55,065 bases of DNA, taken from NCBI GenBank assembly GCA_018240585.1, contig JAFEFM010000508.1:1-55065 (forward strand), written 5' to 3'. Below, piece by piece: positions 1-55,065 of the stretch; positions within the stretch are counted from its first letter, which is position 1; the number at the start of each line of letters is the position of its first letter. The position numbers and the translations under genes were made by a program. The notes beneath the pieces were generated by a model. It saw only the letters and a list, made by a program, of their open reading frames with translations, did no database searches and was not told where the DNA came from. This stretch comes from Pseudomonadota bacterium. Its GTDB lineage: Bacteria > Pseudomonadota > Gammaproteobacteria > Burkholderiales > Rhodocyclaceae.

Positions 1-1026
1 TGCCGCGTCGGGACTCCCTCCGCCCTGCGCACGCGGTCGCCGCCCGCCCTGGCTCAGCGCCGCCATCGGCACCACCAGCGCATCCTTCGCCTGAGCGACG
101 ATGAAGAACACCTGCGCGGTCATCTGCGTCATCAACAGGCCGTCGGGGTTGGGGGCGTCGAACAGCGCGTTGTACAGCACCACGTTGTTGGTCACGGTGG
201 GCGTGGGCTCCACTTTTTCGAGCTTGCCGTACCAGCGCTTGCCCTGGCCGCCCAGGGTGGTGAAGTAGGCGTCCATGCCGAGCTTCAGCCGGCTCACATC
301 CGCCTCGGAGACCTGGGTCTGCACCGTCATGGTATTGAGGTCGGCCACGCGCAGGATCACCGGCGCCTGCTGGTTGGTGTTCAGCGTCTGGCCCTGGCGG
401 GCGGTGATCGACACGACGGTGCCCGTCATCGGCGACAGGATGCGCGAGTACTGCAGGTTGGCCTCGTCGGCGCGCAGCGTGGATTCGATCTGCTCGATCT
501 GCGCGCGCACCGCCTCGAGCTGGGCCTGCGCCGACTTCTGCGTCGCCTCGGCGGTCTGCAGCGTCTCCTTGGTGGTGGCGTCCTCCGTCATCAGCGCCGT
601 CTGGCGCCGCAACTGGATACTGGCGAGCGCGAGCTGCGCTTCCCGGTCCTTGAGCTGGGCGCGCAGGTTGCGCAGTTGAGCGCGCGAGGCGTCGACCTTG
701 GCCAGATACACGGTGGGGTCTATTTCTGCCAGCAGCGCGCCTTCCTTGACCTCGGAGCCCACATCCACGTGGATCTTCTTCAACTGGCCGGAGACCTGCG
801 CGCCCACATCGACGTAGTCGCGCGGCTGCAGGGTGCCGGTCGCGGTGACCACGTCTTCGATGTCGCCGCGCTGCACGGTGGCGAACTGGTATTTCGCCTG
901 TTCGTCCGTCTTGCCGAAAAATGCCGGCCAGGCGAACCAGGTGGCGCCGGCGAGCGCGGCAACTCCGAGGGCAAACAGGGCGGGACGCTTCCAGCGAGGC
1001 GGGCGAGGGGGGGAATCGGAACTCAT
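1..1026 (-). CDS. macA: MacA/HlyD-type periplasmic adaptor of an efflux pump (partial, C-terminus beyond window)
   Basis: The reading frame starts at the ATG at 1026 and stays open to base 1, so the C-terminus lies outside the window. The first 35 or so residues hold a basic start and one hydrophobic segment, an inner-membrane anchor or signal. Next come a lipoyl-like half (ATGTLQPRDYVDVG), a long Gln/Glu/Ala-rich coiled coil at about residues 105-185, the second lipoyl half (SPMTGTVVSITARQGQ) and the beginning of the beta-barrel. This order is that of MacA-type membrane-fusion proteins, which link an inner-membrane ABC (MacB) or RND pump to an outer-membrane TolC channel. The pump gene should lie to the left. 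The symbol rests on the family resemblance; an adaptor of another ABC exporter is possible. Confidence 0.85.
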   Translation of the reverse strand, partial: MSSDSPPRPPRWKRPALFALGVAALAGATWFAWPAFFGKTDEQAKYQFATVQRGDIEDVVTATGTLQPRDYVDVGAQVSGQLKKIHVDVGSEVKEGALLAEIDPTVYLAKVDASRAQLRNLRAQLKDREAQLALASIQLRRQTALMTEDATTKETLQTAEATQKSAQAQLEAVRAQIEQIESTLRADEANLQYSRILSPMTGTVVSITARQGQTLNTNQQAPVILRVADLNTMTVQTQVSEADVSRLKLGMDAYFTTLGGQGKRWYGKLEKVEPTPTVTNNVVLYNALFDAPNPDGLLMTQMTAQVFFIVAQAKDALVVPMAALSQGGRRPRAQGGGSPDAA

Positions 1027-1241
1027 CGGGCGGGCAAGGCGTGTCGGGGGCGGTCGGTGGGCGGGTATGGTGCAAGACCATGGGCGAAGCATAGAGGTTC
1101 GCGCCCGATTGATGTGTATCGCGCTGTACATGCGCCGACGATCGCCACCAATGCAAACGGGGCACCGCTCGCGATGGGCGGTACCCCGTGGGACTCGAGC
1201 AGGGCGCGACCCCGGGCAGGGGCACGCCGGCGGTGTGGCGA

Positions 1242-1664
1242 CTATTGCTGCTGTGGCACGGTGATGAAGCCCATCTTCTCGATGCCTGCGGTGCGCGCCT
1301 GCGACATCACTTCAGCCAGCTTCTGGTAGCGGGTGTTCTGGTCGGCGCGCAGGTGCAGTTCCGGCTGCGGCGACTTGGCCGCGGCCTCGGCCAGGCGACC
1401 GGGCAGCGCGTCGGCGGCCAGCGGCTGGTCGTTCCAGTACATCCTGCCTTCGGCATCGACGGCGAGGGTGACGGTTTCGGGCTTTTCCACCGTGGGCTGG
1501 CTCGCCGCCTGCGGCAGGTCGATCTTCACGGAGTGGGTCAGCAGCGGTGCGGTGATCATGAACACGATCAGCAGCACCAGCATGACGTCGATGAGCGGCA
1601 CCATGTTGATCTCGCTCTGCGGGGCGCGCGTGTCGCCCTGGCTGAATCCGCCGAACGCCATCAT
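1242..1664 (-). CDS. exbD: ExbD/TolR family biopolymer transport protein
   Basis: A protein of 140 residues with one N-terminal membrane helix (about residues 21-43) carrying the conserved proton-path aspartate, Asp26 in the PLIDVMLVLL stretch, followed by a periplasmic domain of ordinary length. ExbD works with ExbB as the proton-driven motor that energises TonB. The frame is open much further upstream, but that part is the shadow of exbB. The ATG at 1664 overlaps the exbB stop as ATGA, which indicates translational coupling. It is the last gene of the tonB-exbB-exbD unit and ends in TAG at 1244-1242. The following 215 bases to the macA-like gene show no gene. Confidence 0.93.
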   Translation of the reverse strand: MMAFGGFSQGDTRAPQSEINMVPLIDVMLVLLIVFMITAPLLTHSVKIDLPQAASQPTVEKPETVTLAVDAEGRMYWNDQPLAADALPGRLAEAAAKSPQPELHLRADQNTRYQKLAEVMSQARTAGIEKMGFITVPQQQ

Positions 1665-2419
1665 GCCGCTCCGCTGGTGGCCGGACGGATGGCTGCGGTG
1701 GCGGAGGCGCCGCCTTGCAGTTCGTTCAGCGGCACGATGCGCGATCCGGTCGAGAACCAGGCGTGCAGGTCGTGCGCAAAGGCGTCGAGATCGGACAGCT
1801 CGAGCCGGTTGGAGCGCGTCATCCAGTTGTAGGCGAGCACGGCGGGAATCGCGACGAAAAGGCCGAAGGCGGTCATGATCAGGGCTTCGCCCACCGGTCC
1901 GGCCACCTTGTCGAGCGTTGCCGCGCCGGACACGCTGATGTTCACCAGTGCGTGATAGATGCCCCACACCGTGCCGAAGAGGCCCACGAAGGGGGCGGTG
2001 GAGCCGATCGACGCCAGCAGCGTCATGCCGGACTCGATGCTGGCGGTGGACTGCGCGATCGACTTGCGCAGTGCGCGCGTGATGACCTCGTCGGCGTCCA
2101 GCTTGCTGCCCAGGCTGCCCTGATGCGTGTGGCGGCGAACGTGGTCGGCGGCGGCGGCGCCCTGCTGGGCAAGCGCCTCGAAGGGCGAACCGGCGGCCTG
2201 CTGGGCGAGTCGCTCGAGGCCTTTGCCGAGGTCCGGAGCCGCCCAGAAGGCTTCGACTGCACCGTCGAAGCGGCGTGCGCGGACCTGGCGCGCGATGCGC
2301 AGCAGGATCAGGTACCAACTGGTGATCGACATCACCAGCAGCAGCAGCGCCACGCCACGGATGACGAGGTCGGATTGCGCCCAGAGATGGGCCAGACCGA
2401 AGGCCTGAGAGGTTTCCAT
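1661..2419 (-). CDS. exbB: ExbB/TolQ/MotA family proton channel protein
   Basis: 252 residues. A first hydrophobic helix near residues 20-40 is followed by a cytoplasmic loop and then two closely spaced helices around residues 130-220 (GMTLLASIGSTAPFVGLFGT and the AFGLFVAIPAVLAYNW region). That is the MotA/TolQ/ExbB arrangement, with the usual GSTAPFVGLFGTV signature. It forms the pentameric channel around ExbD that drives TonB. It begins 2 bases after the tonB stop and overlaps exbD, so all three are co-translated. The iron genes upstream support ExbB rather than TolQ. Confidence 0.94.
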   Translation of the reverse strand: METSQAFGLAHLWAQSDLVIRGVALLLLVMSITSWYLILLRIARQVRARRFDGAVEAFWAAPDLGKGLERLAQQAAGSPFEALAQQGAAAADHVRRHTHQGSLGSKLDADEVITRALRKSIAQSTASIESGMTLLASIGSTAPFVGLFGTVWGIYHALVNISVSGAATLDKVAGPVGEALIMTAFGLFVAIPAVLAYNWMTRSNRLELSDLDAFAHDLHAWFSTGSRIVPLNELQGGASATAAIRPATSGAA

Positions 2420-2421
2420 GT

Positions 2422-3228
2422 TCAGCTTTCCTGCAGTTTGAAGATGATGGGCACGAGCACCCAGGATTCGACGGGCTGTTCGCCCTGCCGGGCGGCGACG
2501 AACTTCCAGCGCCGCACCGCATCCTCCGCGGCGCGATCGAGCCGTTCGGAGCCCGAGCTGCGCGCGAGCTCGATGCGCTCCGGCAGACCGGCGGCGGACA
2601 CCAGCACTTTCAGCATGACCTTGCCTTCTTCGCGCATGCGGCGCGACAGCGGCGGGTAGGGCGGTGCCGGGTTGTTGAGGTAGTCGGCATCGAAGCGCGC
2701 TGCGGTGACGGCTACCGGCGCAGCGGCGACCGGTGCCGGGGCGGCAGCGGGCGGAGGTGGCGCCGCCGCGGGGGCCTCCGCACTGACCGCGCCCGGCGAA
2801 GTGCTCAGCGGTGCGGGCGCAACGCTTGCCTGCTTCACCGGCGGCTGCACCCTCGGCCTGGCTTGCGGCCGCGGCTGGATCCTGGGCGGGGTGGGGGGCG
2901 CGGGCTGCCGAACCTCGGGCACGGGCGGCTGTGGAGCGGGAGTCGGCGGAGTCGGCGGCCTGGGGGCTTCGGCCTGGATGAGGGCGACCTCGATCGGCCG
3001 CTCGACGGGCTCGATCCGCTTTTGCTGTGCGATCCAGCCCATGGCCAGCAGGCCTGCCACGTGCGCCGCGGCGACCAGTATCGCCAGCGAGGCTCGCCGA
3101 AGCGGGGCAGGCCCGGCTCCGCCGCCATGTCTGCGCACGCCGTGCTGACCGAAACCGGTGGAATCATGCGGGGAGGACGACGACATGGTTACCGGGGACA
3201 GCGGCAAGGCAGCGGAAGCAGCGTTCAT
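2422..3228 (-). CDS. tonB: TonB energy transducer
   Basis: About 268 residues from the ATG at 3228. An in-frame TTG lies three codons upstream and another ATG is at 3186; no convincing ribosome site separates them. One membrane helix (about residues 43-63) is followed by a long proline-rich spacer with PPTPPTPAPQPPVP-type repeats and an Ala/Pro stretch. The C-terminal TonB domain shows a YPPLSRRMREEGKV start and a RAAEDAVRRWKF end. TonB carries energy from ExbB-ExbD to outer-membrane receptors for siderophores and heme. It lies 61 bases after bfr in an iron block. No TonB-dependent receptor gene is seen in the window. Confidence 0.93.
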   Translation of the reverse strand: MNAASAALPLSPVTMSSSSPHDSTGFGQHGVRRHGGGAGPAPLRRASLAILVAAAHVAGLLAMGWIAQQKRIEPVERPIEVALIQAEAPRPPTPPTPAPQPPVPEVRQPAPPTPPRIQPRPQARPRVQPPVKQASVAPAPLSTSPGAVSAEAPAAAPPPPAAAPAPVAAAPVAVTAARFDADYLNNPAPPYPPLSRRMREEGKVMLKVLVSAAGLPERIELARSSGSERLDRAAEDAVRRWKFVAARQGEQPVESWVLVPIIFKLQES

Positions 3229-3249
3229 CGGTGACAAGGCGAATGGAGG

Positions 3250-3280
3250 GCCGCCGGCGCAGATCGGTCTGCCGGCGGCC
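3250..3280. other. GC-rich inverted repeat between bfr and tonB
   Basis: An imperfect hairpin (CCGCCG pairing with CGGCGG, plus inner GCAGA with TCTGC around a TCGG loop) fills the short gap after the bfr stop. No T-run follows on the minus strand. It may act as a partial terminator or an mRNA processing or stability element between bfr and tonB, not a clear end of transcription. Confidence 0.35.
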
Positions 3281-3289
3281 GGGGTGCGC

Positions 3290-3769
3290 TCAGGAAGCGT
3301 CTGCGTCCATCTGTGATTGCAGGTAATTCTGCAGGCCGACCGCGTCGATCAGGCCGAGCTGGGTCTCGAGATAATCGATGTGCTCTTCGGTGTCCTCGAG
3401 GATGTCCTCGAAAATCTCGCGCGACACGTAGTCGCGGCAGGACTCGCAATAGGCGATCGCCTCGATCAGGTCGGCGCGGCCGCCTTGCTCGAGCTTGAGG
3501 TCGCCATGCAGGCATTCAGGCACGTTTTCGCCGATCAGCAGCTTGTTGAGGTTCTGCAGGTTGGGCAGGCCCTCGAGGAACAGCACGCGTTCGATCAGCT
3601 TGTCGGCGTGCTTCATCTCCTCGATGGATTCGTCGTACTCGTGCTTTCCCAGCTTCACCAAGCCCCAGTTCTTGAACATGCGCGCATGGAGGAAGTACTG
3701 GTTGATGGCAGTGAGTTCGGTGGTGAGCTGCTTGTTCAGGAACTGGATGACCTTCTTGTCGCCTTTCAT
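3290..3769 (-). CDS. bfr: Bacterioferritin
   Basis: 159 residues, the normal size. The ferroxidase and heme residues are in their usual places: Glu18, Tyr25, Glu51, His54, the later EEHIDYLE helix with its Glu/His pair, and Met52 as the heme ligand. Bacterioferritin assembles into a 24-subunit shell that oxidises ferrous iron and stores it as a mineral core. The start codon overlaps the stop of bfd (ATGA), so ferredoxin and ferritin are translated together, which fits the known role of Bfd in releasing iron from Bfr. It sits behind the Fur-like promoter region at 4255-4300 if hemP, bfd and bfr form one transcript. Confidence 0.96.
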
Positions 3770-4005
3770 GGGGCCTCCGTAGCGAGGGAAAACCAGGTGT
3801 CAGACTGCGTCCGAAATAGCGTTTCGCGCTCGATGCCGGGTGAGCTCAGCGCTTCGCGCAGGCACTGGTGGGCGCATTTGGCGCACCGCCCGCATTCTGC
3901 GGTCACGCCCAGGGTCTCCCTCAGCTGCCGTAACCGGGTCGTGCCGTTTCGGGCCGCCTCGACGATATGCCTTTCGGTCACCGCATTGCAAACGCAGACA
4001 TACAT
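3766..4005 (-). CDS. bfd: Bacterioferritin-associated ferredoxin
   Basis: 79 residues with the BFD [2Fe-2S] ligand pattern: Cys4 and Cys6 (YVCVCNAVT), then Cys38 and Cys41 (ECGRC). Bfd donates electrons to the bacterioferritin heme to reduce and release stored iron. The tail after about residue 55 is longer than in the shortest homologues and shows no motif. The gene lies 37 bases after hemP and overlaps bfr by four bases. Confidence 0.93.
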
Positions 4006-4042
4006 AGTCTAGCCTCGTCAGAGGTCCATGCCTCAACTGGAT

Positions 4043-4240
4043 TTACTTGGTCAGGATCAGCTTGCCGCTGCGTGTTGCGCGCAGCACGTAGCGCGAGCCC
4101 AGATGCTCGATTTCGACGGCATGACGATCGCCCAGCAGTTCGGTGCTGGACAGCGCCAGTACCGGGTCGGACGGCATGCCTGGAGAAGCCTGTAAGTTGC
4201 GTGAGGGCGCTATCGGATCGGGGCGGGGCGGCTGGGTCAC
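4043..4240 (-). CDS. hemP: HemP/HmuP-type hemin uptake protein
   Basis: The C-terminal 35 residues match the small HemP family, ending in the characteristic YVLRATRSGKLILTK. The family accompanies heme and siderophore uptake genes and is tied to iron-responsive expression; its molecular action is not firmly known. The start is uncertain. An ATG at 4273 opens the longest frame, but it lies inside the -10 element (TTAAAT, 4277-4272) of a good promoter and would not be in the mRNA. The GTG at 4240 (65 residues) and the ATG at 4177 (44 residues) are the usable starts. Neither has a strong ribosome site; the GTG is chosen here. It is probably the first gene of hemP-bfd-bfr. Confidence 0.8.
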   Translation of the reverse strand: MTQPPRPDPIAPSRNLQASPGMPSDPVLALSSTELLGDRHAVEIEHLGSRYVLRATRSGKLILTK

Positions 4241-4254
4241 GGTCTTGTTCTTGC

Positions 4255-4300
4255 AAACAACAATGATTCGCATTTAACCATGTAGGCAGCGGACCGTCAA
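4255..4300 (-). promoter_or_regulatory. Sigma-70 promoter with Fur-like box for the iron block
   Basis: On the minus strand TTGACG (4300-4295) and TTAAAT (4277-4272) are spaced by exactly 17 bases. Overlapping the -10 and the expected start of transcription is AATGCGAATCATTGTTG, which matches about 10 of 15 positions of the inner Fur consensus (TGATAATCATTATCA). Placement of a Fur site over the -10 fits repression by Fur with iron, and the downstream genes (hemP, bfd, bfr, tonB, exbB, exbD) fit the regulon. The promoter geometry is read directly; Fur binding is inferred. Confidence 0.65.
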
Positions 4301-4387
4301 ACGGAAGTTGCTCTGGACGGCAAGGGGGCAGTTTCGTCCCGCAGGGCCACGGGCGTTGCGGCACATCGCCGGCGGGGGCGTGCTGCG

Positions 4388-4834
4388 TCAGGGCAGCTTG
4401 AGCAGGACGCGCAGGCGGGGGTTGATCGGCCCGTCGGGCAGATAGCCGATTGCGGCGCCGTCATTGGACAGCAGGGTCGGCAGGTCGTCTGCGCTCTTGG
4501 CTTCGCGCGGCGGAAGCGCGCGCCCGGTGAACACCTGGCGCGACCAGTACGCACGGATCTGGTTGGGGTTCTTGCCGGTCAGCAGCTCGTAGAAGCGGTC
4601 GCGTGTCGGGCCACCCGGCAGATCGAACAAGGTGACCGCGGTACCGTCGCTCAGCGTCGTGCGACGCCCGAGGTAGAGCTGGCTCGCTTCTTCCACGGTC
4701 AGGGCGGGAATGCCGTTCACCGCCGAGGTGACGAGCACGATTTCTGCTGCATGTGCCGACGCAGCCAACGTGAGGGCCCCCGTCAGCAGCAGTGCGGCCC
4801 GTCGCAGGCGGCAACGGATCCTAGAATGTGACAT
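4388..4834 (-). CDS. PstS-like periplasmic phosphate/anion-binding domain protein
   Basis: 148 residues with a cleavable signal peptide (hydrophobic core at about residues 12-28, AHAA cleavage region). The rest resembles the short single-lobe PstS-like proteins: a VNGIPALTVEEASQLYLGRR start, a DRFYELLTGKNPNQIRAYW middle and an IGYLPDGPI end. It is about half the length of a real PstS and has no ABC permease or ATPase nearby, so a transport role is doubtful. The start overlaps the end of the upstream beta-barrel gene by 14 bases, and a GGDEF/EAL sensor gene precedes that. The three probably work together as a sensing module. Function beyond the fold is not known. Confidence 0.8.
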   Translation of the reverse strand: MSHSRIRCRLRRAALLLTGALTLAASAHAAEIVLVTSAVNGIPALTVEEASQLYLGRRTTLSDGTAVTLFDLPGGPTRDRFYELLTGKNPNQIRAYWSRQVFTGRALPPREAKSADDLPTLLSNDGAAIGYLPDGPINPRLRVLLKLP

Positions 4835-6032
4835 CGACGGACAGGCTCAGCATGTTGATCGATCGTCCCCCCATGCGGCTCGCGGCAGCGTCGCTCGAGG
4901 GATCGAAGGTTCCCCAGGCATTTGCATCGGTGCGGGCGCGGGTGAACTCGGCCTTTACCGCGGCGTTGCTGTGAACGTCCCAGCGCACACCGGCGGTGAC
5001 GCTTTGCTGCGCAAGGTTGCGCGACGCGTTGAAGCCGGAGACCAGTTCCGCAAGCCCGGGCAGTGGCGGGAGGCTGCGCACGTCCTCCGCGTCGATCACG
5101 GCCGCGTCCTGCGTGTGGCGTGCGATGACCAGGTAGGGCATCACCGCACCGAAATGGTGGCCCGCGGTGAGCTGCCAGGCATGTGCGCTGTTCGCATAGC
5201 GGTCAGCCTGGCGGCGCGCATATTCGCCGATCACCAGCCAGCGCCCGTCGTCCCATTGGAACCCGGCCGAGCTGAAGCGGGTGACGCCGTCGTTCCCCGC
5301 CATGCGCGCGGCGATGTCGTCCCGGCCGAGGTCGCGCAGGGCGGGCGCGAGAGCCGTGTAGAAGGGATCCTGCCAGTTGATTTCGAGCCTGGCCTCGGCG
5401 TGTCCCAGATGGACCGACAGGTCGCCGCGTGAAAGGGTCAGGTTTGCCCCCGCAACGCGCCTGAGTCGGGCCTTGGTGTCAGGATAGAGCGAAATGCGAC
5501 TGGTGCCGAGAAAGGGATGAAGCTCGATGTCGGTGTCACCGGCCCGCACCCGGTACATCAGGTCGAGTCCGTCGAGGTCGGCGAACGGGCTCAGGCCGTA
5601 GACCTCCTCGGGGGGGCGTACCCAGGGATGCGCGTAGTTGATGTTGAGCGAGTCGGACTGCATGAAGAACGGGATGCGCAGCCTGCCGGCACGTGCGTAG
5701 AGTTCGGGCGTGACCTGGTGGCTCAGGAAGGCCAGCGTCGGCCGCGGCGCGTAGTTGCCCTTGGTATTCTCGCGACTGACGACCTGCACGACGGCCGAGC
5801 TCGCTTCGCCCAGGCGCAGGTTGCCCTGCACGCCAAGCACGGAGTCGGGCCCGGTGTCGGGCCTTTCCTTGCCCGGACGGTCGATGCCGACGCGGGTGAA
5901 GCGCATGTCGGCCTCATCGGTGGCGACCACGCCGACGGTGGCAAACCCGGACAGGGTGAGGGCCTGGAGGTCATCGCTCGCGCTCGCCGACAGCGCCCAG
6001 AGCGTCAGCGCCGGGATGGTTGCCCATTTCAT
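4821..6032 (-). CDS. Outer-membrane beta-barrel (porin-like) protein
   Basis: 403 residues. A short signal peptide (LTLWALSASAS) is followed by alternating amphipathic strands. The sequence opens with LTLSGFATVGVV and ends in SLSVDVTF, the terminal Phe being the usual signal for BAM-assisted insertion into the outer membrane. I do not recognise a named family beyond porin-like beta-barrel of the type often paired with a PstS-like protein. It begins only 4 bases after the GGDEF/EAL gene stop and overlaps the PstS-like gene, so the three are one transcription unit. Substrate unknown. Confidence 0.78.
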   Translation of the reverse strand: MKWATIPALTLWALSASASDDLQALTLSGFATVGVVATDEADMRFTRVGIDRPGKERPDTGPDSVLGVQGNLRLGEASSAVVQVVSRENTKGNYAPRPTLAFLSHQVTPELYARAGRLRIPFFMQSDSLNINYAHPWVRPPEEVYGLSPFADLDGLDLMYRVRAGDTDIELHPFLGTSRISLYPDTKARLRRVAGANLTLSRGDLSVHLGHAEARLEINWQDPFYTALAPALRDLGRDDIAARMAGNDGVTRFSSAGFQWDDGRWLVIGEYARRQADRYANSAHAWQLTAGHHFGAVMPYLVIARHTQDAAVIDAEDVRSLPPLPGLAELVSGFNASRNLAQQSVTAGVRWDVHSNAAVKAEFTRARTDANAWGTFDPSSDAAASRMGGRSINMLSLSVDVTF

Positions 6033-6036
6033 TCGG

Positions 6037-8544
6037 TCATGCCCCCAGTGGCATCTTGTTCTTCAGCAGGTTCAGGGTGCGGTCCGCGTCCATCGGCCGT
6101 GCGAAAAGATAGCCCTGCCCGAAGTTGCAGCCCATGTCGCGCAGCAGCAGGGCCTGGTCTTCGGTTTCGATGCACTCGGCGACGACCGTCATGCCGAGAT
6201 CATGAGCGAGTTCAATGCTGCGTGCAACGATCGCGCGCAGGCGTTCGTCAACGGTGATCGAGCGCACGAAGGAGCCGTCGAGCTTGACCTGGTCGCAGGG
6301 AATCGTGTGCAGGTAGCTCAACGTGGAGTAGCCCGTGCCGAAGTCGTCGATGAGGATCTGGACGCCGGCGTCGCGCAGCCGGTGCAGCGTCCGCGCTGCC
6401 GGGCCGCCGGGATGGGCGAGCACGCTCTCGGTAATCTCGAAGCGCACCGCGCCATGCGGCAACCCGTTCTCATCGATCACCGCCAGCAGTTCCTCGGCAA
6501 GCTGCGGCCGCGACAACTGGCGGGCGGAGAGATTGACCGCGACGCGCGCCGGGGCCCCCTGCGGGTCAGCCTGCCGCCACGCAGCGATGTCGCGACAGGT
6601 CATGGCCAGGACCTGCATGCCGAGATCGTGGATGAGATCGAGGGTCTCGGCGAGCGGGATGAACTCGTTCGGCGGCAGCAGGCCCTGCGTCGGATGCGGC
6701 CAGCGCACCAGCGCCTCGAAACTGGCGATGCGGCGGTCGGCGAGCGACACGATGGGCTGATAGTGCACCGTCAGTCCGCTTTCGCGCAGGGCCGTGCGCA
6801 AGTCGGCTTCCAGCTTCAGCGAGCGAACCGCCTGTGCGTGCATCGATCGGTGGAAGAACTCGACCGGCGAGCTCTCGCTGCGCCTCGCCTTGTGCAGGGC
6901 GTTGTCGGCGTCGCGCAAGAGGGCCTCGGCGTCGTCGCGCTCCATGTCGCTCATGGCGACGCCGACGCGGCAATAGGGGTGCAGCGTGCCTTCTCCCGAT
7001 GGCGGAGCGAAGGCGGGAAGCTCCACCAGGGCTTCGGCGACGCGCAGCGCTTCGGTCGAATCCGACACGCCGTTCAACAGCACGGCGAACTGGTCGCCGC
7101 CCACGCGCGCGGCGACATCACCCTCGCGTACGGTGGCGACGATGTGTTCGGCGGCGCGACGCAGCAATTCGTCGCCGACGGCGTGCCCATAGCTGTCATT
7201 GACGAGGCTGAAGCGCTCGATGTTGATCGTCAGCACCGCGAACCGGTAGCGCTCGTCGCGGCGCTGCTGGCCGATCGCCCGCGTGACGTGCTCGATGAAA
7301 AGCGCGCGGTTGGGCAGGCCGGTGAGACCGTCATGCAGGGCGTCGTGGATCAGCCGCTGCTCGGCGCGCTTGCGCAGGTGGATGTCGCCGATGGAGCCCG
7401 CCATGCGCACCGCGCGGCCCCGGGCGTCGCGTTGGGCGACGCCGCGCGTCAGCACCCAGCGATAGCTGCCATCGGGCTGGCGCACGCGATGCTCCAGCAT
7501 GAACTGGCTTGTCACCCCGTTCAGGTGGGCCAGCACCTTCTCCTTGTAGGCATCGACTTCGTCCGGATGCAGGAAGGGCAGGATGCCCTCCGGATCGCTG
7601 GGCAGCGAGCCGGGCGGCAGGCCGAGGATCTCGCAGGAGCGGTCGGAGAAGTAGATGGTGCGGCCCGGAATGTCCCAGTCCCACAGGCCGTCGTTGGCGC
7701 CGCGCATCGCCAGGGCATAGCGCTCCTCACTCGACTTGAGCCGCTTCGCGGTATCCTCGATTTCGCCGATGCGCTGCTGCAACGTCGTCGCCATGATGTT
7801 GAAGTGGCGGGCGAGCACGGCGAGTTCGTCGTTGCCGTTGGCGGGCAGGCGGTGGTTGAAGTGGCCGTCGGCGATGGCCTTGCTGCCGGCGAGCAGCCGC
7901 CCGAGGTTGTGCGTGAGCAGGTAGCCGATGGCCGACAGCAGCACGAAGGTGAGCGCGATCTCCACCAGCGAGATGATCGCGCCTTGTTCGATGATGGCCT
8001 TGCGTGCGGCTGCGAGAATCGAGACCGACACGCCGAACTGCAGGAAGCCGATCTCGTTGCGAGGTAGCAGCAAGGGCCGGCGCACGTGGATGATCTTGTT
8101 CGCCGAGATGTCTTCCAGCGCACCTTCGTCGGCGATGGACGGCGCCGGCAGGTGCCGCATCTCGGGCATGCCTGCGCGCAGCAGCGTGCGGCTGTTCGGC
8201 GCGACGATGCGCACGTACACCAGCCCCTCGTTCGAGTCGCTGAGCAGTTCGCCGAGGATGTCCTCGAGCTCGCCGTAGCGTTGCTGGTCGCCATACGACA
8301 CCGCCATCGCGTGCAGCATGCTCGCATTCTGGCTGACGAGCGTCTCGAGGCTCGCCGAGGCGGCGTTGTTCATCAGTCGCACGCTGTTGGCAAGCAGCAG
8401 CGTCAGCAGCACGATCTGCACCGCCGTGCTGGCGAGCAATAGTCGGAAGCGGATGGATGAATGCCTGAAAGGCAGGCGCACGCGCTTGTCTCCGGGGGCC
8501 GCGGCAGCGGATGGATCCCGCCACGAGCTTGCAGAATAGCCCAT
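6037..8544 (-). CDS. Membrane-bound PAS-GGDEF-EAL cyclic-di-GMP signalling protein
   Basis: About 835 residues from the ATG at 8544; the frame upstream of that is a shadow of the malonyl-CoA decarboxylase end. Order: membrane helix (about 33-53), periplasmic sensor region to about 185, second helix, HAMP (LAGSKAIADGHFNHRLP), PAS, GGDEF, EAL. The GGDEF signature reads ARVGGDQFAVLL, with Gln replacing the catalytic Glu, so cyclase activity is doubtful. The EAL domain looks complete: EALVRW, EITES, DDFGTGYSTLSYLH, ECIETE and QGYLFARP. The likely activity is c-di-GMP hydrolysis, with the GGDQF domain regulatory. It is followed at 4 bases by the beta-barrel gene and the PstS-like gene, which suggests that the periplasmic binding protein feeds this sensor. 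Confidence 0.9.
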   Translation of the reverse strand: MGYSASSWRDPSAAAAPGDKRVRLPFRHSSIRFRLLLASTAVQIVLLTLLLANSVRLMNNAASASLETLVSQNASMLHAMAVSYGDQQRYGELEDILGELLSDSNEGLVYVRIVAPNSRTLLRAGMPEMRHLPAPSIADEGALEDISANKIIHVRRPLLLPRNEIGFLQFGVSVSILAAARKAIIEQGAIISLVEIALTFVLLSAIGYLLTHNLGRLLAGSKAIADGHFNHRLPANGNDELAVLARHFNIMATTLQQRIGEIEDTAKRLKSSEERYALAMRGANDGLWDWDIPGRTIYFSDRSCEILGLPPGSLPSDPEGILPFLHPDEVDAYKEKVLAHLNGVTSQFMLEHRVRQPDGSYRWVLTRGVAQRDARGRAVRMAGSIGDIHLRKRAEQRLIHDALHDGLTGLPNRALFIEHVTRAIGQQRRDERYRFAVLTINIERFSLVNDSYGHAVGDELLRRAAEHIVATVREGDVAARVGGDQFAVLLNGVSDSTEALRVAEALVELPAFAPPSGEGTLHPYCRVGVAMSDMERDDAEALLRDADNALHKARRSESSPVEFFHRSMHAQAVRSLKLEADLRTALRESGLTVHYQPIVSLADRRIASFEALVRWPHPTQGLLPPNEFIPLAETLDLIHDLGMQVLAMTCRDIAAWRQADPQGAPARVAVNLSARQLSRPQLAEELLAVIDENGLPHGAVRFEITESVLAHPGGPAARTLHRLRDAGVQILIDDFGTGYSTLSYLHTIPCDQVKLDGSFVRSITVDERLRAIVARSIELAHDLGMTVVAECIETEDQALLLRDMGCNFGQGYLFARPMDADRTLNLLKNKMPLGA

Positions 8545-8597
8545 ACCACCGGCGTACGGGCCGGAACGTCTGCCGGTCGAAGCGTCGTGTCGCGCCG

Positions 8598-9977
8598 TCA
8601 CGCTCGCGCCTGTCTGCGCACTGCCGCAGCCGCGTCGATGCGGCCCTCGGCGGCGAAAGCCTCGAGGTTGGCCTCGATGCGATCTGGATCGTAAAGGTAA
8701 TTGACCATCATGCCCCACGACTGGCCCAGCCCTTTCTGCGAGGTGTCGGCGAGCCAGTTCAGGCGCTCGATGCGTGCGCCGTTGCCGAGATGGAAGCGTG
8801 CCACGGGGTCGACGGGCTTGTCGTCACGCTTGGCATTGACGAGGTAATGCGCCGCCAGCCGCTGCAGCGGCTCGCGGAACGCGCGCGCGAGTGCCGGGTT
8901 CCGGACCCAGTCGCTGGCGCCGCCCAGCAGCGCTTGCAAGTGCGGCGAATCGGGGCCATCGATGCCGGCGGCGGCGAGTTTCTTCCAGTCCGCGCCAGCG
9001 AGGATCTGCGCGCACTCGGCCGGGTTGCGGCTCGCCCAGCGCACGAGGCCGGGAATCGGCGACAGGGTCGAGTAGGCCTTCAGGCGCGGGAAGTCGCGCT
9101 GCAGGTCGTCCACCACCCGCTTGAGCAGGAAGTTGCCGAAGGACACGCCGCGCAGCCCCTCCTGAGTGGACGTGATCGAATAGAAGATCGCGGTGCTGGC
9201 GCGGTCCGCATCGGCCAGCGGCGCCTCGATGTCGAGCAGCTTCTGCACGTTGTCGGCCAGTTCGTCGACCAACGCGACCTGCACGAAGATGAGCGGTTCG
9301 AGCGGCATGCGCGGATGGAAGAACGCGTAGCAGCGGCGGTCGGAATCGAGGCGGTTCTTGAGATCGTCCCACGAGCGGATCTCATGCACCGCTTCGTATT
9401 CGACGAGCTTCTCGAGCAGCGCGGCGGGCGACTGCCAGGTGATGCGCTGCAGCTCGAGAAAGCCCACGTCGAACCAGGCGCTGAGGCGCCCCTCCAGCTC
9501 GCGGTCGAGCGGCTTCAGCAGCGGGTCGTCGGCGAGGTAGCGCAGCAGGTCTGCACGCAGGTCAACAAGGAATTTCACGCCCTGCGGGATGGCGTTGAAC
9601 TGGGTCAGGATGCGCAGCCGCCGCGAGCGCATGGCGGCACGCAGATCGGCCTCCGCGTCCCACTGGCGGTCGCTGCCGACGGCTTTCTGGTAGGCACGGT
9701 GAGCGTCGGCCACGCGTGCCGGATCGGGCCCGAACTCGAGGGCGATCATGCGAAGGATGGCGCGGCGGCCATCATCGTTGAGCCGCAGGTAGGTTTCCGC
9801 CAGGCGTGCTGCGCGCTGCCGGGTGGATACTTCGCCGCCGCGACTCTCAGCGCACTCCTGTAACTGTTGGCGAATACGCTCGATGTCCCGCTCGGAGGGC
9901 GCGCGGACGCGCGCCTGCGCGCCCGACATCAGGGCTCGCACCTTGGACAGGCTGCGCGAAAACAGATCCCCCGCCAT
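8598..9977 (-). CDS. Malonyl-CoA decarboxylase
   Basis: 459 residues, the normal length for bacterial malonyl-CoA decarboxylase (MatA/MLYCD family). Helical N-terminal half (EFGPDPARVADAHRAY), then a GNAT-like catalytic half containing FHPRMPLEPLIFVQVALV, AIFYSITSTQEGLRGVSFGN and the His-bearing ARFHLGNGARIERLNWLAD near residue 405. It decarboxylates malonyl-CoA to acetyl-CoA. No malonate transporter or malonyl-CoA synthetase lies beside it, so it more likely balances malonyl-CoA made by acyl-CoA carboxylase side reactions or fatty-acid synthesis. It stands 140 bases after lgt and 53 bases before the GGDEF/EAL gene. Confidence 0.92.
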   Translation of the reverse strand: MAGDLFSRSLSKVRALMSGAQARVRAPSERDIERIRQQLQECAESRGGEVSTRQRAARLAETYLRLNDDGRRAILRMIALEFGPDPARVADAHRAYQKAVGSDRQWDAEADLRAAMRSRRLRILTQFNAIPQGVKFLVDLRADLLRYLADDPLLKPLDRELEGRLSAWFDVGFLELQRITWQSPAALLEKLVEYEAVHEIRSWDDLKNRLDSDRRCYAFFHPRMPLEPLIFVQVALVDELADNVQKLLDIEAPLADADRASTAIFYSITSTQEGLRGVSFGNFLLKRVVDDLQRDFPRLKAYSTLSPIPGLVRWASRNPAECAQILAGADWKKLAAAGIDGPDSPHLQALLGGASDWVRNPALARAFREPLQRLAAHYLVNAKRDDKPVDPVARFHLGNGARIERLNWLADTSQKGLGQSWGMMVNYLYDPDRIEANLEAFAAEGRIDAAAAVRRQARA

Positions 9978-10084
9978 TTTGTGTCTCCCCTCGTGATCGC
10001 GTTCGCATCAATTTGCGCACACATGTTAGCCGCAACCGGGGGGCTCGCCTGTGCACAATGTCCGCACCATGACGCATCGTGCCG

Positions 10085-10105
10085 GACGCGGCCGGTTGCC
10101 GCGTC
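10085..10105 (-). terminator. Hairpin downstream of lgt
   Basis: A perfect 8-bp stem (GACGCGGC / GCCGCGTC) with a 5-base loop lies just past the lgt stop. No T-run follows on the minus strand, so it is only a weak intrinsic terminator candidate. Confidence 0.35.
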
Positions 10106-10117
10106 GCGGGGGCCTGC

Positions 10118-10915
10118 TCAGCGGTCGGTCGGCCGTCCCGTTGCGGCGGCGAGCATGAAAAGTCCGACCAGGATCATGGGCACGCACAACCATTGCGCGG
10201 TGGACAATCCCAGCGCCAAGGTGCCGAAAATGCCGGCGTCCGGCGTGCGGAAGAATTCTGCAACGAAGCGCAGGCAGCCGTAGCCGATCAGGAAGACTGC
10301 CGATACGGCCCGCAACGGGCGCGGTTTTGCGGCGTAAAGCCACAGGACCGCAAACAGCAGCAGGCCTTCTCCCGCCGCCTGGTAGAGCTGCGACGGATGC
10401 CGTGGCACCTGATCCACCCACGGGAAGATCATCGCCCACGGCAGATCGCCCGACACCGGACGGCCCCACAGCTCCCCGTTGATGAAGTTGCCGATGCGGC
10501 CCGCGGCCAGCCCGGTGGGCACCAGCGGCGCGATGAAGTCGGTGATCTCCCAGAAGCCCATGCCGTGGCGGCGGCCATACAGCCACATCGCCACCAGCAC
10601 GCCGAGGAATCCGCCATGAAAGCTCATGCCGCCTTTCCAGACGGCGACGATCTCTGCGGGATGACTGAAGTAATGACCCGGCTGGAAGAACAGCACCTCG
10701 CCGAGGCGTCCGCCGACGATCACGCCGATGACGCCGTAGAACAGCAGATCGTCGATCATCGCCGCGTTCCAGCCCAGTTCCGGCCGGCGGCGCGCGTGCA
10801 GGCGGCCGAGCACGATGAACAGCACGAAGGCGACGAGGTACATGAGCCCGTACCAGCGCACCGAGACCGGGCCGATGGAAAGGGCGATGGGGTCGAACTG
10901 AGGATGGATCAGCAT
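10118..10915 (-). CDS. lgt: Prolipoprotein diacylglyceryl transferase
   Basis: 265 residues with about seven membrane helices. The family signature [15 protein letters not shown] is intact, as are the active-site SFHGGFLG segment and the conserved [10 protein letters not shown] start. Lgt attaches diacylglycerol to the lipobox cysteine of prolipoproteins in the inner membrane, the first step of lipoprotein maturation. It follows yceH after 19 bases and is probably co-transcribed with it. Confidence 0.96.
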
Positions 10916-10934
10916 CGGGGCTGGCGGGGTCGGA

Positions 10935-11639
10935 TCAATTGAACTGCTGGCGGAAGGCGTCGAATTCGCTGCGCAGGACGTCGACCTCGGCCCGCAGGCG
11001 GGCGACTTCTTCCTCGAGTTCTACGATGCGGTTGCGACCCGTCGCGCCGCCGCTGGTTCCGCTCGCCTGCGCCTCGGCCATCTCCTCGAGCAGCGCGGTG
11101 CCGCCGAGCAGGTGCATGTGGCGGATTTCCTTGGTGCCGGGAGCGCGCGGCAGCGTCGCCACCATGGGCGGGAATTTCTCGGCGAGGTGCTCGAGCACGG
11201 ACTCGACCGCGGTGATGTCGTCGAAGCGGTGCAGGCGCTCGCAACGCTGGCGGATCTCGCCCGCCGTCTGCGCGCCGCGCAGCATCAATGTGGCCAGCAC
11301 GGCCTGCTCGGCCGGCGGCAGTGAATGGCGCACGCGCACCAGGTGTTCGTACTTGGCCACCCTGGCACCGGCCTGGTCGCGGCGGGAGACCAGCCTGCGC
11401 GCCATGAGGCTGTCGATCGCAGCCTGTGCCTCGCCTTCGCTGATGGCCATCACCGGCTCGCGCGCAGTGAGCTGGTTGCTGCCGGTGACGATGGCGTTGA
11501 TCGACAGCGGATAGGCGTCGGGCGTGACGAAAGCCTTCTCGATCAGCACGCCGAGCACGCGGATCTCGATCGGGTCGAGATCGAAGCCTTCGTCAGCAGT
11601 GTCCGGGGGCGTGGCGGGCGAGGTGTTGTGGGCTTCCAT
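10935..11639 (-). CDS. yceH: YceH family (DUF480) protein
   Basis: 234 residues. The N-terminal two-thirds match Yce[23 protein letters not shown], then [22 protein letters not shown] and [19 protein letters not shown], which form tandem winged-helix domains. The C-terminus is a short Glu/Arg coiled coil (about residues 190-228). The function of YceH is not established; the fold suggests nucleic-acid or protein binding. It is the upstream gene of the yceH-lgt pair and diverges from ilvD across 138 bases. Confidence 0.9.
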
Positions 11640-11777
11640 GATGGCTCCGCAGGGGATGTCTGGCAGGGCAGGAATGATACGCAGGGCAGGGCCGTCCCTG
11701 CCACCGCGAACGCGTGACCGACCGGACGCCCGGCGTTAGAATCCAAAGCTTTCCCGCAGCTTTCCCGGAGCGTCGCC

Positions 11778-13628
11778 ATGCCCCAGTACCGTTCCCGCAC
11801 GTCCACCGCCGGCCGCAACATGGCGGGCGCCCGCGCCCTGTGGCGCGCCACCGGCATGAAGGACGGCGACTTCGAAAAGCCGATCATCGCCATCGCCAAC
11901 AGCTTCACCCAGTTCGTGCCCGGCCACGTGCACCTCAAGGACCTCGGCCAGCTCGTCGCGCGCGAGATCGAGGCTGCGGGCGGCGTCGCCAAGGAATTCA
12001 ACACCATCGCGGTGGACGACGGCATCGCCATGGGCCACGGTGGCATGCTGTACTCGCTGCCCTCGCGCGAACTCATCGCCGACAGCGTCGAGTACATGTG
12101 CAATGCCCATACCGCCGATGCGCTGGTGTGCATCTCGAACTGCGACAAGATCACCCCGGGCATGCTGATGGCCGCGCTGCGACTCAACATCCCGGCGATC
12201 TTCGTCTCCGGCGGGCCGATGGAAGCGGGCAAGGTGAAGTGGGAAGCCAAGGTGATCTCGCTCGACCTCGTCGACGCGATGGTGAAGGCCGCCGACAAGA
12301 GCTGCTCGGACGAGGAAGTCGATGCCATCGAGCGTTCCGCCTGCCCGACCTGCGGCTCGTGCTCCGGAATGTTCACCGCCAACTCGATGAACTGCCTCAC
12401 CGAGGCGCTCGGCCTGTCGCTGCCCGGCAATGGCACCACCCTCGCCACCCATGCCGACCGTGAGCGCCTGTTCAAGGAAGCCGGCCGTCGCATCGTCGAC
12501 CTCGCGCGCCGCTGGTACGAGCAGGACGACGCCTCGGTGCTGCCGCGCTCGATCGCCAGCTTCCAGGCCTTCGAGAACGCGATGAGCCTGGACGTCGCGA
12601 TGGGGGGTTCGACCAACACCGTGCTGCACCTGCTCGCCGCCGCGCGCGAGGCCGGCGTCGACTTCACCATGAAGGACATCGACCGCGTCAGCCGCCGCGT
12701 GCCCTGCCTGTGCAAGGTCGCCCCCGCGGTGGCGGACGTGCACATCGAGGATGTGCATCGCGCCGGCGGCATCATGTCCATCCTCGGCGAACTCGACCGC
12801 GCCGGCCTGCTGCACACCGATGTGCCCACGGTGCATAGCGCCTCGATGGCCGCGGCGCTGGACCAGTGGGACATCAAGCGCACCGCCGACGAGGCAGTGC
12901 ACACCTTCTACCGTGCCGCGCCCGGCGGGGTGCCCACCCAGGTCGCCTTCAGCCAGGACCGCCGCTGGAAGGCCCTCGATGCCGACCGCCAGCACGGCAT
13001 CATCCGCGACAAGGCGCACGCCTTCACCGCCGACGGCGGACTGGCGGTGCTGTACGGCAACATCGCCGAGAAGGGCTGCATCGTGAAGACCGCCGGCGTG
13101 GATGAATCCATCTGGAAGTTCAGCGGCAAGGCGCGGGTGTACGAGAGCCAGGAAGACGCGGTCGAGGGCATCCTCGGCGAGCAGGTGCAGGCAGGCGACG
13201 TGGTCGTGATCCGCTACGAAGGACCCAAGGGCGGCCCCGGCATGCAGGAGATGCTGTACCCGACCTCCTACCTCAAGAGCCGCGGCCTCGGCGCGCAGTG
13301 CGCGCTGCTTACCGACGGGCGCTTCTCGGGCGGAACCTCCGGCCTGTCGATCGGCCACGCGTCCCCCGAAGCGGCGATGGGCGGCGCGATCGCGCTGGTC
13401 GAGGACGGCGACACCATCGACATCGACATTCCGCACCGCCGCATCCATCTCGCCGTCTCCGACGACGAACTCGCCCGCCGTCGTGCCGCGATGGAGGCGA
13501 AGGGCAGCGCCGCATGGAAGCCGGTGCAGCGCGAGCGTGTCGTCTCCGCTGCACTGCAGGCCTATGCCGCGCTCACCACCTCGGCCGACACCGGCGCGGT
13601 GCGCGACGTCACCCAGGTCCAGCGCTGA
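11778..13628 (+). CDS. ilvD: Dihydroxy-acid dehydratase
   Basis: 616 residues, the usual length. Iron-sulfur cysteines are in [11 protein letters not shown] and [11 protein letters not shown], the N-terminal signature is [17 protein letters not shown], and the C-terminal lobe carries [16 protein letters not shown]. The enzyme dehydrates 2,3-dihydroxy-isovalerate and 2,3-dihydroxy-methylvalerate to the keto acids leading to valine, leucine, isoleucine and pantothenate. Start ATG at 11778 has GGAG about 8 bases upstream. A TTAGAAT -10-like element near 11737 could be its promoter. It stands alone, with no other ilv genes beside it. Confidence 0.97.
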
Positions 13629-13640
13629 GACCCGGCGGGC

Positions 13641-13667
13641 GGCCGGTGCGGCAGATCCGCACCGGCC
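13641..13667 (+). terminator. Hairpin downstream of ilvD
   Basis: A perfect 11-bp stem (GGCCGGTGCGG / CCGCACCGGCC) with a 5-base CAGAT loop starts 13 bases after the ilvD stop. No T-run follows, but the position and strength suggest the end of the ilvD transcript. Confidence 0.5.
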
Positions 13668-13726
13668 GTCGAGGCACTTCCGGCGGCATATTGACCGCCT
13701 CTCTTTCCCCCTTCTACCATCAGCGC

Positions 13727-13921
13727 ATGGATGCCGAACTCAACCAGCTCGAAGCCCAGATCGAGCAGCTCATCAGCCTTCATGGCATGCTCAAGGCGGA
13801 GAACCTTGCGCTGCGTACCCGTGTCGTGAAGCTCGAAGCCGAAAACCACCAACTGTCCGAAAAGGTGCGGCGTGCCGCCGAGCGCCTGGAGGCGGTGTTG
13901 AACAAACTGCCGGAGGCCTGA
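13727..13921 (+). CDS. Small ZapB-like coiled-coil cell-division protein
   Basis: 64 residues from the ATG at 13727 (a longer open frame upstream overlaps ilvD and is not credible). Nearly the whole chain is a heptad-patterned coiled coil: LNQLEAQIEQLISLH, LALRTRVVKLEAEN, RRAAERLEAVLNKL. Proteins of this size and pattern directly before zapA are common in proteobacteria and are treated as ZapB-like partners of the FtsZ ring. It ends 4 bases before zapA, so the two are one operon. The cell-division role is inferred from this linkage. Confidence 0.8.
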   Translation: MDAELNQLEAQIEQLISLHGMLKAENLALRTRVVKLEAENHQLSEKVRRAAERLEAVLNKLPEA

Positions 13922-13925
13922 GCAC

Positions 13926-14228
13926 GTGGCGACCGATTATCTCGACATCGTTCTGCTGGGCAAGGAATACCGCGTGTCCTGCACGCCCGAAAGCAAGGAG
14001 GCGCTGCGTTCCGCAGTGTCTTATGTGGACGGCAAGCTCGTCGAACTGGCCGACAAGACGCATGCATCGGGCGAGCGTCTCGCGGTCATGACGGCGCTCA
14101 ACATCGCCCATGAATTCCTCATGTACCAGCGCAGCGGCGGGTTTGACATGGCAGGCGCGAAGCGTAGAATCGGACTCATGAAAGCGCGCCTCGACGGGGT
14201 GCTGGCCCAGCAGGAAAAACTCTTCTGA
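13926..14228 (+). CDS. zapA: Cell division protein ZapA
   Basis: 100 residues starting with GTG at 13926. It has the ZapA pattern: an N-terminal strand segment DIVLLGKEYRVSC, then SKEALRSAVSYVDGKL, the AVMTALNIAHEFL helix and a C-terminal coiled coil. ZapA cross-links FtsZ protofilaments at midcell. It follows the ZapB-like gene and is directly upstream of the 6S RNA, the classic proteobacterial arrangement. Confidence 0.94.
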   Translation: MATDYLDIVLLGKEYRVSCTPESKEALRSAVSYVDGKLVELADKTHASGERLAVMTALNIAHEFLMYQRSGGFDMAGAKRRIGLMKARLDGVLAQQEKLF

Positions 14229-14255
14229 GGGCCGGCCCGAGGCGCGAAAAGTCAA

Positions 14256-14434
14256 TCCCCTGCAGTGTTCGTTGAAGCCGTAGATTCCTTGAACCAATAG
14301 TCGAGAGACTTGGTTGCCTACCATGGATGCCGCGGTGTGCATGCCCCTCGTGGGTGAGCCTGAAGCGGAAGGAAAGCGACCTCCCTGAACCCCAGGTTCA
14401 GGATGCCCGGTGGAAACGGCACAGGCGGGGGGCC
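14256..14434 (+). ncRNA. ssrS: 6S RNA
   Basis: About 180 bases immediately after zapA, the usual ssrS location. The ends pair as in 6S RNA (CCCCTGCAGTG near 14257 with CACAGGCGGGG near 14420-14430), interrupted by small bulges. The 5' half has the TGTTCGTTGAAGCC and GATTCCTTGAACC stretches typical of the bubble side, and the middle can form the large open loop that mimics an open promoter. 6S RNA binds sigma-70 RNA polymerase and lowers transcription in stationary phase. The exact ends are estimates from the closing stem. Confidence 0.85.
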
Positions 14435-14444
14435 ATTCAAGAAG

Positions 14445-14466
14445 CGCGGCGAAAGCCGCGTTTTTT
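14445..14466 (+). terminator. Intrinsic terminator after 6S RNA
   Basis: A perfect 6-bp stem CGCGGC / GCCGCG closed by a GAAA tetraloop, directly followed by six T residues. It lies about ten bases past the 6S closing stem and should end the zapA-6S transcript or a 6S precursor. Confidence 0.85.
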
Positions 14467-14516
14467 CTTTGGTGCGCCCGTCAGGGCGTACCGGTGCGTG
14501 GAGTGTCTGCTGGGCA

Positions 14517-15323
14517 ATGGATCTGAACGTTTGGTGGCTGGCCTACCCGGTGCTCGGTGCCGTGGTGGGTTTCTTTGCCGGGCTGCTGGGTGTGGGCGGC
14601 GGCGGGATCATGGTGCCGATCCTGACCACCCTGTTCGTCGCCCAGGGGTTTCCGTTCGACCAGGTCCTGCACATGTCACTGGGCACTTCCATGGCCGGCA
14701 TCGTGCTCACGTCGATCTCCAGCCTGCGCGCTCATCACCAGCATGGCGCGGTGCGCTGGGACATCTTCATGGGCATCACGCCCGGCATCCTGCTCGGCAC
14801 CTTCGGTGGCACCTTCATCGCCTCCCGTGTCGACACCGTGCCGCTGGCGATCTTCTTTGCCGCGTTCATGGCCTATGTTTCGCTGCAGATGCTGATCAAC
14901 GTCAAGCCCAAGCCCTCGCGCGAGATCCCCGGGCGGCTCGGCCTGAGCGCCGCGGGTGCCGGGATCGGCGGGGTGTCGGCGCTGGTGGCGATCGGCGGCG
15001 GTTCGCTGTCGGTGCCGTTCATGACGTGGTGCAACGTCAAGATGCAGCACGCCATCGGCACCTCGTCGGCCATCGGCCTGCCGATCGCCGTGGCGGGCAC
15101 CGTGGGCTACATGGTCAATGGCTGGGGTACCCCGGGCATGCCGGCCTACACGCTGGGTTACATCTACCTGCCCGCACTGGTACTGGTGAGCGCGGTGAGC
15201 ATGGTGATGGCGCCGGTCGGCGCGCGGCTTGCGCACACGCTGCCGGTTCCGGTACTGAAGAAGATCTTCGCCGGAGTCCTGATCGCGCTGTCGCTCAAGA
15301 TGCTTCACAGCCTGTTCGGCTGA
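14517..15323 (+). CDS. TauE/SafE (TSUP) family membrane permease
   Basis: 268 residues from the ATG at 14517; earlier ATG codons lie inside the 6S terminator region. About eight membrane helices in two repeats, each starting with the family's glycine-rich motif: GFFAGLLGVGGGGIMVPIL near residue 20 and GIGGVSALVAIGGGSLSVPF near residue 155. TSUP proteins export or import sulfite, sulfoacetate or related organic anions. No sulfur-metabolism gene is near, so the substrate is open. It occupies the place downstream of 6S where many proteobacteria have the 5-formyltetrahydrofolate cyclo-ligase gene. Confidence 0.9.
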   Translation: MDLNVWWLAYPVLGAVVGFFAGLLGVGGGGIMVPILTTLFVAQGFPFDQVLHMSLGTSMAGIVLTSISSLRAHHQHGAVRWDIFMGITPGILLGTFGGTFIASRVDTVPLAIFFAAFMAYVSLQMLINVKPKPSREIPGRLGLSAAGAGIGGVSALVAIGGGSLSVPFMTWCNVKMQHAIGTSSAIGLPIAVAGTVGYMVNGWGTPGMPAYTLGYIYLPALVLVSAVSMVMAPVGARLAHTLPVPVLKKIFAGVLIALSLKMLHSLFG

Positions 15324-15353
15324 GTCCCGTCGCCAATCCGCAAGTGGGGCCTT

Positions 15354-15373
15354 GACTGGATATAATTTCAGTC
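15354..15373 (+). promoter_or_regulatory. LexA-like box overlapping the helicase promoter
   Basis: GACTG and CAGTC flank a 10-base AT-rich core, giving the exact CTG-N10-CAG form and about 14 of 20 matches to the E. coli SOS box. The core contains a perfect TATAAT (15361-15366). The expected transcription start is about 15373-15374, at the helicase ATG, so the message may be leaderless. Read directly: the repeat and -10. Inferred: LexA control. Confidence 0.65.
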
Positions 15374-17524
15374 ATGAGCGCCTCCGAGACCCTGCCTGAT
15401 CCGCCGTTTTCCGCCAGCCACCGTGTCGGCGGGGGAGCCGACCCCGCGCCCTGGCTGGCGCGGCTCAACGCGGCGCAGCGCGAGGCGGTGGAACATGGCG
15501 CCGGTGCCGGAGTGGGCGAAGGGGCAGCCGGGCCGCTGCTGGTGATCGCCGGTGCGGGTTCGGGCAAGACCAGCACGCTCGCCCATCGCGTCGCCCGCCT
15601 GATCGCGGGCGGCGCCGATCCCGGCCGCATCCTGCTGCTGACCTTCTCGCGCCGCGCCGCCGATGAAATGGGGCGCCGCGTGCACCGCATCCTCGGCGAA
15701 CTCGCGGCGACGCAACCCTGGCTCGGCGGCGCGACGCTTGCCTGGTCGGGCACCTTCCACGGCGTGGGGGCACGGCTGCTGCGCGAGTACGCCGGCCGCA
15801 TCGGGCTGGATCCGGCGTTCACCATCCACGACCGCGAGGATGCCGCCGACCTGTTGAACCTGGTCCGGCACGAACAGGGCTTGTCGGCGAAGAGCAGGCG
15901 CTTCCCGCTGAAGGGCACCTGCCTGGCGATCTACTCCGCCGCGGTGAACAACCGCGCGCCCCTGGCCGAAGTGCTGCAGGCCTCGTTCCCGTGGTGCGCC
16001 GAGTGGGAGAGCGAGCTGAAGCAGTTGTTCCGCGCCTATGTCGAGGCCAAGCAGGCGCAGCAGGTGCTCGATTACGACGACCTGCTGCTCTACTGGGCGC
16101 AGATGATGGACGAGCCGGCGCTGGCGCAGGAAGTCGGCGAGATGTTCGAACACGTGCTGGTCGATGAATACCAGGACACCAACCACCTGCAGGCGTCCAT
16201 CCTGCTGGCGATGAAACCCGATGGCCGCGGCCTCACCGTGGTCGGTGACGATGCGCAGGCGATCTACGCCTTTCGCGGCGCCACGGTGCGCAACATCCTG
16301 GATTTTCCCGCTGCGTTCGCGCCGCCCGCGCGGGTGGTGACGCTGGAGCGCAACTACCGCTCGACCCAGCCCATCCTCGCCGCGGCCAATGCGGTGATCG
16401 GGCTTGCCGCCGAGCGCTACGCCAAGGACCTGTGGTCGGATCGCGAATCTTCCCGGCTCCCGCGGCTGGTGTCGGTGAAGGACGATGCCGACCAGGCCGC
16501 CTTCGTCGTCGAGCAGGCGCTGGCCCGCCGCGAGGACGGGCTGAAGCTCAGGCAGCAGGCGGTGCTGTTCCGCGCCTCCAGCCACAGCGCGCGGCTGGAG
16601 ATGGAGCTCACCCGGCGCAACATCCCCTTCGTGAAGTTCGGCGGGCTCAAGTTCCTCGAGGCGGCGCACGTCAAGGACGTGCTTGCGCTGCTGCGCTGGG
16701 CGGAGAACCCGCGTGACCGCATCGCAGGCTTCCGCGCTATCCAGTTGCTCGCCGGCATCGGGCCGAAGACCGCGGGCCGCGTGCTCGACAACGTCGGTAC
16801 CGCCCCCGACGGCTGTGCGCTGCTCGCCGAGCAGCCGGTGCCCGATGCCGCGCGCGAAGGCTGGGTGGTGTTCGCAGCGCTGGTCGATCGCCTGGCCGGC
16901 CGTGGCGAGGCCGGCGCCGCGCGCTGGCCGGCGGAGTTCGAACTCGCCTGTCGCTGGTACGAGGCGCAGATGCCGCGCCTGTACGAGGACGCCGCGGTGC
17001 GGCTGCTCGACATCCAGCAGCTCGCCCGCATCGCCGCCAGTTACCCGAGCCGGCAGCGCTTCCTCACCGAACTCACGCTGGACCCGCCCAGCGCGACCAG
17101 CGATGAAGCCGGCACCCCCCTGCTCGACGAGGACTACCTGATCCTGTCCACGATGCATTCGGCCAAGGGCCAGGAATGGAGCGCGGTGAGCGTGCTGAAC
17201 GTGGTCGATGGCTGCATCCCGTCCGACATCGCCACCCGCAATGCCGCCGAGATCGAGGAGGAGCGCCGTCTGTTGTACGTGGCGATGACGCGGGCGAAGG
17301 ACCACCTCGACCTCATCGCGCCGCAACGCTTCTACGTGACACAGCAGCAGGGCCTGGGCGACCGTCATGTGTACGCCGGACGCAGCCGCTTCATCCCCAA
17401 CCGGCTGCTCGGGCATTTCGAACAGGCGAGCTGGCCCCCGCCCCCGCCCGAACTGCGCGGCTCGCCCGCCTCCCGCCAGGCCGCGGTCGATCTCGCAGCG
17501 AAGATGCGGAACATGTGGTCCTGA
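15374..17524 (+). CDS. UvrD/Rep-family ATP-dependent DNA helicase
   Basis: 716 residues of superfamily 1A helicase. Motifs in order: IAGAGSGKTSTLAHR (Walker A), LLTFSRRAADEM, DEYQDTNHLQ (motif II), VGDDAQAIYAFRGA (III), LERNYRS (IV), LSTMHSAKGQEW (V) and LLYVAMTRAKDHL (VI). It unwinds DNA 3' to 5' in repair or replication restart. A LexA-like box at its promoter suggests SOS induction. It is not clearly UvrD itself (N-terminal extension, shorter C-terminus), so no symbol is given. It converges with the cytochrome operon across 25 bases. Confidence 0.94.
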   Translation: MSASETLPDPPFSASHRVGGGADPAPWLARLNAAQREAVEHGAGAGVGEGAAGPLLVIAGAGSGKTSTLAHRVARLIAGGADPGRILLLTFSRRAADEMGRRVHRILGELAATQPWLGGATLAWSGTFHGVGARLLREYAGRIGLDPAFTIHDREDAADLLNLVRHEQGLSAKSRRFPLKGTCLAIYSAAVNNRAPLAEVLQASFPWCAEWESELKQLFRAYVEAKQAQQVLDYDDLLLYWAQMMDEPALAQEVGEMFEHVLVDEYQDTNHLQASILLAMKPDGRGLTVVGDDAQAIYAFRGATVRNILDFPAAFAPPARVVTLERNYRSTQPILAAANAVIGLAAERYAKDLWSDRESSRLPRLVSVKDDADQAAFVVEQALARREDGLKLRQQAVLFRASSHSARLEMELTRRNIPFVKFGGLKFLEAAHVKDVLALLRWAENPRDRIAGFRAIQLLAGIGPKTAGRVLDNVGTAPDGCALLAEQPVPDAAREGWVVFAALVDRLAGRGEAGAARWPAEFELACRWYEAQMPRLYEDAAVRLLDIQQLARIAASYPSRQRFLTELTLDPPSATSDEAGTPLLDEDYLILSTMHSAKGQEWSAVSVLNVVDGCIPSDIATRNAAEIEEERRLLYVAMTRAKDHLDLIAPQRFYVTQQQGLGDRHVYAGRSRFIPNRLLGHFEQASWPPPPPELRGSPASRQAAVDLAAKMRNMWS

Positions 17525-17549
17525 GCGCGGGCGCCTGTCACCTGCCGCG

Positions 17550-19031
17550 TCACAGCGTCTTCAGGTACTCGAGCAACGCTTCCTTGTCGTCGGGCGGCAG
17601 ATCGGTGCCGAACGCATGTCCCTGGTTGCCGCCACCTTTCGCGCTCGTGTCGTGGCGGGTGCCGATGCGCTCTGCTTCCGCGCCGCTGGTGATGAAGCCC
17701 ACCTTGACCGGGTCGTACACGTCGTAGCCGCGCCAGAAGACGGTTGGGCGCCCTGACGGCGGTTCGAGCAGATCCCGCAGGGTGGGCACCGAGCCGTTGT
17801 GCAGGTATGGCGCGCGCAGCCAGATGCCGTCGAGGAAGGCGGCGACGTAGCCGGTGAGCGGCGCCTCGACCAGGCCGGGGCGCTCGATCCCCATGTCGCG
17901 CACGACCTTGTTCGCCTCGCGCGCGGCTTTCTCGTTCCAGGTGTCGATGCGATCGCGGCTGGTGCCGACCTCGGCCAGCGGCACGACGGTGCCGGTGCGC
18001 GCGGACGCGTGGCAGGCGGCGCAGGTGGCGTCGAACACCGCCTTGCCGCGCTCGGCCCGGGCTGCGTCGATCGGGAACGGATACTTCGGCGCGCGCTTGG
18101 CGCTGACGTAGTCCTGGATCCAGCGCACCTGGGCGAGGAATTCGTCGTTGTTCTTGGGCGGCGCGCCCAGCAGGCCGAGCGCGGAGTCGATGATCACCGA
18201 GTAGGGATCGTGGCTGTCGCCGGCGAAGTTCATGCGCATGCCCTGCTCGGGCTTGTACTTGCCCAGGTTCCAGATCGACGGCATGTCGGTGGGCCCCAGG
18301 CTGTCGTCCATCGGCCAGCGGATCATGAAGTACTTGGTCAGGTTCATCGCGTCGTCGCGGCCGCGGCCCCAGGGCGGGAAGTCGGCGCGGTACAGCCAGG
18401 CGAACTGCTGCTCGCGCTCGAGCAGGCGCTTCTTCGTGATCGGGATGATCACGAAGCGATACAGCAGCCGATCAACGAAGGACAGGTCGGTGACCAGCCG
18501 GATCTCCGCCATCAGGTTGTCGGCGTTGAAGCGCGGATCCCGGGCGCAATCGACGAGGAAGCGGAAGAAGGCCCACAGGTTGAGCGTGTGGTTCGGCCCG
18601 GTCGGCACGAACACCGGTGCCGCGTCGGGCGCGGTGCGGTAGCTGGCGACGTGGCAGGACGCGCAGTTGTTGGCGACGCGCGGAAAGCCCACCACCTTCT
18701 TCGAGAAACCGGCCGGCAGTTCCTGGCCTTCCTCCCACACCACGCCGAAGGACGCGTAGCCGCCCGGACCGGGCAGCAGGTCGGGAAACACGCGCGGCAG
18801 CACGTAGAAGATCCAGTAGGGAATCCCGGCGTCGCGCTCGGCGCCGATCGATCCGTACTTGAAGCGCATGTCCGGATCGTTCGTGATCCACTCCGGTTGC
18901 GGCTCCTCGCGGAAGAACTTGTACCAGGCGAAGGCGCCGCCAGCCGCGCCCAGCGCGAGCAGCAGCGCGAGGACAAGCAACAGACTGCGGCCGCGCTGGT
19001 GTGTGCCGACGGTGAGAGGGTTCCGTTTCAT
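17550..19031 (-). CDS. Membrane-anchored di-heme cytochrome c, RoxA/di-heme peroxidase-like (paralog 2)
   Basis: 493 residues from the ATG at 19031; the longer open frame upstream is a shadow. One N-terminal hydrophobic helix (about 16-36) anchors or exports it. Two c-heme motifs: NCASCH (about residue 126) and TCAACH (about 330). The RLRAPYLHNGS-type segment resembles that of MauG, bacterial di-heme peroxidase and rubber oxygenase RoxA, here LRAPYLHNGSVPTLRDLLEP. The end reads GHAFGTDLPPDDKEALLEYL. Family members oxidise small or hydrophobic substrates, or peroxide, in the periplasm. It resembles the gene just upstream along most of its length, so the two are paralogs. It is the last gene of a five-gene minus-strand unit. 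The substrate is unknown. Confidence 0.85.
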   Translation of the reverse strand: MKRNPLTVGTHQRGRSLLLVLALLLALGAAGGAFAWYKFFREEPQPEWITNDPDMRFKYGSIGAERDAGIPYWIFYVLPRVFPDLLPGPGGYASFGVVWEEGQELPAGFSKKVVGFPRVANNCASCHVASYRTAPDAAPVFVPTGPNHTLNLWAFFRFLVDCARDPRFNADNLMAEIRLVTDLSFVDRLLYRFVIIPITKKRLLEREQQFAWLYRADFPPWGRGRDDAMNLTKYFMIRWPMDDSLGPTDMPSIWNLGKYKPEQGMRMNFAGDSHDPYSVIIDSALGLLGAPPKNNDEFLAQVRWIQDYVSAKRAPKYPFPIDAARAERGKAVFDATCAACHASARTGTVVPLAEVGTSRDRIDTWNEKAAREANKVVRDMGIERPGLVEAPLTGYVAAFLDGIWLRAPYLHNGSVPTLRDLLEPPSGRPTVFWRGYDVYDPVKVGFITSGAEAERIGTRHDTSAKGGGNQGHAFGTDLPPDDKEALLEYLKTL

Positions 19032-19126
19032 GGCTTGTTTGCTCCCGGGATGGGGCCGGCGGAGTCGGTCGGGATGGGGCGCGGTCTCTCGCGGTCCGCG
19101 CGCCCCCCTGCGGCGAGGCTGCGCGG

Positions 19127-20713
19127 TCAGAAGGTTTTCAGGAATTCCACCAGCGCCTCCTTGTCGGCGTCCGGCAGATCGGTGCCGTAGGCGTGGCCTT
19201 CGTGTCCGGCATTGCCGTTGCCGGGCTTGGTGGTATCGAACACGCACAGGCCCGCGGCGGCGCTGCCATTCGCGGTGTCAGGCAGGGCCGACGCAAAGCC
19301 CACCCGCTCACGATCGTAGAGGTCGCTGCCGCGCGCGAACTTCGCCGGGCGCATCGACGACGGTTCGAGCAGGTCGCGCAGCGTGGGCACCGAGCCGTTG
19401 TGCAGGTAGGGCGCACGCAGCCAGATACCGTCGAGCGGCATGTTGGCGTAGCCCCAGGTCTTGCGGAAATGCTGGAAGCGGTACGGGTAGCCGGCGTACA
19501 GCGTGGCCTGGTTCACCGCCAGGTCGCGGGTGTAGGAGTCGAGCCGTGCGCGGTCGGTCCCGATCTCGGCGATCGGCGTCACGTGCCCGACCTTTGCGCC
19601 GCGGAAATCGCTGCCGCTGGCACCGTGACAGGCGGCGCAGTATTCGGCATACAAGGGCGCGCCGCGCGCCGCGCGCTCGCGGTCGATCGGGTAGGGGAAG
19701 GGCGGCGGGGTCGCATCCAGCAACCAGTCCTCGACGCGGCCGATCGCGGCGAGGTCGATGGTGGGCGGCGTGGTGCCGGTGCCGAACGCGGCACTCTTGT
19801 TGCGTTCCTCGGTGTGGGTGTTGTTGCCGTCCCAGTGCAGTTGCATGCGTTCGCCGTCGTCGCGCGTCATGCGCTTGCGCTGGTTCCAGATCGAGGGGAA
19901 GTCTGACGCGCCCAGCAGTTCCTGCTTCGGCAAGGCCTTCATCGGAAAGTTGAACAGCACCTTGGCAGAGTTGAAGGTGTCCACCCGCCCCGGCCCCCAT
20001 TCCGGCTGGTCGGCGACGAAGTCGAAGCGGCCGCGCAGCATCAGCAGGCGCTCGCGCATCAGCGCGATCGCCACCGGATACACCAGATAGCGGTCGATCG
20101 GGCTCAACTTGCCGGCGAGGCGGTCGATCTCGGGCACGATGAACTCGGGCGAGAACTTCGGTCCGGCGGCGCAGTTGAAGAAGAAGGTCTCGAAGGCGCG
20201 GATGTCGAAGCGGTGCGCCGGCATGCCCACGATGATGCGCGGGGCGGCATCCGGCGCGTCACGCACGGTGCTGGTGTGGCAGGCGGCGCAGTTCAGGAAC
20301 ACGCGGTCCAGACCAAGGTTGCGCCGCTTCGACACGCCGATCGGCAGGTCGCGGCCCTCTTCGTAGATCAGTCCGAGCGCGGCGTAGCCGGTCGCCGGGG
20401 GGGCGCCCGCCGCCGCCATTCCGGTGGCCGACGCGGCGCCAGCACGCGCGCCGGCCGGCAGATGTTCCGCGCAGACCTGCGGCAGCGCCTGCCAGATCCA
20501 GTATGGGAAGCCCGATTCGCGCTCGCCGCCGGTGGAGCCGTACTTGAAGTGCTGCACCGGATCCGTGTAGGTCACCGCTTCGTCGGGCAGGAAGCGCGCG
20601 ACCGCATACAGCGCCACCAGCAGGATGACGATCCATGGCAGCCAGACGATGAAGCGCCACAACAGGGCGGGTCGGCGGTGTGCGACTGGCGCGGGGCGGG
20701 TGGGCTCGGTCAT
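19127..20713 (-). CDS. Membrane-anchored di-heme cytochrome c, RoxA/di-heme peroxidase-like (paralog 1)
   Basis: 528 residues. A single hydrophobic helix at about 19-41 (WRFIVWLPWIVILLVALYAV) places the rest in the periplasm. Heme motifs NCAACH (about residue 144) and YCAACHGAS (about 362). It shares with its neighbour the KYGSTGGERESGFPYWIW opening, the IWLRAPYLHNGSVPTLRDLL segment and the GHAYGTDLPDADKEALVEFL end. A roughly 25-residue Ala/Gly-rich insert near residue 90 is absent from the paralog. It starts 21 bases after the preceding gene and ends 95 bases before the next. A RoxA-like oxygenase or peroxidase is the best family-level description; the reaction is not known. Confidence 0.85.
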   Translation of the reverse strand: MTEPTRPAPVAHRRPALLWRFIVWLPWIVILLVALYAVARFLPDEAVTYTDPVQHFKYGSTGGERESGFPYWIWQALPQVCAEHLPAGARAGAASATGMAAAGAPPATGYAALGLIYEEGRDLPIGVSKRRNLGLDRVFLNCAACHTSTVRDAPDAAPRIIVGMPAHRFDIRAFETFFFNCAAGPKFSPEFIVPEIDRLAGKLSPIDRYLVYPVAIALMRERLLMLRGRFDFVADQPEWGPGRVDTFNSAKVLFNFPMKALPKQELLGASDFPSIWNQRKRMTRDDGERMQLHWDGNNTHTEERNKSAAFGTGTTPPTIDLAAIGRVEDWLLDATPPPFPYPIDRERAARGAPLYAEYCAACHGASGSDFRGAKVGHVTPIAEIGTDRARLDSYTRDLAVNQATLYAGYPYRFQHFRKTWGYANMPLDGIWLRAPYLHNGSVPTLRDLLEPSSMRPAKFARGSDLYDRERVGFASALPDTANGSAAAGLCVFDTTKPGNGNAGHEGHAYGTDLPDADKEALVEFLKTF

Positions 20714-20734
20714 GGTCTTGCTCCTCGGCGCAGG

Positions 20735-22894
20735 TCAGTCGGTGCCCGCCAGGCAGGGGGCGAGCGTCGCATAGGGGCGGGCCAGCACGGCAGCGGGGGT
20801 GAGGGAACGCTGCGCCAGCAGCCCCTCGAGCCGGGCGGTCATCGCCGGCCGGTCGGCCGACTGCAGGAAGGCGGCTGCATGGGCGGCGGCCGGTGGCGGC
20901 ATCGGCGTCTTCAGACGCGTGGCGGGCTGGCGCGCGTTCATCGCCAGCCGGAACAGCATGCGTTCGGCGCAGCCTGCGATCTGCGCCCGCACCTGGTCGT
21001 CGCTGCCGCGCAGGAAGCCTGGCGGGAAAGCGGTCGTTGCGGCATGGCACTGGCCACACTGGCGTGCGAACGGCTGCAGGTCGGGTGGCCAGACCGTGTC
21101 ACGTACCGGCACCGGATCGGATAGCCGTGGCGTGGTGCGCGACGGGCGATCGGCTGGCGACTTCAGCGCGGCGGACGAGACCCCGAGGCCGGCAAGCAGT
21201 GGCGACAACACGGCCCAGCGGCGCAGCGGCATCGCGTCGAGGGCGTCGCTGGTGCCGGCGAGCGTGGCCTCGACAAGCCGATCGATCGCCGCGTCCAGCG
21301 GCGCCAGGTCGGCGACCAGTGTCACGTTCGCGAGCATGCGCGACGGTCCGGCGCTGCCGGATGCGGGAGGCCTCCTCACGTCGATCTGCCGGACGGCCTC
21401 GCCGCTGGCGGCGCGCACCCTGCGATCACCGCGGCGCGGCACGAGACGCATTGTCATCGGCGCGGCGCCTTGGGGCACCGAGATCGCATCGAGGGCGGTC
21501 GCGCCGATCGCATCGTTGTCGGGAAGGACCAGGCGATCCACCCCGCCGTCGGTCAATCTTCCATGGCGTGGCGCGAGGCGCGTCTGCAACCGGGCTCCCC
21601 CGGGGCCCTCGCAGTCGAGGTCGAACCTGCCTCCGTCCGCCATGCGCCCGATGCAGCTCAGGGCGACCTGGCGGATCTCCGCCGAGGCGCCGCGCTGCGC
21701 CGACAAGGCGTTCAGCCGCCGGTCGATGAGGGCGATGTCCGCACGTGAAAAGAACATCGACAGCGCACCGACGACGCGCACCGCATCCGCTGCGTCGCGG
21801 CCCGGCCAGGTTTCGAGCGGCGCGCGCAGCGCCAGCGGGTCGAAGGCCGCGGCAATGTCGGCGTAACGGCGCAACTCGTCGTCGCCGGGCGGCGGGCGGC
21901 CACCTTCGATGCCGGCGAAAGGCTGGCGGTTGGGCAGCGAGGGGTCGGGGATCGCCAGCCCGGTCGGCCAGCGCTGCTGCCAGTTCGCCAGCAGGGGTTC
22001 GAGCAGGGCCGACCGTCGGGCAAGCGCGGCGGCCGTCGCGCTGCGGCCGTCGGTGAGCCGGTGGCGCAACGCCTGGCGCAGCGCCTCGGCGCGGCAGTTC
22101 ACCGCCACCTCGCGGCTCGGCGTGGCGCAGCCTTCGCGCCACAGCCGCTGGGCCGTGCCGAGCAGGTTGGCGCGCGCGGTGGCGCCATCGATGGCGTCCG
22201 GCACGTCCACCCCATGGCGCCAGTCCAGGCCATAGTACGGCAGCCCGGTCGCGGCCAGCCGCGCCGCCACGGGTGCGCTGGCGCTCGTCTCGTCCCACGA
22301 CTGGCGCGAGAAGATCGGTGCGGCGTTCTGATGGCAGGCGAGGCACAGCGTGCGGCTGGCGTAGCCGACGTCGGGGGTGGCGCCCGCGCGATAGTTGCGC
22401 ACCAACTGGAACTCGAAGCGCCCGGCAGTCTCGTTGTAGCTGATCACTTCGAGCGCGGCGGCCTTCTCGTGATAGGCGACGTACAGGCGGTCGCGCAGGT
22501 AGGGATGTCCGGGCGCCGCGGTCGCCGCCGGTTCGCCGGTCACGGCGGCGACCACGCGCGGGTAGCGAAAGGCGTCGGCGTCGCCTGCGGCATGACGCTG
22601 AAGCGAGCGGCCGAGTGGAATCAGCACCACGGAAAGCCCTCCAGACGATTGACTGGCGTCGAGGTGACGCGAGATGCGCTGCAACAGCGCGGGAAACGGG
22701 AAGGGCAGCGGCGGTGCGCCTGCTGCACCGATCTCGAACAGTTCGTCGAACAGCGAGCGTCCAGCCGGGGGCAGGTCAGGGCCGGCAGGCTCGACGACGC
22801 TGGTGCTCGCCGCGCCCCAAGCGACCCCCGCCCCCGAGGGCGCCAGGGCCAGCGCCAGCGCCAGGCTTGCGCACAGCGATGTCGATCGCAACAT
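20735..22894 (-). CDS. Exported di-heme cytochrome c domain protein of unknown function
   Basis: 719 residues from the ATG at 22894. A signal peptide (LCASLALALALAPSGAG) is followed by a long region with YVAYHEKAAALEVISYNETA and then CLACHQNAAPIFSRQSWDET. A central part lacks motifs. A second heme motif, CGQCHAATTAFPPGFLRG, comes near residue 612. This layout, with a first CxxCH followed by xNxAPIF, recurs in uncharacterised proteobacterial proteins. It is not obviously homologous to the RoxA-like genes on either side. It lies 59 bases after the lipoprotein gene and 21 before the first short RoxA-like paralog. I do not assign a reaction; an electron-transfer partner or second enzyme is possible. 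Confidence 0.8.
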   Translation of the reverse strand: MLRSTSLCASLALALALAPSGAGVAWGAASTSVVEPAGPDLPPAGRSLFDELFEIGAAGAPPLPFPFPALLQRISRHLDASQSSGGLSVVLIPLGRSLQRHAAGDADAFRYPRVVAAVTGEPAATAAPGHPYLRDRLYVAYHEKAAALEVISYNETAGRFEFQLVRNYRAGATPDVGYASRTLCLACHQNAAPIFSRQSWDETSASAPVAARLAATGLPYYGLDWRHGVDVPDAIDGATARANLLGTAQRLWREGCATPSREVAVNCRAEALRQALRHRLTDGRSATAAALARRSALLEPLLANWQQRWPTGLAIPDPSLPNRQPFAGIEGGRPPPGDDELRRYADIAAAFDPLALRAPLETWPGRDAADAVRVVGALSMFFSRADIALIDRRLNALSAQRGASAEIRQVALSCIGRMADGGRFDLDCEGPGGARLQTRLAPRHGRLTDGGVDRLVLPDNDAIGATALDAISVPQGAAPMTMRLVPRRGDRRVRAASGEAVRQIDVRRPPASGSAGPSRMLANVTLVADLAPLDAAIDRLVEATLAGTSDALDAMPLRRWAVLSPLLAGLGVSSAALKSPADRPSRTTPRLSDPVPVRDTVWPPDLQPFARQCGQCHAATTAFPPGFLRGSDDQVRAQIAGCAERMLFRLAMNARQPATRLKTPMPPPAAAHAAAFLQSADRPAMTARLEGLLAQRSLTPAAVLARPYATLAPCLAGTD

Positions 22895-22953
22895 GTCCGC
22901 CCCCTGCGACGCGCGGCGGCGGCCGGACGTGCGACGAGGCACGGCCGGGCGCA

Positions 22954-23874
22954 CTACCCGGTTCTGGCCGGCCCCATGACCACCAGCCGCTGCTGGGTGC
23001 CGGCCCAGCAGTCCTGCTGCACCTTGCCCGTCTTCAGGAACTCGTCCTTCGCGCGTTCAGCGATCTCCTTGTTGTACAGCACGAAATTCACGATGAAGGC
23101 GCGGTCCATGTAGGCGCGGCCGAGATAGAAGCCGGGATACACCATGCGGATCTCGTCGCGGATCGCGAACCCGTCGCGGCCGGCCATGATGTCCGGCATG
23201 CGACGGTAGCCCGGCAGCTCGTCGGTGAAGGCGTAGTCGATGATGATCGACTCGCGCCGGCCGTCGAGCAGGCTTTGTCCGCAATACAGCTTGGCCGGGA
23301 ACAGCAGCCATTGCTCCTTGCCGTCCACGCGGGTCTTCTGCAAGGGATTGGCAGGGCTGTCCTCGACCAGGCCGAGCTTCTTCAAGGCATCGAGGTCTTC
23401 GATGCGGTTACGGAGCAGGCGCTGGTCGCGGTAGAAGACCTTGCCTTTCCACAGCGTCTCGCCGATCAGGTCGAGCTTGGCGCCGGCCACATTCACCAGC
23501 AGGCTCTTCAGGCCGCCGCCGGCGATCTCGGACAGGCGCAACTTGCCGCTGCCGCCGCGCGGGAAGAACAGGTCGCCCTCGAACGGCCCGTCCGGGATCG
23601 GGCCCGCGGTGAGTCGCGCGTAAATCTGGTCGACCTGTTCCTGATCGAGGAAGGACAGGTTCTTCGGCGTGATCTTGTAGAGGTCTGCCGTCGATAGTGG
23701 AAAGCGGTGCTCCACGTAGGCGAAGTCGGGCTTGCCAGCGTAGTTCTCGGTAAACGGAGCGAACGAGATCACCGGCGCCGCCTTGTCCTCGGCGCGCTCG
23801 AAGAAGCCGCAGCCGGCGAGCGCGAACGTGGTGAGCACACAGGCGGCGCGCGCGAGGGTCGGGATCGGTCTCAT
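22954..23874 (-). CDS. Predicted lipoprotein of the cytochrome operon
   Basis: 306 residues from the ATG at 23874. The N-terminus is a lipoprotein signal: TTFALAGCGFFERAED, with the lipobox LAGC at about residue 20. No heme motif and no domain I recognise. Repeated aromatic and charged stretches (AYVEHRFPLSTADLYKITP, EGDLFFPRGGSGKLRLSEIA, EIRMVYPGFYLGRAYMDRAF) suggest a beta-rich periplasmic fold. The residue after the lipobox Cys is Gly, so outer-membrane sorting is likely. It starts 17 bases after the large cytochrome gene, so it is translated with it. It may be a scaffold or substrate-binding partner of the cytochromes (inference from the operon only). Confidence 0.8.
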   Translation of the reverse strand: MRPIPTLARAACVLTTFALAGCGFFERAEDKAAPVISFAPFTENYAGKPDFAYVEHRFPLSTADLYKITPKNLSFLDQEQVDQIYARLTAGPIPDGPFEGDLFFPRGGSGKLRLSEIAGGGLKSLLVNVAGAKLDLIGETLWKGKVFYRDQRLLRNRIEDLDALKKLGLVEDSPANPLQKTRVDGKEQWLLFPAKLYCGQSLLDGRRESIIIDYAFTDELPGYRRMPDIMAGRDGFAIRDEIRMVYPGFYLGRAYMDRAFIVNFVLYNKEIAERAKDEFLKTGKVQQDCWAGTQQRLVVMGPARTG

Positions 23875-23891
23875 GGCATGTCCCCCTGCAA

Positions 23892-26495
23892 TCACAGCGT
23901 CGCGAGGAAGGCGATCAACGCCTTCTTGTCGCTCTCGGGCAGATCTTCGCCGAAGCGGTGGCCTTCGTTTTCCACCTCAGCCGTACAACTGCTGTAGATC
24001 TGCTTGATCAGGTAGGGCCGTGCCTTCAGCGCCTCGACCAGCGCATTCGGTTTGCCCACCAGCTCGCCTGCAATCGCCTGCAGATCCTGCAGCACCTTGG
24101 TACCGGTGTCGGCGCCGAAGCGTTCGGCGAGGTTGCCTTCCAGGGCCTTGGCGTCGGTCTTCGCCCGCACCAGGTCGACGATGAACTGCTTGTGCTGGAA
24201 ATTGCCGATGGTGCCGGCGGTCACACCGCGCCCGTCGATCTCGCTCGGGATGGTCAGCTCGAAGCCGAGCAGCCTTTCCTTGTCGGTGCCGTCCCACATC
24301 CGCGGGCCGATGCGCAGCGTGACGTCCTCGTTGAGCAGCGTGACCTTGGGGATGCGTTGTGCCGGGTTCAGCAGCTCCTCCATCGAAGCCTTGTACAGGC
24401 GGAAGCGGCCTTCCACGCTGGGGTCGTACTCGAAGCAGGCCGGCTGCTGGTCGGCCGGCAGCAGCTTGACGTTGCTGCCATCGACGTAGCGCGGCCGCTT
24501 GGCGTAGAAGTCGTTCGCGGCGTTCTTCGGTTTGCCGCACAGCTCGGGCCCGATCGCGTTGTTGTGCAGGAAGGGGGCGTGGGCCCACAGGTTGAGCAGC
24601 GAGATGTTGCGGTAGTAGCCGCGGCCGCCGTCGCCGGGTTCCTTCACGTTGGGGTCGGGCGGGCGGGCGCGCAGGGTCTCGGAGCCGTATTCCTGCCACA
24701 CATGGCCGGCCATGTGGTTGGAGTGCAGCGCGCGGCAGCGGTAGGTGCCGACCTCGGACACCGGCGTGGCGCGGTCGTTGCCCAGCCAGTCCTCGCGCAG
24801 GCCGGTGCCGAGATCGAGCTTGTGGAAGTCGAGCCCGGCGGTCTGGCCGGCGAGCGCCTCCGGCTGGCTCGAGTGGCAGCGGGCGCAGGTGCTGGCGAAG
24901 ACCTCGCTGCCGCGCGCCACCGCACCGGCGCCGAATTCCTTCTCGAGATCGGCGATCAGATCCTGTTCGGTGTAGGCCGCCGCCGGCATGGCCGCGCGCC
25001 GGCTGTTCTCGCGCGCGACGCGCAGGTCGGTGACGTGAGCCTCGGCCGACATGAAGAAGTCCAGGATGTTGACGAGCCGGTCCTCGATCGCCCGGAAGTG
25101 GGGGCAGTCGCGCCGGCACTGTCCGATGTCGAACGGCGTCTGGCCGAAGTTGCGCTGCTGCGGGTCGAGCTGGCGCAAATCGGTGAGATGGTTCACCCAG
25201 CACTGTTCCGAGCAGGAGCCGATGTTGAAATACACACGCTGGATCGCCTCGAGGACACCGATCGAGTCCTCTCCGCCTTTCAGGATGTGATGCACGGTCT
25301 CCTTCTGCTGCGACTTCTTCCAGCACTTGCCGTTACGCCCCGGTTCGCACCAGCAGCTCGTCTCGTCCTTGTCGTCGCCGCAACTGGCGACCTTGCGCCA
25401 CTTGATGACGTCCTCGTCGGCGAAGGTGGGGCGCTTGGCGATGTTGATCAGCGCGTTGATCGTGCCGGGGTTGTTCACCTGGTCGGTGGGGATGGCCGAG
25501 GTGTCGCTGGCGCCCGGACGCGCGTGCGCGAACATCTGCCATTCCAGCGTGTTGCTCGCCATGCCCGATACCATGATCTCGGAGATGCGGGAGTACTGGT
25601 TGCCGACCAGGCCCTTGATGTTTTCCCACTTCGGGTTTGCCGGGTCGGCCGGCGGATTCAGCGGATCGAAGCCGATGTGGCAGGAACCGCAGGAGGTGCC
25701 GATCAGGAAAGGCGGTTCGATTCCACCATCCTGCAGGTGCGAGCGTGGCGCCTCGCCGCCGCCGCCGGCCGCGGCGAGGGGCCGGTTGTAGCCTTCCCAC
25801 GAGCCGGCCCTGCCATTGAGCTTGATCCACGCCGCCTTGTCGAAGCGCGGGTTGGGGAACTTGCGGATCCCCAGCGCGCCGGTGGAGGTGCCGAAGCGCA
25901 GGTCGCACGCGGACTGGCGCTGGTCGCTGGTGGCGTGCGGATCACCTTCCTTCAGCGGCGCGTCGCGGAAGTCGCATGCCGGGTCGGGATAGCCGCTGCG
26001 GCCGACGTAGCCCAGCAGCTCCTCGTCGCCCGGGCACCAGTCGAGGCCATAGGTTTCGTCCGGGCTCTTGGCCGGGCAGTTCTTCGAGCCGGGCACGCAG
26101 CACGCCGGGTCGTTGATGATGCCCCAGGCGCGGAAGCGGTCGCCGCGCTGGTCGGCGCGCAACACACGGTACCAGTCGATGAGCACGCCGACGCGCTGCT
26201 GGAAGACGTAGGTATGGAAGCGTTCGTTGCCTGCGGTGGCCTTGAACCAGATCAGGCGACCGGCGCAGGCGGATTCGTCGAGCCCCTCGCGCGCGCACGC
26301 TTCGTAGTAGGGCGCGTCCTGCTCGTGGACGATCCTGGCGGGGGCCGGCGCAGCGGCGCCTGCGGTGGTTGTTCCGCCCGCAGCCGCATTCGCCGCGGTA
26401 GCCGTCTCTCCTCCGGGCGGCGTGGTGGCGGTGATCGGGATTGCCGCGACGAACACCGCGACGAGCAGCACGACGACGGCCAGCACACGCTTCAT
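23892..26495 (-). CDS. Large exported di-heme cytochrome c, RoxA-like C-terminal half, cysteine-rich
   Basis: 867 residues from the ATG at 26495, preceded by GGAGG at a good distance. The first 30 residues form a signal or anchor, followed by an Ala/Thr/Gly linker. Heme motifs are CGSCHIG (about residue 276) and CARCHSS (about 541). The C-terminal half follows the RoxA-like plan: VSEVGTYRCRALHSNH, then APFLHNNAIG where the paralogs have APYLHNGSV, and the ending GHRFGEDLPESDKKALIAFL. Extra cysteines occur as PACCVP, CWCEP, CSEQC and CRRDC, many more than in the other members, pointing to disulfides or another cofactor. First gene of the five-gene unit. Function unknown; the changed LHNNA segment may mean a different activity. 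Confidence 0.84.
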   Translation of the reverse strand: MKRVLAVVVLLVAVFVAAIPITATTPPGGETATAANAAAGGTTTAGAAAPAPARIVHEQDAPYYEACAREGLDESACAGRLIWFKATAGNERFHTYVFQQRVGVLIDWYRVLRADQRGDRFRAWGIINDPACCVPGSKNCPAKSPDETYGLDWCPGDEELLGYVGRSGYPDPACDFRDAPLKEGDPHATSDQRQSACDLRFGTSTGALGIRKFPNPRFDKAAWIKLNGRAGSWEGYNRPLAAAGGGGEAPRSHLQDGGIEPPFLIGTSCGSCHIGFDPLNPPADPANPKWENIKGLVGNQYSRISEIMVSGMASNTLEWQMFAHARPGASDTSAIPTDQVNNPGTINALINIAKRPTFADEDVIKWRKVASCGDDKDETSCWCEPGRNGKCWKKSQQKETVHHILKGGEDSIGVLEAIQRVYFNIGSCSEQCWVNHLTDLRQLDPQQRNFGQTPFDIGQCRRDCPHFRAIEDRLVNILDFFMSAEAHVTDLRVARENSRRAAMPAAAYTEQDLIADLEKEFGAGAVARGSEVFASTCARCHSSQPEALAGQTAGLDFHKLDLGTGLREDWLGNDRATPVSEVGTYRCRALHSNHMAGHVWQEYGSETLRARPPDPNVKEPGDGGRGYYRNISLLNLWAHAPFLHNNAIGPELCGKPKNAANDFYAKRPRYVDGSNVKLLPADQQPACFEYDPSVEGRFRLYKASMEELLNPAQRIPKVTLLNEDVTLRIGPRMWDGTDKERLLGFELTIPSEIDGRGVTAGTIGNFQHKQFIVDLVRAKTDAKALEGNLAERFGADTGTKVLQDLQAIAGELVGKPNALVEALKARPYLIKQIYSSCTAEVENEGHRFGEDLPESDKKALIAFLATL

Positions 26496-26774
26496 GATGC
26501 CACCTCCGAGGGGTGGGCCGACATCGGCGATGCGACGCCCCTGATCCTCGCGGACGCGGTGTGCCACCGGGCGACGCGACATGTGTCGCGGCGGACGATA
26601 CGCAGCAGGGCTCTCTGTCGACTCGACGCGCGCGCAGCCTTCGCCGCGCGCCCGCAGCTAGTTTCTAGTACTTAATTCGTAGCAGGAAATACCCCGTATG
26701 CAAGCGCAGGAATGACGCCCGGAGCGAAAGCCGATGCGCTCTTGCGGCCCATCGACGGCATCGGCCGTAAACGA
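26496..26774 (-). promoter_or_regulatory. Upstream region of the cytochrome operon with a 16-base palindromic site
   Basis: This stretch holds no gene. At 26575-26590 CGCGACA and TGTCGCG form a perfect inverted repeat with a 2-base spacer, about 80 bases before the operon start codon, a candidate operator. Farther up, an AT-richer patch (26655-26700) contains CTAG-AAA-CTAG and, on the minus strand, TTGCAT followed 17 bases later by ACGAAT, a possible but weak promoter. The repeat is seen directly; its role is inferred. Confidence 0.4.
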
Positions 26775-26809
26775 CATTCGCCGCCCGGCAGGGTGCCGGG
26801 CGGCGAATG
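26775..26809 (-). terminator. Strong hairpin downstream of the phasin gene
   Basis: CATTCGCCGCCCGGCA pairs perfectly over 16 bp with TGCCGGGCGGCGAATG around a 3-base loop. On the minus strand it is followed by TCGTTTAC, a poor T-run. It is the second and stronger of two hairpins after the phasin stop and separates it from the cytochrome operon. Confidence 0.7.
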
Positions 26810-26827
26810 CGTGTGCTACCGGATTCC

Positions 26828-26849
26828 GGGGTGATGCAGGCATCACCCC
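26828..26849 (-). terminator. First hairpin downstream of the phasin gene
   Basis: A perfect 9-bp stem (GGGGTGATG / CATCACCCC) with a CAGG loop, 14 bases beyond the phasin stop. Together with the following 16-bp hairpin it probably ends or stabilises this likely abundant mRNA. Confidence 0.5.
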
Positions 26850-26862
26850 GCGGCGGTGCTCA

Positions 26863-27429
26863 TCAGGCGGCGGCGTCCTTCTTGGCAGCGGCCTTCTTCG
26901 CGGCGGGCGCCGGCACGGCAGCCTTTTGCGCGGCGTTCAGGTTGGCTTCCAGCGCCTCGGTGGCCTGCTTCACCAGCTTGGTGAATTCGGCGTACGCGTC
27001 GTTGGCGGCAGCGATGGCCTGCTTCATGCCGGCGAACAGCGGCTCCGAACCCTTCGGCGCCGACTTCTCGGCCTGCTCGATGGCCTGGGTGACAGCCTTG
27101 TTCACATCGGCGATGTTCGCCTCGACCAGCTTGGTCAGCTCCTGCTGGCCTTCGGTGGCGATTTCATACACGCTGCGGCTGTAATCGACGAACTTGTCGA
27201 CCACCGGCTGGGCCAGCTCCTGCTGCAGCTTGGCGAGGTCCTGCGGCTGCTTGACCTCGAGCAGGGTCTTGGCGCTGGCGGCGCTGTCTTCCAGCACGGC
27301 GCGGACGATGTTCATGTTCAGCGCGGCAAGGCGCTCGGCACGGCTCTGCACGCCGGCGATCATCTTCTGCACCGCTTCCATGTTGGCCTTGTTGGCGGCG
27401 GCGAAAGCTTCGGGGGTGAAGTAGTTCAT
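26863..27429 (-). CDS. phaP: Phasin (PHA granule-associated protein)
   Basis: 188 residues, the length of PhaP1-type phasins. The start MNYFTPEAFAAANKANMEA is characteristic. The body is almost entirely amphipathic helix (KTLLEVKQPQDLAKLQQELA, YEIATEGQQELTKL), and the tail is Ala/Lys-rich (AAKKAAAKKDAAA). Phasins coat polyhydroxyalkanoate granules and set their number and size. An AGGAG ribosome site stands 7 bases before the ATG, and a consensus-like promoter lies upstream. A PHB depolymerase at the right end of the window supports PHA metabolism in this organism. Confidence 0.93.
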   Translation of the reverse strand: MNYFTPEAFAAANKANMEAVQKMIAGVQSRAERLAALNMNIVRAVLEDSAASAKTLLEVKQPQDLAKLQQELAQPVVDKFVDYSRSVYEIATEGQQELTKLVEANIADVNKAVTQAIEQAEKSAPKGSEPLFAGMKQAIAAANDAYAEFTKLVKQATEALEANLNAAQKAAVPAPAAKKAAAKKDAAA

Positions 27430-27511
27430 GGTGAATCTCCTGGAGGTTGAATCGAAAATAGTGGGTCAGAAGGCTTCGCTGCTGCGTTTGTGCGCTGCAG
27501 CATTGGCGCTC

Positions 27512-27539
27512 AGTATAAGGGCTCCGGAGCCGCCGTCAA
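27512..27539 (-). promoter_or_regulatory. Sigma-70 promoter of the phasin gene
   Basis: On the minus strand TTGACG (27539-27534) and TATACT (27517-27512) are spaced by 16 bases, both near consensus. The predicted start gives a leader of about 75 bases before the phasin ATG. Confidence 0.7.
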
Positions 27540-27544
27540 TACCC

Positions 27545-27563
27545 TTTGTTGCGGTGCAACAAA
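27545..27563. promoter_or_regulatory. Perfect 8-bp inverted repeat upstream of the phasin promoter
   Basis: TTTGTTGC-GGT-GCAACAAA lies 5 bases upstream of the -35 element of the phasin promoter and 16 bases past the znuA stop. It could be an operator (PHA-responsive regulators such as PhaR act near phasin promoters) or a weak znuA terminator. The lack of a clear T-run favours the operator reading. Confidence 0.45.
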
Positions 27564-27579
27564 ATTTCTTTTGATCGCT

Positions 27580-28506
27580 TCAGCGCAACGCCAGTGCTTC
27601 GAGCAGCCGCTGCAGGTTGTGGCGCATCATCGACAGGTAGTCGGGCGCCGCGCCGTTCGCTGCCGACAGTGCGTCCGAGTACAGCGTGCCGCCGACACGC
27701 GCGCCGCTCTCGCTGCGGATGCGCTCGATCAGGCGCGGGTCCGCGATGTTCTCCAGGAAGACGGCGGGCACTTTTTCCGCCCGCACCTGGCGGATCAGTT
27801 GCGCGACGCCCTGCGCCGTCGGCTCGGCGTTGTTCGACACGCCGACGGGCGCCAGAAAGCGGATGTCGTAGGCGCGGGCGAAATAGCCGAAGGCATCGTG
27901 CGAACTGACGACCTTGCGCCGGCTTGCCGGCAGGGACGCCAGTGCGGCGCGGATTTCCGCATCCAGGGCCTTCAACTGCCCGGTGTAGCGCGCCGCGTTC
28001 GTGCGATAGACGGCAGCGCCAGCAGGATCGGCCGCCACCAGCGCGTCGGCGATGTTGAGCACGTAGCGTTGCGCGTTGGCCACATCCTGCCAGGCGTGCG
28101 GGTCGATGCCGCGGTCAGTGCCTCCGCCATCGCCGGCGTCGCCGTCGGCATGCGTCATCGCCAGCGTGCGCACGTTGGCGCTGGCGATGACGACCGTGCC
28201 GCGAAAGCCGGCCGATTTCGCCAGGCGCACGATCCAGTCATCGAAGCCGAGGCCGTTGGCCACCACCAGGCCGGCTTTGCCGATGGCGCGTGCGTCCGAC
28301 GGTCGCGCCTGGTAGCCGTGTGTGTCTTCGTTGGGGCCCACCAGCACCCTGACGGCGACACGCTCGCCGCCGACCTGGCGCACGAAATCACCCAGGATGC
28401 TGAAACTGGTGGTTACTTCCAGCGCCGCGGCGCGCGCCACGGGGGCGAACAGCAGCGCGAGCAGCGTGATGCAGGTGGCGACGGTGCGGCGATATGTCGA
28501 TTTCAT
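27580..28506 (-). CDS. znuA: Zinc ABC transporter substrate-binding protein
   Basis: 308 residues of the cluster A-I metal-binding family. Signal peptide (CITLLALLFAPVARA), then TTSFSILGDFVRQVGG. Metal ligands are in EDTHGYQARPSD, DPHAWQDV, SSHDAFGYFA and the late SDALS segment. A short acidic/Gly loop with one His precedes DPHAW, in place of the long His-rich loop of E. coli ZnuA. It binds Zn (or Mn) in the periplasm for the ZnuBC importer. Last gene of zur-znuC-znuB-znuA, 14 bases after znuB; the regulator and its palindrome favour zinc. Confidence 0.9.
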   Translation of the reverse strand: MKSTYRRTVATCITLLALLFAPVARAAALEVTTSFSILGDFVRQVGGERVAVRVLVGPNEDTHGYQARPSDARAIGKAGLVVANGLGFDDWIVRLAKSAGFRGTVVIASANVRTLAMTHADGDAGDGGGTDRGIDPHAWQDVANAQRYVLNIADALVAADPAGAAVYRTNAARYTGQLKALDAEIRAALASLPASRRKVVSSHDAFGYFARAYDIRFLAPVGVSNNAEPTAQGVAQLIRQVRAEKVPAVFLENIADPRLIERIRSESGARVGGTLYSDALSAANGAAPDYLSMMRHNLQRLLEALALR

Positions 28507-28520
28507 CGGGCTTGCGGGGC

Positions 28521-29387
28521 TCAGGATTCGAGGTGGTGGCGCACCGGCAGCCGGCCGGCGAGCAGGCCCCCGGGGGCGGCGAGCAGGGACGCGAAATACA
28601 CGAACCCGCAGGCCAGCACGATGGCCGGGCCTGCCGGCACGTCGGCGTGGAACGACAGCAGCAGGCCGGCGACGCCGCTCGCGGCGGCGAAGACCACCGC
28701 GAGCCCGAGCAGCGCAGGCAGTTCATGCGCCCACAGCCGTGCCGCGGCCGATGGCAGGATCATGATGCCGACCGCCATCAGGGTGCCCAGTGCGTGGAAG
28801 CCGCTCACCAGGTTCAGCACCACCAGCATCAGGAAGCCGTAGTGCGCCACCGGCGACCAGCGGCTGACGCCACGCAGGAAGGCGGGGTCGAAGCATTCGA
28901 GGGCGAGCGGGCGGAACAGCAGCGCAAGCGCGAACAGGGTCAGCGTGGCGATGCCGCCGATCAGCAGCAGCGAGCCGTCGTCCAGCGCCAGCACCGACCC
29001 GAACAGCACGTGCAGCAGGTCGAGGTTGCGGCCGCGCAGCGACACGATCATGACGCCGGCGGCGAGCGACAGCAGGTAGAAGGCGGCGAGGCTGGCATCC
29101 TCCTTCAGGATCGAGGCGCGTGTCACCACCCCCGCCGCCAGCACCACGACGAGGCCGGCGACGATGCCGCCCACCGTCATCGCGCCGAGCGACAGGCCGA
29201 AAGCGAGGTAGCCCAGCGCCGCGCCCGGCAGGATGGCGTGGCTCATCGCGTCGCCCATCAGGCTCATGCGCCGCAGCATCAGGAACGCGCCCACCGGTGT
29301 GGCGCCGAGCGCCAGCGCGAGGCAGCCCGCCAGCGCACGGCGCATGAAGGCAAAGTCGGTGAAAGGTGAAACGAGGAGGTCGTACAC
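28521..29387 (-). CDS. znuB: Zinc ABC transporter permease
   Basis: 288 residues with eight or so membrane helices, of the ABC-3 permease family: RRMSLMGDAMSHAILPGAAL near residue 30, a LLHVLFGSVLALD segment and a GTLMAVGIMILPSAAARLWA segment. It forms the inner-membrane channel of the ZnuABC importer. It lies 53 bases after znuC and 14 before znuA. Confidence 0.92.
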   Translation of the reverse strand: MYDLLVSPFTDFAFMRRALAGCLALALGATPVGAFLMLRRMSLMGDAMSHAILPGAALGYLAFGLSLGAMTVGGIVAGLVVVLAAGVVTRASILKEDASLAAFYLLSLAAGVMIVSLRGRNLDLLHVLFGSVLALDDGSLLLIGGIATLTLFALALLFRPLALECFDPAFLRGVSRWSPVAHYGFLMLVVLNLVSGFHALGTLMAVGIMILPSAAARLWAHELPALLGLAVVFAAASGVAGLLLSFHADVPAGPAIVLACGFVYFASLLAAPGGLLAGRLPVRHHLES

Positions 29388-29440
29388 GGCAGTTTGGGCC
29401 TGGTGGAAGGGCGAGGGAAAGAGCGATTGCGCCGTGGGCC

Positions 29441-30301
29441 TCAGTGCCGGTGTCCGCCGTGGCCCTGCCCGTGGGGGTGGCGGTGGCCATGCAGCGGCAC
29501 GACATCGGCGCGCGCCGGCGTGTGGTCATCGGGTTCGCCGGGTGTCGCCAGATCGGCGCGGTGGCATTCCGGCGCATGGTCGTCGAAGGCCTCGGACAGC
29601 CGCCGCGCGCGCGCCAGCAAGGTGTCGGTGAGCACCTGCGGAGTGGGGCCGAAGGCCACCGGTTCGCGCGCCAGCAGCAGGCAGGTGGGGAAGTGGCGCC
29701 GCACCTGGTCGAAATCGTGCACCACCGTCAGGATGGTGCGGCCTTCCGCATGCCAGCCCAGGATCAGGCGGATGAGATCCTCCACCGTGCGGCTGTCGAT
29801 GGCCGCGAAAGGTTCGTCGAGCAGGATCAGCGGCGCATCCTGCAGGATCAGGCGGGCGAAACGCGTGCGCTGCAACTGCCCGCCGGACAGTGAGCCGATC
29901 GGCCGCGACTCGAAGCCTTCCATGCCCACCGCCGCCAGCGCCTCGCGCACCCGCTGGCGCTGCTGGCGGTTGAGCCCGCCGAAGGCCCCCAGCTCGCGCC
30001 ACAGGCCCATTGCCACCACGTCGAACACCGACACCGGGAAGCCGGGGTCGATCTCGCTGCGTTGCGGCATGTATGCCAGCCCGCCGCGCGGAAGGGCCGC
30101 CAGTTCGACATGCCCGCCGATCGGCCGCAGCTCGCCGGCGACGCCCTTGAGCAGCGTGGACTTGCCGGCGCCATTGGGGCCGATCACCGCCACCAGCGCA
30201 CCGGTGGCGATCTCGCCGCTCAGGTGGTGCACCGCCGGGTGGCGCTCGTAGCCCAGGGTGAGGTTGTCGAAACGGATGACGGGAGGCGGTGCCGGGTGCA
30301 T
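29441..30301 (-). CDS. znuC: Zinc ABC transporter ATP-binding protein with His-rich tail
   Basis: 286 residues. Walker A GPNGAGKSTLLKG, signature LSGGQLQRTRFARL, Walker B LILLDEPFAAID and H-loop TVVHDFD. It powers ZnuB. The last 16 residues are unusual: HGHRHPHGQGHGGHRH, eight histidines. Such a tail could bind or sense cytosolic zinc at the transporter (inference). The ATG overlaps the stop of the tiny upstream ORF (TGATG), so translation is coupled through from the regulator. Confidence 0.92.
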   Translation of the reverse strand: MHPAPPPVIRFDNLTLGYERHPAVHHLSGEIATGALVAVIGPNGAGKSTLLKGVAGELRPIGGHVELAALPRGGLAYMPQRSEIDPGFPVSVFDVVAMGLWRELGAFGGLNRQQRQRVREALAAVGMEGFESRPIGSLSGGQLQRTRFARLILQDAPLILLDEPFAAIDSRTVEDLIRLILGWHAEGRTILTVVHDFDQVRRHFPTCLLLAREPVAFGPTPQVLTDTLLARARRLSEAFDDHAPECHRADLATPGEPDDHTPARADVVPLHGHRHPHGQGHGGHRH

Positions 30302-30387
30302 CAGGCTTCCTCGCGGCGAATGCTTGGACTTGCTGCGGCGGTAGGGCCGGCCTGCAGGCGGGAAGACGGGCGGAACGCTTGCTTCAT
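30301..30387 (-). CDS. Tiny ORF (28 aa) between the small membrane ORF and znuC, doubtful
   Basis: An ATG at 30387 opens 28 codons (MKQAFRPSSRLQAG...) ending in TGA, with the last A shared with the znuC ATG. It lies 1 base after the preceding small ORF's stop. The coupling geometry suggests translation, perhaps only to deliver ribosomes to znuC. The composition (Ala, Arg, Ser) gives no function, and it may be an untranslated spacer. Confidence 0.3.
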   Translation of the reverse strand: MKQAFRPSSRLQAGPTAAASPSIRREEA

Positions 30388-30388
30388 G

Positions 30389-30508
30389 TCAGTGCAGGGC
30401 CCACCAGATGGTCACCCACAGCAACGACGCGGCGAGCGCCACGAGGGCGAGACGCCGACCCACGCTGGTAGTGAGCAGGCTGAAGGAGGGCGCGGGGTGC
30501 CGGCGCAT
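30389..30508 (-). CDS. Small single-pass membrane protein (39 aa) in the zur-znu operon
   Basis: The ATG at 30508 shares its A with the stop of the zur gene (TGATG). The 39-residue product has a basic, polar start (MRRHPAPSF) and a hydrophobic helix from about residue 20 to the end: LALVALAASLLWVTIWWALH. Arg on the inside and Trp at the far boundary make a plausible N-in membrane helix. Zinc-uptake operons sometimes encode small membrane proteins. A GGAGG sequence lies about 20 bases downstream of the start on the other strand only, so coupling to zur is the likely initiation mode. Confidence 0.55.
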   Translation of the reverse strand: MRRHPAPSFSLLTTSVGRRLALVALAASLLWVTIWWALH

Positions 30509-31002
30509 CACGGACGCAGCTCTTCGTCGCGGCGACCGCAGGCTGCGCATTGGCCGTGCAGCACGAGATCGGCCCGCTCAACCTGGAAGCCGCTCGGCAG
30601 CGCGGTCGCGGGCGCCGGTTGCAGCCCCTCGAGGCAGACGACCTGGCCGCAGCGGTCGCAATGGAAATGGGCGTGGCGATGCCCGGCATCGCGCACACCC
30701 TCGAAGCGCCAGGCACGCTCGCCGCCGGCGATGCGCCGCGCCAGGCCTTGCTCCACCAGCCAGTCGAGCGCGCGGTAGAGCGTCACGCGGTCGTGGGCGA
30801 TGCCGGCGCTCGCCAGCGCCTCGGCGATCTCGTCGTGCGACAGCGGGTGCGTGCCGTGCTGCAGCATCTCCAGCACCGCCAGGCGGGTGCGGGTGACGCG
30901 ACCGCCGCGCGCGGCGATCCGTTCGCGAGCGCTCGTATGGCGAGGGGCGTCATCGTCCGGGACCCGGGCGGGTGCCGGGTACGGGGTCTGCAGGCTGGCC
31001 AA
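30508..31002 (-). CDS. zur: Fur-family zinc uptake regulator (Zur type)
   Basis: 164 residues. The winged helix contains RVTRTRLAVLEMLQHGTHPLS and VTLYRALDWLVEQGL. The metal sites are GHRHAHFHCDRCGQVVCLEG and the C-terminal CAACGR, giving the CxxC...CxxC structural zinc pair and the His cluster. Co-transcription with znuCBA identifies it as Zur rather than Fur or PerR. A 17-base palindrome at 31023-31039, just upstream of the gene, is the probable self-regulated operator for the whole operon. The start ATG at 31002 is the first in frame. Confidence 0.88.
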   Translation of the reverse strand: MASLQTPYPAPARVPDDDAPRHTSARERIAARGGRVTRTRLAVLEMLQHGTHPLSHDEIAEALASAGIAHDRVTLYRALDWLVEQGLARRIAGGERAWRFEGVRDAGHRHAHFHCDRCGQVVCLEGLQPAPATALPSGFQVERADLVLHGQCAACGRRDEELRP

Positions 31003-31022
31003 GTTGTTCTCCGAGGGGCTTG

Positions 31023-31039
31023 ATGCAACATTGTAGCAT
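31023..31039 (-). promoter_or_regulatory. Probable Zur operator
   Basis: ATGCAACATTGTAGCAT is a 17-base palindrome with one mismatch pair and a central base (arms TGCTACA and TGCAACA on the two strands). It lies 21 bases upstream of the zur start, the right place to repress zur-znuCBA when zinc is sufficient. The length and TGNNACA...TGTNNCA shape fit a Fur-family site; binding is inferred. Confidence 0.6.
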
Positions 31040-31121
31040 TAGGCTCGGGCCGAACCGGGAGACGTGGCGTGCGGCGTGCCCGGGGCGCCAGGACGGGAAC
31101 GCCACCGCCGGGGCGGGGCGA

Positions 31122-31904
31122 TCAGCGCCCCTGGAATACCGGCTTGCGCTTGGCGAGGAACGCCTCCAGACCCTCGCGGTAGTCGTCCGTTGCAAGGAAG
31201 TCGAAGGCGGCGCGCTTTTCCTGCGCGGTGAGTGGCGTGCCATTCATCAGCCGGTGCACCCACTGCTTGTGCCAGCGCGCCACCAGCGGCGCGCCGGCGC
31301 AGATGCGCGCGGCGCAGGCGGCCACTTCGTCGAACACCTTCTCGTCGTCCACCACGCGTGTCAGGAGCCCCTTCTGCAGCGCCTCGCGCGCACCGAGGAT
31401 GCGGCCCTCGAGCAGGATCTCGAGCACCGCTGCCGGTCCTACCAGGGCCAGCAGGCCGGCCATCTCGCCGGGGTACATCGAGAAGCCGAGGCGGTTGATC
31501 GGCGCGCCGAAGCGCGCGGATTCGCCGGCGATGCGGATGTCGCAGCAGCCGGCGATCTCCAGTCCGCCGCCGATGCAGGCGCCGCGGATGGCGGCGATCG
31601 TCGGTACGGCACAGGCGCGGATGGCGTCGAGCGCGTCGGCGACGAGCTCGTCGTGATAGTGCAGTGCGTCGTCCACCGTGGCGCGCACGGTGAGGAATTC
31701 CTCGATGTCGCCGCCGGCGGCAAAGGCGTCCTCGCCCGCGCCGCGCAGGATCACGCAGCGCACGCCGTCGTCGGCGGCGATGCGGGCCATGGCCGCGCGC
31801 AATTCGCGCCACATCGCCGCGTTGATTGCGTTGAGCTTGGCCGGGTTGTCCAGGGTGACGGTGGCGACGCCGTCCATGACGGCGAGTTCGATCTTCGTGT
31901 CCAT
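31122..31904 (-). CDS. Enoyl-CoA hydratase/isomerase (crotonase) family protein
   Basis: 260 residues from the ATG at 31904. Crotonase fold with TLDNPAKLNAINAAMW, the oxyanion-forming AFAAGGDIEEF and RGACIGGGLEIAGCCDIRIA segments, and FLAKRKPVFQG at the end. The hydratase catalytic Glu pair is not clearly kept: the first site reads IGGGLEIAG and the second region INRLGFSMYPGEM, so hydratase, isomerase or decarboxylase activity cannot be told apart. It diverges from yjcH-actP across a region with several palindromes, suggesting joint control in acyl-CoA use. Confidence 0.85.
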   Translation of the reverse strand: MDTKIELAVMDGVATVTLDNPAKLNAINAAMWRELRAAMARIAADDGVRCVILRGAGEDAFAAGGDIEEFLTVRATVDDALHYHDELVADALDAIRACAVPTIAAIRGACIGGGLEIAGCCDIRIAGESARFGAPINRLGFSMYPGEMAGLLALVGPAAVLEILLEGRILGAREALQKGLLTRVVDDEKVFDEVAACAARICAGAPLVARWHKQWVHRLMNGTPLTAQEKRAAFDFLATDDYREGLEAFLAKRKPVFQGR

Positions 31905-31990
31905 GCCTTGTTCGGTTCTCGGGGTGGTGGAACGCGTGAAGGGTTCAGGAAGTTGAAAATTTCTTCCAATACAACAAGGATTTAAATTTT

Positions 31991-32032
31991 CCATACGCAC
32001 TAGTATGGAGTCTTATGGATGATATATCATCC
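31991..32032. promoter_or_regulatory. Operator cluster between the crotonase gene and yjcH-actP
   Basis: Two inverted repeats lie close together: CCATAC-N6-GTATGG (31991-32008) and the perfect 16-base palindrome GGATGATATATCATCC (32017-32032). TATGGA also occurs twice nine bases apart. The surrounding DNA is AT-rich compared with the rest of the window. A regulator of acetate or short-acid use is the likely binder; its identity is not evident. Confidence 0.5.
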
Positions 32033-32127
32033 GCCCGCCGACATGCTGCGACAGACAGTCGTGCGGCGGGACGAGGGGTGAGGCGACAGCGGGGTTCATT
32101 GTTGTGTTCTTGAGGAGAGGAAAAGAA

Positions 32128-32448
32128 ATGTCCAGTTCGATGTATGCGCACATCAGGCGCAATCCGCGTTTCGCGGAACTGGTGGCGAAGCGGACCCGCT
32201 TCGCCACGCTGCTCGCGATCACCGTGCTGGTGATTTTCTACGGCTTCGTGCTGCTCGTCGCCTTCGCGCCCGAGCTGATCGGCCGCCGGCTGTTCGCAGG
32301 CAGCAACCTGACCCTCGGCGTGCTCGCCGGGCTGCTCCAGTTCGTGTTCTTCTGGCTGCTCACGCTGGTCTACGTGCGTCGCGCCAACGGCGAGTTCGAC
32401 GACATCAACAAGGAAATCGTGCACGCCGCCTGGAAGGAGGAGAAATGA
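32128..32448 (+). CDS. yjcH: DUF485 small membrane protein (YjcH type)
   Basis: 106 residues from the ATG at 32128, with GAGGAGAGG just upstream. Two membrane helices (about 28-50 and 62-85) enclose a short loop, and conserved family pieces [15 protein letters not shown] and [16 protein letters not shown] are present. YjcH-type proteins are almost always encoded directly before actP and are thought to assist the symporter. The stop overlaps the actP start (ATGA). Confidence 0.92.
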
Positions 32449-34127
32449 TGCGCACCAAGCTGCCTTTCCACATCGCTGCCGGCATCGCCGGACTGTCGGC
32501 CTCGGCCTCGCTGTTCGCCGCCGGCCCCGCCATGGAGGCTGCGCAGAAGCAGCCCCTCAACCTTCACGCCATCGGCATGTTCTTCGTCTTCGTGCTGATG
32601 ACGCTGGGCATCACCTACTGGGCGGCCAGCCGCACCAAGTCGACCGCCGACTTCTACACCGCCGGCGGCGGCATCACCGGCTTCCAGAACGGCCTGGCGA
32701 TTGCCGGTGACTACATGTCCGCGGCCACGCTGCTCGGCCTCACCGCGATGATGTACGCGCAGGGCGTCGACGCCTACATCTACATGCTGTCCTTCTTCGT
32801 GGGCTGGCCGGTCATCCTGTTCCTGATGGCCGAACGCCTGCGCAACCTGGGCAAGTTCACCTTCGCCGACATCACCGCCTACCGTCTCGACCAGGGCAAG
32901 GTGCGCACGATGGCCGCGGTGAGCTCGCTGACCGTGGTGTGCTTCTACCTCGTCGCGCAGATGGTCGGCGCCGGCCAGCTCATCAAGCTGCTGTTCGGCC
33001 TCGACTACAACGTCGCGCTCGTCGTCGTCGGCGCGCTGATGATGATCTACGTCACTTTCGGCGGCATGGTCGCCACCACCTGGGTGCAGATCATCAAGGC
33101 CTGCATGCTGCTGCTCGGCGGCACCGCGGTGGGCCTGCTCGCGTTCAGCCAGTTCGGTTTCTCGTTCGACGAGCTGACCAATCGCGCGATGGACGTGCAC
33201 AAGCTCGGCGAAAAGCTGCTTAACCCCGGCAGCCTGCTGGCCGACCCGGTCACCGCGATCTCGCTCGGCCTCGGCCTCATGTTCGGCACTGCCGGCCTGC
33301 CGCACATCCTGATGCGCTTCTTCACCGTGACCGACGCCAAGGAGGCGCGCAAGTCGGTGCTGTACGCCTCGGGCATCGTCGCCTACTTCTTCAACGTCAT
33401 CGCCATCATGGGCCTGTGCGCGATCCTGATCGTGGGCCAGAACCCGCAGTACTTCGAGGGCGGCGTGCTGGGCGGCAAGATCATCGGCGGCGGCAACATG
33501 GTCGCCATGCACCTGGCGCAAGCCGTCGGCGGCAACCTGCTGCTGGGCTTCCTGTCGGCGGTGGCCTTCGCGACCATCCTCGCGGTGGTGGCGGGCCTGG
33601 CGCTGGCCGGCGCGTCGGCGATCTCGCACGACATCTATGCCCGCGTGATCATGAAGGGCAAGGCCAACGAAGCCACCGAGCTCAGGGTGTCGAAGTTCGC
33701 CACCATTGGCCTGGGCATCGTCGCCGTGCTGCTCGGCATGGCGTTCGAGAAGATGAACATCGCGTTCATGGTCGCGCTGGCCTTCGGCGTGGCCGCCTCG
33801 GCCAACTTCCCGGTGCTGATCCTGTCGATGTACTGGAAGGGCCTCACCACGCGCGGTGCGCTGGTGGGCGGCTACCTCGGCCTGTTCAGCGCGGTGACTT
33901 TCGTCGTGCTGTCGAAGTCGGTGTGGGTCGATGTGCTGGGCAATGCCTCGGCGATCTTCCCCTACACGCAGCCGGCGCTGTTCTCGATGCCGATCGCCTT
34001 CCTTGCCACCTGGCTGTTCTCGGTGACCGACAGCAGCAAGGCGGCGGCGGACGAGCGTGAGGCCTTCGAAGACCAGTACGTGCGCGCGCAGACCGGCGTC
34101 GGCGCGGCCACCGCTTCGTCGCACTGA
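32445..34127 (+). CDS. actP: Cation/acetate symporter (SSS family)
   Basis: 560 residues with a signal-like first helix and 13 or so membrane helices of the sodium:solute symporter family. Typical segments: [56 protein letters not shown] and [15 protein letters not shown]. ActP takes up acetate, and in relatives propionate and glycolate. Translationally coupled to yjcH and ended by a clear terminator. It would supply C2/C3 acids to the acyl-CoA pathways encoded to the right. Confidence 0.94.
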
Positions 34128-34173
34128 TGACGGCATGCGGGGCGCCGTCCGGCGCTCCGCACCGTCCTGTCAC

Positions 34174-34214
34174 AACCCCCACCGGCGTCGGGCCGTCGTG
34201 GGGGTTTTGTTTTG
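34174..34214 (+). terminator. Intrinsic terminator of yjcH-actP
   Basis: AACCCCCAC (34174-34182) pairs with GTGGGGGTT (34198-34206), followed by TTGTTTT. A textbook rho-independent terminator. Confidence 0.85.
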
Positions 34215-34275
34215 CGGGAATCAGTTGCCGCGGTTCCGCGTCCAACGGCCATCATGTCCTCGCCGGGAGGCCGCC

Positions 34276-35679
34276 ATGAAAGCCATCAGCCGCATCGAGC
34301 ACGATTCCATGGGCGACATCGAGGTGGCGGCCGACCGCTACTGGGGCGCGCAGACGCAGCGCTCGCTGCAGCATTTCCCGACCGGCGGCGCGCGCTTTCG
34401 CTGGGGGCGGTCGATGATCCGCGCCCTTGGCCTGCTGAAGAAGGCGGCTGCCCGCGCCAATGCCGAACTCGGCGAGCTGAACCCGGACCTCGCGGCGCTG
34501 ATCATGCGTGCTGCCGACGAGGTCATCGACGGCAGGCTGGACGAGCATTTTCCGCTCGTCGTCTTCCAGACCGGCTCGGGCACGCAGTCCAACATGAATG
34601 CCAACGAGGTCATCGCCAATCGCGCCAACGAACTGGCCGGGGCGAGGCGCGGCAGCAAGGCGCCGGTGCATCCCAACGACCACGTCAATCGCGGCCAGTC
34701 GTCCAACGACACTTTCCCCACCGCAATGCACGTGGCGATCCTCGGGGAACTCGAGTCGCGGCTGTTTCCGGCGGTGGGCCGGCTGCGCGACACGCTGGCG
34801 GACAAGGCATCAGCCTTCGCCGACGTGGTGAAGACCGGGCGCACCCACCTGCAGGATGCCACCCCGGTCACGCTGGGGCAGGAGATCGGCGCCTGGGTGG
34901 CGCAGATCGATTTCGGCCTCGACGCGGTGCGGACCGCGCTGCCCGGCCTGCACGACCTCGCGATCGGCGGGACCGCGGTGGGCACCGGCCTCAACGCGCA
35001 TCCGCTCTTCGGTGCCCGCACTGCCGAGATCCTCGGCCTGCTCACCGGGCTGCCGCTGCGCAGCGCGCCCGACAAGTTCTTCGCGCTGGCTGCGCACGAT
35101 GCGCTGGTGCAGGCGTCGGCGGCGCTGCGCACGCTGTCCGGCGGGCTCATGAAGATGGCCAACGATGTGCGCTGGCTTGCCAGTGGTCCGCGCTGCGGCA
35201 TCGGCGAGTTGCGCATCCCCGAGAACGAGCCGGGTTCGTCGATCATGCCGGGCAAGGTCAATCCCACCCAGTGCGAGGCATTGACGATGGTCTGCGCGCA
35301 GGTGTTCGGCAACGACGCCACGGTGGCTTTCGCCGGCAGCCAGGGCAACTTCCAGCTCAACGTCTACAAGCCGGTCATGGCGCACAACGTGCTCGAGAGC
35401 GTGGATCTGCTGGCCGATGCCTGCGCTGCTTTCGACGCCCATTGTGCGCGTGGCATCGAGCCCGATCGCGAACGGATCGGCGAGCATCTCGCGCGCAACC
35501 TCATGCTGGTCACCGCGCTCAATCGCCACATCGGCTACGACGCTGCCGCGCAGATTGCAAAGAGGGCGCAGCGCGACGGGCTGAGCCTGCGCGATGCGGC
35601 GCTGGCGAGCGGCCTGGTGGATGCGGAGCAGTATGCGGCATGGGTGGATCCGGCGCGCATGACACGGCCCGAACCCTAG
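34276..35679 (+). CDS. fumC: Class II fumarate hydratase
   Basis: 467 residues from the ATG at 34276 with GGGAGG five bases upstream. The family signature [16 protein letters not shown] is intact. Other conserved parts are [38 protein letters not shown] and [18 protein letters not shown]. It interconverts fumarate and malate in the TCA cycle without an iron-sulfur cluster. It probably has its own promoter, since the actP terminator lies between. Its place beside the acetate and propionyl-CoA genes fits oxidation of succinyl-CoA through the TCA cycle. Confidence 0.96.
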
Positions 35680-35758
35680 TCGGCCCGCCTTGCCGCGTGG
35701 CGGCGACGGCCGCCGCTCGAAGGCGAGCGCAAATGGCACGGTGATAGACTGGAGCACG

Positions 35759-35789
35759 GGCAGCGGCGGCGAAGGATGCCGCCGCTGCC
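35759..35789 (+). other. Strong hairpin in the presumed 5' leader of the CNNM-type gene
   Basis: GGCAGCGGCGGC and GCCGCCGCTGCC form a perfect 12-bp stem around GAAGGAT, ending 19 bases before the start codon. A TAGACT -10-like element at 35745-35750 would start transcription almost exactly at the stem, making it a 5'-end stem-loop. Alternatively it ends fumC, although no T-run follows. Confidence 0.45.
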
Positions 35790-35808
35790 ATGTCTGCGAG
35801 GATTCCCC

Positions 35809-37104
35809 GTGCTCCTGAATCAGTTGTTCATCATCGGCCTGCTGATCGCGGTCAGCGCCTTCTTCTCCATGGCCGAGATCTCGCTCGCCGCCGCGCGCAA
35901 GATCAAGTTGCGCGTGCTCGCGGACGATGGCAACGAGCGCGCCGCGCGCGTACTCGCGCTGCAGGAGAGCCCCGGCCATTTCTTCACCGTGGTGCAGATC
36001 GCCCTCAACGCGATCGCCATCCTCGGTGGCATCGTCGGCGAGCAGGCGATGTCGCCGCACGTCGCCGAACTGTTGCGGCCGCTGTACGACGGCCCGCGGC
36101 TCGACACGATTGCCTTCCTGATCGCCTTCGCTTTCGTCACCTCGCTGTTCGTGCTGTTCGCCGACGTCACGCCCAAGCGCGTCGCGATGGTGCGCCCCGA
36201 GCTGGTGGCGATGGCGGTGGTGCGGCCGATCCAGCTCTGCATGTGGCTGTTCGCGCCGCTGGTGTGGGTCTTCGACGGCCTGGCCGATCGCCTGTTCCGC
36301 CTGCTGAAGCTGCCCAGCGTGCGCGCGGAGGACATCACCGCCGACGACATCGTCGCCATGGCCGACGCCGGTGCCCTGGCGGGTGGCCTGTTGCGTCAGG
36401 AGCAGCACCTGATCGCCAACGTGTTCGAGCTCGACGCGCGCATCGTGCCGTCGGCGATGACCGCGCGCGACGGCATCGTCTTCCTGACGCTGGGCGAATC
36501 CGAGGAGAGCATCCGCAACAAGATCGCCACCAGCCCGCATGGCAAGTTTCCGGTGTGCAAGGACACCATCGACAACGTGATCGGCTACGTGGACTGGAAG
36601 GACATCCTGCCGCGCATCCTCGACGGCCAGCCGCTGTCGCTGCGCACCACGCCCATCGTGCGCAACCTGCTCGTGCTGCCGGATTCGCTGACCCTGTTCG
36701 AGGCCCTGGAGCGCTTCCGCGACGCGAAGGAGGATTTCGCCCTGGTGGTCAACGAGTACGCGCTGGTGGTCGGCCTGCTGACCCTGCAGGACGTCATGAG
36801 CACGGTGATGGGAGAACTCGTCAGCCCGCAGCAGGAGGACATGATCGTGCGTCGCGACGATCGCTCATGGCTGATCGACGGCGCCACGCCGATCGAGGAC
36901 GTGATGGCGGCGCTCGACATCGGCAGCTTCGAGGGCTTCGAGAACTACGAGACCATCGCCGGCTTCCTGATGTACACGCTGCGCAAGGTGCCGCGCCGCA
37001 CCGATTCGGTGAGCTACGGCGGCTACACTTTCGAGGTGGTCGACATCGACAACTACCGCATCGACCAGGTGCTGGTCACGCGCAACGAGATGGAGCCGTC
37101 CTGA
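35809..37104 (+). CDS. CNNM/CorC-HlyC family membrane protein with CBS domains
   Basis: 431 residues starting with GTG at 35809, preceded by GAGGA at the right distance; an ATG further up falls in the leader hairpin region. N-terminal DUF21 membrane domain (helices to about residue 150, SAFFSMAEISLAAARK at the first). Then a CBS pair (about 190-320, with DNVIGYVDWKDIL and EDFALVVNEYALVVGLLTLQ) and a C-terminal CorC_HlyC domain (GYTFEVVDIDNYRIDQVLV). Relatives (CorB/YfjD/PaeA) transport or sense Mg2+ or export polyamines. The substrate is not determinable here. It stands alone and converges with the GntR gene. Confidence 0.88.
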   Translation: MLLNQLFIIGLLIAVSAFFSMAEISLAAARKIKLRVLADDGNERAARVLALQESPGHFFTVVQIALNAIAILGGIVGEQAMSPHVAELLRPLYDGPRLDTIAFLIAFAFVTSLFVLFADVTPKRVAMVRPELVAMAVVRPIQLCMWLFAPLVWVFDGLADRLFRLLKLPSVRAEDITADDIVAMADAGALAGGLLRQEQHLIANVFELDARIVPSAMTARDGIVFLTLGESEESIRNKIATSPHGKFPVCKDTIDNVIGYVDWKDILPRILDGQPLSLRTTPIVRNLLVLPDSLTLFEALERFRDAKEDFALVVNEYALVVGLLTLQDVMSTVMGELVSPQQEDMIVRRDDRSWLIDGATPIEDVMAALDIGSFEGFENYETIAGFLMYTLRKVPRRTDSVSYGGYTFEVVDIDNYRIDQVLVTRNEMEPS

Positions 37105-37148
37105 ACTCGAAGGGCCGCGACTGTTGTCGTGGTCTCCGCTCGCGGGCC

Positions 37149-37826
37149 TCAGGCGACGCGGCTCCTGGCCTGGGCGATGCGCTCGAGCGCCGCGCGGCCG
37201 CTGCGGATGTGGTCGCGCATGCGGGCCTCGGCAGCATCGGCATCGCGCTCGAGCAGCGCGTCGAGGATCTCGCGGTGCTCGGCCAGCGCCTGCTCCAGGC
37301 GCCCTTCGGAAAACAGCGAGTGGTGGCGCGACAGCTTGATGACCTTGCGCAGGTCCTCGATCACGTGCAGCAGCCAGCGGTTGTCGGCGATCTGCTGGAC
37401 GGTCTGGTGGAAAGCCTGGTTGGCCTCGAAGAAGCGGTCGATGTCCTGCCTGCCGGCAGCCTGTTCCAGGTCGGCATGGATGGCTTTCAGGCGCGCGAGG
37501 TCGGATTCGCTGGCGCGGCCGGCCGAAGCACGCGCGCACTCGCCTTCGAGCATCGCCATCACGGTGAAGATCTCGTCCAGGTCGCGATCGGAAATTTCGG
37601 TCACATAGCAGCCACGGCGTGGCTTGAGCGTGACCAGGCCTTCGGACGCCAGCACCTTGAGGGCTTCGCGCAGCGGCGTGCGCGAGATGCCGTATTGCTC
37701 GGCCAGCGCCTGTTCGTCCACCCAGGTGCCGGGCTGAAGTTCGTGCGAGAAGATGCGTTCGCGCAGGCGTTCGGCGACTTCCTGGTAAAGCGCAAGCGGG
37801 GCGATGCGTGAGGCGCTCATGGGCAT
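37149..37826 (-). CDS. GntR-family (FCD) transcriptional regulator of the propionyl-CoA genes
   Basis: About 225 residues from ATG 37826 (ATG 37820 is equally possible; no ribosome site decides). N-terminal winged helix with EQYGISRTPLREALKVLASEGLV, then an all-helical FCD ligand domain (EIFTVMAMLEGECARASAGR, FFEANQAFHQTVQQIADN, HREILDALLERDADAAEARM). FCD regulators respond to organic or fatty acids. It diverges from the methylmalonyl-CoA mutase operon, and a palindrome in the shared region recurs at the VOC gene promoter. It is probably the repressor of both (inference). Confidence 0.88.
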   Translation of the reverse strand: MPMSASRIAPLALYQEVAERLRERIFSHELQPGTWVDEQALAEQYGISRTPLREALKVLASEGLVTLKPRRGCYVTEISDRDLDEIFTVMAMLEGECARASAGRASESDLARLKAIHADLEQAAGRQDIDRFFEANQAFHQTVQQIADNRWLLHVIEDLRKVIKLSRHHSLFSEGRLEQALAEHREILDALLERDADAAEARMRDHIRSGRAALERIAQARSRVA

Positions 37827-37896
37827 GGGTGGTGGTTTGGCAGGAGACGTGCGCGCAGGGGGCGGAAGACGCTGATGCAAGCCTTCCTGCGAGTCG

Positions 37897-37926
37897 TTGC
37901 ATTCATAATTATGGATAAAGTATTAT
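37897..37926 (+). promoter_or_regulatory. Mutase operon promoter with palindromic operator
   Basis: TTGCAT (37897-37902) and TATTAT (37921-37926) are spaced by 18 bases. Between them lies the perfect palindrome CATAATTATG (37904-37913). The 12 bases ATTCATAATTAT (37901-37912) recur exactly at 46441-46452. A repressor bound here would block the promoter. The leader to the mutase ATG would be about 220 bases with no gene seen in it. Confidence 0.6.
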
Positions 37927-38155
37927 TTCGTCCGTGACACAAGTCAACTTCCTTCATGCGGCGCGGAGAGGGAGGTGCCGGGCTCGACCCCGGCATGGTT
38001 GAGAGGGACCGCGTCGCGCGAAGGGCGTCGGCGGCCGCCCGTGGCATTGGCCACGGGCCGGCCTGTCGCCGCCTGCGCTGGCTTGTGCTGCCGGACAATT
38101 GCATCGCCCTAAACAAGGTGCCGCAACCGCGGCCCGACGGTCAGAGAGGATCCTC

Positions 38156-40318
38156 ATGTCGAACGCGAACGAGCCCGTCTATCCGCAGCCGGATCTGGAC
38201 GCCTGGAAGAAGGCCGCTGCCAAGCAGGCGCCGGGCGGAGACCTGGACAAGCTGAACTGGGTCACGCCCGAGGGCCTGACCGTCAAGCCGCTGTATACGA
38301 AGGCCGACACGGCAGGCCTCGAGCACGCCGACACGCTGCCCGGCTTCGAGCCCTTCCTGCGCGGCCCGCAGCCCACGATGTATGCGGTCAAGCCGTGGAC
38401 CATCCGCCAGTACGCCGGGTTCTCCACCGCCGAAGAATCCAACGCCTTCTACCGCAAGGCGCTCGCCGCCGGCGGCCAGGGCGTGTCGGTGGCCTTCGAT
38501 CTCGCCACCCACCGCGGTTACGACTCGGACAACCCGCGCGTGGTGGGCGACGTCGGCAAGGCCGGCGTGGCGATCGACTCGGTGGAGGACATGAAGATCC
38601 TCTTCGACGGCATCCCGCTCGACAAGATCTCGGTGTCGATGACGATGAACGGCGCGGTGCTGCCCATCCTCGCCGGCTACATCGTCGCCGCCGAGGAGCA
38701 GGGCGTGAGCCAGGACAAGCTCTCCGGGACCATCCAGAACGACATCCTCAAGGAGTTCATGGTCCGCAACACCTATATCTACCCGCCGACGCCGTCGATG
38801 AAGATCATCGCCGACATATTCAACTACACCTCGACGCACATGCCGAGGTTCAACAGCATCTCGATCTCGGGCTATCACATCCAGGAAGCGGGCGCCAACC
38901 AGGCGATCGAACTGGCCTTCACGCTGGCCGACGGCCTGGAATACGTGCGCACCGGCATCAAGTCGGGCATGGACGTCGACACCTTCGCCGGCCGCCTGTC
39001 CTTCTTCTGGGCGGTGGGCATGAACTTCTACCTCGAGATCGCCAAGATGCGCGCCGCGCGCTTGCTGTGGTGGCGGATCATGAAGCAGTTCGAGCCCAAG
39101 AGCGCCAAGTCGATGATGCTGCGCACCCACTCGCAGACTTCCGGCTGGTCGCTCACCGAGCAGGATCCGTACAACAACGTGGTGCGCACCACCATCGAGG
39201 CGATGGCGGCGGTGTTTGGCGGCACCCAGTCGCTGCACACCAACGCGCTCGACGAGGCGATCGCGCTGCCCACCGAGTTCTCCGCCCGCATCGCACGCAA
39301 CACGCAGATCATCATCCAGGAAGAGACCCACATCTGTAACGTGGTCGACCCGTGGGCCGGCTCCTACATGATGGAGAAGCTCACCCAGGACATGGCCGAC
39401 AAGGCCTGGGCGCTGATCGAGGAGATCGAGGCCATGGGCGGCATGACCAAGGCGGTCGAGTCCGGCTGGGCCAAGATGAAGGTCGAGGAGTGCGCCGCCG
39501 AGAAGCAGGCGCGCATCGACTCGGGCAAGGACGTCATCGTCGGCGTGAATAAGTACAAGCTCGCCAAGGAAGATCCGATCGACATCCTCGACATCGACAA
39601 CCACGTCGTGCGCGAGGCCCAGATCGAGCGCCTGGCGCGCATCCGCGCCACCCGCGACCAGGCGGCGGTCGATGCCGCGCTCGCCGCGCTCACCGAATCC
39701 GCGAAGACGGGCGAGGGCAACCTGCTCGACCTCGCGGTGAAGGCGGTGCGCCTGCGCGCCACCGTGGGCGAGATCTCCGATGCACTCGAGGTCGAGTTCG
39801 GGCGCTATCGTGCCAATCCGCAGGCGGTGTCCGGTGTCTATGGAGGTGTGGTGGAGAACGATTCCGACTGGAAGGAGCTGAAGGCCGAGATCGACGCCTT
39901 CGTCGCAGAGGAAGGTCGCCGGCCGCGCATCATGATCGCCAAGCTGGGCCAGGACGGCCACGACCGCGGCGCCAAGGTGGTGGCTTCCGCCTTCGCCGAC
40001 CTCGGCTTCGACATCGACATCGGCCCGCTCTTCCAGACCCCGGAAGAGGCGGCGCGCCACGCGGTGGAGAACGACGTGCATGCGGTGGGCTGCTCCAGCC
40101 TCGCCGCCGGCCACAAGACGCTGGTGCCGTCCATCATCAAGGGGCTGAAGGACCTGGGGGCGGACGACATCATCGTCTTCGTCGGCGGCGTCATCCCGGC
40201 GCAGGACTATGACGCGCTGTACGCGGCCGGGGCCAAGGGCATCTTCGGCCCGGGCACGCCGATCCAGAAGTCGGCGCGCGAGGTGCTGAAGCAGATCCGC
40301 GCTGCACGCAAGGCCTGA
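38156..40318 (+). CDS. scpA: Methylmalonyl-CoA mutase (single-chain)
   Basis: 720 residues from the ATG at 38156 with AGAGAGGA upstream. Large TIM-barrel substrate domain plus C-terminal B12 domain ([20 protein letters not shown] with the DxHxxG cobalt motif, then [12 protein letters not shown] and FVGGVIP). Substrate residues are those of a methylmalonyl enzyme: Tyr76 in PTMYAVKPW and Arg204 in [12 protein letters not shown]. It converts methylmalonyl-CoA to succinyl-CoA with adenosylcobalamin. First gene of scpA-meaB-pccB-pccA; its stop overlaps the meaB start (TGATG). Confidence 0.95.
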
Positions 40319-41298
40319 TGACCGTGTTCCATCCGGCAGACCGTGCGCTCGTCGACGGCGTGCTGGCGCGGCAACTGCGCCCGCTCGCCAAGACGATCAC
40401 GCTGATCGAGTCGCAGCGCGAGGACCACAAGGCGCGCGCGCATCAGGTGCTCGAGGCTCTGCTGCCGCACACCGGCGGCGCGATGCGGGTCGGCATCTCC
40501 GGCGTGCCGGGGGTGGGCAAGTCGACCTTCATCGAGGCGCTCGGCCTGTACCTGATCGGGCAGGGCTTGCGCGTCGCGGTGCTGGCGGTGGACCCGTCCT
40601 CGTCGCTCACCGGCGGGTCGATCCTCGGTGACAAGACCCGCATGGAACTGCTCAGCCAGAATCCGGCGGCCTTCATCCGCCCCAGCCCCTCGGCCGGCAG
40701 CCTGGGGGGGGTGGCGGAAAAGACGCGCGAAACGCTGCTCGTGTGCGAGGCCGCGGGCTTCGACGTGATCATCGTCGAGACCGTCGGCGTGGGCCAGTCG
40801 GAGACCGCGGTGGCGGGCATGACCGACATCTTCTGTCTGCTGCAGTTGCCCAACGCCGGCGATGACCTGCAGGCGATCAAGAAGGGCATCATGGAGCTCG
40901 CCGACCTGATCGTCATCAACAAGGCCGACATCGACCCGATGGCGGCCACCCGCGCGCAGGCGCAGATGAAGACCGCGCTGCACATGCTGCGTCCGGCCAG
41001 CCCGAACTGGGCGGTGCCGGTGCTGACGCTGTCGGCACTGCAGAAGCAGGGCATTGCCGACTTCTGGAAGGAAGTCACGAATTACCGCGCCGCACTGACC
41101 CGGTCCGGCGAGTTCGACGGTAAGCGCCGTCATCAGGCGCTCGCCTGGATGTGGGACCTGATCGACGCCGGCCTGCGCAGCCGTTTCCGCGCGCACCCGC
41201 AGGTGCGGGAAGCGCTGCCGGCGCTGGCGCGTGCGGTGGAGGGCGGCGCGACCACGCCGTCGGCCGCGGCGCAGCGCCTGCTCGGCTACCTGGGCTGA
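40318..41298 (+). CDS. meaB: MeaB/ArgK-type GTPase chaperone of methylmalonyl-CoA mutase
   Basis: 326 residues. P-loop [18 protein letters not shown], switch regions [19 protein letters not shown] and [10 protein letters not shown], base-recognition NKAD. MeaB loads and protects the B12 cofactor of the mutase, ejecting damaged cobalamin. Translation is coupled to the mutase by a TGATG overlap, a strong sign of partnership. Confidence 0.95.
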
Positions 41299-41383
41299 TG
41301 CCGGGCGTCGAACGGATCGAAGCGAAACAACGTCCCCGGCCGCAGGGCGGGGCGGGCAGCAAAACCCGATAGGAGGTCAAACA

Positions 41384-42916
<1,533 letters not shown>

Positions 42917-42937
42917 TCGCCGCACGAGGACACATAC

Positions 42938-44923
42938 ATGTTCAAGAAGATCCTTATCGCAAACCGCGGTGAAATCGCCTGCCGGGTCATCAAGACCGCG
43001 CGCAAGATGGGCATCAAGACCGTCGCCGTGTACTCGGTGGCGGACAAGGACGCGCTGCACGTCGATCTGGCCGACGAGGCCGTGTGCATCGGCCCCGCGC
43101 CGTCGAAAGAGTCCTACCTGGTGATGGACAAGATCATCGCCGCCTGCAAGCAGACGGGCGCCGAGGCGGTGCACCCGGGTTACGGCTTCCTGTCCGAGAA
43201 CGAGGAGTTCTCGCGCCGGCTGGAAGAGGAAGGCATCAAGTTCATCGGGCCGAAGGCCTATTCCGTCGGCAAGATGGGCGACAAGATCGAGTCCAAGAAG
43301 CTCGCCCTGGCCGCCGGTGTCAACACCATTCCTGGCCACAACGACGCCATCGCCGGTCCCGACGAGGCGGTCGAGATCGCCAGGAAGATCGGCTACCCGG
43401 TCATGATCAAGGCCTCCGCCGGTGGCGGCGGCAAGGGCCTGCGCGTCGCCTTCAACGACAAGGAAACGCACGAAGGCTTCACCTCCTGCGTCAATGAGGC
43501 GAAGAACGCTTTCGGCGACGATCGCGTGTTCATCGAGAAGTTCGTCGTCGAGCCGCGCCACATCGAGATCCAGGTGCTGGGCGACGCCCACGGCAACTAT
43601 GTGTACCTGAACGAGCGCGAGTGCTCGATCCAGCGCCGTCACCAGAAAGTCATCGAGGAGGCGCCGTCGCCCTTCATCGACCCGGCCACCCGCAAGGCCA
43701 TGGGCGAACAAGCGGTGGCGCTGGCGCGCGCGGTGAACTACGAGTCCGCCGGCACGGTGGAGTTCGTCGTCGGCGCCGACAAGAGCTTCTACTTCCTCGA
43801 GATGAACACCCGCCTGCAGGTGGAGCACCCGGTCACCGAGAACATCACCGGGCTCGATCTGGTCGAGCAGATGATCCGCGTCGCCGCCGGCGAGAAGCTG
43901 TCCTTCACCCAGGCCGACGTCAAGATCGACGGCTGGTCGATGGAGTGCCGCATCAACGCCGAAGATCCGTTCCGCGGCTTCCTGCCTTCCACCGGCCGCC
44001 TGGTGAAGTTCCAGCCGCCGGCCGAAGGCCACGGCGTGCGCGTCGACACCGGTGTTTACGAAGGTGGCGAGATCTCGATGTACTACGACTCGATGATCGC
44101 CAAGCTCATCGTGCACGGCCACGACCGACAGAACGCGATCGAGCGCATGCGCGACGCGCTCAATGCCTTCGTGATCCGCGGCATCAGCTCCAACATCCCG
44201 TTCCAGGCTGCGCTGCTGCAGCATCCGCGCTTCTGCTCGGGCCACTTCAACACCGGCTTCATCGCCGAGGAGTACCCGCAGGGCTTCGACGCCTCGATGG
44301 TGCCGCATGCAGATCCGACGCTGCTCGCCGCCATCGCCACCTTCGCCCGCATGCGCTACATCCAGCGCGCAGTGCAGATCGAAGGCCAGATGCCCGGCCA
44401 TGGGCGCCACGTCGCCAACGACTGGGTCGTCGTCATGGGCGGCCGGCAGTATCCGGTGTCGGTGGAATCGATTGACGGCGGCATGATGATGCGCAGCGCC
44501 GAGAAGGCCTACTGCATCCTTTCAGACTGGCGCTTCGGCGACCTGCTGTTCAATGGCACGGTCAATGGCGAGCCGGTGTGCATGCAGCTCGAGCGCCGCG
44601 GCCTGCGCTATCGCATCTCGCACTTCGGGCTCCAGGTCGAGCCCATGGTCATGACCAGGCACGCCGCCCATCTGCTGTCGCTGATGCCGGAAAAGCTGCC
44701 GCCCGACATGTCGAAATTCCTGCTGTCGCCGATGCCGGGCCTGCTGCGCGAGGTCTCGGTCGCCGCCGGCCAGGAAGTCAAGGCGGGCGAGAAGCTCGCC
44801 GTCATCGAGGCGATGAAGATGGAGAACGTGCTCAAGGCCGAGAACGATGGCAAGGTGAAGAAGATCGTCGCCAGCCCGGGCGCCAGCCTGGCGGTGGATG
44901 AGGTCATCATCGAGTTCGAGTGA
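42938..44923 (+). CDS. pccA: Propionyl-CoA carboxylase alpha subunit (biotin carboxylase and biotin carrier)
   Basis: 661 residues. Biotin carboxylase: KILIANRGEIACRVIKTARK, HPGYGFLSENEEFSRRL, the ATP loop KASAGGGGKGLR, and EMNTRLQVEHPVTE. A linking (BT) domain follows at about 480-580. The C-terminal biotinyl domain has the acceptor Lys in EAMKMENVL. It carboxylates its own biotin with bicarbonate and ATP and hands CO2 to PccB. Last gene of the operon, followed by two hairpins. Confidence 0.95.
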   Translation: MFKKILIANRGEIACRVIKTARKMGIKTVAVYSVADKDALHVDLADEAVCIGPAPSKESYLVMDKIIAACKQTGAEAVHPGYGFLSENEEFSRRLEEEGIKFIGPKAYSVGKMGDKIESKKLALAAGVNTIPGHNDAIAGPDEAVEIARKIGYPVMIKASAGGGGKGLRVAFNDKETHEGFTSCVNEAKNAFGDDRVFIEKFVVEPRHIEIQVLGDAHGNYVYLNERECSIQRRHQKVIEEAPSPFIDPATRKAMGEQAVALARAVNYESAGTVEFVVGADKSFYFLEMNTRLQVEHPVTENITGLDLVEQMIRVAAGEKLSFTQADVKIDGWSMECRINAEDPFRGFLPSTGRLVKFQPPAEGHGVRVDTGVYEGGEISMYYDSMIAKLIVHGHDRQNAIERMRDALNAFVIRGISSNIPFQAALLQHPRFCSGHFNTGFIAEEYPQGFDASMVPHADPTLLAAIATFARMRYIQRAVQIEGQMPGHGRHVANDWVVVMGGRQYPVSVESIDGGMMMRSAEKAYCILSDWRFGDLLFNGTVNGEPVCMQLERRGLRYRISHFGLQVEPMVMTRHAAHLLSLMPEKLPPDMSKFLLSPMPGLLREVSVAAGQEVKAGEKLAVIEAMKMENVLKAENDGKVKKIVASPGASLAVDEVIIEFE

Positions 44924-44935
44924 CCGTCGTGCAGC

Positions 44936-44964
44936 GCCGCCGCGGGAGAGTCTCCCGCGGCGGC
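44936..44964 (+). terminator. Hairpin 1 after pccA
   Basis: GCCGCCGCGGGAGA and TCTCCCGCGGCGGC form a perfect 14-bp inverted repeat with almost no spacer, 13 bases after the pccA stop. Very stable, but no T-run follows directly. Confidence 0.6.
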
Positions 44965-44972
44965 CGCGTCGA

Positions 44973-45002
44973 GCGAAAGCCCGCCGTATGGTGGGCTTTC
45001 GC
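44973..45002 (+). terminator. Hairpin 2 after pccA
   Basis: GCGAAAGCCCGCC and GGTGGGCTTTCGC pair over 13 positions (one G-T pair) around GTAT. The AAAGCCC...GGGCTTT core is that of an intrinsic terminator, with the T-run inside the stem. It probably ends the scpA-pccA transcript. Confidence 0.65.
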
Positions 45003-45060
45003 GCTTGTGGCGGTCCATAATGTCGCCAGAATTACAGCGGCAGAAAATGGGGAGGCTGTC

Positions 45061-45921
45061 ATGCGCTTCGACAACGGCAGGGAAAGCGACAACATCGAGG
45101 ATCGCCGCGGCGCGGGTGGCGGCATGCGTCTCGGCGGGGGCAGCAAGATCGGCATCGGCACGGTGGTGCTGGCGCTGATCGCCTGGTATTTCGGGATCGA
45201 TCCCAGCGTGGTGCTCAACACCGCGAGCGTGGTGCAGTCGCCCCCGGTACAGAACAGCCAGCCGCGCTCACGTGCGGAGGACGAGGTGGCGCGCTTCACC
45301 TCGATGGTGCTGGCCGACACCGAAGACACCTGGGGTGCGATCTTCCGCAGCGCGGGCCGCCAGTATCAGCAGCCGCGCCTGGTGCTCTACACCGGCGCCA
45401 CGCAGAGCGGCTGCGGCGTCGGCCAGGCCGCGATGGGGCCGTTCTACTGTCCGGCGGACGCCAAGGTCTATCTCGACCTGTCCTTCTTCGACGAACTGAG
45501 CACCCGCTTCGGCGTGCCCGGGGACTTCGCCCGGGCCTACGTGATCGCGCACGAGGTCGGCCACCACGTGCAGAACCTGCTGGGTGTCTCGGAAAAAGTG
45601 CAGCAGGCACGTCAGCGTGTGTCCGAGCGCGAGGCCAACGGTCTGTCGGTGCGGCTGGAACTGCAGGCGGACTGCCTCGCCGGCGTGTGGGCGAACCATG
45701 CCGACCGTTCGCGCCATGTGCTTGAGGCCGGTGACATCGAGGAAGGCCTGGCGGCCGCGTCCGCCACCGGCGACGACCGCCTGCAGAAGCAGGCGCGTGG
45801 CTATGCGGTGCCCGACAGCTTCACCCACGGCACCTCGGCGCAGCGGGCGCGCTGGTTCCGCGAAGGCCTGAAGCAGGGCACGCTGCGCGCCTGCGACACC
45901 TTCAGCGCCGCCACGCCCTAG
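45061..45921 (+). CDS. ypfJ: Neutral zinc metallopeptidase (YpfJ family)
   Basis: 286 residues from the ATG at 45061. N-terminal RGAGGGMRLGGGSKIGIGT, then one membrane helix (about 29-45). The catalytic AHEVGHHVQNLLG carries the HExxH zinc motif near residue 163, followed by LELQADCLAGVWA, whose Glu/Asp may be the third ligand. Family members are membrane-anchored and uncharacterised. It lies between the propionyl-CoA carboxylase operon and the VOC gene but probably has its own promoter, because two hairpins precede it. No metabolic link is evident. Confidence 0.88.
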   Translation: MRFDNGRESDNIEDRRGAGGGMRLGGGSKIGIGTVVLALIAWYFGIDPSVVLNTASVVQSPPVQNSQPRSRAEDEVARFTSMVLADTEDTWGAIFRSAGRQYQQPRLVLYTGATQSGCGVGQAAMGPFYCPADAKVYLDLSFFDELSTRFGVPGDFARAYVIAHEVGHHVQNLLGVSEKVQQARQRVSEREANGLSVRLELQADCLAGVWANHADRSRHVLEAGDIEEGLAAASATGDDRLQKQARGYAVPDSFTHGTSAQRARWFREGLKQGTLRACDTFSAATP

Positions 45922-45928
45922 CGCCGGC

Positions 45929-46408
45929 TCAGCTCGCCGCGAGACGGGCGAAGGCGTCGACCACTTCCTTCGGCGCCTGCACCAGTTCGATCAGCACGCC
46001 TTCGCCGCCGATCGGGAATTCCTCGTTGCCCTTCGGGTGCAGAAAGGTGATGTCGAAACCGGCGGCGCCGCGGCGGATGCCGCCCGGTGCAAAGCGCACG
46101 CCGTTGGACGACAGCCATTCCACCGCTTTTGGCAGGTCGTCCACCCACAGCCCGACGTGGTTCAGCGGGGTGGTGTGCACCGCCGGCTTCTTGTCCGCAT
46201 CCAGCGGCTGCATCAGGTCCACTTCCACCTTGAACGGGCCGGTGCCCATGGCGCAGATGTCCTCGTCGACGTTCTCGCGTTCGGAGACGAAGTTGCCGGT
46301 GACTTCCAGCCCGAGCATGTCGACCCACAGGGTCTTGAGCTTTTCCTTGCTCGGTCCGCCAATGGCGATCTGCTGGATGCCGAGGATCTTGAACGGGCGC
46401 TGGGCCAT
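45929..46408 (-). CDS. VOC-family protein, probable methylmalonyl-CoA epimerase
   Basis: 159 residues with two betaalphabetabetabeta modules of the glyoxalase/epimerase fold ([11 protein letters not shown] start; [12 protein letters not shown] second module). Epimerases use His-Gln-His-Glu metal ligands. Here the corresponding places appear to be Gln13, Glu62 or Asp64, His84 and Glu141, so the first His is replaced. Human glyoxalase I also uses Gln at that place. Linkage to propionyl-CoA carboxylase and mutase, and a promoter motif shared with the mutase operon, favour an epimerase that racemises methylmalonyl-CoA between the two. A glyoxalase-like enzyme is the alternative. Confidence 0.75.
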
Positions 46409-46440
46409 GGTGAGGTCTCCGGGTGCGAAGTGGATTAAGA

Positions 46441-46453
46441 ATTCATAATTATA
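46441..46453 (-). promoter_or_regulatory. VOC gene promoter with the motif shared with the mutase operon
   Basis: On the minus strand a perfect TATAAT -10 (46453-46448) overlaps ATAATTATGAAT, the same 12 bases found at 37901-37912 in the mutase promoter. No good -35 is seen, which suggests dependence on a regulator or a weak promoter. The leader to the ATG at 46408 is about 33 bases. Confidence 0.6.
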
Positions 46454-46503
46454 GCGAGGCTTATTGTTCTTTTGGGGGAGTGCCTGTAGCCCGTCGGTCG
46501 GAC

Positions 46504-46770
46504 GGGGGCGGCATTCGTTCTGCCGGCTGCGGAACTCGCCCTGCGGGCTCGGACAGTCCTCGCCGGCGCCACGAACACCACCCCCGTCCGCCGACTGCCG
46601 AGTCGCGTACTCCCGGCAAGCGTGACCTGTGGGTCAAGCAATCGTCGAGCACGCACGGCGTTGTCGGGAGTGCGCGGCGTTTGTGGAGCGGGCGAGGACT
46701 GTCCGAGCCGAGCGTAGCGACGGCGAGTTCCGCAGCCCGTGGAGCAAATGCCGCGCGCTCCCGACAGGGA
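46504..46770. repeat. Composite palindromic repeat element
   Basis: No gene is seen between the VOC promoter and the response-regulator stop. Instead two blocks recur in inverted orientation without mismatch: GGCTGCGGAACTCGCC (46525-46540) with 46722-46737, and the 19 bases at 46546-46564 with 46691-46709. A third, imperfect pair is 46662-46681 with 46747-46766. The spacers differ (5 and 12 bases). This resembles REP or MITE-like non-autonomous elements; no transposase or target duplication is visible. It could fold into a long hairpin RNA. Confidence 0.7.
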
Positions 46771-46785
46771 ACCACCCGACGAAGA

Positions 46786-47508
46786 TCACTCCCAGGCGAC
46801 CTGCGCGGAGAACAGATACCCCGCCCCATACACGGTCTTGATCAGCTTCGGATTCTGCGGATCGTCGTCGAGCTTGCGGCGCAGGCGCGAGATGCGCACG
46901 TCGATGCTGCGGTCGAAGGGATCGAGTTCGCGCTCGCCCAGCAACTGCTCGCGCGACAGGATCTTGTTCGGCCGCCGCAGCAGGCTCGCCAGCAGGCTCG
47001 CCTCGGAGGACGACAGGCCGATCTCGCGACCGTCGGGTGCGGTGAGCGCGTGCCGCGCGGCGTCGAACGTCCAGCCGGCGAAGCGGGCGATGGTGCGCTC
47101 GGCGGGGTCGGGTGCTGCGGCACGCTGGTAACGGCGCAGGATGGAGCGCACGCGGGCAACCAGCTCGCGCGGCTCGAACGGCTTCACGATGTAGTCGTCG
47201 GCGCCCAGCTCCAGACCGAGCACGCGATCGGTGACGTCGTTGCGCCCGGTCAGGATCAGCACTGCGCACGGGCTGCCCTCCTGCAGCTCGCGCACCACCT
47301 GCATGCCGTCCATGTCGGGCAGGCCGAGGTCGATGATGCACAGGTCGGGTGTCGTCTGCCGCGCGCGCGACAGCAACTGCCGTCCGGTGCTCATGTGCTC
47401 GCAGCGGAAGCCATAGTCGGCCAGGCTGCTGCAGATCAGGCGCGCGATGTCGGGCTCGTCCTCGAGCACGTAGAGCGTGGCGGGCATGTCGGGGCGAGGC
47501 AGGGTCAT
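46786..47508 (-). CDS. OmpR/PhoB-type response regulator
   Basis: 240 residues. The receiver domain has the acidic pair in LEDEPDIAR, the phospho-acceptor in CIIDLGLPDMDG (about Asp57), Thr in LTGRND and Lys in VKPFEPREL. The C-terminal winged helix carries LSSSEASLLASLL, RSIDVRISRLRRKL and IKTVYGAGYLF. The start overlaps the stop of the histidine kinase (ATGA), so the two are a pair. Targets unknown. The nearby icmF, AraC gene and VOC gene are candidates by position only. Confidence 0.94.
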   Translation of the reverse strand: MTLPRPDMPATLYVLEDEPDIARLICSSLADYGFRCEHMSTGRQLLSRARQTTPDLCIIDLGLPDMDGMQVVRELQEGSPCAVLILTGRNDVTDRVLGLELGADDYIVKPFEPRELVARVRSILRRYQRAAAPDPAERTIARFAGWTFDAARHALTAPDGREIGLSSSEASLLASLLRRPNKILSREQLLGERELDPFDRSIDVRISRLRRKLDDDPQNPKLIKTVYGAGYLFSAQVAWE

Positions 47509-49547
47509 GATGGGCTGGATTCCAGAAGCTCGGCGAGGGCCTTGGCGAGGGCGGGCTGGTCGAAAGGCTTGCGCAGCACCGGGATGTCCGCCTCCGCGGC
47601 GGCGCTGAAACTTTCGCTGGCATAGCCGGTGATCAGCAGCACCGGCAGGCCCGGCCGCAGCGCACGGGCGCGCGCCGCCAGCTCCGGGCCGCCGATGCCG
47701 CCGGGCATCACGGTGTCGCTGACGAGGATGGCGATGTCGGCGACGTTCTCCAGCAGACCCAGCGCCTCGATGCCGTCGCCCGCCTCGATCACCGGATGGC
47801 CGAGCGCGGTGAGCTGCATGCGGATCACCTTGCGCACCTCCGGCTGGTCCTCCACCAGCAGCACCGGCCCGTCGCGCAGCGGCAGGCTGCCCGAAGGGCG
47901 CTCGATGTGAGGGGCGACGGTTTGTGGCGCCGCAGTCTGCGGCAGCACGAAGCGTACGTTCGTCCCCTTGCCCGGCGTGCTGAGGATGCGCAGGTTGCCG
48001 CCCGACTGGCGCACGAATCCATACACCATCGACAGGCCGAGTCCGCTGCCGCCGCCGAAAGGTTTGGTGGTGAAGAAGGGTTCCAGCACGCGTGGCAGCA
48101 CGGCCGCGTCGATACCGCAGCCGGTGTCGGAGACGTCGATCTGCACATAGTCGCCCGGCGGCACCTCCGCGGCACGGGCAAGCGCCACGTCGAGCGCGCG
48201 CAGCGTCACCGCGATCGTCAGCTCGCCGCCGTCGGGCATCGCATCACGCGCGTTCAGGGCGAGGTTCAGGATCGCGTTCTCGAGCTGATGCGGATCGACC
48301 AGCGCGTGCAGCGGCTCTCCCGGCAGGCGCAGTCTGACCTTGATCGTCTCGCCGAGGCTGCGTACCAGCAGGTGGGTCATGTTGTGCACCAGCGAACCGA
48401 CCTCGACCGCGGTCGGGTCAAGCGTCTGCCGCCGCGAGAAGGTCAGCAGCCGGCGGATCAGCTCGGCGCCGCGCCGCGCTGCCTGCAGCGCAGGGCCGAC
48501 GTAGTCGGCGACCGGCGCGCCTGCGGGCCGCTCCTGCAGCGCAGACAGGTTGCCGATGATGATCGTGAGCAGGTTGTTGAAGTCGTGCGCGAGGCCGCCG
48601 GTGAGCTGCCCGACCGCCTCCATCTTCTGCGCCTGCACCAGCGCCGCCTGGTTGGCCCGCTGTTCGGTGATGTCGGTGCTCATCACGAAGAGGCCGACCA
48701 CCGTCTTGCCGTCGGCGCCGAGCTCGGGCACCAGCACGCTGCGCGCATGCAGGGGGCGGCCGCCGGGGCCGGTGCGGCTGTATTCGTAGCACATGCGCTC
48801 ACCGCTGCGCGCGCGCTCGATGTGCGGCTGAATCTGGGCGTAGGCCTCGTCGCCGACCACTTCGCGGATGTTCCGGCCGACGATCTCGTCCTTCGGGAAA
48901 CCGAACCAGTCGGCATAGCCGCGGTTGGCGAAGTGGTAGATCTCCTGGCTGTCCACATAGGCGACCATCGCCGGGATGGAGTCGATGATCAGTTGCAGGC
49001 GGTGCTCGCTGCGGCGCAGTGCGCCGGCGATCTGGTCGATCTCGCCGTTGGCCTGTTCGAGTTCCGCCGTGCGCTCGCGCACCCGTGCTTCGAGCTGCGC
49101 GTTCTGTTGCTGGATCACTGCCTCGTAGCGGCGCTGCTCGGTGACGTCGGTCCATAACGACACGAAGCCGAGGTTCGGGATGGGCACGCCGCGCACCGCC
49201 AGCACCGTGCCGTTGGGGCGCGCCCGCTCGATGTAGTGGGGCTGGAAGGCGCGAGCCGCCGCCATGCGCTGCGCGACCAGGGTCTCGATGTCGCCATCGC
49301 CATATTCGCCGCGCGCGGCATTGAAGCGCACGAAGGCTTCGAAGGGCGTGCCGACCCGCACCAGTTCCTCCGGGAAATCCAGCAGGCGGACCAGGGCCTT
49401 GTTCCAGGTGACGAGCTTGGGCGTGGTGTCGAACACCGCGATGGCCTGGTCGAGCAGGTCGAACCCGGCCAGCAGCAGATCGTGCCGGCGCAACTGCTCC
49501 GGCGTGAAGGCGGCAAGATCCGTCTGGGGCGGGGGTGATTTCGCCAT
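47505..49547 (-). CDS. Soluble PAS-containing hybrid histidine kinase
   Basis: 680 residues with no membrane helix. Two PAS domains (about 20-135, and 195-310 with PAMVAYVDSQEIYHFANRGY) are separated by a short coiled coil. The H-box is LTGGLAHDFNNLLTII (His near residue 318), with N-box LENAILNLALNARDAM, DTGCGID and GSGLGLSMVYGF. A C-terminal receiver follows (VLLVEDQPEVRKV, SDTVMPGGIGG, LRKPFDQPAL). It likely senses a cytoplasmic redox or small-molecule signal and phosphorylates the partner regulator. The upstream AraC gene is 36 bases away on the same strand. Confidence 0.94.
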   Translation of the reverse strand: MAKSPPPQTDLAAFTPEQLRRHDLLLAGFDLLDQAIAVFDTTPKLVTWNKALVRLLDFPEELVRVGTPFEAFVRFNAARGEYGDGDIETLVAQRMAAARAFQPHYIERARPNGTVLAVRGVPIPNLGFVSLWTDVTEQRRYEAVIQQQNAQLEARVRERTAELEQANGEIDQIAGALRRSEHRLQLIIDSIPAMVAYVDSQEIYHFANRGYADWFGFPKDEIVGRNIREVVGDEAYAQIQPHIERARSGERMCYEYSRTGPGGRPLHARSVLVPELGADGKTVVGLFVMSTDITEQRANQAALVQAQKMEAVGQLTGGLAHDFNNLLTIIIGNLSALQERPAGAPVADYVGPALQAARRGAELIRRLLTFSRRQTLDPTAVEVGSLVHNMTHLLVRSLGETIKVRLRLPGEPLHALVDPHQLENAILNLALNARDAMPDGGELTIAVTLRALDVALARAAEVPPGDYVQIDVSDTGCGIDAAVLPRVLEPFFTTKPFGGGSGLGLSMVYGFVRQSGGNLRILSTPGKGTNVRFVLPQTAAPQTVAPHIERPSGSLPLRDGPVLLVEDQPEVRKVIRMQLTALGHPVIEAGDGIEALGLLENVADIAILVSDTVMPGGIGGPELAARARALRPGLPVLLITGYASESFSAAAEADIPVLRKPFDQPALAKALAELLESSPS

Positions 49548-49583
49548 GCTCGAGCGTGTCTCCGGTGTGGCGGCTCTTCGTGC

Positions 49584-50711
49584 TTACGGGCGTGATGTTT
49601 GCACAACCCGCGCACCGGTGGCTGTGGCGTGCGACGCGGCCGGCAGGCTTTCGCGCGCCGTCAGCCGGCGCCGGAACTGTTCGGGCGAGACGCCGCTCCA
49701 GGCGACGAATGCACGATAGAAGGCCGAGGTGTCGGCATAGCCCAGCTCGGCGGCGATGCGCGCCACGGGCTGGCGCGTCTTGGTCAGCCGGGCTAGCGCG
49801 ATGTCGCGGCGGATGGCGTCCTTGATGCTGCGGAAGCTGGCGCCTTCTTCCTCCAGCCGGCGATGCAGGGTGCGTGGCGAGACATGCAGGCGGCCGGCGA
49901 CCTCGTCCAGCGGCAGGCTGGCCGGCAGGGCGTCGCGCAGCAGGTCGCGCACACGGAACACCATCTCGCGGTCGCGGCGGTACAGCATGGAAATCTTGCC
50001 CGGCGCGCCATCGAGGAATTCGGCCAGCGCCGCCTCGTCGCGGCGGATGGGCAGATCGAGCAGGTTGGCCTGGAAGCTGGCGCTCAGCAGCTCGGCACCG
50101 AAGCTGGAATGCTCCGTGTAGACCAGCGTGTAGTCGTCGGCGTGGGGCGGGCGGGCATAGGGGAAGCTCACCGCGTCCAGCGCCAGACCGCGGCCCACGA
50201 ACCAGCACGCCACGCCGTGCAGCAGGCGCAGCAGCCACTCGAAGGCGAACACCCGCGCCGGATCGTCGGCGTCGGCGGTCAGCGCGCGTGCCTCGGCGAT
50301 CCTCAGCTCGGCGCGGCCCTTGTCGCGCCGGATGACCACCTCCAGGTCGGGGAGCACGATGTGCATGAAGCGCGCCGCGCGTGACAGGGCTTCCGCGAGC
50401 GTCGGCGCGCCGAGCATGCCGCGGCACAGGAATTCGAAGCAACCGGGAGCCATACTGCGGCTGAAAAGGCCGAAACCCTCGTCTTGCAGTTCGGCCACCA
50501 CCCGGTTGTAGAGCGCTGCGTACCGATCGACCGGAATGCGGCTGGCAGTGTCTGCAAGGTCGATGCCGCTTGCGGCGAGAATGGGCGCCGGATCGCGACC
50601 CGCGCGGCGCATGCCGGACAGCATGCCGGTGACGAAGCCCATCGCGACCGTCGCGCGGCTGCGGTAGGTTCGCGGTGACGCGTGGACGTGCGGGGACTGC
50701 GACCTGGACAT
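49584..50711 (-). CDS. AraC-family transcriptional regulator
   Basis: 375 residues from the ATG at 50711; a frame open to 50780 would cover the operator-like repeats, so the shorter start is preferred. The N-terminal ligand domain is of the Arabinose_bd (OruR/ArgR-like) type: [22 protein letters not shown] and [10 protein letters not shown]-like [11 protein letters not shown]. The C-terminal double helix-turn-helix has [20 protein letters not shown] and [19 protein letters not shown]. Divergent to icmF and probably its regulator, by position. Confidence 0.9.
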
Positions 50712-50761
50712 GGCGGCTGGGGTGAGGGTGTTGCCAAGCGGTGTCAATATTCTGGCGGATT

Positions 50762-50791
50762 TTGCACGATCATCGTCCATTGCAACAATGG
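50762..50791. promoter_or_regulatory. Overlapping inverted repeats between the AraC gene and icmF
   Basis: CCATTG-CAA-CAATGG (50777-50791) is a perfect inverted repeat. A second pair, TTGCA (50762-50766) and TGCAA (50781-50785), overlaps it. They lie about 50 bases from the AraC start and 60 from the icmF start and are a likely operator in the divergent promoter region. The binder is unknown; the AraC protein is the first candidate. Confidence 0.5.
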
Positions 50792-50852
50792 CAATGCCGG
50801 CGCCCTGCTTCTACCATTCATGGATGCCTATCAACCGGTGGAGGAGACCAAC

Positions 50853-53800
50853 ATGACCGACCTCAGCGTGGCGCACAAGCTCTCGCCTTACAAGCCGAAG
50901 AACAAGGTGCGCTTCGTCACCGCAGCGGCCCTTTTCGACGGCCACGACGCATCGATCAACATCATGCGCCGCATCCTGCAATCCACCGGTGCCGAAGTCA
51001 TCCATCTCGGTCACAACCGCTCGGTTGGCGAGATCGTCAATGCCGCGCTGCAGGAAGACGTGCAGGGCATCGCCATCACGTCCTACCAGGGCGGCCACGT
51101 CGAGTTCTTCAAGTACATGATCGACCTGCTGAAGGCCAACGGCGGCGACAAGATCAAGGTGTTCGGCGGCGGTGGCGGCGTGATCGTGCCGGCCGAGATC
51201 CGGGAACTGCACGATTACGGCGTGACCCACATCTTCTCGCCCGAGGACGGCGCCAAGATGGGCCTGCAGGGCATGATCAACAGCGTGGTCGAGCGCTGCG
51301 ACGTCGACATCACCAAGGCCGCGCCGCAGAAGGCCGACGAGGTGCTGAAGGCGCTGGCCGCCGGCGACCGTCGCGCGCTGTCCCGGATCATCACCGCGCT
51401 CGAGAACGGCGGCTACGGCGATGACGTCAAGAAGGCGCTGATCGACGCCGCGGCCAAGACCAGGGTGCCGACGCTTGGCATCACCGGCACCGGCGGCGCG
51501 GGCAAGTCCTCGCTCACCGACGAACTGGTGCGCCGCTTCCGCCTCGACCAGGACGACAAGCTCAAGCTCGCGATCGTCTCCATCGACCCCTCGCGCAAGC
51601 GCACCGGCGGCGCGCTGCTGGGCGACCGCATCCGCATGAACGCGATCGAGCACGACAACATCTACATGCGCTCGCTCGCCACGCGCGACACCGGTTCGGA
51701 GATCTCCACCGCGTTGCCGGAAGTGATCGCCGCCTGCAAGCTGGCGGGCTTCGACCTGGTCGTCGTCGAGACCTCGGGCATCGGCCAGGGCAACGCCGCG
51801 ATCGTGCCCTTCGTCGACCTGTCGCTGTACGTCATGACGCCCGAGTTCGGTGCGGCGAGCCAGCTCGAGAAGATCGACATGCTCGACTTCGCCGACTTCG
51901 TCGCGATCAACAAATTCGACCGCAAGGGCGCGGAGGACGCGCTGCGCGACGTGCGCAAGCAGTACCAGCGCAACCGCGAGCTGTTCAACCAGGCGACGGA
52001 AGAGATGCCGGTGTTCGGCACGATGGCGGCGCGCTTCAACGACGACGGCGTCACCGCGCTGTACCAGGCGATGCTGCCGGCACTCGTCGGCAAGGGCCTG
52101 AAGGCAGCCAAGAGCAAGCTGCCGGTGGTCAAGGTACGGGCATCGTCCGAAGGCCGCGCCATCGTTCCCGCCGATCGTACCCGCTACCTGGCCGAGATCG
52201 CCGACACCGTGCGCGGCTACCACAAGCACATCGAGCAGCAGGCGCGCGTCGCGCGCGAGCGCCAGTCGCTGAAGATCGCAAAGGGCCTGTTCGAGCGGTG
52301 CGGCAAGGACGCCGGCTCGTTTGCCGAGATGATCGACTGGAAGGACGGCGAGCTCACCCCGGCGGCGAAGAAGCTGCTCGACATGTGGCCGAAAACGAAG
52401 GAGCTCTACGCCGCGGACGAGTACGTGGTGAAGATCCGCGACAAGGAGATCCGCACCCAGCTCACCAGCACCTCGCTGTCGGGCAGCAAGATCCGCAAGG
52501 TGGCGCTGCCCAACTTCGAGGACGCGGGCGAGACGCTCAAGTTCCTGATGAAGGAGAACGTCCCCGGCTCCTTCCCCTACACCGCCGGCGTGTTCGCGTT
52601 CAAGCGCGAGGGCGAGGACCCGACCCGCATGTTCGCGGGCGAGGGCGACGCCTTCCGCACCAACCGCCGCTTCAAGAAGGTCTCCGAAGGCATGCCGGCG
52701 CACCGGCTGTCGACCGCCTTCGACTCGGTCACGTTGTACGGCTGCGACCCCGACCTGCGTCCGGACATCTACGGCAAGATCGGCAACTCCGGCGTGTCCA
52801 TCGCCACGCTCGACGACATGAAGGTGCTGTACGACGGCTTCGACCTGTGCGCGCCCACCACCTCGGTGTCGATGACGATCAACGGCCCGGCGCCGATCAT
52901 CCTCGCCTTCTTCTTCAACACTGCGCTCGACCAGCAGGTCGCCAAGTTCAAGGCCGACAATGGCCGCGATCCGACCGAGGACGAAGTGCAGAAGATCAAG
53001 GAGTGGACGCTGGCGACCGTGCGCGGCACGGTGCAGGCCGACATCCTGAAGGAAGACCAGGGCCAGAACACCTGCATCTTCAGCACCGAGTTCGCGCTGA
53101 AGATGATGGGCGACATCCAGGAATACTTCGTGCACCACAAGGTGCAGAACTTCTACTCGGTGTCGATCTCCGGCTACCACATCGCCGAGGCCGGCGCGAA
53201 CCCGATCAGCCAGCTCGCCTTCACGCTGTCGAACGGCTTCACCTACGTCGAGAGCTACCTGGCGCGCGGCATGCACATCGACGACTTCGCGCCCAACCTG
53301 AGCTTCTTCTTCAGCAACGGCATGGACCCGGAATATTCGGTGATCGGCCGGGTCGCCCGCCGCATCTGGGCGGTGGCGATGAAGAACAAGTACGGTGCCA
53401 ACGAGCGCAGCCAGAAGCTGAAGTACCACGTGCAGACCTCGGGCCGCTCGCTGCATGCGCAGGAGATGGACTTCAACGACATCCGTACCACGCTGCAGGC
53501 GCTCATCGCCATCTACGACAACTGCAACTCGTTGCACACCAACGCCTACGACGAGGCGATCACCACGCCGACGGAAGAAAGCGTGCGGCGCGCGATGGCG
53601 ATCCAGTTGATCATCAACCGCGAGTGGGGCCTGGCGAAGAACGAGAACCCCAACCAGGGCGCCTTCATCATCGAGGAGCTCACCGACCTCGTCGAAGAAG
53701 CCGTGCTGAAGGAGTTCGAGGCCATCGCTTCCCGTGGCGGCGTGCTCGGCGCGATGGAGACCGGCTACCAGCGCGGCAAGATCCAGGAGGAGTCGCTCTA

Positions 53801-54119
53801 CTACGAGCACAAGAAGCACGACGGCTCCTACCCGATCATCGGCGTGAACACCTTCCTCAATCCGAAGGGCCAGGCTCAGCAGGAGATCGAGCTGGCGCGT
53901 TCGACCGAAGAGGAAAAGCAGGGCCAGTTGAAGCGCTTGGCCGACTTCCACGCGCGCAACAAGGACGAGGCGCCGAAGTGGCTGGGCAAGCTGCAGCAGG
54001 CTGTCATCGACAATGCCAACGTGTTCGAGGTGCTGGTCGATGCGGTGCGTTACTGCTCGCTGGGCCAGATCACCGGCGCGTTGTACAAGGTGGGCGGGCA
54101 GTATCGCCGCAGCATGTGA
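50853..54119 (+). CDS. icmF: Fused isobutyryl-CoA mutase (IcmF)
   Basis: 1088 residues from the ATG at 50853, with GAGGAG 6 bases before it; earlier in-frame starts lack a ribosome site. Order: B12 domain ([27 protein letters not shown]), MeaB-like GTPase ([21 protein letters not shown]), linker, mutase barrel. The substrate residues are of isobutyryl type: Phe581 in TAGVFAFKR and Gln738 in DQGQNTCIF, where the separate methylmalonyl enzyme has Tyr and Arg. It interconverts isobutyryl-CoA and n-butyryl-CoA; relatives also act on pivalyl-CoA. It links valine catabolism or C4 acids to beta-oxidation and PHA. Single gene with its own terminator. Confidence 0.95.
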
Positions 54120-54149
54120 GGGCGGCGGGGAATTCCGCATTCGGGAAAA

Positions 54150-54177
54150 GACAAACGGCGCCGCGGCGCCGTTTGTC
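54150..54177. terminator. Bidirectional terminator between icmF and the depolymerase
   Basis: GACAAACGGCGCC and GGCGCCGTTTGTC form a perfect 13-bp stem with a 2-base spacer. On the plus strand GTTTGTCGTT follows, and on the minus strand CTTTTCCC, so it can end both converging genes. Confidence 0.75.
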
Positions 54178-54203
54178 GTTCACGGAGAGGACCGGCGCAC
54201 GAC

Positions 54204-55065
54204 CTACTTCGTCGCCCCGGCGGACAGCGCGTCGATCATCGCCCGCAGCGTGCGGATCTGCACACCGTTCTTGGTCGCGTAGTCCTCGCCGGTGTAGCCC
54301 CACCAGTCCCAGCAGCCGTTCGGGTTGCGGAAGGGAATCGACACCGCCTGCGGATACAGCACGACGATGTGGTTGTTGTCGGCCCAGCGGTCATAGCCGG
54401 TGTTCTTGACGAACAGCGTGCCGTTGTAGAGGCCGCCGCCGGGTGGCGGGCGCAGCGGCAGGTAGCTCTGGCCCTGCTTGCAGCCGTGCAGCGCGATGTG
54501 CACACGGCATGGTTCGCCCTTGGCGCAGCTTTCCGGGACGTAGGCCCAGGCGGTGTTGTCCAACCCGGTGAGCCAGTTGAACCAGCCGCCGCGGTCTGCC
54601 GGGATGTAGGCGCGCTGGTCGAATTCGATGAAGCGGCCAGCCGGCTTGCTGCCCGGCGGCTTCAGCGGGCCATAGATCCAGCTCAGCACCTGGCCTGCCG
54701 TGTCGTAGCCGCATTTGCCGATGTAGGGCTCCGTCTCCTTGCTGCAGGCGATGCCATAGTCGGACGTCGGCATGGTGTGAGCGGCGTCGGCCAGGCGTAC
54801 GGCGGAAAGGTTGGACGCCGGCACACCGAGGGCTGCATAGAAAGCGGACAATTGGTCGGCGATGACGGGCGGTACCAGCGTGTCCTTCGCTCCCGAAACG
54901 GTCAGGATGCGATCGCTGGCGACATCGCTGACCGGATCAATCAGGCCCTTCTCCGCCATGGCCCTGGCGTTTGCAGCCAGGCCTGGCGCATTCGCGCTGG
55001 TCGGCGTGACCTTGCACGACACCGTCGGCTCACCGGTGCACGAACATTGGGCGACCGCCCGCATC
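54204..55065 (-). CDS. Poly(3-hydroxybutyrate) depolymerase (partial, N-terminus beyond window)
   Basis: The frame is open from the right edge to the stop at 54204, so at least 286 C-terminal residues are present. ILTVSGAKDTLVPP holds the catalytic-Asp region and LADAAHTMP the catalytic His. The oxyanion segment IALHGCKQGQSY comes after them, and the end reads NPNGCWDWWGYTGEDYATKNG. An oxyanion hole C-terminal to the triad is the order of type 2 depolymerase domains. Cysteines in ACSKE, GKCGY and SCAKGEPC suggest a disulfide-bonded exported enzyme. The lipase box and any signal peptide must lie outside the window. It degrades PHB to oligomers. Confidence 0.85.
   Translation of the reverse strand, partial: MRAVAQCSCTGEPTVSCKVTPTSANAPGLAANARAMAEKGLIDPVSDVASDRILTVSGAKDTLVPPVIADQLSAFYAALGVPASNLSAVRLADAAHTMPTSDYGIACSKETEPYIGKCGYDTAGQVLSWIYGPLKPPGSKPAGRFIEFDQRAYIPADRGGWFNWLTGLDNTAWAYVPESCAKGEPCRVHIALHGCKQGQSYLPLRPPPGGGLYNGTLFVKNTGYDRWADNNHIVVLYPQAVSIPFRNPNGCWDWWGYTGEDYATKNGVQIRTLRAMIDALSAGATK

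Follow-up and report, generated by a model that had tools for sequence, protein, structure and literature searches.

A conserved set of five genes encoding four exported di-heme proteins and a lipoprotein, with a possible role in periplasmic lipid oxidation

Five consecutive minus-strand genes, designated E, D, C, B and A, were found at positions 17550-26495 of the window, i.e. the whole stretch of 55,065 nucleotides that was analysed (contig JAFEFM010000508.1, Rhodocyclaceae). They form a conserved set whose products carry export signals and eight c-type heme motifs, and no description of this E-D-C-B-A module was found in the literature searched. The explanation tentatively favoured here, at somewhat short of even confidence, is a periplasmic system oxygenating or peroxidising acyl lipids, either unsaturated fatty acids or the chains of membrane lipids.

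Gene order, boundaries and conserved motifs

The gaps between the genes from E to A are 17, 59, 21 and 95 bp, the likely ATG starts being used (Table 1). Among the 80 loci that best matched E, the order E-D-C-B-A was complete and on one strand in 60. The remaining 20 consisted of 18 that hit a contig end and two without B and A. The prediction that the five genes are conserved together was thus borne out. Hosts of the set include Thauera, Azoarcus, Zoogloea, Accumulibacter, Thiobacillus and some Pseudomonas, among others. When loci were compared, the genes upstream of E were different in other genera.

Table 1. Coordinates and motifs of the five genes and of the two genes that bound the set
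Feature	Position	Strand	Description	Motifs (positions)
Gene E	23892..26495	-	867 aa, exported di-heme cytochrome, first of the set	CGSCH269 (25677-25691), CARCH537 (24873-24887)
Gene D	22954..23874	-	306-aa lipoprotein, predicted calycin-like barrel	Lipobox Cys codon (23809-23811)
Gene C	20735..22894	-	719 aa, exported, two CxxCH, no named family	CLACH184 (22331-22345), CGQCH613 (21044-21058)
Gene B	19127..20713	-	528 aa, membrane-anchored di-heme protein, nearest solved fold RoxA	CAACH142 (20276-20290), CAACH359 (19625-19639)
Gene A	17550..19031	-	493 aa, membrane-anchored di-heme paralogue of B	CASCH123 (18651-18665), CAACH337 (18009-18023)
Phasin-like gene (presumed product)	26863..27429	-	367 bp upstream of E; boundary, outside the set
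UvrD-like helicase gene (presumed product)	15374..17524	+	Convergent with A; boundary, outside the set

As originally predicted from this DNA, two CxxCH motifs were present in each of A, B, C and E (none in D); the total of eight compares with 0.016 expected from the composition of the proteins themselves. The predicted export or anchor signals were likewise found on all five, as an N-terminal hydrophobic segment in each protein and, in D, a lipobox cysteine that was invariant in 14/14 and 32/32 aligned D proteins. A GH-x-FG-DLP-DK-type ending and an APYLHN segment had been described for three proteins. The ending was recovered as GH..(F/Y)G..L...K at the C-terminus of A, B and E, with an insert in B (GHEGHAYG); the APYLHN segment was exact in A and B and read APFLHN in E. 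The histidine of APFLHN is missing in the Rhizobium relatives of E.

Relationship of A and B to other di-heme proteins

A and B are paralogues (39% identity) and, as expected, members of a wider RoxA-like group according to Pfam, NCBIfam, profile and model matches. Both passed the cut-off of PF21419 RoxA-like_Cyt-c (A 62.2 and B 60.1 bits, cut-off 26.7). E, the third protein thought to be RoxA-like, reached only 12.9 bits and did not keep this assignment. With NF040606 ('di-heme-cytochrome C peroxidase', cut-off 150), B scored 174 bits, A 147-147.9 bits (2-3 below the cut-off) and E 27.5 bits; all 25 members of the A alignment matched this model at E ≤ 1e-5. C and D were unlisted in the results of both models. 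Among solved structures, RoxA ranked first in the profile comparisons for both A and B. It was also the sole PDB match of the B model at E ≤ 0.001 (4b2n), at a moderate level (TM 0.47/0.39, rmsd 10.5). The CCP_MauG and DHOR Pfam models gave no match for A, B, C or E at E ≤ 1, and with the MbnH model, whose cut-off is 362.85, A and B reached 11.7-14.1 bits. MauG/CcpA-type, MbnH and DHOR enzymes have the di-heme architecture and MauG-type motif also seen in the set.

A and B share with RoxA two c-hemes, the second-heme ligands, the fold family, a PYLHNGSVP-type (MauG) motif and a histidine at the H641 position. They differ from the Rox proteins in being shorter, in having an N-terminal membrane segment and in occurring as a pair within a five-gene set. 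According to PMC6797691, the distal pocket of RoxA is hydrophobic, with F301 and F317; PMC4496055 gives the same pocket residues and a bridging W302. The residues at the F301-W302/F317 positions are H293-W294/F310 in B and N268-F269/L285 in A. The RoxA-like distal pocket of the original prediction is therefore unsupported, because neither protein keeps the Phe of F301 and A also lacks that of F317. The His at the F301 position is invariant in B, and the Trp at the W302 position was present in 10/10 aligned B rows. In A, this Trp was found in 4/10 rows, two of them near-identical, and the others had F, Y or L. Its loss is not general in A-type proteins, since those of Rhizobium and Sinorhizobium retain it. 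Invariant candidate residues near heme 1 in the alignments are H148 and M229 in A and H55 and H293 in B. E303-R304-N305 of B was invariant in 22/22 rows.

RoxA-style oxidative cleavage of double bonds in isoprenoids or terpenes, towards which the original prediction leaned, would agree with the RoxA matches above and with the Trp and Phe that B retains at the W302 and F317 positions. It is regarded as very doubtful: besides the replacements at F301 and F317, the RoxA/B/C models gave A and B 47-75 bits against NCBIfam cut-offs of 900-1000, and the Rox proteins stood on a separate long branch in the tree with A and B. In Povalibacter uvarum, the cluster occurs in addition to a protein that scores 1258 bits to RoxA; the two are therefore encoded by separate genes.

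A second enzyme pair was compared, the FadCcp proteins of Pseudomonas, described in PMC4496055 as the oleate 10S-dioxygenase PA2077 and 7,10-diol synthase PA2078. The pair was recognised in locus L171 via the lengths and heme positions tabulated there. Like A and B, these proteins are tandem di-heme paralogues. One of them has the inter-heme Trp and the other lacks it, a pattern that B and A follow in part, the Trp being constant in B and frequently missing from A. The C-terminal domains are 40-47% identical over 106-128 aa, and homology is confined to this region and short fragments. The F301 position is Gln in PA2077/PA2078 versus His/Asn in B/A, and the locus holds only two di-heme genes within the 10 kb fetched. 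In the tree, A and B formed two clades, separate from the rubber oxygenases and from the PA2077/PA2078 pair. Identity of A and B with FadCcp or Rox was ruled out by these separate clades and the lack of full-length homology.

The NF040606 matches of B and of the A alignment also count in favour of peroxide removal in the periplasm, in which A and B would be ordinary di-heme cytochrome c peroxidases receiving electrons from C and E, with D structural. The His at the F301 position and E303-R304-N305 of B suit acid-base peroxide chemistry better than the hydrophobic pocket of RoxA does, and a gene presumed to be thiol peroxidase-like follows A in 6/51 loci with downstream sequence. However, these loci are titled Zoogloea (three) or only Proteobacteria MAG (three), and the name of NF040606 is, to our knowledge, a label without tested function. 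A simple peroxidase should be able to do without a barrel lipoprotein and as many as four di-heme proteins, and lipase and phospholipase neighbours would be left unexplained. Peroxide removal is accordingly judged unlikely.

Proteins C, D and E and the neighbouring genes

D matched no Pfam family. Its model (mean pLDDT 83.7) had a sole PDB match at E ≤ 0.001, 4mve_A (E 1.5e-4, prob 1.00, TM 0.31/0.59, rmsd 7.1). The next matches, to FABP/CRABP and lipocalins, were weak (E about 0.05-0.3, prob under 0.5). All of these are presumably calycin-type folds, and the D model resembles calycin-like lipid-binding barrels, a likeness without sequence backing in that no meaningful PDB sequence match was obtained. 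DUF4334/GXWXG was our guess at a candidate family for D; a PF14232 search matched 0/61 genomes, the controls likewise being without match.

C contains the motifs GRSLQR and KTPMPP. It had been assigned to a different di-heme family; its two heme motifs stand, and it remained below every family cut-off, those of Pfam included. Outside CxxCH, no His and only M652 and M665 were invariant in the C alignment. Homologues of C adjoin an E homologue in four other loci without a match to A, B or D. E likewise remained below all Pfam cut-offs. It is 58-95% identical across the compared loci, with the invariant histidines H846 (the RoxA H641 position by tail match) and H436 (a candidate near heme 1).

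The genome from which the window comes has a second E homologue elsewhere, adjacent to a partial GMC-like gene, and GMC-type genes adjoin E homologues in five loci (L248, L251, L252, L256 and L257). Clusters on plasmids of Rhizobium and Sinorhizobium comprise genes for an old yellow enzyme (OYE), a small membrane protein, a GMC oxidoreductase and homologues of B, A and E, which are 45%, 41% and 26% identical, respectively, to the proteins of the window. The cluster on pRL11 of R. johnstonii 3841 also holds a patatin. D had no match in the plasmid collection and no C-like gene was evident in the region shown (C was not used as a query); these clusters differ from the set in having flavoenzymes and a phospholipase instead. 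Such neighbours would suit an electron conduit or dehydrogenase partner, in which E (and C) would take electrons from a flavoenzyme such as a GMC, A and B would be redox sinks and the substrate would be an alcohol or aldehyde. The invariant M652 and M665 of C could ligate heme in such a conduit. With no GMC or other dehydrogenase in the window's cluster, and with heme ligands in A and B arranged as in RoxA-type enzymes, which have a catalytic heme, this explanation is considered rather improbable.

The hydrophobic substrate suspected in the original prediction is favoured by the barrel model of D and by the lipase, phospholipase, GMC and OYE genes that some relatives have nearby. Patatin-type matches were within operon reach in 13/15 cases, in 12 loci, six of which are titled Thiobacillus or Hydrogenophilales; 85/97 loci had no patatin in reach. 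One upstream patatin was tested against Pfam (L097) and scored 26.7 bits, just below the cut-off of 27.7. In L287, a lipase_3 gene stands between the C and B genes, and a B homologue of Qingshengfaniella has an animal-type heme peroxidase nearby and an adjacent alpha/beta hydrolase. The window's own operon contains no lipid enzyme, and many of the substrates of GMC and OYE enzymes are not lipids.

TIR genes were found beside or inside the cluster in 8/97 loci, with several different second domains and, in seven of the eight, a predicted membrane segment; in L120, the gene after A encodes a caspase domain. A signalling and cell-death module linked to stress or phage, in which the periplasmic hemes would oxidise membrane lipid and the linked TIR, caspase and patatin proteins would respond, was weighed on this basis and is held to be quite improbable. 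No TIR match was in reach in the other loci, window included. Six of the TIR matches had served to build the profile itself, and two of the four unused ones were in reach. In PADLOC at E ≤ 0.001, A-E matched nothing, and the only matches were those of one TIR and one caspase neighbour from other genomes. The TIR and caspase genes beside the set also allow a bolder reading, improbable as it stands: E-D-C-B-A would be a periplasmic lipid-oxidation engine, and membrane lipid oxidised by its heme proteins would be read by exchangeable TIR, caspase-like, patatin and lipase partners and feed signalling or self-destruction. The membrane TIR partners would then hold their second domain across the membrane.

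Proposed lipid oxidation and its implications

Under the favoured explanation, oxidation of acyl lipids, the five proteins would constitute a periplasmic, membrane-tethered system, perhaps as a physical complex. D would bind or deliver the hydrophobic substrate. B would be the principal di-heme enzyme and would activate oxygen or peroxide; H293 and F310 would lie above its N-terminal heme and W294 between the two hemes, the second of which would have bis-His ligation. A, its divergent paralogue, may act on the intermediate, by analogy with PA2078 acting on the PA2077 hydroperoxide in Pseudomonas aeruginosa. C and E would provide electron transfer and a scaffold, E being the part common to other clusters. 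The data show the conserved gene set, its export signals and heme motifs, the conserved residues, the fold matches and the neighbouring genes; we infer complex formation, the substrate, the direction in which the chemistry runs and what A, C and E do.

Some genera with the set, such as Thauera, Zoogloea and Accumulibacter, are known from wastewater and aromatic-degrading communities. If the explanation is right, this widespread set would be a second bacterial route to periplasmic oxidised lipids, in addition to the pair that makes diols from oleate in Pseudomonas, and would provide a testable function for proteins labelled only 'cytochrome c peroxidase'. Because some genomes have TIR, caspase and phospholipase genes nearby, a connection of redox chemistry in the periplasm with bacterial stress or death signalling can be tested directly; if true, this would be a bacterial counterpart of the cytochrome-c-driven lipid peroxidation of eukaryotic cell death.

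Organization and conservation of the five genes

The five genes were found where the original prediction had placed them, with gaps of 17, 59, 21 and 95 bp between neighbours when likely ATG starts are taken. The eight CxxCH motifs attributed to four of the five proteins (A, B, C and E) were all recovered; composition alone predicts 0.016. All five proteins had been described as exported or anchored, and a hydrophobic N-terminal segment was present in each. Five of the alignments were made with chosen non-redundant rows, and one collection of genes excluded cut, frame-broken and X-holding genes and those shorter than 85% of the query. The lipobox cysteine of the lipoprotein D was invariant (32/32 aligned D proteins).

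A profile of E was searched against named genomes and matched at least 497 encoding stretches. The best 80 were retained by similarity to E and are therefore a biased sample. Within these best 80 of at least 497, E, D, C, B and A were conserved together, in this order and on one strand, at 60 loci; the sequence stopped no more than 2.5 kb past the last gene found at 18, and B and A were absent from 5.7–6.5 kb of further sequence at two (L093 and L118). A relatives search, for which 20 loci were fetched, gave all five genes in 14, one A being truncated by a contig end. The ordered set was carried by Thauera, Azoarcus, Zoogloea, Accumulibacter, Thiobacillus, an uncultured Steroidobacter, and Pseudomonas fluorescens and Azotobacter isolates; flanking genes varied by genus and the five genes were constant. 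Since a single gene order is kept across those genera, A to E are best read, on this comparative evidence, as one functional set. Among the best 80 of at least 497 stretches, E was 90% identical in Thauera sp. UWPOB_THAU1 and 81% in Thauera aminoaromatica S2, with Azoarcus also near, so that the window probably comes from Thauera or a near relative of it. The P. fluorescens and Azotobacter isolates showed about 80% identity to the set, which suggests horizontal transfer.

D was found in 11 of 29 same-genus genomes (the window's own counted) and in 19 of the 399 genomes of an order sample. The class sample of 369 genomes gave two strong D matches, plus two weak ones. E-type genes (E-value < 1e-50) were more widely spread, in 11 of these 369 genomes and in 5 of 398 in the phylum sample, own genome counted in both.

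Relationship of A and B to RoxA and to the fatty-acid enzymes

B scored above the cut-offs of both NF040606 (NCBIfam 'di-heme-cytochrome C peroxidase') and PF21419 (Pfam RoxA-like_Cyt-c); A passed that of PF21419 and fell 2–3 bits short of NF040606. The A/B family is already named, as a label without assigned function. Beside the peroxidase label, peroxide removal was weighed as the role of the set and is considered unlikely. The best solved structure by profile was the rubber oxygenase RoxA (4b2n; E-value 2.2e-20 for B, 1.3e-14 for A), which was also the sole Foldseek match at E-value ≤ 0.001 for the predicted B model (mean pLDDT 84.8; E-value 3.7e-9, TM 0.47/0.39, rmsd 10.5). The GH..FG..L..K ending and APYLHN segment ascribed to three proteins were present in A and B, and E matched more loosely. 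E had been counted as a third RoxA-like protein; this was rejected on its Pfam score, which was under the cut-off, and its profile matched RoxA in the tail only (E-value 0.015).

Pocket residues were compared at positions named for RoxA in published work (F301 and F317 in PMC4496055 and PMC6797691; W302, H195 and H641 in PMC4496055). For A and B, the tree and the pocket alignment drew on the window and on nine loci selected from the 80. The histidines of the two CxxCH motifs and the H641 position were conserved in every A and B row. The F301 position was His in B (10/10 rows), as in the Rhizobium, Sinorhizobium and Qingshengfaniella relatives of B, Asn in A (10/10) and Gln in the Pseudomonas aeruginosa pair PA2077/PA2078. 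Trp occupied the W302 position in all 10 B rows and in 4/10 A rows, two of the four near-identical, and was retained in the A-type proteins of Rhizobium and Sinorhizobium. At the F317 position B had Phe and A had Leu (10/10 each). H293, W294 and E303-R304-N305 of B were invariant in 22/22 rows. From these residues, the B pocket would therefore be more polar than that of RoxA, and RoxA membership fails on this feature. In B, the His that stands in place of F301 may serve in acid–base catalysis or as a sixth ligand of the heme. Isoprenoid cleavage by the set is regarded as very unlikely. Separately, the Povalibacter uvarum genome encodes a protein scoring 1258 bits to RoxA (L176) as well as the five-gene set (L122).

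The oleate diol-synthase pair PA2077/PA2078 (10S-dioxygenase and 7,10-diol synthase) was compared through locus L171, where two neighbouring genes, 624 and 634 codons long, have heme histidines 130/365 and 130/375 and MauG-motif histidines 544 and 553. These correspond to PA2078/PA2077 in the table of PMC4496055, the motif and C-terminal histidines differing in position by at most one residue. A and B aligned with them over the C-terminal 106–128 residues (40–47% identity), plus short fragments; as a tandem pair of which one partner (A) tends to lose the bridging Trp, A and B resemble them. In a maximum-likelihood tree of 31 proteins, A and B formed two supported groups (98/99 and 100/98), and the Rox and Pseudomonas-type proteins stood apart on long branches; support covers the A and B groups, and does not extend to the joining of the Rox/Pseudomonas-type branches or of the Rhizobium/Qingshengfaniella B-type proteins. 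On alignment extent and tree, A and B were rejected as orthologues of Rox or PA2077/PA2078. A/B and PA2077/PA2078 share a common scaffold but fall into different subfamilies.

Proteins C, D and E and their other arrangements

C, D and E were below every cut-off in the Pfam scan. C had been assigned to a di-heme family; membership of a known family was rejected, since a scan of 24 relatives gave nothing better than weak matches to generic heme motifs, or matches by chance. The predicted D model (mean pLDDT 83.7) had one strong structural match, 4mve_A (E-value 1.5e-4, probability 1.00, TM 0.31/0.59), followed by many retinoid-, fatty-acid- and lipocalin-type barrels (E-value about 0.05–0.3, probability < 0.5). 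We take the FABP, lipocalin and 4mve folds to be calycin-type. The model is suggestive of a calycin-like barrel lipoprotein. Locus L257 encodes a small D-like protein adjoining a GMC oxidoreductase gene (28% identity to D, E-value 4e-17); neither it nor D had a meaningful sequence match among solved chains. We had conjectured that D might be a DUF4334/GXWXG protein; PF14232 members occurred in 0/61 genomes, hence none could be compared with D.

On plasmids of Rhizobium and Sinorhizobium, B-, A- and E-type genes are accompanied by genes for an old yellow enzyme and a GMC oxidoreductase, and in Rhizobium by a patatin gene as well. E-type genes adjoin GMC-type genes in five genomes, two of them also with a patatin-like gene (GMC identity by Pfam in L257 and Rhizobium, elsewhere by similarity to those). 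An electron-transfer or dehydrogenase-partner role for the set was considered here and is held to be distinctly unlikely. In four other genomes of the same class (L253, L254, L255 and L258), a C homologue comes after an E homologue, and nothing matched A, B or D. These E–C loci form a separate cluster, which in three of the four also encodes a one-heme protein of 253–274 aa. The window's genome has a second E homologue, 47% identical to that of Rhizobium; next to it, where the contig ends, lies a partial GMC-like gene. E is therefore common to these arrangements, and the combination with C, D, A/B, GMC or patatin varies.

Neighbouring genes and possible function

Neighbours were surveyed at 97 loci (the 80 best matches to the E profile and 17 others), giving 861 genes outside A to E, 168 of them in cluster reach; genes overlapping A to E were excluded. 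A codon-usage caller was used in GC-rich loci, where longest-ORF calling gave antisense noise. TIR, caspase and patatin domains were sought by regular-expression motifs, and the patatin and TIR profiles were built from matches already seen. Patatin-type matches lay in reach in 13 of 15 cases, at 12 loci (one-sided Fisher p 2.9e-8, shared ancestry ignored, some fragments); six of the 12 loci have Thiobacillus or Hydrogenophilales titles, and the L097 patatin is just below the Pfam cut-off (26.7 versus 27.7 bits). TIR matches lay in reach in 8 of 10 cases, at eight loci (one-sided Fisher p 5.7e-5, shared ancestry ignored). Outside profile building, 9/11 patatin and 2/4 TIR matches were in reach. 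The TIR genes stand beside or inside the five-gene set, and seven of eight products have a predicted membrane segment; architectures varied, among them TIR-TM-LCCL, TIR-CHASE2, TIR joined to a Sad1/UNC-like part, and TIR preceded by an N-terminal domain and TM. In Aromatoleum tolulyticum (L080) the TIR-LCCL gene comes after A. A role of the set in signalling or cell death is judged highly improbable, and a defence-system label for A to E was rejected, none of them matching a PADLOC model.

Coordinates of the five-gene set, a second E homologue and neighbouring genes
Locus	Coordinates	Feature	Remark
Window	17550-26495	E-D-C-B-A	minus strand
L247 (G000:C434)	914-3514	second E homologue	
L080	18390-20003	TIR-domain gene	
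L081	18660-19934	TIR-domain gene	
L083	18394-20130	TIR-domain gene	
L085	10656-12269	TIR-domain gene	
L082	4723-5889	TIR-domain gene	
L035	16923-18515	TIR-domain gene	
L046	2289-3809	TIR-domain gene	
L060	19608-21116	TIR-domain gene	
L035	16139-16906	gene of 218–270 aa	between A and TIR gene; without Pfam family
L046	3823-4632	gene of 218–270 aa	between A and TIR gene
L060	18901-19554	gene of 218–270 aa	between A and TIR gene
L120	19172-22468	209-aa gene without family, caspase-domain gene, DUF7379 gene	after A
L040	230-1672	DHOR-family (PF06537) di-heme gene	directly upstream of E, same strand
L041	6933-9291	beta-propeller and FecR-domain genes	between E and D; Pfam on this locus only
L045	10832-12118	beta-propeller and FecR-domain genes	between E and D
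L089	12633-14901	beta-propeller and FecR-domain genes	between E and D

The 218–270 aa genes of three loci are homologous (45–57% identity). A lipase_3 gene lies between C and B in L287. A 614-aa gene, presumably alpha-amylase-like, lies between D and C in L089, L097, L113, L118 and L123, and L045 has a shorter piece of it there; the third gene after C in L045 is DyP peroxidase-like, under Pfam cut-offs. The flanking-gene labels phasin, UvrD, ZnuA, LysR, Tpx, YceI and alpha-amylase are likewise our assumption. A LysR-type gene upstream (12/74 loci) and a Tpx-like gene downstream (6/51) were rejected as general features, both being confined to Zoogloea, Zoogloeaceae or Proteobacteria MAG titles.

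Open-licence literature yielded neither the module of five genes nor the families of C, D and E nor the pattern of neighbours; this absence is weak evidence, since the search was limited to such papers. Because of the scaffold of A and B, the predicted barrel of D and the lipid enzymes recurring near the set or its relatives, the five genes may, as the preferred though tentative reading, somewhat short of an even chance, serve to oxidize acyl lipids.
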